33,665 nt of DNA from Candidatus Crickella equi. Its GTDB lineage: Bacteria > Bacillota > Clostridia > Peptostreptococcales > Anaerovoracaceae. The stretch is taken from assembly GCA_018064755.1 (NCBI GenBank), contig JAGHUP010000025.1, positions 1 to 33,665 on the forward strand. The letters are read 5' to 3'. The position numbers were made by a program, and so were the translations under genes. This document shows, piece after piece, positions 1 to 33,665 of the stretch (position 1 is its first letter; every line of letters begins with the position of its first letter). The notes below the pieces were generated by a model. That model was not told where the DNA came from and did not search any database. It was given only the letters and a program-made list of their open reading frames with translations.

Positions 1-118
1 ACAATTTTCATTGTTGTCTCTTATACTCGATCTTTAAAATTTTTAAATTTTAAGACCAGTTCTACACTATGAAGTTTTCAAGGTTCTGCTGTTTCCCTTT
101 CAAAGGGTCAGCTTGTTA
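1..118 (-). other. Probable rRNA operon leader (transcribed leftward off the window)
   Basis: Read on the minus strand, the region downstream of promoter P2 contains the string GAACCTTGAAAACTTCATAG (about 73-92) and a small hairpin CCCTTTGAAAGGG (about 97-109). From general knowledge, strings of the type CCTTGAAAACT are typical of Firmicutes 16S leaders and 16S-23S spacers. No rRNA lies inside the window. The call is therefore an inference from the leader and from the very strong tandem promoters behind it. A leader of another highly expressed stable RNA is the alternative. Confidence 0.5.
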
Positions 119-147
119 AGTATAGCAATGAGAGGCCTCATTGTCAA
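119..147 (-). promoter_or_regulatory. Strong promoter P2 reading leftward
   Basis: On the minus strand there is a perfect -35 TTGACA (142-147), a 17-base spacer and -10 TATACT (119-124). The spacer holds a palindrome, CAATGAG-AGGC-CTCATTG on the plus strand (126-143), just inside the promoter. It lies downstream of P1, so the two form a tandem pair as is usual for rRNA operons. Confidence 0.75.
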
Positions 148-215
148 CACTTTTTTGAAACTTTTTTAAGAAGTTTCGCACTGTTTTGGCTCTTCTGAAA
201 TTGCTCTCAAGAAAA

Positions 216-252
216 GCGACAGCTTGTCTATAATACTACTTCAAGCTGTCGC
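216..252. repeat. 11-base perfect inverted repeat around the P1 -10 box
   Basis: GCGACAGCTTG (216-226) and CAAGCTGTCGC (242-252) are exact complements separated by 15 bases that contain the P1 -10 box. On the minus strand the hairpin is followed by TTTTCTT, so it could also be a weak terminator for the gene ending at 312. The alternative is an operator for P1. Sequence alone does not decide between them. Confidence 0.6.
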
Positions 253-258
253 TGTCAA
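230..258 (-). promoter_or_regulatory. Strong promoter P1 reading leftward
   Basis: On the minus strand there is a perfect -35 TTGACA (253-258), a 17-base spacer and -10 TATTAT (230-235). It is 111 bases upstream of P2. One arm of an 11-base inverted repeat (242-252) fills most of the spacer and touches the -35 box. Confidence 0.75.
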
Positions 259-311
259 TGATTATTTTAAATATTTTTCGAACTTTTTATTACGTATTTT
301 TTCGCAGATTT

Positions 312-1046
312 TTACTGTTGTTCTTCGAGCTGTTTTGCCTCTTCCTGCGCCTGCTTTCTCAAGGTAGTTTCAGTAAGAACATTTCTTTCCTGAGCGATTT
401 CTTCTTTAATCTTCTCAATACGTCTCTGAGCGTCCTTCTGTTCTTTGATACCTTCCTTCGCTTTAGCGAGTGCCATCTTCTCTGCATTCTTAGCTTCATT
501 CAGTTTTACTTCATTGCTTGTAAGGAATCCTGGCTTGGAATACTCAATGTCGAATGACAATCTGAATCTTCTCAGTCCCAGTAACATAACACTAATGCCT
601 ACCAGAATGATTGCGTTAATATTAAGAAGTCTTGTATTGAAGAATGTGTACATAGCAATGGCGAACATCGCAACGCCGAGAACCATACTCACATCATCTA
701 CTCTATCTCTATCGAAGAAGTCGTGAATTCCCCCAGCACCTATCAGTGCCTCAATCAGAATCCACAGGGCAAACATCATCTGAGCTGTTACATCATCTGC
801 AATCTGTCCAGAGAGCATTACTACTCCGAAAAAGAATGTGATGACGCCGTCCGTTGTCAGATTTACTCCGTTGCCGAATACATCTACATCGTCACGTGTA
901 CCAACGAACACTTCGATAGCACCCATTGCCACAAACACGATGCCAATTACGAATGCTACTGAGATAAATGCAGCACTTCCGTTAGCAAAGCAGAATATTC
1001 CGGAGCCGATCATAGCCAGACTTCCAATTATCATTAGAGCTCTCAT
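312..1046 (-). CDS. DUF308/HdeD-like membrane protein with coiled-coil tail
   Basis: A 244-residue protein. Residues 1 to about 165 form roughly six hydrophobic segments, glycine- and methionine-rich with short loops, as in the DUF308/HdeD family of small membrane proteins. Residues about 175-244 are charged and rich in K, E, Q and A without helix breakers, which suggests a cytoplasmic coiled coil. The ATG at 1044-1046 is preceded by GGAGGA (1057-1062) at a 10-base distance. It is 55 bases downstream of the pentapeptide-repeat gene on the same strand, so the two may be cotranscribed; the gap is an AT-rich run (1065-1085) without a clear terminator. HdeD itself is linked to acid resistance in enterobacteria, but nothing here shows that role. 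The exact function is unknown. Confidence 0.7.
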   Translation of the reverse strand: MRALMIIGSLAMIGSGIFCFANGSAAFISVAFVIGIVFVAMGAIEVFVGTRDDVDVFGNGVNLTTDGVITFFFGVVMLSGQIADDVTAQMMFALWILIEALIGAGGIHDFFDRDRVDDVSMVLGVAMFAIAMYTFFNTRLLNINAIILVGISVMLLGLRRFRLSFDIEYSKPGFLTSNEVKLNEAKNAEKMALAKAKEGIKEQKDAQRRIEKIKEEIAQERNVLTETTLRKQAQEEAKQLEEQQ

Positions 1047-1101
1047 ATAAGAACTTTCCTCCTATTATATATATGTATATATATGACGCCTTATTCTAAC
1101 A

Positions 1102-1887
1102 CTACTTTGACTGATAGTCTACACACTGTTGTCTCTCTAAGAAGAAATGAATTCCTGCGGATGAATCCTTCCATCTATCTTCCTGAAATCCATTAGCTGG
1201 CTCGAGCCACTTTCCTACCTCGTAGTAGAAATCAGGATCTACTGTCGACTGAGCCCAGTCCCAGCTCTTGGTCTCATCGATTGACTTGATTGAGAGAACT
1301 TTGACTTTGGACACGCGTCCTGTTTCCATTGTTGCCATGCATCTCTTAGCGTCAGCTGGTACGAGCATCTGAACAACTCTTAATTCCGTGCAGCACTTCC
1401 ACGCAATAAACGGTCCCTCTTCCGGGCAACGCATCTTGTACCATCTAGTATCGTCGTCAATGATTACTTTGTCCTGATTGGTTGCGTCCTCCAAAACAGC
1501 GGCGTATATATTCGCTCCTGAGAGATCAACGCCCTCCATATCGTTACCTCGGAAGCTAGCGCCTCGCACCATACATTTATTTAGCTTCATATTCTTAATG
1601 TCGCAATCATAGAAAGCTACATGATCCATCATAGATTCGCTGAAATCTGTTCCATTTAAATTGCAATTATCAAACGTAGCTCGGCGCAGGTTCATATTAG
1701 ACATATCCCAGCCGCTGAGATCTATATCTTTAAATGTAACCTCGTGCAGATCAACAGGATCTGTGCCTGTTCTTGAATCCAGAGCTTCTTTTACTTCACT
1801 TGCATCGGTAATACGACGTCTATCGCCAGTAGCAGTATATTTGCTGGCTTCTTCAATAAAATCCTTCTCTGATTGGCTAAAATTCAT
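1102..1887 (-). CDS. Pentapeptide-repeat protein with C-terminal DUF5758-like domain
   Basis: A 261-residue, soluble-looking protein without signal peptide. Residues about 45-130 are tandem five-residue repeats of the A(D/N)LXX type with F, L or M at the centre (for example ATFDN, CNLNG, TDFSE, VDLSG), expected to fold into a right-handed beta helix. The part from about residue 150 (GPFIAWKCC, VPADAKR, VGKWLEP, DRWKDSSAGIHFF) matches what I remember of the DUF5758 domain that often follows pentapeptide repeats in Clostridia. ATG at 1885-1887 has GAGGG upstream. No function is established for this combination; resistance-type pentapeptide proteins (Qnr, MfpA) have longer helices and lack this C-terminal domain. 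Confidence 0.8.
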   Translation of the reverse strand: MNFSQSEKDFIEEASKYTATGDRRRITDASEVKEALDSRTGTDPVDLHEVTFKDIDLSGWDMSNMNLRRATFDNCNLNGTDFSESMMDHVAFYDCDIKNMKLNKCMVRGASFRGNDMEGVDLSGANIYAAVLEDATNQDKVIIDDDTRWYKMRCPEEGPFIAWKCCTELRVVQMLVPADAKRCMATMETGRVSKVKVLSIKSIDETKSWDWAQSTVDPDFYYEVGKWLEPANGFQEDRWKDSSAGIHFFLERQQCVDYQSK

Positions 1888-1947
1888 AGTATTACCCTCT
1901 TCATGTATAGAATTTGTTAAATTTCAACAATTATTTGCCAAAATCTG

Positions 1948-1975
1948 TTGACATCTTGTAAATATAGTATATTAT
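1948..1975 (+). promoter_or_regulatory. Promoter of the lysine riboswitch-transporter unit
   Basis: TTGACA (1948-1953), a 16-base spacer and TATTAT (1970-1975), about 25 bases before the riboswitch begins. The -10 region overlaps a minus-strand extended -10, TGGTATAAT (1971-1979), that could serve the pentapeptide-repeat gene. The two divergent promoters may therefore compete. Confidence 0.75.
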
Positions 1976-2003
1976 ACCACTATATACAAATGAATAACAC
2001 CTG

Positions 2004-2164
2004 ACCGATAGAGGTCGCGAAGATTATTAGTAACAATCTGAACTAGTCCGGAAGACTTGATTGTGAAAGGATGATTCGCCGAAGGTTATCGGACCCAATC
2101 CGATTTCCTGGGACGTTGTAATAAGATGCAACGTACTGTCACGCAAGTGGAGCGCTATCATGGT
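2004..2164 (+). promoter_or_regulatory. Lysine riboswitch (L box)
   Basis: This untranslated leader carries the conserved lysine-riboswitch core in the right order: GATAGAGGTCGCG (2007-2019), AGTAAC (2029-2034), GAAAGG then CGCCGAAGG (2065-2085), CTGGGACG (2108-2115), TACTGTCA (2134-2141) and AAGTGGAGCGCTATC (2145-2159). The closing helix P1 pairs ACC-GATAG (2004-2011) with CTATC-ATGGT (2155-2164). It is followed at once by an intrinsic terminator. By family knowledge, lysine binding stabilises P1 and lets the terminator form, which switches the transporter off when lysine is plentiful. Confidence 0.95.
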
Positions 2165-2181
2165 AAGTAATATAGATTTCT

Positions 2182-2225
2182 AATCCATGAACGTTTCAAG
2201 CGTTATTCATGGATTTTTTATTTTA
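2182..2225 (+). terminator. Riboswitch-controlled intrinsic terminator
   Basis: AATCCATGAA (2182-2191) pairs with TTCATGGATT (2206-2215). An inner AACG/CGTT extends the stem, and a T-rich tract TTTTTTATTTT follows (2214-2224). It lies between the lysine riboswitch and the ribosome binding site of the transporter, so it is the expression platform of the switch. The ATG at 2187 is inside this stem and has no ribosome binding site. Confidence 0.9.
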
Positions 2226-2240
2226 TTAGGAGGTTACATT

Positions 2241-3767
2241 ATGGATTATGTACCAGCATTGTACGCAACTATCTGGGCTGCACTCCCACCACTGATTGCC
2301 ATCGCACTGGCTCTCATTACTAAGGAAGTATACAGCTCACTCTTCTTGGGAATTGTAACTGGAGCTATCCTCTATGCAGGACCTAACTTCTCAGGCATTC
2401 TCAACCACGCACTGAACGATGGAATCATCGCTTCCCTCTCCGATTCATACAACGTAGGAATTCTGGTATTCCTCGTTATCCTCGGAATGATGGTAGCAAT
2501 GATGAACCTCTCCGGGGGATCCAAAGCATTCGGTCTCTGGGCACTTAAGAGAGTTAAATCTCGTGTAGCTGCACAGCTCGCAACTATCATCCTCGGCGTA
2601 CTGATTTTCGTAGACGACTATTTCAACTGCCTGACAGTTGGATCAGTAATGAAGCCTGTAACCGATGAGTTCAAAGTATCAAGAGCTAAGCTCGCGTACA
2701 TAATCGACGCAACTGCTGCTCCTGTATGCATCATCGCACCTATCAGTTCATGGGCAGCTGCAGTTTCCGGATTTGTTGAGGGACAGAACGGACTATCCGT
2801 ATTCATCCACGCAATCCCATATAACTTCTATGCGCTCTTCACTCTGATGATGATGGTTGGCATCGTAGTTCTGAAATTCGACTTTGGTAAGATGGCAGAG
2901 TTTGAAAGAACAGCTTATGAAGATAACAACCTCTACTCAGTTAATACTCTTGAGAACGGAGACAACGAGGACGAGATGGCTACTGCCAATGGTGCTCTGA
3001 TGGATCTCGTATTCCCTGTAGTAATTCTGATTATCGCTTGTGTAGTTGGAATGATTTACTCCGGTGGATTCTTCAGCGGCGAGAGCTTCATCAATGCATT
3101 CGCTAACTCAGATGCATCCGTTGGACTGTCAATGGGATCACTGGTTGCACTGATTATCACAATTATTTACTACTGCTGCAGAAGAGTTCTTTCCTTCCAG
3201 GGCTGTATGGAATGCATTCCTGAAGGAGTTAAGAACATGATTTCACCAATCCTCATTCTGACATTCGCATGGTCACTCAAGGCTATGACAGATAGCCTAG
3301 GTCTTGCTGATTATGTTGGTAGTCTCTGTGAGAAGATGGGCGGAACTGTAGTAGCTCTGCTCCCTGCAGTACTCTTCCTGATTGCATGCGTACTCGCATT
3401 TGCATCCGGAACTTCATGGGGAACATTCGGAATTCTGATTCCTATCGGACTTGCTATTACTGAGAGTAGACCAGAAATGATGATGCCTATTATGGCAGCT
3501 TGCATGGCTGGTGCTGTATACGGCGATCACGTGTCACCTATCTCAGATACAACTATCATGGCTTCTGCTGGAGCTGGATGTGACCACCTGAGTCACGTTA
3601 CAACTCAGTTGCCATACGCTACACTGGTTGCAGTTGTGTCCTTCATCTCATACGTTATCGCAGGATTCGTTGGAAACTTCATCGTACCTCTGGTAGTTGG
3701 TATCGTACTTATCTTCGCAGCACTCTTCGTACTCAAGAAGAGAGAGGGAACATTCAAGGTTGACTAA
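2241..3767 (+). CDS. NhaC-family transporter, probable lysine transporter (LysW type)
   Basis: A 508-residue integral membrane protein with about 11-12 hydrophobic segments. Family signatures of the NhaC group are visible: DDYFNCLTVGSVMKP around residue 130, DATAAPVCIIAPISSW around 160, and GDHVSPISDTTIMASAGAGCDH in the C-terminal third. By sequence alone it would be called a Na+/H+ antiporter. However, the lysine riboswitch directly upstream points to lysine transport, as predicted for riboswitch-linked NhaC proteins called LysW. The start is the ATG at 2241 behind TTAGGAGG; the frame stays open back to 2187, but that part is the riboswitch terminator. A hairpin terminator follows the stop codon. 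Confidence 0.88.
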   Translation: MDYVPALYATIWAALPPLIAIALALITKEVYSSLFLGIVTGAILYAGPNFSGILNHALNDGIIASLSDSYNVGILVFLVILGMMVAMMNLSGGSKAFGLWALKRVKSRVAAQLATIILGVLIFVDDYFNCLTVGSVMKPVTDEFKVSRAKLAYIIDATAAPVCIIAPISSWAAAVSGFVEGQNGLSVFIHAIPYNFYALFTLMMMVGIVVLKFDFGKMAEFERTAYEDNNLYSVNTLENGDNEDEMATANGALMDLVFPVVILIIACVVGMIYSGGFFSGESFINAFANSDASVGLSMGSLVALIITIIYYCCRRVLSFQGCMECIPEGVKNMISPILILTFAWSLKAMTDSLGLADYVGSLCEKMGGTVVALLPAVLFLIACVLAFASGTSWGTFGILIPIGLAITESRPEMMMPIMAACMAGAVYGDHVSPISDTTIMASAGAGCDHLSHVTTQLPYATLVAVVSFISYVIAGFVGNFIVPLVVGIVLIFAALFVLKKREGTFKVD

Positions 3768-3788
3768 ATAAACCTTACATAATAAATT

Positions 3789-3820
3789 AAGCCCTGTTGC
3801 AAAACAGGGCTTTTATTTTA
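3789..3820 (+). terminator. Intrinsic terminator after the NhaC-family gene
   Basis: AAGCCCTGTT (3789-3798) pairs with AACAGGGCTT (3803-3812) around a short loop, and TTTTATTTTA follows. It lies about 22 bases after the stop codon. Confidence 0.92.
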
Positions 3821-3829
3821 AGCGAAAAA

Positions 3830-3970
3830 CAAAAACCGTTAACGGAGAGTACGGCTCTCACCTCGCTGCGGCTATACGTAGCGGTACTAAGCTCTGTCGT
3901 CGCCTGCGGCTCGCCAATCGCTAAGTGCCGACTACCGCAGAGCCTCTCCTTATAACGGTTTTTTATTTTT
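3830..3970. repeat. Large folded inverted-repeat element between convergent genes
   Basis: About 140 bases, visibly more G+C-rich than its surroundings, closed by AAAAACCGTTA (3831-3841) and TAACGGTTTTT (3953-3963). Inside, GGAGAG (3844-3849) pairs with CTCTCC (3944-3949), GGCTCT (3853-3858) with AGAGCC (3939-3944), GCGGTA (3881-3886) with TACCGC (3933-3938), and GCTGCG-GCTATA-CGTAGC (3865-3882) makes a side hairpin with one G-T pair. Several of these are alternatives to each other. T-runs flank it on both strands, so it can end transcription of the penicillin-binding protein operon and of any plus-strand readthrough. A dispersed genomic repeat or a small RNA are other readings. Confidence 0.6.
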
Positions 3971-5297
3971 CTATTAAATTATTTAGAACTGTTCTTGCAA
4001 TAGGGCCGGCTACCTGTGAACCAAAGCCTCCATCTTTAACCCACACAACGAATGCATAAGGCGCATCCTCGTTGTCGATAAATCCTACGAACCAGGCATC
4101 TGATCTATCACCGACTTCAGCAGTTCCAGACTTAGCATAGAGATCAAGTCCTGGATAATTACCTGCACCATAGTTCTTCTTAACGTTGTTCTTCATCATG
4201 GATCTCAGTTCGTCGGCTGTATCCTCGTTGAGATATCTACCCTTAGACTTACCACCTGTAATGTCCTTGAGGAATGTAGCACTCTTGATAAGTGATGGCT
4301 CTACAGCTTTGCCGCCATTCGCAATAGCTCCCATATACACCATCATTGCACAAGGGTTAACCTGGTCGTCAGCCTGTCCGATACCTGCCCAGCTTAGCTT
4401 TACTTCGTTGTCGTCTGGGAAATCAAACGAGCCTTCCGCAGTCTCCACGCCATTGACAATGACCGGTTTGGTCAAGCCCAGTTTGTCAACGTATTTTTTC
4501 ATCGTATCCGGACCGACTCGTCTCGTTAGTTCGCCAAAAGCACCGTTACATGACTGCGCGAGAGCTAACCTGAAATCGACAGTTCCGTGTGCGCTGACAT
4601 CTGTGAGTTTGTCCTTGCCAATCTTATTTACTCCGTCGCAGTGATATTCGAACGAGCCTCGATCATCAAGGGTATCTATTACAGCAGCAGAGGTTATAAG
4701 CTTGAATGTTGAACCCGGTGTCATTGTTCCGGACAGGAAGTTGTTAAAGTAATATGACGAGCCCGTATCCGATGGCAGGCTGCCTGCCGGGTCAAATGTT
4801 GGCGTACTGACCATACAGACGATTTCACCTGTTTTCCAGTTCATAACTCCCACTGTTCCAGTTCTGCTACCCAGAGCATTATAGGCAGTAACATTAGCCT
4901 TGGCATCAATCGTAAGTTTAATCTTCTTGCCTTCCGAGGATGTATCGTAGGTTCCATTTACTATATCGTATCCTATCAGCTGTCCTCTGAAGACGTTGAT
5001 TGCACCGGTTGCAATATTACCTTTCGGATCACCTACTGCATGAACAGTAGCAACCCTAGTGTTATAGTTGTCGCTATATCTTATTCCATCTTCAGTACAA
5101 TCCAGCAGCAACTCATCATTTCTATCTGTAATAGTTCCTCGGTTCAGCAGTCCGTCAGTGTATATCTGTTGATTGCCGTAGAAGGTCGCCCATTCCCCAC
5201 CGTGCTTTACAAATCTGAACACGAAAAGACCAACGCCAGCCAAGAGCACGGCGGCTATCAGTATACATATTAATGATCTTTTCTCGAGTTTCTTCAT
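3963..5297 (-). CDS. Class B penicillin-binding protein (transpeptidase, PbpA/FtsI type)
   Basis: A 444-residue peptidoglycan transpeptidase with one N-terminal membrane anchor (residues 9-30) and an extracytoplasmic catalytic domain. All active-site motifs are present: STFK with the nucleophile S196 and K199, SCN at 249-251, and KSGT at 389-392. There is only a short segment between anchor and catalytic domain (RGTITDRN around 53-60) and no glycosyltransferase or PASTA domain, so it is a compact class B enzyme like PbpA of actinobacteria. It starts 3 bases after the RodA fusion gene. The pair RodA polymerase plus class B transpeptidase is the standard wall-synthesis unit of elongation or division. 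The stop codon overlaps the T-run of the folded element downstream. Confidence 0.9.
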   Translation of the reverse strand: MKKLEKRSLICILIAAVLLAGVGLFVFRFVKHGGEWATFYGNQQIYTDGLLNRGTITDRNDELLLDCTEDGIRYSDNYNTRVATVHAVGDPKGNIATGAINVFRGQLIGYDIVNGTYDTSSEGKKIKLTIDAKANVTAYNALGSRTGTVGVMNWKTGEIVCMVSTPTFDPAGSLPSDTGSSYYFNNFLSGTMTPGSTFKLITSAAVIDTLDDRGSFEYHCDGVNKIGKDKLTDVSAHGTVDFRLALAQSCNGAFGELTRRVGPDTMKKYVDKLGLTKPVIVNGVETAEGSFDFPDDNEVKLSWAGIGQADDQVNPCAMMVYMGAIANGGKAVEPSLIKSATFLKDITGGKSKGRYLNEDTADELRSMMKNNVKKNYGAGNYPGLDLYAKSGTAEVGDRSDAWFVGFIDNEDAPYAFVVWVKDGGFGSQVAGPIARTVLNNLIEK

Positions 5298-5300
5298 TAT

Positions 5301-7019
5301 TTAATCTTCCTTGTATACGGCAAGGCTCGCGTTCTTACGCATATCTGCAGCTTTGAAATAAGCTAGCATCGCCCAAGATGCCATCATCGATGTTCCGCCA
5401 GTAGATACGAACGGAAATGTTACTCCCGTGAGCGGGAAGAGATCAACTGATCCGAATATATTCAGCATAGTCTGAATCAACATCATAGTTGCTGCACCGC
5501 AGGCGCCAATTGTATAGAATGTGGATCTACCCGCCACTATTGACAGCACCGCGAACATACACAGGGTCACCAAGCAGATAACTATCAGTAGTGCAATAAT
5601 AAGGCCCCACTCTTCCATGACAAATCCAAATACCAGGTCTGTGTCTGAGGCAAAGAGATTCTTCATCGATCCATTGCCAGCACCATGTCCTAGAAGTCCT
5701 CCACCGGATCCAAATGACATTGTTCTTGTCTGCTGGAATCCTCCATTGTCTGGATCCTCCCAAGCATGTCCCCATGTTGCAAATCTATCAGCAATGTATG
5801 GTTTAAATCTCAGAACCAAGAGTCCCATTACCAGTGCACCAACGCCTGTCAGCATCAGTCTGGAGAAGTCACCACTTCGCAGGAATGATACAACCAGATA
5901 AGTTGCAAAGAATATCAGAGCCGTACCAAAGTCTCCCATCAATGCCAGACAGCCGAGACAGAACACAGAGAAAATTGCATACATATAAGTATTACGTTTC
6001 TCAAACAATTCCTCGAGTGTGCCAGCACCTACACAGATAAATGCCAGCTTAACGAGTTCTGAAGGCTGGAAAGACATTCCGCCAATACGAACCCAGTTGG
6101 CTGCACCGTACGACATGGTTCCGAATATCAAATTGAATATCAGGAGTAAAACAGACAATCCAATCAGTATTGGTCTTATCTTTTTAGTCCTATCCAGATC
6201 TCTCATGTATATGCACATGAAAATCATCAGTCCAATTCCTATCCATATAGCAACGAGCTGTTTGAACGCGCCCTCGGGGTTCGACGATGCCGCGATAGCC
6301 AGGTTGATGGTAGACATGAAGAATGCAATCATCTCCATCTCGAATCCTTTACGGCCGGCCGCTTTGAACACAGTCACATATACCCACATCGTTACTGATA
6401 GCAATGCGATTGAGAACAGAGCACCGAATGATACGTCTGTTCCCATTGCGATAATCAGCTGAACAATAGTCAGTGCCTGGAAAAGTGTGATTGCCAACAG
6501 TATCTTCCAAGGAGCTACAGGCTCTCTATCATCACTTCTCATCAATCTATTATTAGCCGACTCCTCAAGACTTGCCGGTGCCAAAGTGCAGTGCACTCCG
6601 CCCATTATTATCTCGTCACCAAAATGTATTAGATATTTCTTGTTCGGTTCAAGTCTGACTCCGTTGACAGTCGTTCCATTGTGCGAACCCAGATCCTTAA
6701 ACATCCATTTATCATCTTTCCACTTAAGCAATATCGCTTGAGTCTTGGATACCGTCTTAAGCGGAATAGTAATGTCCGAAGTTTTGGATCTACCAATTAC
6801 ATTTTCCCAATGTGTTATCGGGAAATTGCCGCCATCCTCTACCAAGAAATAACCATTTACTACTGGCGTAGTTCTGGTTCTGAGGAGTGACATGATTGAA
6901 GTCAGCAGAATATAAATTGCAAGCACAACAAAGACCCACCGTAGCAAGGTAGTGCAATGTTTGGCCACCTCCGGGTAGGTCTGTGCTATATTTAATATTC
7001 TCTCTAATACTACTTCCAT
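5301..7019 (-). CDS. FHA domain fused to a RodA/FtsW-type peptidoglycan polymerase
   Basis: A 572-residue protein. One membrane segment (about 27-46) is followed by a cytoplasmic FHA domain (about 57-146) with GR at 76-77, SKTQ at 91-94 and N114-G115/N119-G120. The SxxH motif has Q in place of H. From about 170 onward it is a SEDS polymerase with ten or so membrane helices and family motifs: [13 protein letters not shown], a long loop with [14 protein letters not shown], and [15 protein letters not shown] near the C terminus. SEDS proteins polymerise lipid II glycan strands with a class B transpeptidase, here the next gene. FHA domains bind phosphothreonine, so a Ser/Thr kinase may control it. 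The start overlaps the end of glnS by 10 bases, which suggests translational coupling. Confidence 0.92.
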
Positions 7020-8671
7020 GAACTCTTCAGACCAACGATGCTGTTAAATACCTTCTCGTCGTCTGTTGTCAGTTTGCTATCTGCAACATAGTAGCCCTTG
7101 CGGAAGAACTGGAATCTATCACCAGGCTTTACTGCCTTAACGCCAGTCTCTGCATAGCCCCAAGTTTCGATGAGTGAATCAGGATTGAATTCATATTCGC
7201 CTGTCTCCTCATTAATTCTGTTGAGGTAGCTGTACTCTCTAATCTTTATTTTCTCAGCTGTTGCTGCATCAACAAAGTGGATTGTTCCCTTAACCTTACG
7301 AGTTTCGCAATTGCCACCCTTAGTCTCAGGATCATATGTACAATGCAGTTCCTTAATGGAACCATCAGGATTCTTAACTACGCCATCTTCGTTGCATTTA
7401 ACGAAGTATGCGCCCTTGAATCTAACTTCGTTGCCAGGGAAGAGTCTGAAGTACTTCTTCTCAGGAACTTCCATGAAGTCATCTCCATCAATCCAAAGTT
7501 CTCTTGAGAATGGAACCTGTCTTGTTCCCATTTCTTCCTTCTTGGCATGGTTCTCAACTGTAACCATCTCAGTTTTTCCTTCTGGATAGTTGTCGATAAT
7601 AACCTTGATAGGGTTAGTAACAACATGCAGTGAAGAACATCTGTCCTGGAGATCTTCTCTTACGCACTGTTCGAGCTGTGCAATGTCGATAGTAGAGTCT
7701 GCTTTGGATACTCCGATATCGTTACAGAATTTTCTAAGAGCCTCAGGAGTGTATCCTCTACGACGTACACCTGCAAGAGTTGACATTCTTGGGTCATCCC
7801 AACCATCAACAAGGCCTTCATCAACTAGTCTCTTGAGGAATCTCTTGGACATAATCATTGTTGTAATGTTCAGGCGAGCGAACTCAATCTGTCTTGGTGG
7901 GTTAGGCCACCAACCTACTTCCTGTACAACCCAATCGTACAGTGGTCTATGATCCTCGAACTCCAATGTGCAGATGGAATGAGTGATTCCCTCGATAGCG
8001 TCCTCAATCGGATGAGCGAAGTCATAGTTAGGATAAATGCACCACTTGTCACCTGTGTTGTGGTGAGTAGCATGAACAACTCTGTAGATAACAGGGTCTC
8101 TCATGTTGATGTTAGGTGATGCCATATCAATCTTAGCTCTCAGACAAATCTCCTTATCCTCGAACTCGCCATTCTTCATTCTCTCGAAGAGATCCAGTGA
8201 CTCCTCGATAGGTCTGTTTCTATATGGGCTCTCCTGACCTGGCTCAGTCAGAGTTCCTCTTGTATCTTTAATCTGGTCTGGAGTAAGTTGGCATACGTAA
8301 GCTTTGCCCTTCTTAATCAGCTCAACAGCTGCCTCGTACATCTTATCGAAATAGTCAGATGCCCAAAGTCTCTCTGTCCATTCAAATCCGAGCCAACGAA
8401 CGTCTTCTTCGATGGAATTGATGTACTCCATATCCTCTTTAACAGGATTGGTATCGTCATATCTCAGGTTGCAAGTTCCGCCATACTTCAGTGCAGTACC
8501 AAAGTTCAGGCACAGGGACTTAGCATGTCCGATATGCAGGTAGCCGTTAGGCTCTGGTGGGAAACGAGTAGCGATAGCTGTGTGCTTGCCAGTAGCAAGA
8601 TCTTCATCGATGATATCATGGATGAAATTGCCCGCCATCTCCTTATATTCTTCTGCTGTAGCTTTAGCCAT
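7010..8671 (-). CDS. glnS: Glutaminyl-tRNA synthetase
   Basis: A 553-residue class I aminoacyl-tRNA synthetase charging tRNA-Gln directly. The ATP-binding signature HIGH is at 46-49 in the GlnRS-specific setting [16 protein letters not shown]. The second signature is MSKR at 274-277. The sequence [13 protein letters not shown], the region [21 protein letters not shown] and a C-terminal beta-barrel part (about 335-553) are as in bacterial GlnRS; the length is normal. GGAGG is 7-8 bases before the ATG at 8669-8671. Many Firmicutes lack GlnRS and make Gln-tRNA by the GatCAB route, so its presence is worth noting. It leads the operon with the FHA-RodA and penicillin-binding protein genes. Confidence 0.96.
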
Positions 8672-8705
8672 AATAATACCTCCAGATACATATATTTACG
8701 GACTA

Positions 8706-8730
8706 ATTGTACCATAAAATGTGATAGAAT
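8706..8730. promoter_or_regulatory. Divergent promoter region between glnS and the sensory hydrogenase
   Basis: Minus strand: TGG-TACAAT, an extended -10, with TACAAT at 8706-8711, pointing at glnS. Plus strand: TGA-TAGAAT, another extended -10, with TAGAAT at 8725-8730, pointing at the hydrogenase gene. Neither has a good -35 box, so both are tentative. Confidence 0.4.
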
Positions 8731-8758
8731 GAATATAGTTTTGAGGAGGGAAATTAGT

Positions 8759-10561
8759 ATGAAGAGACCTATTTATACTCAACTAAACAACTGCAGAGAC
8801 TGCTATAGATGTGTACGTAGATGTCCTGTTAAAGCAATCCAGGTACATGACGGGCACCCACTTATTATCGAAGAACTCTGCACTCACTGTGGAACCTGTG
8901 TTAAGGCTTGTCCTAACGGTGTAAAGACAATTAGAAATGATGTCGACAATGTCAAAATGGCATTCCTATCACATCGTCGTGTAATTGCTTCTGTAGCTCC
9001 GTCATACGTTTCCGAATTTGCGGGTTACGAGGACAATTTCCTTAGAGCACTGTATCGACTCGGATTCAGTGATATTTCCGAGACAGCAATCGGTGCCACA
9101 TTGGTATCTCAAGCTCTGGATATGTATGCTAAGGTTAATGGCTCCGCGCCATTCGTTTCAACGGCATGTCCTTCAGTTGTTGAGCTCATTACCAAGTATC
9201 GCCCTGAGTATGTTAAGGACCTTGCGCCTTTCCCATCACCTCTCCAAACTCACAGCGCATATCTTCGCCATTTATACGGCAAAGATATCGTAGTAGTATT
9301 TATCGGACCTTGCATCGCCAAGAAGATTGAAGCGGAGAACACGCCAGGCTATCCGGATATTGCCCTTACTTTCGCAGAAGTAAAGTCATGGATGGCAGAA
9401 GAAAACATTGACCTCGACACAATTGATACCGGAATCGAAATCAATCTTATTCCTGCACCAGCTGGAAAAGCTGCCATTTATCCAATAGAAAATGGTCAGA
9501 TTCAGACGTCAAAACTGTGGGATGATAACTTCCTTAGTCTTAAGGCTGTAGCTACATCAGGCGAAGAACAGATTAAGCGTTCCCTGAATGGCCCTAAGGA
9601 TAATCAGTTCATTGAATTTCTTAATTGTAGCGGTGGCTGCATCAACGGCCCAGCTACAGACCAGACAGCGTCTCCTCTCCAGAGGCAGAAATCTGTAATG
9701 AGCTTTACAATGAGAAGAATTTCAGACAATGATACATTTGAGGGCGATATTCCATTTGCACAGAAACTATATGAAGAAGGCTACAGAATTCTAAATGGTT
9801 ATGAAGGTCCTAAAGCCCAGCCTGCACCTCAGCCTGAAATAAGTGAAGAAGAAATTCAGAAAACAATGATCAAGCTCGGCAAACACAGTAAAGATGACGA
9901 GTTGAACTGCGGAGGTTGTGGTTATCCATCATGCAGAGAAATGGCTAAAGCAATTGCAGCAGGTAAGGCCGAAGTCGACATGTGTATAACTAAGATGAGA
10001 AGAGATGCCGAGAGCAAAGTTGATATTCTTCTCTCTACAATTCCACACGGAGCAGTTATCGTTGATAGCGAACTCCGAATTAATGATGTAAACAAACGCT
10101 TCATTGATATATTTGAAGACTATCCTGCAGAATTCCTTGATGCAGACGGACTTAAATCTTTCAGAGGTACTCCTATTGACACCTTTGTTCCGTTCGCCGA
10201 CAAATTCGCAGAGCAGTTCTTCCTGTCCAAACCATCACAGTACAGATTTAATATACGTGGAAAAGTAATGCGTGTAACATTCTTCTTAGTTGAGAACAAG
10301 CGTCTCCTTGGAGCTATGTTTGAAGACATTACTACATCAACAGTTAAAAGAGAAACCGTTGTAAGCAAAGCAGAAGACGTTATTCAGAAATCTTTAAGCA
10401 CCGTACAACAAATAGCATCTCTTCTAGGCGACAACGCTGCAGAGACTGAGATAGTACTGAATTCTATTATCGACGAATTCAATGTACGCGCAGCTGACAG
10501 TGAGGATCTGGATCTTGTTGAAGAAAGTACTGGATTCATGGATACTAGCGACAACAAATAG
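8759..10561 (+). CDS. Sensory [FeFe]-hydrogenase with PAS domain (HydS/HsfB-like)
   Basis: A 600-residue protein. Two [4Fe-4S] motifs come first (C12, C15, C18, C22 and C41, C44, C47, C51). Next is the H-cluster domain with its four cysteine ligands C137 (TACP), C185 (GPCIAKK), C290 and C294 (NCSGGC). Then comes a four-cysteine Fe-S domain (C384, C387, C392, C409) and a PAS domain (about 421-530). In catalytic enzymes the residue before the first ligand is a proton-shuttle cysteine; here it is A136. This change, the PAS domain and the phosphatase gene 21 bases downstream are features of sensory rather than H2-producing hydrogenases. The start is the ATG at 8759 behind GAGGAGGG; the frame is open further back to 8288, but that part is antisense to glnS. 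Confidence 0.9.
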   Translation: MKRPIYTQLNNCRDCYRCVRRCPVKAIQVHDGHPLIIEELCTHCGTCVKACPNGVKTIRNDVDNVKMAFLSHRRVIASVAPSYVSEFAGYEDNFLRALYRLGFSDISETAIGATLVSQALDMYAKVNGSAPFVSTACPSVVELITKYRPEYVKDLAPFPSPLQTHSAYLRHLYGKDIVVVFIGPCIAKKIEAENTPGYPDIALTFAEVKSWMAEENIDLDTIDTGIEINLIPAPAGKAAIYPIENGQIQTSKLWDDNFLSLKAVATSGEEQIKRSLNGPKDNQFIEFLNCSGGCINGPATDQTASPLQRQKSVMSFTMRRISDNDTFEGDIPFAQKLYEEGYRILNGYEGPKAQPAPQPEISEEEIQKTMIKLGKHSKDDELNCGGCGYPSCREMAKAIAAGKAEVDMCITKMRRDAESKVDILLSTIPHGAVIVDSELRINDVNKRFIDIFEDYPAEFLDADGLKSFRGTPIDTFVPFADKFAEQFFLSKPSQYRFNIRGKVMRVTFFLVENKRLLGAMFEDITTSTVKRETVVSKAEDVIQKSLSTVQQIASLLGDNAAETEIVLNSIIDEFNVRAADSEDLDLVEESTGFMDTSDNK

Positions 10562-10582
10562 CACGAAACAAGGACAATAAGA

Positions 10583-11908
10583 ATGTTTAACAATATATGT
10601 ATAGATGTCGATTATTCACAGTTGTATAAGGATGGTCAACGAATTGGAGGCGACGTTTTCCTTCTCAACCGCAACAACGACAAGAACAGAATATGTGCCA
10701 CTCTATCAGATGGTCTGGGTAGCGGTGTTAGAGCCAATGTGCTTGCTAGTCTAACTGCACACATGGGTCAACAAATGTCGTTCTCACCGATGACACTCGC
10801 CCACTCAGCCGAGATCATAATGGACACTTTGCCAGTAGATGGCGAGAAAGGCATCAGTTATTCAACATTTACAATCGCCCAGATTGTCTATTCTCCTGGC
10901 AAGGATAACATTGAGGTTGCTTTGGTTGAATACGACAACCCAGACAGTTTGAGATTTGAAGGTTCCACACCAATTGATTGGGACAAAACAGCACACAAAC
11001 TGCATCGTAAGGCAGCGATTAAGGATGAGACGGTACTATCATCATATTTTAAGATGAAGATTGGCGACCGTTTAATATATTTCAGCGACGGTGTTGCACA
11101 GGCTGGAGTAAGTTTGGGCTCAATCAATCTAGATGCGGATACTTCTTCCGACTCGGCAATGCGTACAGCAGAAGGAACTTCATTTAAAGCACAATATAGC
11201 GTTCCCTCAGCACAGCCTGCAATTATCAGCCGTAAGAACAATAATGTTTCTTCCAAGGGCTGGGGTGTTGATAAAGTCAGAGAGTTCATCTCAAGCACTC
11301 TTGAAGAAGACCCTGAAATAAGTTCCAGAGATCTATCCAGAGCAATCGTAACCAAGGCCTACAGCTATGATAATTATCATCCTAACGATGACATCACTTG
11401 CGTGGTTGTACATATCAGAAAACCTCGTAGAACCTTGATTGTAACAGGTGCACCTCATAACAAAGAATATGATAAAGAACTTGCAAAGAAGATTGCATCA
11501 TTCGATGGCAATGTCATCGTTGCTGGTGGCACCACTGCACAGATTGTTGCTAGAGAACTCGGAACTGTAGTTTTACCAGACAAATCGCCATCTGGCGACC
11601 TACCACCAGCCAGCATTATCGAGGGAGTAACCTTAACGACCGAGGGAATGCTGACTTTGACAAGAGCGACTGAGAGACTTAGCAATAAGGTTCTACTCAA
11701 ACACATGCCAGAGGATCCCGCTAAGGAAATTATCAAAATAATGAGACAAACTGATCAGGTTGAAATCATAGTTGGAACCAAAGTTAACGACGACGTCGAC
11801 GATCCTAATCTTGCGGTAAACATTGGCGTTAGAATTCCTATGATTGAAAGACTGAAAAAAGCACTTGAAGAGAACTATCTTAAGGAAGTTGAAGTGCACT
11901 ATGTATAA
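10583..11908 (+). CDS. PP2C/SpoIIE-type protein phosphatase partnered with the sensory hydrogenase
   Basis: A 441-residue, soluble protein with no membrane segment. Residues 1 to about 285 form a SpoIIE-like PP2C phosphatase: GGD at 22-24, SDGLGSG at 42-48, YFSDGVAQAG near 166-175 and DDITC near 269-273 provide the metal-binding aspartates. Residues about 290-441 form a second part (RTLIVTGAPHN, VIVAGGTTAQIVARELG) that I do not recognise. It starts behind AAGGAC, 21 bases after the hydrogenase gene, and the two clearly form an operon. Phosphatases of this kind are known neighbours of sensory [FeFe]-hydrogenases. The likely role is to turn a signal from the H-cluster/PAS protein into dephosphorylation of a target not encoded nearby. 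Confidence 0.88.
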   Translation: MFNNICIDVDYSQLYKDGQRIGGDVFLLNRNNDKNRICATLSDGLGSGVRANVLASLTAHMGQQMSFSPMTLAHSAEIIMDTLPVDGEKGISYSTFTIAQIVYSPGKDNIEVALVEYDNPDSLRFEGSTPIDWDKTAHKLHRKAAIKDETVLSSYFKMKIGDRLIYFSDGVAQAGVSLGSINLDADTSSDSAMRTAEGTSFKAQYSVPSAQPAIISRKNNNVSSKGWGVDKVREFISSTLEEDPEISSRDLSRAIVTKAYSYDNYHPNDDITCVVVHIRKPRRTLIVTGAPHNKEYDKELAKKIASFDGNVIVAGGTTAQIVARELGTVVLPDKSPSGDLPPASIIEGVTLTTEGMLTLTRATERLSNKVLLKHMPEDPAKEIIKIMRQTDQVEIIVGTKVNDDVDDPNLAVNIGVRIPMIERLKKALEENYLKEVEVHYV

Positions 11909-11917
11909 AAACTGTGG

Positions 11918-11923
11918 TAGAAT
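11918..11923 (+). promoter_or_regulatory. Possible extended -10 promoter for the aldolase gene
   Basis: TGG-TAGAAT, with TAGAAT at 11918-11923, lies about 38 bases before the aldolase start, in the 53-base gap after the phosphatase gene. There is no convincing -35 box. The same TGN-TAGAAT pattern occurs before the hydrogenase gene. Readthrough from the upstream pair cannot be excluded. Confidence 0.4.
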
Positions 11924-11961
11924 ATATATGTAAATAGTTGTTATAGAAAAGGAGAAAAGAT

Positions 11962-12900
11962 ATGCCATTAGTAACATCAACAGAAATGTTTAAGAAGGCT
12001 TATGAAGGCGGCTATGCTGTTGGAGCTTTCAACGTAAACAACATGGAAATCGTTCAGGGTATCACAGAAGCATGCAAGGAGACTAAGTCCCCTGTTATTC
12101 TCCAGGTATCCAAGGGTGCAAGAGCTTATGCTAACCCAACATATTTGAAGAAACTTGTAGATGCAGCTGTTGAAGAATGTCCTGAAATTCCTATCTGCCT
12201 GCACCTTGACCACGGTCCAGATTTTGAAACTTGCAAATCTTGCATCGACGCTGGATTCACATCAGTTATGATTGACGGTTCTTCTCTCCCATTCGAAGAG
12301 AACATCGAGCTATCCAAGAAGGTTGTTGAATATGCGCATGCTCATGGTGTTGTAGTTGAAGCTGAGCTTGGAACACTCGCAGGTATCGAGGATGACGTAA
12401 ACGTATCCGAAGAGGACTGCTCATATACTAAGCCTGAAGACGTAGAAGAGTTCGTAAAGAGAACTGGTTGTGACTCCCTTGCAATTGCAATCGGAACATC
12501 ACACGGAGCTTATAAGTTCAAGCCAGGCACTAAGCCACAGCTGAGATTCGACATTCTTGATGAAGTAACTAAGAGACTCCCAGGATTCCCTATCGTACTT
12601 CACGGATCATCATCAGTTCCACAGGAATTCGTTGAAATTATCAATGCGAACGGTGGAAACATGCCAGGAGCTATCGGAGTTCCTGAAGACCAGCTGAGAC
12701 AGGCTGCAAGATCTGCAGTATGCAAGATTAACATCGATTCAGATATCCGTCTCGCTATGACAGCAACTATCCGCCAGTACTTTGCTGAACACCCAGATCA
12801 CTTCGACCCACGTCAGTATCTCAAGCCAGCAAGACAGGCTGTTAAGGATATGGTTAAGCATAAGATCATTAACGTTCTCGGATCAAACGACAAGATTTAA
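11962..12900 (+). CDS. fba: Class II fructose-1,6-bisphosphate aldolase
   Basis: A 312-residue glycolytic enzyme that cleaves fructose 1,6-bisphosphate to dihydroxyacetone phosphate and glyceraldehyde 3-phosphate with zinc. Motifs visible: GAFNVNNME near the N terminus, HLDHGPD with the zinc-binding histidine around residues 81-87, VEAELGTLAG around 134, AIGTSHGAY with a second zinc-binding histidine around 177, LHGSSS with the third around 213, and INIDSD around 256. Length is that of the family. AAGGAGAAAAG is directly before the ATG. A strong terminator follows 36 bases after the stop codon. Confidence 0.95.
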   Translation: MPLVTSTEMFKKAYEGGYAVGAFNVNNMEIVQGITEACKETKSPVILQVSKGARAYANPTYLKKLVDAAVEECPEIPICLHLDHGPDFETCKSCIDAGFTSVMIDGSSLPFEENIELSKKVVEYAHAHGVVVEAELGTLAGIEDDVNVSEEDCSYTKPEDVEEFVKRTGCDSLAIAIGTSHGAYKFKPGTKPQLRFDILDEVTKRLPGFPIVLHGSSSVPQEFVEIINANGGNMPGAIGVPEDQLRQAARSAVCKINIDSDIRLAMTATIRQYFAEHPDHFDPRQYLKPARQAVKDMVKHKIINVLGSNDKI

Positions 12901-12932
12901 TTATTAATCACCTTGATAATCTAAGATAATCT

Positions 12933-12967
12933 AAAAAACTCCTCCACTTTCGTGGAGGAGTTTTTAT
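12933..12967. terminator. Bidirectional intrinsic terminator between fba and the oxidoreductase gene
   Basis: CTCCTCCAC (12939-12947), loop TTTC, GTGGAGGAG (12952-12960), with TTTTT after it on the plus strand and AAAAAA before it. It can stop transcription of fba and of the oppositely directed oxidoreductase gene that ends at 12995. Confidence 0.93.
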
Positions 12968-12994
12968 TGTACTATTTAAGCAATCCTTCTGGAA

Positions 12995-15900
12995 TTACTT
13001 CTGCTCTGGTGCATAGAAGTCTACGAACTTAACGAGCTTGTCGTATCTCTTCTTAGCTTCCTCTTCTGACTTAGCGAAGAGCTCCTTAGCTCTTTCTGGG
13101 TTCTCTCTAGTCAGTCTGTTGTATCTAGCCTCGTTCATGAGGAACTCCTCATAACCGCCTGCTGGTACCTTGCTGTCCAGAGTGAATGGATTCTCACCTT
13201 CAGCAGCGAGTGCTGGGTTGAATCTGAAGAGGTTCCAGTAACCACACTCTACAGCCTTCTTCATCTCGAGCTGGCAGTTCATCATGCCGCCCTTAATGGA
13301 GTGCATCTCGCATGGTGCATATCCGATAACCAGGGATGGTCCGTCATAAGCGATAGCTTCTGTCAGAGCCTTGATTGTCTGGTTAGGGTTAGCTCCCATA
13401 GCGATCTGAGCAACGTATACATAACCATAGCTCATAGCAATCTGTGAGAGTGACTTCTTAGCAACTTCCTTACCAGCAGCTGCGAACTGTGCAACCTGAC
13501 CGATGTTGGAAGCCTTGGAAGCCTGTCCACCAGTATTTGAGTAAACCTCAGTATCGAATACCATTACGTTAACGTTCTTGCCGGATGCCAGTACGTGGTC
13601 GAGTCCGCCGTAACCGATATCGTAAGCCCATCCGTCTCCACCGAAGATCCATACAGTCTTCTCGCTGAGGAGGTCTGCTCTATCGATAATGTTCTGTCCA
13701 ATGCCAGCCTTCTTGAGAGCTGCAACCAGCTTTTCTCCAGTTTCCTTGGAGCACTTAGTGCAGTCGAACTCTTCCAGCCAAGCGTTAGCAGCATCTACTA
13801 CATCCTGTGGCAGTCCGCCTTCATCAAGCAGCAGATGAACGTCCTTCTTGAGGTTCTCTCTTCTTGTCTCAACAGCTGTTCTAAATCCGAATCCGTGCTG
13901 AGCGTTATCCTCGAAGAGTGAGTTGTTCCAAGCTGGTCCGTGACCTTCTGCATTAGTTGTGTAAGGTGCTGTAGCTCCTGGGCCACCCCAAATTGATGAG
14001 CATCCAGTAGCGTTTGAAATGTAAGTGTGATCTCCGCAAAGCTGAGTGATCAGTCTTGCATATGAAGTTTCAGCACATCCTGCGCATGAGCCTGAGAACT
14101 CGAGCAGAGGAGTCTTGAACTGTGATCCCTTAACAGTGTTATCAACTGTATCTTCCTTAACAGTGATGTTCTTAACAGCGTAGTCGAAGTTCTTCTGCTC
14201 TGGCAGCTGCTCTTCGAGTGGCTTCATTGTCAGTGACTTAGTTGGGCATACTGTTACGCATACTCCGCATCCCATACAATCGAGTGGGGATACTGCGAGG
14301 CCGTAAGTGTAAACATCCTTGCCCTTTCCAGCCTTAACTGGAACTGCCTTGAATCCTTCTGGAGCATTCTTAGCTTCTTCATCATTCAGCATGTAAGGTC
14401 TGATTGTAGCGTGTGGGCAAACATATGCGCACTGGTTACACTGAACGCAAGTAGCAGGATTCCACTCAGGAACGCTTACTGCAACGCCTCTCTTCTCGTA
14501 TGCGGAAGCACCGAGTTCCCATTCACCGTCAACATGTGGCATGAATGCGGATACTGGCAGGCTATCGCCGTCCATGTTGGAGATAGGTGCAAGAATGTTC
14601 TTAACCTGAGTAACTCTTGCAGCTGGTCCTTCAAGAGCCTTGTCGTTAGCAGCGTCAGTAGCTGTAGCCCAATCAGCAGGAACGTCGATCTTAACGAGAG
14701 CATCAGCTCCAGCATCGATAGCTGCATGGTTCATGTCTACAATGTTCTGACCCTTCTTGAGGTAGGACTTAGTAGCAGCTTCCTTCATGTACTTAATTGC
14801 ATCTTCCTTAGGCATAATCTCAGCGAGTGAGAAGAATGCGGACTGGAGAGTAGTATTAGTTCTCTTGCCCATTCCGATCTTTTCGCAGAGCTCGATAGCG
14901 TTGATGATGTAAAGGTTGATGTTGTTCTTAGCAATGTACTGCTTTGCAGCTGCATTGAGGTGGTTACCAACTTCTTCTGGTGCCCACTGGCAGTTGATCA
15001 GGAATGTTCCGTTTGGCTTAACGTCCTGAACAATCTTGAATCCCTTATCAATGTATGAAGGGTTGTGGCATGCTACGAAGTCAGCCTTGTTGATGTAGTA
15101 TGAGCTCTTGATTGGCTTGTCACCGAATCTCAGGTGAGAAATAGTAACTCCGCCTGTCTTCTTGGAGTCATACTGGAAGTATGCCTGTACATACTTATAC
15201 TTATCTGCGTGGTCTCCGATGATCTTGATGGAGTTCTTGTTAGCTCCAACAGTTCCGTCTCCGCCCAGACCCCAGAACTTACACTCGATTGTGCCAGCAG
15301 GAGCTGTGATAGGAGCTTCCTTCTCTTCGAGGGACAGGTTAGTAACGTCATCTACGATACCAATTGTGAATCTCTTCTTAGGGTTAGCCTTCTTCAGTTC
15401 GTCATATACTGCGAATACTGATGCAGGAGGTGTATCCTTAGAACCAAGTCCATATCTTCCGCCGATTACGTCAACGTCGAGGCCAGCCTCAGCGAATGAA
15501 GTAACAACGTCGAGGAACAGAGGCTCTCCGAGTGAACCAGGCTCCTTAGTTCTATCAAGAACTGCAACCTTCTTAGCTGTCTTAGGCAGAGCAGCGATCA
15601 GCTTGTCAGCTCTGAAAGGTCTGTACAGTCTAACCTTGATCAGACCAACCTTCTCGCCGTTAGCGTTCAGGTTATCAATAACTTCCTCTGCTACGTCGCA
15701 GATTGAACCCATAGCGATGATAACTCTGTCAGCGTCCTCAGCACCATAGTAGTTGAACAGCTGATAATCAGTTCCGATCTTGCTGTTAACCTTAGCCATA
15801 TACTTCTCAACAACTTCTGGAATTTCATCATAGAACTTGTTGCAAGCTTCTCTGTGCTGGAAGAATACGTCGCCGTTCTCGTGGGATCCTCTCAGATGAG

Positions 15901-16540
15901 GGTGATCAGGGTTCAGGGACTTGTCCTGGAATGCCTTAACAGCGTCCATATTTACCATGTCCTTGAGATCTTCATAATCCCAGATTGCGATGTTCTGAAT
16001 CTCGTGGGATGTTCTGAATCCGTCGAAGAAGTTCAGGAAAGGAACTCTTCCTTCGATTGCAGCCAGGTGAGCTACTGGAGCGAGGTCCATAACTTCCTGT
16101 ACATTGCCCTCAGCGAGCATTGCGAAACCAGTCTGACGGCAAGCATATACGTCGGAGTGGTCACCGAAAATATTCAGAGCGTGAGTGGAAACAGTACGAG
16201 CTGTTACGTGGAATACTGCAGGGAGCAGTTCTCCAGCGATCTTGTACATGTTAGGAATCATCAGCAGAAGACCCTGTGATGCTGTGAATGTAGTAGTGAG
16301 AGCACCAGCTCCAAGGGAACCGTGAACTGCACCAGCTGCACCAGCCTCAGACTCCAGCTCAACAACTTTAACAGTCTTGCCAAAGATGTTCTTTCTTCCT
16401 GCAGCTGACCACTGGTCTACGTAGTCTGCCATAGGTGAAGATGGAGTGATAGGGTAGATTCCGGATACTTCTGTGAAAGCATATGCAACGTGAGCAGCTG
16501 CATTGTTTCCGTCCATAGTCTTAAAATCTCTTTTAATCAT
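12995..16540 (-). CDS. nifJ: Pyruvate:ferredoxin (flavodoxin) oxidoreductase
   Basis: A 1181-residue single-chain enzyme that oxidises pyruvate with CoA to acetyl-CoA and CO2 and reduces ferredoxin or flavodoxin. The N-terminal domain begins with MDGNNAAAHVAYAFTEVSGIYPITPSSPM. Two [4Fe-4S] motifs, CVQCNQCAYVCP (about residues 695-707) and CMGCGVCVTVCP (about 750-761), form the ferredoxin domain. CAGC around 820 belongs to the proximal cluster. GGDGWAYDIGYGGLDH (about 967) is the thiamine pyrophosphate/Mg site, followed by DTEVYSNTGGQ. The length is that of homodimeric enzymes. GAGGAG precedes the ATG. It follows ackA by 94 bases, so pyruvate-to-acetate genes are together; the phosphotransacetylase gene is not in the window. 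Confidence 0.97.
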   Translation of the reverse strand: MIKRDFKTMDGNNAAAHVAYAFTEVSGIYPITPSSPMADYVDQWSAAGRKNIFGKTVKVVELESEAGAAGAVHGSLGAGALTTTFTASQGLLLMIPNMYKIAGELLPAVFHVTARTVSTHALNIFGDHSDVYACRQTGFAMLAEGNVQEVMDLAPVAHLAAIEGRVPFLNFFDGFRTSHEIQNIAIWDYEDLKDMVNMDAVKAFQDKSLNPDHPHLRGSHENGDVFFQHREACNKFYDEIPEVVEKYMAKVNSKIGTDYQLFNYYGAEDADRVIIAMGSICDVAEEVIDNLNANGEKVGLIKVRLYRPFRADKLIAALPKTAKKVAVLDRTKEPGSLGEPLFLDVVTSFAEAGLDVDVIGGRYGLGSKDTPPASVFAVYDELKKANPKKRFTIGIVDDVTNLSLEEKEAPITAPAGTIECKFWGLGGDGTVGANKNSIKIIGDHADKYKYVQAYFQYDSKKTGGVTISHLRFGDKPIKSSYYINKADFVACHNPSYIDKGFKIVQDVKPNGTFLINCQWAPEEVGNHLNAAAKQYIAKNNINLYIINAIELCEKIGMGKRTNTTLQSAFFSLAEIMPKEDAIKYMKEAATKSYLKKGQNIVDMNHAAIDAGADALVKIDVPADWATATDAANDKALEGPAARVTQVKNILAPISNMDGDSLPVSAFMPHVDGEWELGASAYEKRGVAVSVPEWNPATCVQCNQCAYVCPHATIRPYMLNDEEAKNAPEGFKAVPVKAGKGKDVYTYGLAVSPLDCMGCGVCVTVCPTKSLTMKPLEEQLPEQKNFDYAVKNITVKEDTVDNTVKGSQFKTPLLEFSGSCAGCAETSYARLITQLCGDHTYISNATGCSSIWGGPGATAPYTTNAEGHGPAWNNSLFEDNAQHGFGFRTAVETRRENLKKDVHLLLDEGGLPQDVVDAANAWLEEFDCTKCSKETGEKLVAALKKAGIGQNIIDRADLLSEKTVWIFGGDGWAYDIGYGGLDHVLASGKNVNVMVFDTEVYSNTGGQASKASNIGQVAQFAAAGKEVAKKSLSQIAMSYGYVYVAQIAMGANPNQTIKALTEAIAYDGPSLVIGYAPCEMHSIKGGMMNCQLEMKKAVECGYWNLFRFNPALAAEGENPFTLDSKVPAGGYEEFLMNEARYNRLTRENPERAKELFAKSEEEAKKRYDKLVKFVDFYAPEQK

Positions 16541-16582
16541 GTTTTTCTCCTCTTAATAAAATAGTTAAAAGTTATTTATGTG

Positions 16583-16598
16583 AAACATTGTAATGTTT
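16583..16598. promoter_or_regulatory. Perfect palindrome before the pyruvate:ferredoxin oxidoreductase gene
   Basis: AAACATT-GT-AATGTTT is a 7-base perfect inverted repeat with a 2-base centre in the 94-base gap between ackA and the oxidoreductase gene, about 43 bases before the start codon. There is no T-run, so it looks like an operator rather than a terminator. It does not match the Rex or cre boxes I know. Confidence 0.4.
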
Positions 16599-16634
16599 TC
16601 GACCAAAATTATTGATCTTAGCTCGCAGGTATTA

Positions 16635-17825
16635 CTACTTAACGAGTTCAGCTGTATCCATAGCGATCATGAGCTCTTCCTCAGTTGGGATGATGAATAC
16701 CTTAACTGCTGAATCTTCTGTTGAAATCTCAACTTCCTTACCTCTGCAGTTGTTCTTCTCTTCATCGATCTTAACGCCCATGAATGCGAGGTTCTTGCAA
16801 GCCTCATAACGAGCTTCCTTAGAATTCTCGCCGATACCTGCTGTGAATACGATTGCATCAACGTGACCCATCTCAGCTGCATAAGCTCCGATATAGTGAC
16901 GAATTGACTTGTAGAGCATCTCGAGTGCAACCTGTGCATCGTGGTTGCCGCCTTCTGCTGCTGAAGTAACGTCTCTCATATCAGCGGAAACTCCGGATAC
17001 AGCGAGGAGACCGGACTTCTTGTTCAGCTCACTAACGATCTCGCTAGCGCTCTTACCAGTCTGCTCATTGATGAAGCTTACTACTGTAGGATCGAGTGTT
17101 CCGGAACGAGTTCCCATTACGAGACCATCGAGCGGAGTCAGACCCATTGATGTGTCATAGCACTTACCGTTCTTAACTGCAGTGATGGATGAACCATTAC
17201 CGAGGTGGCAAGTGATGATGTTGAGTTCTTCTGGCTTCTTGCCCATAATCTCTGCACAACGCTGAGCAACATATCTGTGGCTAGTTCCGTGTGCACCATA
17301 CTTACGGATGTGAAGCTTGTCATAGTACTCTCTTGGAATTGCATAGAGGAAACTCTCTTCTGGCATAGTCTGGTGGAAAGATGTATCGAATACAACTACT
17401 CCAGGTGCATTAGGGAGAACCTTCTCGCATGCGTTGATTCCAACGAGTGCTGGTGGATTGTGAAGAGGTCCGAGTACTGACAACTCGTCAATGCCCTTCT
17501 TAACTTCTTCAGTAACGATGCAGGACTTATCAAAGAGATATCCGCCCTGTACGATACGGTGACCAACTGCTGTAATCTCATCCATTGATGAAATAACTCC
17601 GTGCTCCTTATCAGTAAGAGCCTCGATAACCAGCTGCATTGCTACACCGTGGTCTGGAAGAGCGACATCCTTATCAAAGATTGTGCCCTCAGAAGTCTTG
17701 TAGTTCATATGACCATCAAGTCCGATTCTCTCACAGAGACCCTTAGCCATTACAGCCTTGTTCTCCATGTTAATCAGCTGATATTTCAGTGATGAACTTC
17801 CTGTGTTAACTACTAAAATAATCAT
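16635..17825 (-). CDS. ackA: Acetate kinase
   Basis: A 396-residue enzyme of the usual family length that makes ATP and acetate from acetyl phosphate and ADP. The first signature NTGSSSLKYQL is at residues 7-17. Further family motifs are GHRIVQGG, FDTSFHQTMPE, YGAHGTSHRYV, HLGNGSSI and GTRSGTLDP. Near the C terminus is FTAGIGENS. AAAGGAAG lies about 10 bases before the ATG at 17823-17825. It is upstream of, and codirectional with, the pyruvate:ferredoxin oxidoreductase gene, completing the route from pyruvate to acetate apart from phosphotransacetylase. Confidence 0.97.
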   Translation of the reverse strand: MIILVVNTGSSSLKYQLINMENKAVMAKGLCERIGLDGHMNYKTSEGTIFDKDVALPDHGVAMQLVIEALTDKEHGVISSMDEITAVGHRIVQGGYLFDKSCIVTEEVKKGIDELSVLGPLHNPPALVGINACEKVLPNAPGVVVFDTSFHQTMPEESFLYAIPREYYDKLHIRKYGAHGTSHRYVAQRCAEIMGKKPEELNIITCHLGNGSSITAVKNGKCYDTSMGLTPLDGLVMGTRSGTLDPTVVSFINEQTGKSASEIVSELNKKSGLLAVSGVSADMRDVTSAAEGGNHDAQVALEMLYKSIRHYIGAYAAEMGHVDAIVFTAGIGENSKEARYEACKNLAFMGVKIDEEKNNCRGKEVEISTEDSAVKVFIIPTEEELMIAMDTAELVK

Positions 17826-17860
17826 AGAAAATCAACTTCCTTTCGTAATTATTTTTCTCT

Positions 17861-17909
17861 AAGTCCAGACTTCCGCATTAAAGTCCAAACATACACTTAC
17901 ATTATAGCA
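17861..17909 (-). promoter_or_regulatory. ackA promoter with a 20-base-period direct repeat downstream
   Basis: On the minus strand an extended -10, TGC-TATAAT, has TATAAT at 17901-17906; the best -35 is the weak TTATAA at 17923-17928. In the leader that follows, AAGTCCA (plus-strand spelling) occurs at 17861-17867 and again at 17881-17887, exactly 20 bases apart, so on the same face of the helix. The first copy also forms AAGTC-CA-GACTT, a small palindrome. These could be a repressor site. Confidence 0.55.
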
Positions 17910-17971
17910 CTAACAGAAATTTTTATAAGCCCAAATGCCACTTTTTTACGCATTTTCAGCCAAAAAAACAT

Positions 17972-18003
17972 AAAAAATCAGGGAGCATATTTTTATGCTC
18001 CCT
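17972..18003 (-). terminator. Intrinsic terminator of the GH3-to-arginase operon
   Basis: On the minus strand AGGGAGCAT pairs with ATGCTCCCT (17980-17988 with 17995-18003), followed by GATTTTTTATG. It lies 17 bases after the arginase stop codon and is the first clear terminator below 27918 on this strand. Confidence 0.93.
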
Positions 18004-18019
18004 GTCTCTGATTTATCTT

Positions 18020-18931
18020 CTAATAATCAACTTTACCAAGTGCCGCGAGAACGAGCTCTGTGGCCAGCTTGGCGGTCTTATTCCTCTCATCCAGAATTGG
18101 GTTAACCTCGACGATATCCATACTGAGCAACTTGCCTGATTTAGCTATCAGCTTGACAGCTAGGAGTGCCTCTCTTGCAGTAATACCGTTTTCAACAGGG
18201 GTTCCTGTTCCCGGTGCATATTCAGGTGTAATCGCATCTACGTCGAATGACAGATGTATACCAACAGTTCCGTTACTTGCATCTGCTATAGCCTGCTCCA
18301 TAACGTCACGCATACCTCTCTTATCGATATCATAAATCGGATAAACGTTGAGACCAGCCTGTTTCATGCGATCCGCTTCTTTCGGGTCGAAGTCTCTTCC
18401 GCCAACCTGTGCTGCGTGAGATGGTTCAACAAAGCATGGTTTCTGTCCATAGTCTACCATTTCATCCGGACCCCATCCACAAACTGCCGAGAATGGCATT
18501 CCATGCATGTTTCCGGTGATAGTAGTCTTGTCACTATTCCAATCACCATGAGCATCAATCCAGATTACTCCGATTTTTCCTTCCTTCTCATAGTGCTTGG
18601 CCACCGCAGCAACACTTCCAGCTCCTATACTATGGTCACCGCCCATCACGATTGGAATTCTTCCCTCTTTCAGAGAATCTCGAACAGATTGGTATACCTG
18701 CTTGTTCGTCTCAACGACCTGATCAAACCGCAACATATTCTTTCTATCTTCGCCTTCACGAGGAGGAATAATATCGCCCTTGTCATAAACGTCATAACCC
18801 AGGTCTTCAAGATTTTCCTTGATATTCGCATAGCGAATTGCCAGAGGACCCATAGCTACACCCTTTCTGGATGCACCAAAGTCGATCTGAACTCCTACAA
18901 GATCGATTCTTTTATTATTATTAAGATTCAT
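18020..18931 (-). CDS. rocF: Arginase (ureohydrolase family)
   Basis: A 303-residue enzyme of the arginase/agmatinase family, expected to hydrolyse arginine to ornithine and urea with two Mn2+ ions. Metal-binding motifs are GGDHS, DAHGDWN and SFDVDAITPEYAPGTG; GNMHGMP is also present. The RocF-like beginning (IDLVGVQIDFGASRKGVAMGP) favours arginase over agmatinase. The chosen start is the ATG at 18929-18931 behind AGGGG; a longer frame to 18985 would overlap the preceding regulator gene by 50 bases and has no better ribosome site. It is 4 bases after the DtxR-like gene and last in the operon. No other arginine-pathway gene is in the window. Confidence 0.9.
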   Translation of the reverse strand: MNLNNNKRIDLVGVQIDFGASRKGVAMGPLAIRYANIKENLEDLGYDVYDKGDIIPPREGEDRKNMLRFDQVVETNKQVYQSVRDSLKEGRIPIVMGGDHSIGAGSVAAVAKHYEKEGKIGVIWIDAHGDWNSDKTTITGNMHGMPFSAVCGWGPDEMVDYGQKPCFVEPSHAAQVGGRDFDPKEADRMKQAGLNVYPIYDIDKRGMRDVMEQAIADASNGTVGIHLSFDVDAITPEYAPGTGTPVENGITAREALLAVKLIAKSGKLLSMDIVEVNPILDERNKTAKLATELVLAALGKVDY

Positions 18932-18935
18932 GCTA

Positions 18936-19307
18936 TTACCCCTTGTTCTCTTCGACGTATTTGCAGATTGCCAGATAGGTATCATTACTGATAACGTGTT
19001 CTATCTGACATGCATCTTCCTCGGCTTGTTCCTCTTCTACTCCTAGCAATTCTAAGAATGATACCAAAGCGACATGTCTCTCGTAAGTACGCTTGGCGAT
19101 TTCAAGTCCAGGTGGTGTGAACGTTATAGGTCCGTTCGACTCCATATTGATATATCCGCTTTCTCTAAGTCTTTTTACAGCATAAGAAACGCTCGGTTTG
19201 GTAACACCGAGATGTTTTGCTATATCAATTGATCTGATATAGCCGTATTTATTCTGGAGAATTAACATTGTCTCCAGATAATCTTCTGCTGACTGTTGAA
19301 TTTTCAT
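18936..19307 (-). CDS. Short DtxR/MntR-family metal-dependent regulator
   Basis: A 123-residue transcription regulator with only the two N-terminal domains of the family: a winged helix-turn-helix (about 1-65, with IAKHLGVTKPSVSYAVKRLRESGYI) and a dimerisation/metal domain. It lacks the C-terminal SH3-like domain of DtxR, as MntR does. Probable metal ligands are D9, E12, H78, C100, E103 and H104. D9 is the residue MntR has, while C100 sits where MntR has Glu and DtxR/IdeR has Cys, so metal preference is uncertain. Its start has only a weak ribosome site (AGAGAATAAC). The neighbour downstream, arginase, is a manganese enzyme, which makes Mn2+-linked control a reasonable guess. Confidence 0.88.
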   Translation of the reverse strand: MKIQQSAEDYLETMLILQNKYGYIRSIDIAKHLGVTKPSVSYAVKRLRESGYINMESNGPITFTPPGLEIAKRTYERHVALVSFLELLGVEEEQAEEDACQIEHVISNDTYLAICKYVEENKG

Positions 19308-19323
19308 TATATTAAGTTATTCT

Positions 19324-19911
19324 CTAGCCTACATTACCTTGTACTGGCACGAAAATATCATTTGCTGTATCCATCAGCAAGTCCTGAGTGCAGCCATTGT
19401 CCATTCCAAGGCTGTAGAGAATTCCAGGCGCTACATCAAGCCAAGCGATGAATCCTGCTTCTCCCTCGTTAAAAGCACAAATGCCCTCACAGTAATCAAC
19501 ATCTACGCTTGCGCAAGCACTCCATTCATAATTCAGACCAGATAGAGCAGCACCAATCTGAGTTCCATCGTTCAGTGCATCAACCAACTTGTCCATTGAA
19601 ACCTCTGTTCCATCGGTATTAGCCATAATGTTTGTAATGCCTGTTGGCTGTGCTCTATAACAGAATTCTTTGCCGTCAACTGTGAATGCTACCTGGGAAA
19701 TCATTTCCTGACCATCAGCCTCAATATATGAATACTGAACGTCCTCTGCATTTTCAGGAGCCTTGATATCAACACCACCCTTTTCAATGAGTTCATCGTA
19801 TGTGCACTCAATTACAGGATTAGCAACTTCGCTACTTTCTTCCTTTTCTCCACATGCACACATAGCAAACACCATCATTAACGACAGCATAACAACTAAA
19901 AACTTTTTCAT
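19324..19911 (-). CDS. Small secreted lipoprotein of unknown function
   Basis: A 195-residue protein with a lipoprotein signal peptide: MKK, a hydrophobic stretch (4-16) and MCAC-G, with C20 the likely lipidated cysteine, followed by the acidic, serine-rich linker GEKEESSE. The mature part (about 35-195) contains DIKAPENAEDVQYSYIEADG and QVAFTVDGKEFCYRAQP, a pattern I associate with extracytoplasmic lipoproteins of gut Clostridia, but I know no function for them. Four cysteines in the mature part could form disulfides. The start is the ATG at 19909-19911 behind AAGGAGG; the longer frame to 19974 reads through the gene for the small peptide and is rejected. It begins 1 base after that peptide's stop codon. 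Confidence 0.82.
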   Translation of the reverse strand: MKKFLVVMLSLMMVFAMCACGEKEESSEVANPVIECTYDELIEKGGVDIKAPENAEDVQYSYIEADGQEMISQVAFTVDGKEFCYRAQPTGITNIMANTDGTEVSMDKLVDALNDGTQIGAALSGLNYEWSACASVDVDYCEGICAFNEGEAGFIAWLDVAPGILYSLGMDNGCTQDLLMDTANDIFVPVQGNVG

Positions 19912-19912
19912 T

Positions 19913-20059
19913 TTATTTATCCTCCTTATTTTTCTCATGAAGGAAAGTCTCTCCTGCCTTATTTGCTCCAGCAATCAGCAATGCACCGCCTGCAACACCA
20001 ACGCCGATAATCTTCAGCAGAGTCTTAGCTAAACTAGGTTTATTCTCGTTCTTGCTCAT
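19913..20059 (-). CDS. 48-residue membrane peptide
   Basis: A small open frame missed by length cut-offs. It starts at the ATG 20057-20059 with AGGAGG 6-7 bases upstream, and it ends at 19913, 1 base before the lipoprotein start. It fills the gap between two operon genes. The peptide begins MSKNENKPSL, has one hydrophobic, glycine- and alanine-rich helix (about residues 17-33, IIGVGVAGGALLIAGAN) and a charged end (ETFLHEKNKEDK). The stop and the ribosome site of the next gene overlap, which indicates translational coupling. The function is unknown; it might be a subunit or regulator of the membrane proteins in the operon. Confidence 0.75.
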   Translation of the reverse strand: MSKNENKPSLAKTLLKIIGVGVAGGALLIAGANKAGETFLHEKNKEDK

Positions 20060-20073
20060 AACATACCTCCTAT

Positions 20074-21000
20074 CTATAACAAGGTAATTACTACAGTGCC
20101 GCCTATCATAGCAAGCACGCCTATGATCTTAATCGCAGTGACGGGTTTCTTATCGATACCCAAGAAACCTACTGCGTCAATAACAAGTCCGCCAATCATA
20201 AAACCTATCAGGTTCATAATTGATACCATACCAGCTCCGATAATAGGTGCTGTAATTGCGTTAGTACCAACAATAATTACACCCATCGAGCCACCGGTTA
20301 CCATATACCATTTGAACGGAATATCTTCGCCCTTGGAAAACAACCCATTATGTCCTCTAGCGATGAAGAGAAGAGCAATCAACAATGCCGTTCCAATAAA
20401 TCCAACAGACATTGATATTGTCGTTCCCATCCAGCTGTTTCCAGCTACTTTTCCAAGTGTTCCATTGATTGCAATCTGTAGTCCACAGAGAACTCCAACG
20501 ATGAATGCGAGAATCATATACAGAGGTGGATACTGCTGATGAGCAGCGCCCTCTTCACTAGTAGTTCTCGATGCCAGAATAACTCCGCCAATCAGTATCA
20601 ACGCACCAATTGCGCGAGATACAGTCATTGAAATCTGTGGTGATTCAAACAATCCGAACTGGTCAATAATCAGGCTCGCCGCTATCTGGCCGAATGATGT
20701 CATAACGACTACCATAGCGCTACCAATATGTGGCAGGCATACTATGCTAAGAACTACAATCCCAACTCCGCATAAGCCACCAGTCCATATCCACCATGGA
20801 TACTGGGCGATGTCGGCAAACGGAATATGAATCCCGCCCTGGGTTAGCACATCAATTAAGACAAGGATAATAACTGCGGTACCAAAAGAAACCAACGTAG
20901 AGATATACGGTGATTTAACTTTAGCTCCCAGACTACCATTGATGCTAGTCTGGGTCGGCTGAGCCAGGCCAGCAATTAATCCTAAAACATATGCAAACAA
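20074..21000 (-). CDS. YdcZ/DUF606-type DMT superfamily transporter (TTG start)
   Basis: A 308-residue membrane protein with about ten hydrophobic segments made of two homologous halves. The first begins LGLIAGLAQPTQTSINGSLGAKVKSP and the second LAFIVGVLCGLQIAINGTLGKVAGN, the duplicated (Q/N)xxINGxLG pattern of the DMT_YdcZ (DUF606) group. Substrates of this group are mostly unknown. The start codon is TTG (20998-21000), directly after the TAA of the preceding gene (21001-21003), with AGAAGGA about 8 bases upstream; no ATG is available nearby in frame. The zero-base spacing points to translational coupling with the phosphatase-ATPase gene. Confidence 0.85.
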   Translation of the reverse strand: MFAYVLGLIAGLAQPTQTSINGSLGAKVKSPYISTLVSFGTAVIILVLIDVLTQGGIHIPFADIAQYPWWIWTGGLCGVGIVVLSIVCLPHIGSAMVVVMTSFGQIAASLIIDQFGLFESPQISMTVSRAIGALILIGGVILASRTTSEEGAAHQQYPPLYMILAFIVGVLCGLQIAINGTLGKVAGNSWMGTTISMSVGFIGTALLIALLFIARGHNGLFSKGEDIPFKWYMVTGGSMGVIIVGTNAITAPIIGAGMVSIMNLIGFMIGGLVIDAVGFLGIDKKPVTAIKIIGVLAMIGGTVVITLL

Positions 21001-22977
21001 TTACTTATCCTTCTTTTTTATATCTTCTTCCTTAGTGAACATTTTAGTAATAGACAGAATATTATGATGTTCTTCATATCTGTAGGAAACATCATCCATC
21101 TGTTTCTTAACGATGAAGATACCAAGACCACCGATATCTCTTTCCTCTGCAGGGAGATTAGTAAGTGGATCCTCCTGTGTAAGTGGATTGTAAGGAGTAC
21201 CGCTATCTATGAATTCGATAGTAAGACCAGTTACCTTATCTCCCTCTTCAACAGGAATTACATTCAGTGTGGCCTGTCCAACTCTTGGTTCGCCTGTTTT
21301 CTCATCAATATATGCAAATTTAGCTATGTTACTGTACAGCTCGTCAATTGCGATATTAATCTTAGCTACATCAGTCATAGGCACATTGTACTTGGACATG
21401 ATTCCTTCTACGAATTCTGTAACGTAATTAACATGCTCTGTTGTAGTTGTAACAGTAATTGAATTGTTTGAGCGAGTTCCAAGACCATCAGGTCCAAGAT
21501 AATTGAATGCCAGCATTGTAATATCATCGAACTGCGGAGCGACATCAACGAATTGATTAACATCAACCTTAACTGCCTCAATCATTTCCTCAGTGTTCTT
21601 CCACTCCTTGGAATTAAGGCATTTCTGAAGTCTATCCTCACCGTACAGCTCGTTATTAGCATCTGTTGCCTCGGTTACACCATCTGTATACAGGAAGATA
21701 GTATCTCCCGGATACATACTGAAAGATGAAGTCTTATATCTAAGGCCTTCCATTCCTGCAAGTACGAATCCTGGCTTGGTATGTAAATACTCGAACTCAC
21801 AATTGGATCCTGGCAGTCCGTCTTCAACTTTCTCACCCCTTCTTACCATAGGAGGATTATGTCCTGCGTTAACAGTGTACACACGACCTGTCTTCAGGTT
21901 AATAATTGCCATGAATGAAGTAACGAACAATCCGGCGTCATTGCCCTCGCAGAGGAGCTCGTTTACTTTGGTATAAACCTGACCAGCATTGATGCCCATG
22001 CATGCGTGATCCTTGATAAGAGTCTTAGCTGTTACCATGAACAAAGCTGCAGGTACGCCCTTGCCCGATACGTCTCCGATTACCAGTCCGAGATGGTCTT
22101 CGTCGATTAGGAAGTAATCATAGAAGTCTCCTCCTACTTCCTTGGCAGGTGTCATGCTTGCGAAGATATCAATATCATTACGCTCTGGGAATGGTGGGAA
22201 AATTGTTGGCAGCAGATTAGCCTGAATATCCGTAGCAAGACTCAGCTCTGATTCGATACGTGAGCTCTTGTTAACGATTTCTCTCTGTTCAAGTACCATC
22301 TCCTTACCTCTGCCGGCAACCTTGATACAAATCAAAGCAACCATAGAGTACAGAATAACCGTAGGAACATAGTGATACCTAATGTATGCATGTTTGTAGA
22401 TTTCAAGATCAACCAATTCACCTACAACATCAGCAAATCTTCTGCCATTAAGTTCTATAACATCGGCCCCGGCTATCGCATTATTAACGTTGTTGAGATT
22501 AAGCATACCGATATCTGCAGTCATCTGAACGAAAACCCACATCAGACCCAGCGATACAATAATGGTCTGAATTGTGAAGTTCTTATTGTAATATCTTGTT
22601 GATACAACCAGTGGAAATACGATACACAGTTCAACTGTATAGGTCATGATTGATGACATCAACGCAATAACCAGAATATATTGTAGCATCAGCAGATACT
22701 TAATCCACGGCTTTTCATTCTTGAAAATCTTGGCAATAATGCACGGAATAATCAATAGCGGTGTGCATCTGAAGAAAGCTGCATCGAAAACGCTCTGGTC
22801 TAAGGCAAAAGCATTGAAATACTTATTGGCTGCCCAGCAGAGTCCAAGGACAACAGCAAGCAGCAGCATGCTGATCATCAAGGTTTTATTACCTTCCTGC
22901 TCACTCTTCCACAACACTTCTTCAGTTTTAAACTGGTCTTTAGCAAATTTCTTAAGTCTGGCACTTGCCGCACTCAT
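21001..22977 (-). CDS. Membrane SpoIIE-type phosphatase fused to an RsbW-like ATPase domain
   Basis: A 658-residue protein. Residues 30-222 hold about six membrane segments. A coiled linker (about 223-245) leads to a PP2C phosphatase of the RsbU/SpoIIE type (about 245-493), with metal-binding VGGDFYD (281-287), GDVSGKG (301-307), TDGVTEA (431-437) and DD (484-485). Residues about 505-650 are an anti-sigma-kinase-like HATPase domain with an intact N-box (DELYSN, N550), G1 box (D591-S-G593) and G2 box (GGLG 616-619). In partner switching, such kinases phosphorylate and such phosphatases dephosphorylate STAS anti-anti-sigma factors. Having both in one chain is notable. The start has AGGGG upstream. 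Confidence 0.92.
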   Translation of the reverse strand: MSAASARLKKFAKDQFKTEEVLWKSEQEGNKTLMISMLLLAVVLGLCWAANKYFNAFALDQSVFDAAFFRCTPLLIIPCIIAKIFKNEKPWIKYLLMLQYILVIALMSSIMTYTVELCIVFPLVVSTRYYNKNFTIQTIIVSLGLMWVFVQMTADIGMLNLNNVNNAIAGADVIELNGRRFADVVGELVDLEIYKHAYIRYHYVPTVILYSMVALICIKVAGRGKEMVLEQREIVNKSSRIESELSLATDIQANLLPTIFPPFPERNDIDIFASMTPAKEVGGDFYDYFLIDEDHLGLVIGDVSGKGVPAALFMVTAKTLIKDHACMGINAGQVYTKVNELLCEGNDAGLFVTSFMAIINLKTGRVYTVNAGHNPPMVRRGEKVEDGLPGSNCEFEYLHTKPGFVLAGMEGLRYKTSSFSMYPGDTIFLYTDGVTEATDANNELYGEDRLQKCLNSKEWKNTEEMIEAVKVDVNQFVDVAPQFDDITMLAFNYLGPDGLGTRSNNSITVTTTTEHVNYVTEFVEGIMSKYNVPMTDVAKINIAIDELYSNIAKFAYIDEKTGEPRVGQATLNVIPVEEGDKVTGLTIEFIDSGTPYNPLTQEDPLTNLPAEERDIGGLGIFIVKKQMDDVSYRYEEHHNILSITKMFTKEEDIKKKDK

Positions 22978-22998
22978 TTCTAATCCCCCTATAATACC

Positions 22999-24690
22999 TT
23001 AAAACTCTTGCATTCTACTCTTATACTCGAGACAAATCATAGTAATATCGTCGAACTGAGGTGCCTCAGCTACGAATTCATCGATATCAGATTTAACCGC
23101 TGGCAGCAATTCGTGAATTGACTTGCTAGCATGCTTCTCAAGTGAGTTCTCCAATCTCTCCATTCCGAAGAGATGATTATCCTTGTTAGTTGCTTCAGTA
23201 ACTCCATCAGTATACTCGAAAACTCTATCACCAGGTTCGAGCATGATTGAGTTAGACTTGTATTTAATGCCTTCCATGCCAGCGAGCACGAATCCAGCCT
23301 TGATTGGGTATGGATTGAATTTTTCACCGGCTTTGGAGATAAATGGTGTCTCGTGTCCAGCGTTAACATATCTAAACTCTCCTGTAACGAGGTCGAGAAC
23401 GCCTTCGAAAGCTGTAATAAACAATCCTTCAGAATTGGACTGGCACAGCAGATCATTTACCTCAGTAAATACATCGCCAAGGTCTACACCTGGTGTAGTG
23501 TGGTCCTTGATAAGTGTCTTACCGATAACCATGAACAGTGCAGCCGGTACTCCCTTACCGGATACATCAGCTGCAACGATTGCCACGTGAGTATCATCTA
23601 CCATAAAGAAGTCATAGAAGTCTCCTCCTACTTCCTTGGCAGGGTTCATTGTTGCGTATACATCAACCTCTTCAATTTCAGGAAATGCCGGAAAGATACA
23701 TGGCAGCATTGATGCCTGTATGTTAGTAGCTACATCAAGCTCTGCTCCAATACGTTCCTTTTCAGCAGTAACCTTAGTCAGGTTGTCGATATAATCATTG
23801 AGATCATGTTCCATCTTAAGCACTGATTTGGAAAGGTTCTCAATTTCGTCACCAGTCTTGATGTTCTCCAGCTTGTCAGACATCTGGTTCTCGTTCTCAA
23901 CGAAGTTTGCTGTTTCATGAGCAACCGTATTGATTGGACTAATAACCTTCTTCAGAAGATATGCTACGAAAATTGCAATTCCCAGAACTACGATTAAGAA
24001 TGTGAAAGCAAGAGTCTTCTTCAGGTATGCAGACAGCGATGACTGAATTGTAGTCATAGGGATTTCAACCCCCAGTGCGAGATTTTCATCATCACCCATA
24101 GGCACTGTAATCAATGCTGTTGTGTTATATCCGTAATCAGACTGAGATTCGAAATAATTATTAACTCTCTTGCCAGTCTTTACAATTTGTGTTGTTGGCT
24201 CGATGAAATCAGGATTGATAGGGCTCTGGTTACCCAATACATATGAATATTCTTCTTCTGCATAACAATCGAATACATATGTGAATGGGTTCCATCCGTC
24301 CTTTGTTCCCTTATAATCATTCAGAACATCAAGGTTGCAATAAACCAGATAAATATCATTGGCACCCATATTCTCTCTGAGATTCAGGAACTGTGCTCTA
24401 ATTTTCTGATACTTATCACTTGCGATGATTTCGTCAATCTGTTTCTGGTCGAAATTGCCGTTTGAATAATCTTTGGCAATCTTTCCATATTCCTTAGCTG
24501 TTGCTTCATCAATCAATCCAGCAGCAGAATGAGCAATCTGATACGCCTGATCATTGTACTGCTTCTCAATATCCGCTTTGAATTCGTTGTAACCTGTTAT
24601 GCAGGATACTGTAATAATAGCAAGTCCAAGGATTACAAATCCAAGGATAAACTTCATGGTAAGTTTGGATTTCTTACTCTTATTTTCCAT
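22999..24690 (-). CDS. Membrane sensor with HAMP and SpoIIE-type phosphatase domains
   Basis: A 563-residue signalling protein. Membrane helices at about 12-32 and 228-248 enclose an extracytoplasmic sensor of about 195 residues. A HAMP domain (about 249-305) and a short coiled coil follow. The RsbU/SpoIIE-type PP2C phosphatase occupies about 315-556, with VGGDFYD (354-360), ADVSGKG (374-380), TDGVTEA (494-500) and DD (547-548). The layout matches an external-signal-driven phosphatase acting on a phosphorylated regulator. Its catalytic domain is very similar to that of the following gene (NIQASMLPCIFPAFPE here against DIQANLLPTIFPPFPE), so the two probably arose by duplication and may share a target. 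It is 26 bases below the MATE fusion gene and 21 bases above the next gene. Confidence 0.92.
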   Translation of the reverse strand: MENKSKKSKLTMKFILGFVILGLAIITVSCITGYNEFKADIEKQYNDQAYQIAHSAAGLIDEATAKEYGKIAKDYSNGNFDQKQIDEIIASDKYQKIRAQFLNLRENMGANDIYLVYCNLDVLNDYKGTKDGWNPFTYVFDCYAEEEYSYVLGNQSPINPDFIEPTTQIVKTGKRVNNYFESQSDYGYNTTALITVPMGDDENLALGVEIPMTTIQSSLSAYLKKTLAFTFLIVVLGIAIFVAYLLKKVISPINTVAHETANFVENENQMSDKLENIKTGDEIENLSKSVLKMEHDLNDYIDNLTKVTAEKERIGAELDVATNIQASMLPCIFPAFPEIEEVDVYATMNPAKEVGGDFYDFFMVDDTHVAIVAADVSGKGVPAALFMVIGKTLIKDHTTPGVDLGDVFTEVNDLLCQSNSEGLFITAFEGVLDLVTGEFRYVNAGHETPFISKAGEKFNPYPIKAGFVLAGMEGIKYKSNSIMLEPGDRVFEYTDGVTEATNKDNHLFGMERLENSLEKHASKSIHELLPAVKSDIDEFVAEAPQFDDITMICLEYKSRMQEF

Positions 24691-24716
24691 CTTACTTCCC
24701 CCTTAGTTCTAAATAG

Positions 24717-26420
24717 TTATATATATACCAACAAAGTATTAATACCTAATGTGCTCTGATAGTCTATCTTCTGTGCCATCTTCTCAATCATATCAACACC
24801 AAGATAGTCTAAGCCCGCTTCTTCTTTATTCTGTTTAAATGGATTGTAATAATTACCGCCTGATCTAATACGAAGTATTATATCGTCATCGTGTTTGAAT
24901 ACTCTCATATCCATTTCGCCCTTAAACTCAAGGGATTTTTCGGCGATTATTACCAAAATCTCCTCGATGGCCAAGCTAAGACACATAGATTTCTTAGGCG
25001 ACAATTCGAAGGTCTCGCAGAAATCAGATACGCCCTGTGATGCATCCGATATATCACCTGTCTCTGCTTGAACAATTTTGGAATAAATATTAGCTCCTTT
25101 TTCATACTCCACATCCACCAGGAAAAATCTGCACAATCTTTTCTCCCTTGGAAATGCAGTCAATAGCAGCATTACAAGCATTGTCGAAAATTCCGCTAAT
25201 GGATAAGCCATCCAGATATACTGCGGAATACCCCTTAACGCAAACAAGAATCCTACCGGGAACACCAATCCTCTTAGAATCGTGCTGGTGTTAGCCAGAT
25301 ATATTCTAAGAATTGTATTGTAGTAATTTGCGTATATAGAGTTCATTGTGCCCGGAATTATACTAGCTGCAAACATTAATATTGCAAATGTACAACTTAA
25401 TGAGCTTCCGAACAAGGCCGGTATGTAATCTGTTGTCATTATACACAGAATGGCAAAAGCCGCTGACAGCACCACTCCGCTCTTGAGTTCCTGCTTCATA
25501 AGAGCTCGGATACCTTGGAACTCTCTTCCTCCATATAGAAGCGAAATCATTGCTGTTCCTGTCTGCGGTACGCCGTTCTGAATGCAAATCGAAAATTCAT
25601 TCAAATTAGACAGAATTGCGAATATCGCTACCAGAGAATCTATTCCAATACTCTTGAAAATCTGATTGAACAGGAAAATCTTAAGCGCATCGGTAATATT
25701 ATTAAACGCAGCCTGGCTGCCTTGAACACAAATAGAAACGACTTCTTTAGCCTTTGGAAGCTTAGGCAGTAATGCGAAATTGCTGTGGTCTGTGTACAAG
25801 AAAATCAATGCAAGAATGCAAGCTGTTGCGGTTGCTATTCCACTTGCAAGTGCTGCTCCGCCAATTCCTTTGTTCCACACGAAGAGATACATGTAATCGA
25901 GAACAATGTTCATCACCGTCATCAGAATCATTGTAAATGATGATCTCTTCAGTTTTCCTTCAAGTCTGAGATAGAATACCGCATTGTACTGCAGTACCTT
26001 GAATACTCCGAACAAAGCCGTTACTGTCAGATAACTGTATACGTAACTATACGTCAATGGTGTCGACAGCAATTTAGCAATAGGCTTAGCAAATACGAAC
26101 GTTCCTCCGCATACTATTATTGAAGCCATTATTGATAAGAACAGTCCCACCGAATAAAACCGCTTGGCCTGATCCATTCTGTTTTCACCAGCTTCAACCG
26201 ATGAAAGAATCATCGCACCGGTTGCAATCAGTCCACCTACCGTACACATTACAAGATAGAATGGAAGGCACTGATTAACGGCTGCAAGTCCAGCATCGCC
26301 AAGTCTCTGACCTACCAGAATTCCATCGAAGAAGACGTTAACGGTAGCGCCAAGTACCATAATGATATTCGGAATGAGGTCTTTTCTATATACTTTATTG
26401 ATTAACGTGCTACCTTCCAC
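24717..26420 (-). CDS. MATE-family exporter fused to a degenerate HATPase domain
   Basis: A 567-residue protein. Residues 1 to about 425 are a MATE-type multidrug/toxin exporter with about 12 membrane segments (family-like NVFFDGILVGQRLGDAGLAAVN near residues 28-49). Residues about 440-567 form a cytoplasmic domain that resembles the RsbW-like HATPase of the neighbouring gene. However, the N-box reads EEILVI with I491 where Asn binds Mg2+, the G1 box Asp is replaced (RSGGNYYNPF, 519-528), and only GLDYLGVDMI resembles the G2 box. ATP binding is therefore doubtful, and the domain may act as a protein-binding module. MATE proteins are usually about 450 residues, so this is a real extension. The start overlaps the GH3-like gene by 11 bases. 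Confidence 0.85.
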   Translation of the reverse strand: MEGSTLINKVYRKDLIPNIIMVLGATVNVFFDGILVGQRLGDAGLAAVNQCLPFYLVMCTVGGLIATGAMILSSVEAGENRMDQAKRFYSVGLFLSIMASIIVCGGTFVFAKPIAKLLSTPLTYSYVYSYLTVTALFGVFKVLQYNAVFYLRLEGKLKRSSFTMILMTVMNIVLDYMYLFVWNKGIGGAALASGIATATACILALIFLYTDHSNFALLPKLPKAKEVVSICVQGSQAAFNNITDALKIFLFNQIFKSIGIDSLVAIFAILSNLNEFSICIQNGVPQTGTAMISLLYGGREFQGIRALMKQELKSGVVLSAAFAILCIMTTDYIPALFGSSLSCTFAILMFAASIIPGTMNSIYANYYNTILRIYLANTSTILRGLVFPVGFLFALRGIPQYIWMAYPLAEFSTMLVMLLLTAFPREKRLCRFFLVDVEYEKGANIYSKIVQAETGDISDASQGVSDFCETFELSPKKSMCLSLAIEEILVIIAEKSLEFKGEMDMRVFKHDDDIILRIRSGGNYYNPFKQNKEEAGLDYLGVDMIEKMAQKIDYQSTLGINTLLVYI

Positions 26421-27918
26421 TCATCCACTCCTGTACCTGCTTATTGCTAACAATTACTTTAGGTTTAATTTGTCCCTTTTGAATCTTGAAAAAGCTCTCA
26501 GTATTCTGCTTGTGAAGGATTGGTAGGCCAATGTCTCCACGGTCTCTCAGATCTTCATAGTCGAAAGCCATCTTTTTCAACTCTCTGTCGAACATAACCG
26601 CAAATTCGCCGTCAGCATCAAGTGCATCAACGAAGATAACATATCTATTAGGATACACACTTGCGTCAATTCCGACAGCAAACTGGTTAAATGTATAATT
26701 CTCTTTCAACTTGTCCATGACAAGCGTAATATCCGCATCGTCAACCTTCTCACCAGCAATATTGATAATGCTGTTAATTCTTCCATGAATCGTTACAACA
26801 GGTGTCTCACCCAAGAACTCCTTAACCCTAACTCTATCGCCTGTATGATATCGATAAATTCCTGAGAAAGTTGTTACTATCGGCTCGTACTCGTTACCAA
26901 CAACCAGCTCATGTGGTAGCAGCACTTCATTTGCATACGCATCATAGTACTCATAAAATGCCATCCTTGGCATCATCGCATAGGACGCCTCGTTCATTTT
27001 GACAGGGATACCCATAGTGCACTCAGTCTGAGCGTATATATAATAGAAAATATCCGTATCTTCACCAATTAATTCTTTCAGATCTCTATCAAATACTTCA
27101 TATTTTCCGCCGCCAACGCCAGTAACAAATTTCAGTTCTGGGAAAAGCCTCTTCATTAGCGGTTCATCGCTGTCTGTAGTGAAGATGCGTTCGATATCGG
27201 CCAGTCGTTCATCAGAAAATTCCTGTTGTAGCAGCATGGCCTTGTCACGCTCGGACAATTCAACACTAAAAGTGTGGCTTCTGATATCATGTAGCAATTG
27301 CTTCCAATTTTCCTTCATATAGTTGAATACTATGAGAAGGTCATACAGGAAGATTGAGCAGAAATATCTAATGTCGCTATGCGCAAATGCGATATACGAC
27401 TTAATATATGGGATATTCTTAACTGTATCTAAGAAAAGGAAATCTTTATCGTAGAAATCTTCCAAACGGAAGCTACCACATTTGTAAGCTGTATCATATA
27501 GAGCTGCTGACAACAGCATATCCTTGTCTGCAACATTAAAAATCGAAATATTTAAGCCCTTATCCGTTGGCATGTCCAATAGATAGAAGGGCATCTCGTA
27601 GTTATATCCGCCAGACAAACTCATAGCAAGTGCCGACACTGTAAACCTCTTACGCTTACCAAGGGTTCCGGAAGTTGCCAGATTATAGCCAACTTCATAT
27701 GAATAGCTATTGCCATTCGGATAGTCTTGCGCAGTAGTCAGCGGTACCCTTCTACGGAATTCCTCTATGCTGTGTATGTCATCAAAATGATACTTTCTTC
27801 CTATCTCTGTGTCTGTATTATCTTTCAAAATACTCATGAGATTGTTGTCGTTAATCTCATCAGCATTATTAAAATCAGTAAATAATTTATTAATTCTATC
27901 TTCGAACTGTCTTGACAT
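26410..27918 (-). CDS. GH3-like acyl-adenylating enzyme
   Basis: A 502-residue member of the adenylate-forming GH3 group. Motifs: VPLTTAQDY (58-66), SGTLGKRK (83-90, the phosphate-binding loop, usually SGTTxGxxK), YAQTECTMG (295-303), YHTGDRVRV (357-365), GRINSIINIAGEK (379-391) and a C-terminal GQIKPK (482-487) like the lysine region of GH3 proteins. Plant GH3 enzymes activate a carboxylic acid with ATP and join it to an amino acid; substrates of bacterial members are mostly unknown. It is the first gene of the operon, behind GGGGGA and a promoter at 27977-27982. The coupled exporter gene suggests that its product is secreted, but that is inference. Confidence 0.87.
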   Translation of the reverse strand: MSRQFEDRINKLFTDFNNADEINDNNLMSILKDNTDTEIGRKYHFDDIHSIEEFRRRVPLTTAQDYPNGNSYSYEVGYNLATSGTLGKRKRFTVSALAMSLSGGYNYEMPFYLLDMPTDKGLNISIFNVADKDMLLSAALYDTAYKCGSFRLEDFYDKDFLFLDTVKNIPYIKSYIAFAHSDIRYFCSIFLYDLLIVFNYMKENWKQLLHDIRSHTFSVELSERDKAMLLQQEFSDERLADIERIFTTDSDEPLMKRLFPELKFVTGVGGGKYEVFDRDLKELIGEDTDIFYYIYAQTECTMGIPVKMNEASYAMMPRMAFYEYYDAYANEVLLPHELVVGNEYEPIVTTFSGIYRYHTGDRVRVKEFLGETPVVTIHGRINSIINIAGEKVDDADITLVMDKLKENYTFNQFAVGIDASVYPNRYVIFVDALDADGEFAVMFDRELKKMAFDYEDLRDRGDIGLPILHKQNTESFFKIQKGQIKPKVIVSNKQVQEWMSGR

Positions 27919-27935
27919 TTTCCCCCATCTTTCTC

Positions 27936-27982
27936 GGGGTCAAACCAGCCGACCCCAAAATATCAATACATATTTTATTATA
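27936..27982 (-). promoter_or_regulatory. Promoter and leader hairpin of the GH3-to-arginase operon
   Basis: On the minus strand a perfect -10, TATAAT (27977-27982), has a weak -35 (TTAATT, 17-base spacing). Downstream, GGGGTC (27951-27956) pairs with GACCCC (27936-27941) across a 9-base loop. This hairpin ends 17 bases before the start codon, just in front of the ribosome site. It could be a repressor site or a translational control hairpin; there is no T-run after it. Confidence 0.5.
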
Positions 27983-28027
27983 CTATTTTCCCACCAACAA
28001 ATTAAGCCTATTATCGAATAAGTGCAA

Positions 28028-28056
28028 AGAAAAACGAGTGAGATTTCTCTCACTCG
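28028..28056 (-). terminator. Intrinsic terminator of rpsB-tsf
   Basis: On the minus strand CGAGTGAGA pairs with TCTCACTCG (28035-28056) around a 4-base loop, followed by TTTTTC. It is 28 bases after the tsf stop codon and separates this operon from the GH3 operon below. Confidence 0.93.
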
Positions 28057-28084
28057 CTTTCGTTATTAAATGGATTATCCTAGA

Positions 28085-29182
28085 TTACTTTCCAGCCATC
28101 TGTGCAGCTACTTCTGCAGCGAAGTCCTCGTTCTTCTTCTCGAGACCTTCACCAACTTCGAATCTAACTACCTTAGCAAGGGAGAGTCCCTTATCTACAG
28201 ATTCGAGGTACTGAGAAACAGTCTGCTTTCCATCCTCTGCCTTTACATAAGTCTGCTCGAGCAGGCAGATTTCCTTGAGCTGCTTCTTGATACGGCCTTC
28301 AACGAGTCCGCCGAATACCTTATCAGCAATGATGTTAGCCTTATCAGCTACTGCCAGCTCAGCGAGCTTCTGCTTAGCTTCGTCTGAAAGGAAGTTAGGC
28401 AGATAGTTGAAGTTGAATCCCTTCTCTGCTCTCTTGTCCTCAAGAGTCTTAACGTCTTCAGCTGACCAAACGCCATCAACAGCCTTGTCGAGAAGCTTGT
28501 TGAGGATTGGCTTTGGCAGTGTGAATGGATCGTTCAGTGCACTCTCAACTGTAACCTTCTTAATTCCCTCAAGTTCTTCTGCGGAGATGTCATCTCTGCT
28601 TACATACTGTGGGTTCATAGCTGCAACCTGCATTGCAACGTTCTTAAGAGCTTCCTTGTTAGCATCGTTGTCTTCACCGTTTCCTGCGATGATAACGCCG
28701 ATTCTTCCGCCGCCGTGTACGTATGATGTAAGAACATCACCAGCAGCCTTCTCAATTCTACGGAGAGACATGTTCTCACCGATCTTAGCAATCTTAGCAG
28801 TCAGAGCTTCGCCAACTGTAGTTCCGTCATATGCCATAGCCTTGAAGTCGTCCATTACAGTGTTCTTAGCTTCAAGTGCAAGCTTAGCAAGGTCATCTAC
28901 GAATGTGATGAACTCATCGTTCTTAGCAACGAAGTCTGTCTCGGAGTTAACCTCTACGAGTGCAGCGGACTTTCCATCTGCTGCTACTGCGATCTTAACC
29001 AGACCTTCAGCTGCGATTCTGCCAGCCTTCTTAGCTGCCTTAGCGAGTCCCTTTTCCTTCAGGTATTCAACAGCCTTTTCGATATCGCCTTCAACCTCAA
29101 CGAGAGCCTTCTTGCAATCCATCATTCCGGAGCCAGTCATCTCACGGAGTTCTTTAACTAACTTAGCAGTAATCTCAGCCAT
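28085..29182 (-). CDS. tsf: Translation elongation factor Ts
   Basis: A 365-residue nucleotide exchange factor for EF-Tu. The N-terminal UBA-like domain ([24 protein letters not shown]) and the contact region [10 protein letters not shown] near residue 80 are unmistakable; HGGGRIGVI is at about 156. The protein is about 70 residues longer than common EF-Ts. The extra part lies at about 216-285 (from [14 protein letters not shown] to [13 protein letters not shown]), before the conserved [15 protein letters not shown]. It directly follows rpsB (2-base gap), the usual order in bacteria. Confidence 0.97.
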
Positions 29183-29184
29183 GA

Positions 29185-29925
29185 TTATTCCTCCTCTGCT
29201 ACTACTTCTTCAGCCTCTGCCTCTTCAGCTGGAGCAAAGCTCTCGCCCTGCTTAGCCTCAACGATAGCGTCAGCCATGCATCCTGTGATCAGCTTAACGG
29301 CTCTGATAGCATCGTCGTTAGCTGGAATTACGTAATCAACATCGTCAGGATCGCAGTTAGTATCAACGATACCTACTACTGGAATGCCGAGGATCTTAGC
29401 TTCCTTAACAGCAATCTTTTCCTTCTTAGGGTCTACTACGAACATTGCAGCAGGGATTCCCTTCATATCCTTAATTCCGCCGAGGTACTTTTCGAGCTTT
29501 TCAGCTTCTGCTCTCATCTTCAGAGCTTCCTTCTTAGCGTACTTATTGATAGTTCCATCCTCGATCATCTGGTTGATCTCAGCCAGTCTCTCGATTCTCT
29601 TGCTGATTGTCTTGTGGTTAGTGAGCATTCCACCCAGCCATCTCTCGTTAACGAAGTACATTCCGCATCTCTCAGCTTCATCCTTGATTGCAGCCTGAGC
29701 CTGCTTCTTAGTTCCAACGAAGAGAACTGGTCTTCCAGTTGCTCCAACCTCTCTCATGAAATTATATGCATCTTCTACGAGACCAAGTGTCTGCTGCAGG
29801 TCGATGATATAGATTCCATTTCTCTCTGTGAAGATATAAGGAGCCATCTTAGGGTTCCATCTTCTAGTCTGGTGACCAAAGTGTACACCAGCTTCCAGTA
29901 ACTGTTTCATTGTAATTACTGACAT
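29185..29925 (-). CDS. rpsB: Ribosomal protein S2
   Basis: A 246-residue 30S subunit protein with the family start [27 protein letters not shown]. It also has [30 protein letters not shown] and [13 protein letters not shown]. The acidic tail after about residue 230 ([13 protein letters not shown]) is common in Clostridia. GGAGG lies 9 bases before the ATG at 29923-29925. It forms an operon with tsf. Confidence 0.98.
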
Positions 29926-29942
29926 AACTTAAAACCTCCGGT

Positions 29943-30078
29943 TCATTACTTCCACTCTGATTATTAGCCTTCAACTCCTCGGTAGGAGCACCGCGGCCTG
30001 ACCAGGGTGTGCAAGATATAATTATTTACGCGCATACACACGCCCAAATATTATATGGGAAGTGCCTTGAAATTACAA
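29943..30078 (-). promoter_or_regulatory. rpsB promoter and structured leader
   Basis: On the minus strand -35 TTGTAA (30073-30078), a 17-base spacer and -10 TATAAT (30050-30055). The leader of roughly 118 bases holds a hairpin with arms CTCCT/AGGAG (29975-29979 and 29984-29988) and, next to it, complementary CACC/GGTG and CCT/AGG segments (29989-30009). There is no T-run after them. Ribosomal protein genes are often controlled by their own protein binding such leaders, so autoregulation by S2 is possible, but I do not recognise a known motif. Confidence 0.55.
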
Positions 30079-30116
30079 GGGTTTTTCTCAATATTTTTGC
30101 GTGCAAAACGTGCATT

Positions 30117-30190
30117 TTTTGTTCGAAAATTTCCGACTTGGCAAACACGAACGATAGCTCGTCAACTTGAACGTTACGTTCGTAATTTTG
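30117..30190. promoter_or_regulatory. Cluster of CGAAC/GTTCG half-sites (PurBox-like) before the purine permease
   Basis: GTTCG at 30121-30125 and 30178-30182 and CGAAC at 30148-30152 alternate in orientation. The first, read on the minus strand (ATTTTCGAACAAA), fits 11 of 13 positions of the Bacillus PurR box AWWWCCGAACWWT; the second fits 10 of 13. Another weaker copy, TGAAC, is at 30168-30172. The spacing between the first two cores (22 bases) is close to but not the same as in Bacillus. It lies 63-136 bases upstream of the permease -35 box. The gap 29926-30361 otherwise holds the rpsB leader and the permease promoter, and no gene. Confidence 0.4.
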
Positions 30191-30216
30191 GGCGTTTTAG
30201 ACCTATAATTCGCTAA

Positions 30217-30281
30217 GTATCTAATATGATACATAATTTCTACGAATAATATTTGAGCCCGAGAATAATCTTCTATATTAT
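30217..30281 (+). promoter_or_regulatory. Purine permease promoter with upstream dyad
   Basis: TTGAGC (30253-30258), a 17-base spacer and TATTAT (30276-30281) form a fair promoter about 80 bases before the permease start. Twenty bases upstream, GTATC-TAATAT-GATAC (30217-30232) is a 5-base dyad that could be an operator. No purine riboswitch was found in the leader. Confidence 0.5.
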
Positions 30282-30361
30282 ATATTTGTCAAATGTTTTT
30301 GGAGACGCGAGATCCCCAAGAATTAGCTATTTATTACATTTCACTAAGAAGGAGAATAATA

Positions 30362-31702
30362 ATGGAAAAGTTCTTTAAGCTTAAGGAGATGGGTACAGAC
30401 GTAAGAACTGAGTTAATGGCAGGTCTTACTACATTCCTCTCCATGGTTTACATCCTTGCTGTAAACCCTTCTATCCTTTCCGCATCTGGAATGGACAGTG
30501 CATCAATCTTTACTGCAACTGCAATTTCCGCAGGTGTTGCTACACTGCTGATGGCATTCCTTGCTAATTACCCTGTAGCTCTGGCATCCGGAATGGGACT
30601 CAATGCTTACTTCGCATTCACTGTATGCCCTATGGTAGGCACTGATCATCCTTGGGAAGTTGCTCTCGCAGCTATCCTGGTTGAAGGTATCATCTTCATC
30701 CTGCTCTCATTCACTAACTTCAGAGAGTCACTGGTTAATGATATCCCTCAGAACCTGAAGTCATCCATTTCCGTAGGTATCGGTCTGTTCATCGCAATCA
30801 TCGGTCTCAAGAACTCCGGTGCAGTTAGCGTAACAACTGAGAACGGCATCGCACTTGGTAACCTCGGCGATGCAGGAATCTGCCTCTCACTCGTTGGTAT
30901 CCTCGTAATTGCACTCTTTGCACACAAGGGATTCAAGGGCGCTATCTTCTATGGAATCCTCGTTACTTGGGTTCTCGGAATGGTTGCACAGCTCATCGGT
31001 TGGTATGTACCTAACCCAGAAGCTGGCGTTTACAGCGTAATGCCTAACTTCTCCGTATCCGGAGTTAAGATGGATTACCTCTTCGCATTCGACTTTGGAT
31101 GGATTGCTAGCCACTTACTCCAGTTCGCTACAATCGTATTCTCATTCTTATATGTAGATATCTTTGATACAGTTGGAACACTGATCGGTGTTGCTACTAA
31201 GGCTGATCTTTTGGACGAAGAAGGAAAGCTGCCACATGCTAAGCAGGCTCTCCTCTCCGACGCTATCGGAACTTGCCTTGGTGCTTGCCTCGGTACTTCA
31301 ACAGTTACATCATTCGTTGAGTCTTCAGCAGGTGCTGCAGCAGGCGGAAGAACAGGTCTTGCATCAGTTTCAACAGGAGTTCTCTTCCTGATCTCACTGG
31401 TACTTTCACCACTGTTCCTCTCAATCCCAAGCTTCGCTACAACTCCAGCTCTGGTTTATGTAGGATACCTGATGATGACTAACATCAAGAACGTTAAGTT
31501 TGAAGATGCTCCATTCAGTGAAATCATCTCTGCATTCCTTGCAATCATCATGATGCCATTCACTTCTTCAATCGCTAACGGAATCATGTTCGGTATTATT
31601 TCTTACCTCGTTCTTAAGTGCTTCGAAGGTCACGCTAAGGACATCAAGCCAGTTATGTGGATCTCCGGAGGTCTCTTCGTTATCTACATGATCATTGGTT
31701 AA
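30362..31702 (+). CDS. AzgA/PbuG-type purine permease (NCS2-like)
   Basis: A 446-residue membrane transporter with about 12-13 hydrophobic segments. Family features are DVRTELMAGLTTFLSMVYILAVNPSILS at the N terminus, ANYPVALASGMGLNAYFAF, FDTVGTLIGVA, and GTSTVTSFVESSAGAAAGGRTGL. These belong to the AzgA-like group, whose members import adenine, guanine or hypoxanthine with protons. The start is the ATG at 30362 behind AAGGAG; the frame is open back to 30293 without a ribosome site and over the promoter region. It is a single gene between its own promoter and terminator. Confidence 0.93.
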   Translation: MEKFFKLKEMGTDVRTELMAGLTTFLSMVYILAVNPSILSASGMDSASIFTATAISAGVATLLMAFLANYPVALASGMGLNAYFAFTVCPMVGTDHPWEVALAAILVEGIIFILLSFTNFRESLVNDIPQNLKSSISVGIGLFIAIIGLKNSGAVSVTTENGIALGNLGDAGICLSLVGILVIALFAHKGFKGAIFYGILVTWVLGMVAQLIGWYVPNPEAGVYSVMPNFSVSGVKMDYLFAFDFGWIASHLLQFATIVFSFLYVDIFDTVGTLIGVATKADLLDEEGKLPHAKQALLSDAIGTCLGACLGTSTVTSFVESSAGAAAGGRTGLASVSTGVLFLISLVLSPLFLSIPSFATTPALVYVGYLMMTNIKNVKFEDAPFSEIISAFLAIIMMPFTSSIANGIMFGIISYLVLKCFEGHAKDIKPVMWISGGLFVIYMIIG

Positions 31703-31724
31703 TCGAACTGATTGAACGCAAATC

Positions 31725-31757
31725 AAAAGTGGTCCTCAATCGAGGACCACTTTTTTT
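31725..31757 (+). terminator. Intrinsic terminator of the purine permease gene
   Basis: AAAAGTGGTCCTC (31725-31737), loop AATC, GAGGACCACTTTT (31742-31754), then more T. The last codons and the TGA (31736-31738) of the convergent LysR gene lie inside this hairpin, so the two genes share it at their 3' ends. Confidence 0.93.
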
Positions 31758-32599
31758 AATGTTTCTATGAAAGTCTGCGATGACTCCGTCAGCTTAACAC
31801 CTGGTTTGGTCGCAACGCCCAGTACCCTATGCCTGTGTTCTTTAAGAGGTTTAATCACTATATTGTGGTACATGCTCTTGTCGAAGGAGCCGGTCATGAT
31901 GCCGACCGTATCACCATTAGAGATGAACGGTAGCATCATTATCTCTTCATCCACAACCACTGTATTATGCTCATGATTGCCCATTATTTCGTCGTAGTAA
32001 GGATTATCCGGAGTAATGACATTGGAGTACTTATTAAGCTCCTCGAGCGATACAAGCGATTTATCAGCTAGTGGATGATCAGCAGGAATAACAGCAGAGA
32101 ACTCATCAGTATATAATGGTTCAAAATCCATATCCTCATGGCAGCCTTCAATCATAACCGCGCAATCGAGTTCTCCTGATTTAAGACCCTTAATGGTTTC
32201 CTCGTCGTTGGCATTCATTAGAACTCCGACTGATATCTCTGGATTCGTTTCATTCAGAAGTTCGAGCGTTTTGTTCAGAGCCGACATTACTATACTTCCG
32301 CAAGCACCTACATGAACACCTTTGAACTGACCTTCTTCAGCTTGGATATTGTTGATTTCAGCCATCAGTTTGTCTTCATCAACCATCAGCGCCTGAATTG
32401 TTGGTAACAATTTCTCCGCCTGCGGTGTGAGCCTTACGCCATCACGTTCTCTAATGAACAATGAGAATCCATAGTCGTTCTCCATACACTTTACGATTCT
32501 ACTGATTGCCTGCTGAGTGTACATCAACTCTTGGGCTGCACGTCTCATATTGCCAGTCTCAGCAATCTTAGCAAAGACTCTATATCTGTTTAAAGGCAT
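31736..32599 (-). CDS. LysR-family transcription regulator
   Basis: A 287-residue regulator with an N-terminal winged helix-turn-helix (about 1-60: YRVFAKIAETGNMRRAAQELMYTQQAISRIVK) and a two-lobed effector-binding domain (about 88-287, with the family-like IPADHPLADK). The chosen start is the ATG at 32597-32599, 7 bases after AGGAGG; the frame extends to 32620, but that ATG has no ribosome site. The start codon lies in a hairpin. It is convergent with the purine permease and codirectional with the TauE/SafE-like gene 245 bases upstream. Its target and effector cannot be read from the sequence. Confidence 0.9.
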   Translation of the reverse strand: MPLNRYRVFAKIAETGNMRRAAQELMYTQQAISRIVKCMENDYGFSLFIRERDGVRLTPQAEKLLPTIQALMVDEDKLMAEINNIQAEEGQFKGVHVGACGSIVMSALNKTLELLNETNPEISVGVLMNANDEETIKGLKSGELDCAVMIEGCHEDMDFEPLYTDEFSAVIPADHPLADKSLVSLEELNKYSNVITPDNPYYDEIMGNHEHNTVVVDEEIMMLPFISNGDTVGIMTGSFDKSMYHNIVIKPLKEHRHRVLGVATKPGVKLTESSQTFIETLKKVVLD

Positions 32600-32606
32600 C
32601 GCCTTT
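32592..32606 (-). promoter_or_regulatory. Hairpin over the start codon of the LysR gene
   Basis: AAAGGC-GAT-GCCTTT on the minus strand is a perfect 6-base palindrome whose 3-base loop holds the first two bases of the ATG. It directly follows the ribosome site AGGAGG and could limit translation. It may also be chance. Confidence 0.35.
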
Positions 32607-32631
32607 CCTCCTGCGTTCATATTCTTGGTAT

Positions 32632-32650
32632 CCTAGGTCAATGTTCTAGG
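32632..32650. promoter_or_regulatory. CCTAG...CTAGG inverted repeat upstream of the LysR gene
   Basis: CCTAG (32632-32636) and CTAGG (32646-32650) are separated by 9 bases. On the minus strand ACCTAG also appears twice as a direct repeat. It is 33-51 bases before the LysR start. LysR proteins commonly bind imperfect dyads near their own promoter, so autoregulation is one reading. Confidence 0.35.
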
Positions 32651-32726
32651 TACAAGATAAAATTATCGCCTGAATGTGTTAATTTCAAGAAGTCTCGCTC
32701 GTCCTGTTAGCACGAATTCTTGCACC

Positions 32727-32749
32727 AGATACAACGTTTTGTTGTATCT
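32727..32749. repeat. Perfect 9-base inverted repeat between the LysR and TauE/SafE-like genes
   Basis: AGATACAAC (32727-32735), loop GTTTT, GTTGTATCT (32741-32749). No T-run follows on either strand, so it is not a terminator. It lies upstream of the LysR promoter region and just downstream of the terminator of the next gene. An operator is the likeliest role. Confidence 0.55.
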
Positions 32750-32786
32750 CAATATTAACGCAATTTTCGCTACACTTCAAGACAAG

Positions 32787-32814
32787 AAAAAACCGCTCCA
32801 TACGGAGCGGTTTT
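32787..32814 (-). terminator. Intrinsic terminator after the TauE/SafE-like gene
   Basis: CCGCTCC (32793-32799), loop of 4 bases, GGAGCGG (32804-32810); on the minus strand TTTTTT follows. It is about 30 bases after the stop codon at 32844. With TTTT on the other side it may work in both directions. Confidence 0.93.
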
Positions 32815-32843
32815 GACATACGTATCATCGAATTCTGGATTAA

Positions 32844-33665
32844 TTATTCTACTCCAGCCTTCTTGTCCTTGATAGCTGCGCTGATCAGAGTGTATGAAGT
32901 GTACAGAAGTACTACACAGATCAGGTTAATCAGCCAGAACAGTGGGAGTCCTGTGATCAGCTTCCATGCGATGAATACACCAACGAGACCGCCGAACATG
33001 TTACCAAGAGTAGCAACAGCGTCGAATCTTCCAGTCTTGATGAATGCGATTGAGCATGCAGGCATCAGGAGTGCGCATGATCCCATGAATACTGGGAAGC
33101 AAGTTCCAGCATCTACTCCGAGGAGCAGGCATGTAGCCATACATGGTGCATACAGACCAAATCCGATATCCATCAGAGCGCCCCACAGAACGTTCAGGAT
33201 GATAGCTACTGCAGCCTTCCAACCAGTCAGACCGATTGCTGTTCCAACTGTTCCGAAAGGTCCAACGCCAAGGTTCTTGCAGAACATTACGATTGCAAGG
33301 AGAGGCATCATGATACCAAGTCCCCATCTGATCTTATTTCTAGGCCACTTAGTTACGATAGTAGCGAATCCATATGAACCAACTGCTGCTGCAACGAGCA
33401 TAGCGATCAGGAACTTAGGTTCGCAGTCTACTGATGATGTAAAGATGAATGCCTCGAAGATTACAGGGAAAGTATCTCCAACGTTCAGAGTACCAGGGAT
33501 ATCGATATCGTCCTGGTTATTGAAAATCTTGTACAGTGCTGTTGATGGAGCGAATGATCCGCAACCAAGAGTATCCAGGAAGTTACAAAGGATACCTACG
33601 AAGAAACCAGCAAACCACTGCTTTCCAGTAGCGTTCTTAACGTCATCCATCTTGTCCTTCTTAAT
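32844..33665 (-). CDS. TauE/SafE-type membrane permease, 5' end probably outside the window
   Basis: At least 268 residues with about eight hydrophobic segments. The two halves, each beginning with a helix rich in G, F and A (FFVGILCNFLDTLGCGSFAPSTA and ILNVLWGALMDIGFGLYAPCMA), show the duplicated G-F/G-APxxA pattern of the TSUP (TauE/SafE) family. Its members export sulfite, sulfoacetate or other small anions; the substrate here is unknown. An ATG at 33648-33650 with GAAGGA just upstream is a possible start. However, the frame is open to the window edge (codons for IKKDK precede it), so the gene may begin further right. A terminator follows the stop codon. Confidence 0.82.
   Translation of the reverse strand: MKKDKMDDVKNATGKQWFAGFFVGILCNFLDTLGCGSFAPSTALYKIFNNQDDIDIPGTLNVGDTFPVIFEAFIFTSSVDCEPKFLIAMLVAAAVGSYGFATIVTKWPRNKIRWGLGIMMPLLAIVMFCKNLGVGPFGTVGTAIGLTGWKAAVAIILNVLWGALMDIGFGLYAPCMATCLLLGVDAGTCFPVFMGSCALLMPACSIAFIKTGRFDAVATLGNMFGGLVGVFIAWKLITGLPLFWLINLICVVLLYTSYTLISAAIKDKKAGVE

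Follow-up and report, generated by a model that had tools for sequence, protein, structure and literature searches.

Gene run and boundaries

In the window (the whole stretch of 33,665 nucleotides from Candidatus Crickella equi that was analysed), nine minus-strand genes followed one another with spacings from an 11-base overlap to 26 bases, in agreement with the first-pass annotation. The family names proposed there for the genes were also borne out by Pfam and NCBIfam profile matches. The features of the run were as follows.

26410–27918, minus strand: gene 1, GH3, a GH3-type adenylating amide synthetase of 502 aa
24717–26420, minus strand: gene 2, MATE-HATPase, 567 aa, GTG start, 11-base overlap with the GH3 gene
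24732–25070, minus strand: pseudo-HATPase domain within the MATE fusion, with Ile for the N-box Asn and Ser for the G1 Asp
22999–24690, minus strand: gene 3, SpoIIE, 563 aa, 26-base gap from gene 2
21001–22977, minus strand: gene 4, SpoIIE-HATPase, 658 aa, 21-base gap from gene 3
21043–21447, minus strand: kinase-type HATPase domain within gene 4 (HATPase_c_2, residues 511–645)
20074–21000, minus strand: gene 5, DMT, a DMT_YdcZ transporter, 0-base gap, TTG start backed by homologues
19913–20059, minus strand: gene 6, small protein of 48 aa, 14-base gap from the DMT gene
19324–19911, minus strand: gene 7, lipoprotein, 1-base gap from gene 6
18936–19307, minus strand: gene 8, DtxR/MntR-type regulator, 16-base gap from the lipoprotein gene
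18020–18931, minus strand: gene 9, arginase, 303 aa, 4-base gap from the DtxR gene
17979–18004, minus strand: terminator-like hairpin with a T-rich tail, closing the nine-gene run

A longer arginase ORF starting at 18985 was discarded as unsupported by homologues. The terminator expected to close the run was found as the hairpin at 17979–18004; 13 terminator-like sites were counted in 16500–29500, compared with 7.2 expected from shuffles. The promoter proposed at 27977–27982 fared less well. A TATAAT box was present upstream of the GH3 gene (27982–27977), but no good –35 box was seen by it, and it was absent from the sites of the promoter scan (27 promoter-like sites compared with 29.9 expected in the same scan). 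A hairpin with a T-run was read by eye 3' of tsf at about 28056–28030, which suggests that the unit upstream of the run may end there.

The nine-gene run is a composite, in which genes 1–4 form a module and genes 5–9 appear to be local neighbours. Arginase, DMT and DtxR genes were found in none of 80 GH3 loci (the best 80 of 252 relatives), and none of 20 arginase stretches from the genus contained a match to the window's GH3, MATE or SpoIIE protein. The proposal that all nine genes work as one functional system, with genes 5–9 as members, was therefore rejected. The arginase scored 266.3 bits against TIGR01229, over the equivalog cut-off of 227.6, and was matched in 33 of 47 genomes of the genus, its own included, with the best matches of the others 65–71% identical. 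The regulator, with Fe_dep_repress and Fe_dep_repr_C above cut-off, was 76–81% identical to proteins in 11 of the 20 stretches. The DMT protein (PF04657, 203.5 bits) had 42–48% identical counterparts in four stretches, and the 48-aa protein aligned to part of 92–158-aa proteins in five. Genes 5, 6, 8 and 9 are neighbours in the genus, outside the module, onto which the cassette was fused. The lipoprotein (gene 7), whose signal and lipobox were read from the sequence, was assigned to neither half; it had no Pfam family above cut-off and no clear relative among the proteins compared (best BLASTP match at E 0.002).

Conservation of genes 1–4 in Clostridia

Genes 1–4 (27918–21001) are a copy of a conserved Clostridia module. 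Among the best 80 of 252 GH3 loci, of which near relatives are not independent, 48 had SpoIIE, 41 had MATE-HATPase, 39 had both and 50 had at least one of the two, on the same strand and within 6 kb of GH3. By the same rule, a kinase HATPase was found in 34 loci and a STAS gene in 29. SpoIIE was downstream of GH3 in 48/48. The pair of SpoIIE and MATE-HATPase was incomplete in 11 of the 50 module loci; some were cut by contig ends, one had a split MATE, and the rest were neither cut nor split. Kinase and STAS were both present in only 21 of the 38 loci having GH3, MATE and SpoIIE. These counts were made with profiles iterated from window seeds, in scans of all ORFs; simple longest-ORF calling hid some genes under antisense ORFs. 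Plain-MATE loci (L150–L165) were hand-picked, with some known to be near SpoIIE omitted, and were not used as a control.

In the GH3 tree (107 rows), a clade with an SH-aLRT of 100 held 53 rows, namely the window, 48 module loci and four loci without the module, L295 and L302 among the latter. Outside this clade the neighbour rule was satisfied in only 2 of 54 rows (L299 and L092), and at L092 SpoIIE was 5.7 kb away and the MATE-HATPase was on the opposite strand. Rows below 450 residues were omitted from the tree (the split GH3 of L293, and L200), and the L092 fusion was trimmed to its last 560 residues. Nine full-length GH3s of the genus fell outside the module clade together with L092, and orthology with the genus GH3s was rejected. 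The genus GH3s sit in other neighbourhoods, as do most GH3s found in the order and the class. In the MATE tree (94 rows), the window protein belonged to a starred clade that comprised 39 rows; the other 38 were all within 4.2 kb of GH3, and none of 47 genus MATE paralogues was in this clade. Both the GH3 and the MATE of the window thus share their ancestry with the module.

The neighbourhood search proposed in the first-pass annotation accordingly showed an arrangement conserved in Clostridia with orthologous proteins; at locus L267, SpoIIE was 60% identical to gene 3 over the full length and MATE was 43% identical to that of the window. Gene order in relatives had been named there as a check, and the outcome was split: it was conserved across the class, but no such cassette was seen in the genus. 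That no described system with this set was known to the first-pass annotation agreed with our literature search, in which no description of a GH3, MATE-HATPase and SpoIIE gene set was found, and the module is apparently undescribed.

Median pairwise identities were 32.6 for GH3, 34.1 for MATE, 46.9 for SpoIIE, 57.0 for the kinase and 59.6 for STAS. The switch is conserved, and the ligase and exporter are variable. The far greater variability of the latter points to various small molecules, a family made under one type of control, for which a variable ligase and exporter under a conserved switch would be a genome-mining handle.

Several other genes were observed beside some copies of the module: an NRPS ending in a reductase-type domain at L262, a sugar-transfer ATP-grasp ligase in 12/49 loci, and NHLP bacteriocin exporters at L321 and L267.

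Ligase, transporter and switch proteins

GH3 is the core enzyme of the module. The Pfam domains GH3 (N-terminal), GH3_M (middle) and GH3_C (C-terminal) were all above cut-off in the window protein, with 101.2, 60 and 26.5 bits, respectively (cut-off 23.6 each). Residues S83, G84, K90, K173, E299, E323, Y344, E345, T349, G353, Y355, R356, Y357, D361, P373, R380, E390 and K485 were invariant in 44 GH3 proteins including that of the window. We take S83, G84, K90, E299, Y355-R356-Y357, D361 and K485 to represent the nucleotide-binding motifs and the C-terminal catalytic lysine. The branch of the window GH3 was long (1.6), and the protein may be decaying or have shifted. Single-sequence GH3 scans of genome-contig and viral-contig collections returned no relatives.

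The MATE protein scored 70.9 bits against Pfam MatE (cut-off 24.9) and 91.1 bits against TIGR00797, under the cut-off of 147.4. It was 39–43% identical to the MATEs of seven aligned loci with the window gene order, 29–34% to the other 25, and 19–25% to genus paralogues in long matches. As a single sequence its C-terminal HATPase matched weakly (E 0.061, under the Pfam cut-off), but the probability was 96.6% when the module MATEs were compared profile to profile with RsbW-like HATPases. In a first motif table, restricted to HATPases that lay on the GH3 strand and within 6 kb of GH3, the N-box Asn and the G1 Asp were both lacking in 35/36 MATE HATPases and in 6/6 larger HATPase ORFs (358–1133 aa). 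After realignment, 41/45 MATEs located no more than 6 kb from GH3 were missing both residues, compared with 5 of 55 genus MATE-HATPases. In contrast, the ATP-binding residues were kept in 30/31 small, kinase-type HATPases (a tally that includes a 148-aa piece of a split MATE at L275), and the SpoIIE-fused HATPases were intact in 3/3. With intact kinases set against inactive transporter HATPases, the docking idea described below is directly testable.

The SpoIIE domains of genes 3 and 4 scored 149.8 and 147.7 bits (Pfam cut-off 25), and aspartates D357, D375, D495, D547 and D548 were invariant in five sequences. Gene 3 encodes a membrane PP2C phosphatase with an N-terminal sensor region, as judged from its sequence. 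Gene 4 encodes a membrane SpoIIE phosphatase fused to an RsbW-like HATPase (HATPase_c_2, 62.6 bits against a cut-off of 27.4) with intact N-box, G1 and G2 motifs. This domain was at most 50% identical to standalone module kinases and, with 39.3 bits, missed the cut-off of the RsbW equivalog (145).

The partner-switching idea was strengthened by relatives whose corresponding operons include STAS and RsbW-like genes; the Ser before Ala-Gly was kept in 33/33 STAS rows. STAS genes also lay by GH3s of another clade that were without SpoIIE or MATE-HATPase (L247 and L248). It had been stated that no STAS protein is nearby. This was true of the window, whose operon has no STAS gene, but not of the genome (82% complete), in which two STAS genes were found elsewhere, each beside its own SpoIIE gene. 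One of them, at G000:C24, belongs to the module subfamily; the ten module STAS proteins closest to it share 60–71% identity with it. Because each of the two adjoins a SpoIIE gene, they may serve only that SpoIIE.

Proposed mechanism and alternatives

We lean slightly towards a STAS partner switch that controls a GH3 ligase together with a MATE exporter and docks on the inactive HATPase of the transporter. GH3 would adenylate an acyl acid for coupling to an amine that is probably an amino acid, and MATE would export the acyl-amine product. The RsbW-like kinase, here fused to the second SpoIIE phosphatase, would phosphorylate STAS, and the membrane SpoIIE phosphatase would dephosphorylate it upon a signal. 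Dephosphorylated STAS would most likely bind the C-terminal HATPase domain of MATE, which could be a docking site because its ATP-binding residues are lost, and export would thereby be gated. In this genome STAS would act in trans, most likely as the G000:C24 protein. The output of the switch would not be a conserved neighbouring sigma factor, a candidate rejected on its occurrence in only 2 of 50 module loci. A broader and more doubtful possibility is a class of Clostridia biosynthetic operons in which a single phosphorylated STAS protein would directly gate uptake, conjugation and export of an acyl-amine metabolite, bypassing transcription; such operons would have HATPase pseudokinases fused to MATE exporters and, apparently, to an amino-acid ABC ATPase in a few copies, as well as STAS fused to some enzymes. 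If true, this partner switch would act on metabolic flux.

Alternatively, the switch might govern transcription through a sigma/anti-sigma pair elsewhere, with GH3 and MATE as co-expressed cargo and the MATE tail as a functionless relic. SpoIIE, RsbW-like and STAS proteins regulate sigma factors in Bacillus, the MATE HATPase is degenerate, and sigma factors occurred somewhere in 29/29 module genomes searched (among the matches listed). Nevertheless, sigma-like ORFs lay within 6 kb of GH3 only at L314 and L291, as detected with a home-made profile; among the 14 stretches used to build it, L350 had probably been taken on the wrong strand. A relic should moreover vanish or decay randomly, whereas the tail is retained in module MATEs with the same two residues lost in nearly all. 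We consider transcriptional control rather unlikely.

Less likely still is defence against a toxic carboxylic acid by an ordinary drug-exporting MATE-HATPase and an acid-detoxifying GH3. MATE proteins are often drug exporters and plant GH3 enzymes inactivate hormones through conjugation, but biosynthetic or export genes (NRPS, ATP-grasp, NHLP exporters) stand beside a minority of module copies. The nine genes might also form one acyl-ornithine pathway, in which ornithine from the arginase would be N-acylated by GH3 as by OlsH, a very improbable reading. The genes lie in a single run with a terminator at its end, the OlsH model (NF052613) was the sole named NCBIfam match of the window GH3, and ornithine is preferred by OlsH according to the available part of the source (PMC12493201). 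However, that match reached 47.5 bits against an equivalog cut-off of 620 (48–84 bits for four other module GH3s), no OlsI-like hydrolase family was among the nine genes, and arginase did not co-occur with GH3, MATE and SpoIIE in either direction; the arginase was thus ruled out as supplier of GH3. OlsH of Singulisphaera acidiphila is described as a bacterial GH3-type enzyme making an N-acyl amino acid, whose homologues come chiefly from Bacteroidota, Pseudomonadota and planctomycetes (PMC12493201, available part). The window GH3 resembles it as a bacterial GH3-type protein and differs in its neighbourhood as well as in its score.

The textbook role of partner switches is to regulate sigma factors. 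As in the RsbU-RsbV-RsbW and SpoIIE-SpoIIAA-SpoIIAB systems, a phosphatase, a STAS antagonist and a HATPase kinase stand together in the 21 loci counted above; unlike them, the module lacks a conserved neighbouring sigma factor and has an extra, degenerate HATPase on its transporter, and the window operon is without STAS. A recurrent switch whose conserved neighbours are a ligase and a transporter would extend partner switching to direct control of metabolite production.

SiaA is a phosphatase of the SpoIIE type. In SiaABCD of Pseudomonas aeruginosa, to which this phosphatase belongs, SiaC binds and activates the diguanylate cyclase SiaD (PMC8457831, PMC7647112). A phosphorylation switch that contains a phosphatase and controls an enzyme directly is a feature of Sia and is proposed here for the module. 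Unlike in the module, the Sia enzyme is a diguanylate cyclase, and neither GH3 nor MATE is in the Sia name set as given in the available parts of these sources. No Pfam cyclase family was among the nine genes, and the window SpoIIE proteins, with 62.5 and 46.7 bits, missed the cut-off of the SiaA equivalog (700).

A GH3 conjugating enzyme working with a transporter has a counterpart in plants, where EDS5 is a MATE protein. PBS3, a GH3, and EDS5 are both placed in salicylate synthesis in the part of the source at hand (PMC11416591). They belong to a plant hormone pathway without a phosphorylation switch, and no common descent of the pair is implied. SulP/SLC26 transporters, in turn, are described with a STAS domain fused at the cytoplasmic end (PMC8256260, available part). 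They likewise have a partner-switch domain on the cytoplasmic end of a transporter; SulP/SLC26 proteins carry the fused STAS, whereas the module carries the fused HATPase partner, on a MATE.

Borders and gene content of the nine-gene run

Nine minus-strand genes were confirmed from the ORFs and the sequence to follow each other from 27918 to 18020, as the first-pass annotation had claimed; their spacing ranges from 11 bases of overlap to a 26-base gap. The terminator scan found a hairpin at the end of the run, where a terminator had been proposed. As for the proposed promoter, a TATAAT was present at 27982-27977, yet no promoter exceeded chance in the promoter scan. Upstream of the run, tsf was seen by eye to be followed by a hairpin and a T-run, suggesting that the upstream unit ends there. 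Family searches assigned the nine genes as follows; genes 1-4 are referred to as the module.

Gene 1, minus strand: GH3 ligase
Gene 2, minus strand: MATE transporter with C-terminal HATPase domain
Gene 3, minus strand: SpoIIE phosphatase (563 aa)
Gene 4, minus strand: SpoIIE with HATPase domain
Gene 5, minus strand: DMT_YdcZ
Gene 6, minus strand: 48-aa protein
Gene 7, minus strand: lipoprotein
Gene 8, minus strand: DtxR/MntR-like protein
Gene 9, minus strand: arginase

The window corresponds to contig C7 in a genome of 1.39 Mb (completeness 82%). Outside the run, at 8288-11908 (plus strand), a protein that combines Fe-S domains with the C-terminal domain of an iron-only hydrogenase large subunit was observed to be followed by a 441-aa SpoIIE-domain protein, the third SpoIIE gene of the window; the two are possibly a hydrogen-sensing pair. 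At 3963-7019 (minus strand), genes for a penicillin-binding transpeptidase and for an FtsW/RodA-type protein that carries an FHA domain at its N-terminus lay in tandem.

Occurrence and descent of the module

A class-wide search matched GH3 in 23 of 391 genomes, the window's own counted. In the three best-matching other genomes, GH3 lay within a SpoIIE operon in every case (L-numbers denote stretches of relatives' DNA):

L242: STAS, GH3, MATE-HATPase, SpoIIE
L243: STAS, GH3, SpoIIE-HATPase
L244: MATE-HATPase, ATP-grasp, GH3, SpoIIE

Of 20 GH3 stretches taken from this search, the remaining 17 had no SpoIIE and no MATE-HATPase in the 6 kb on either side of GH3. An order-level search found GH3 in 20 of 393 genomes (own counted), and among 16 stretches taken from it a MATE-HATPase was near GH3 solely in L200, whose GH3 is shortened. 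Within the genus, GH3 was matched in 5 of 35 relatives, and another search added a sixth genome, G063; the longer matches were 24–30% identical, in gene surroundings different from those of the window. Against 47 genus genomes the window MATE scored 1235 bits with itself and 125 bits (23% identity) with the runner-up, so none of the others shows the cassette.

A GH3 profile, built from aligned sequences of the window and L242-L244, was scanned over 84,980 species genomes and gave 252 relatives, the best 80 of which were used. Profile scans of all ORFs served to count neighbours, taken as same-strand genes up to 6 kb from GH3. The first-pass annotation had proposed a search for a conserved GH3, MATE-HATPase and SpoIIE neighbourhood across Clostridia, and the gene set was indeed conserved: both partners were found at 39 and either at 50 of the best 80 of 252 loci, the latter being termed module loci. 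In these 80, SpoIIE occurred at 48 loci (37 within 200 bases), MATE-HATPase at 41 (37 within 200 bases), a kinase-type HATPase at 34 and STAS at 29. SpoIIE was downstream of GH3 in 48/48; MATE preceded GH3 at 31 loci and followed it at 10. The window order GH3, MATE, SpoIIE is the rarer one, common to 9 loci with both MATE-HATPase and SpoIIE. At 38 loci the GH3, MATE-HATPase and SpoIIE genes were all full-size, and 21 of these had kinase and STAS as well. When the loci were ranked by similarity to the window GH3, SpoIIE and/or MATE-HATPase occurred at 36 of ranks 1–40, 10 of ranks 41–54 and 4 of ranks 55–80.

The trees demonstrated co-ancestry. In the GH3 tree (107 proteins), a clade of 53 with SH-aLRT 100 comprised the window together with 48 module loci and a further 4 rows that lack the module; in two of these 4 (L264, L272) the stretch ends less than 400 bases past GH3. 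Outside this clade, 2 of 54 rows conformed to the module rule, L299 and L092; in the latter, GH3 is fused to a glycosyltransferase, SpoIIE lies at a distance of 5.7 kb and the MATE-HATPase is on the opposite strand. The window GH3 had a branch length of 1.6 and its exact position was unsure, yet it lay inside a set of 40 rows marked as supported, 38 of them module loci. In the MATE-HATPase tree (94 proteins), the window fell in a supported clade of 39, whose other 38 members were all within 4.2 kb of GH3; 41 rows of the tree lie that near GH3, and none of 47 genus MATE paralogues entered the clade. The window SpoIIE (563 aa) was 60% identical to that of L267 over its full length and the window MATE 43%, and the highest identity of the window GH3 to any other was 35%. 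This was read as a probable spread of the cassette between lineages.

Arginase was matched in 33 of 47 genus genomes (own counted), and the best matches in the others were 65–71% identical. In a sample of 20 genus arginase stretches, with arginase in the gene calls of 18, 11 stretches contained DtxR, 5 a longer gene related to the 48-aa one and 4 DMT; the window GH3, MATE and both SpoIIE proteins had matches in 0/20. L076 and L083 shared the order DMT, nitrilase-like gene, small gene, membrane gene, DtxR (opposite strand) and arginase, the nitrilase-like and membrane genes being named by reading of the sequence, and L079 and L084 appeared similarly arranged from gene lengths. Because DtxR, the 48-aa relative and DMT accompany arginase in the genus, genes 5, 6, 8 and 9 are apparently a changed fragment of a genus neighbourhood. 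The lipoprotein (gene 7) had no relative beyond one match at E 0.002.

Motifs of the switch proteins

Kinase and phosphatase motifs were intact, and the HATPase of the transporter was degenerate. The ATP-binding N-box Asn, G1 Asp and G2 glycines were preserved in 30 of 31 small HATPases near GH3 (the exception is a fragment of a split MATE), in 3/3 SpoIIE-fused HATPases near GH3 and in the window SpoIIE-HATPase. Asn and Asp were absent in 35 of 36 GH3-adjacent MATE HATPases; after realignment, 41 of the 45 MATEs located up to 6 kb from GH3 had lost both, versus 5 of 55 genus MATE-HATPases, 42 of which retained both. The window MATE has Ile for the N-box Asn and Ser for the G1 Asp, and the domain remains recognisable (hhalign, 96.6%).

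A Ser preceding Ala-Gly was found in 33/33 STAS proteins (those near GH3 and two from the window's genome), which we take, by RsbV and SpoIIAA, to be the phosphorylated Ser. The two STAS genes of the window's genome each adjoin a SpoIIE gene:

Contig C24, 43959-45477: STAS gene, adjoining a SpoIIE-HATPase gene
Contig C16, 4790-5864: STAS gene

The ten module STAS proteins closest to the C24 protein shared 60–71% identity with it. Of the 50 module loci, 2 (L314, L291) had sigma-like ORFs in the 6 kb around GH3. In L247 and L248, two tandem GH3 genes that belong to a different clade were seen with a STAS gene beside them, roughly 11 bases from the upstream one; no SpoIIE or MATE-HATPase occurred in the 6 kb around them. 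Because STAS adjoins these other-clade GH3 genes, the GH3-STAS association may be wider than the module.

Possible mechanism and genes beside some copies

GH3 positions were conserved, and the enzyme would join an acid and an amine to an amide, which the MATE protein would export, while STAS would cycle between the kinase and the transporter HATPase domain. SiaC and SiaD offer a precedent in which such a switch controls an enzyme directly (PMC8457831). Hints as to the product come from a match to OlsH, an extra ligase and, in one copy (L262, below), an NRPS. The sole named GH3 model matched by the window GH3, far below its cut-off, was OlsH, which makes N-acyl ornithine (PMC12493201). An extra ligase in 12 of 49 loci clustered with a sugar-transfer ATP-grasp family (two members Pfam-checked). 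Median pairwise identities were 32.6 for GH3 and 34.1 for MATE versus 46.9 for SpoIIE, 57.0 for kinase and 59.6 for STAS. Ligase and exporter were thus the most variable parts and the switch the least, which would fit different products under one kind of control. Searches of open-licence PMC papers gave no description of the gene set, nor of MATE-HATPase fusions under partner switching; partner switching whose conserved neighbours are a ligase and a transporter is apparently undescribed.

Related arrangements were found more widely. Genus MATE-HATPases adjoined matches to a home-made ATP-grasp profile (Pfam check on L101) in L096, L100, L101 and L130, with SpoIIE in 3/4, G1 Asp lost in 4/4 and N-box Asn in 3/4; in L092 and L200 a MATE-HATPase adjoined GH3 genes of other kinds. 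A genus cluster of MATE-HATPase and a 1070–1094-aa SpoIIE protein was observed in L102, L109, L118, L123, L126, L128 and L134, with a plain MATE in 6/7.

A 358–366-aa ORF with a HATPase match occurred in 7 of the best 80 loci. The one checked, L279 113-1204, has an ABC ATPase domain, closest to amino-acid transporters, and a degenerate HATPase tail; L285, L308, L313, L314, L334 and L337 were likened to it by length and HATPase match. L308 (257-1447) was confirmed to encode a fusion of STAS with an APH-type phosphotransferase domain, and long STAS ORFs, putative fusions, were noted in L266 (4538-5701) and L286 (at 8804 and 11872). In L262, an NRPS (2-7267) with two adenylation domains, two condensation domains and a terminal, reductase-type NAD_binding_4 lay upstream of the MATE-HATPase, STAS and GH3 genes. 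In L321 (13760-18640) and L267 (15147-17850) the module was followed by ABC genes for NHLP bacteriocin export, and L265 had a set resembling them in length and clustering. L281 (15386-16522 and 3299-6310) showed an eCIS core domain as well as a match for baseplate assembly under its cut-off, and L275 and L282 had AAA ATPases beside the module copy; contractile-injection genes possibly adjoin these copies.
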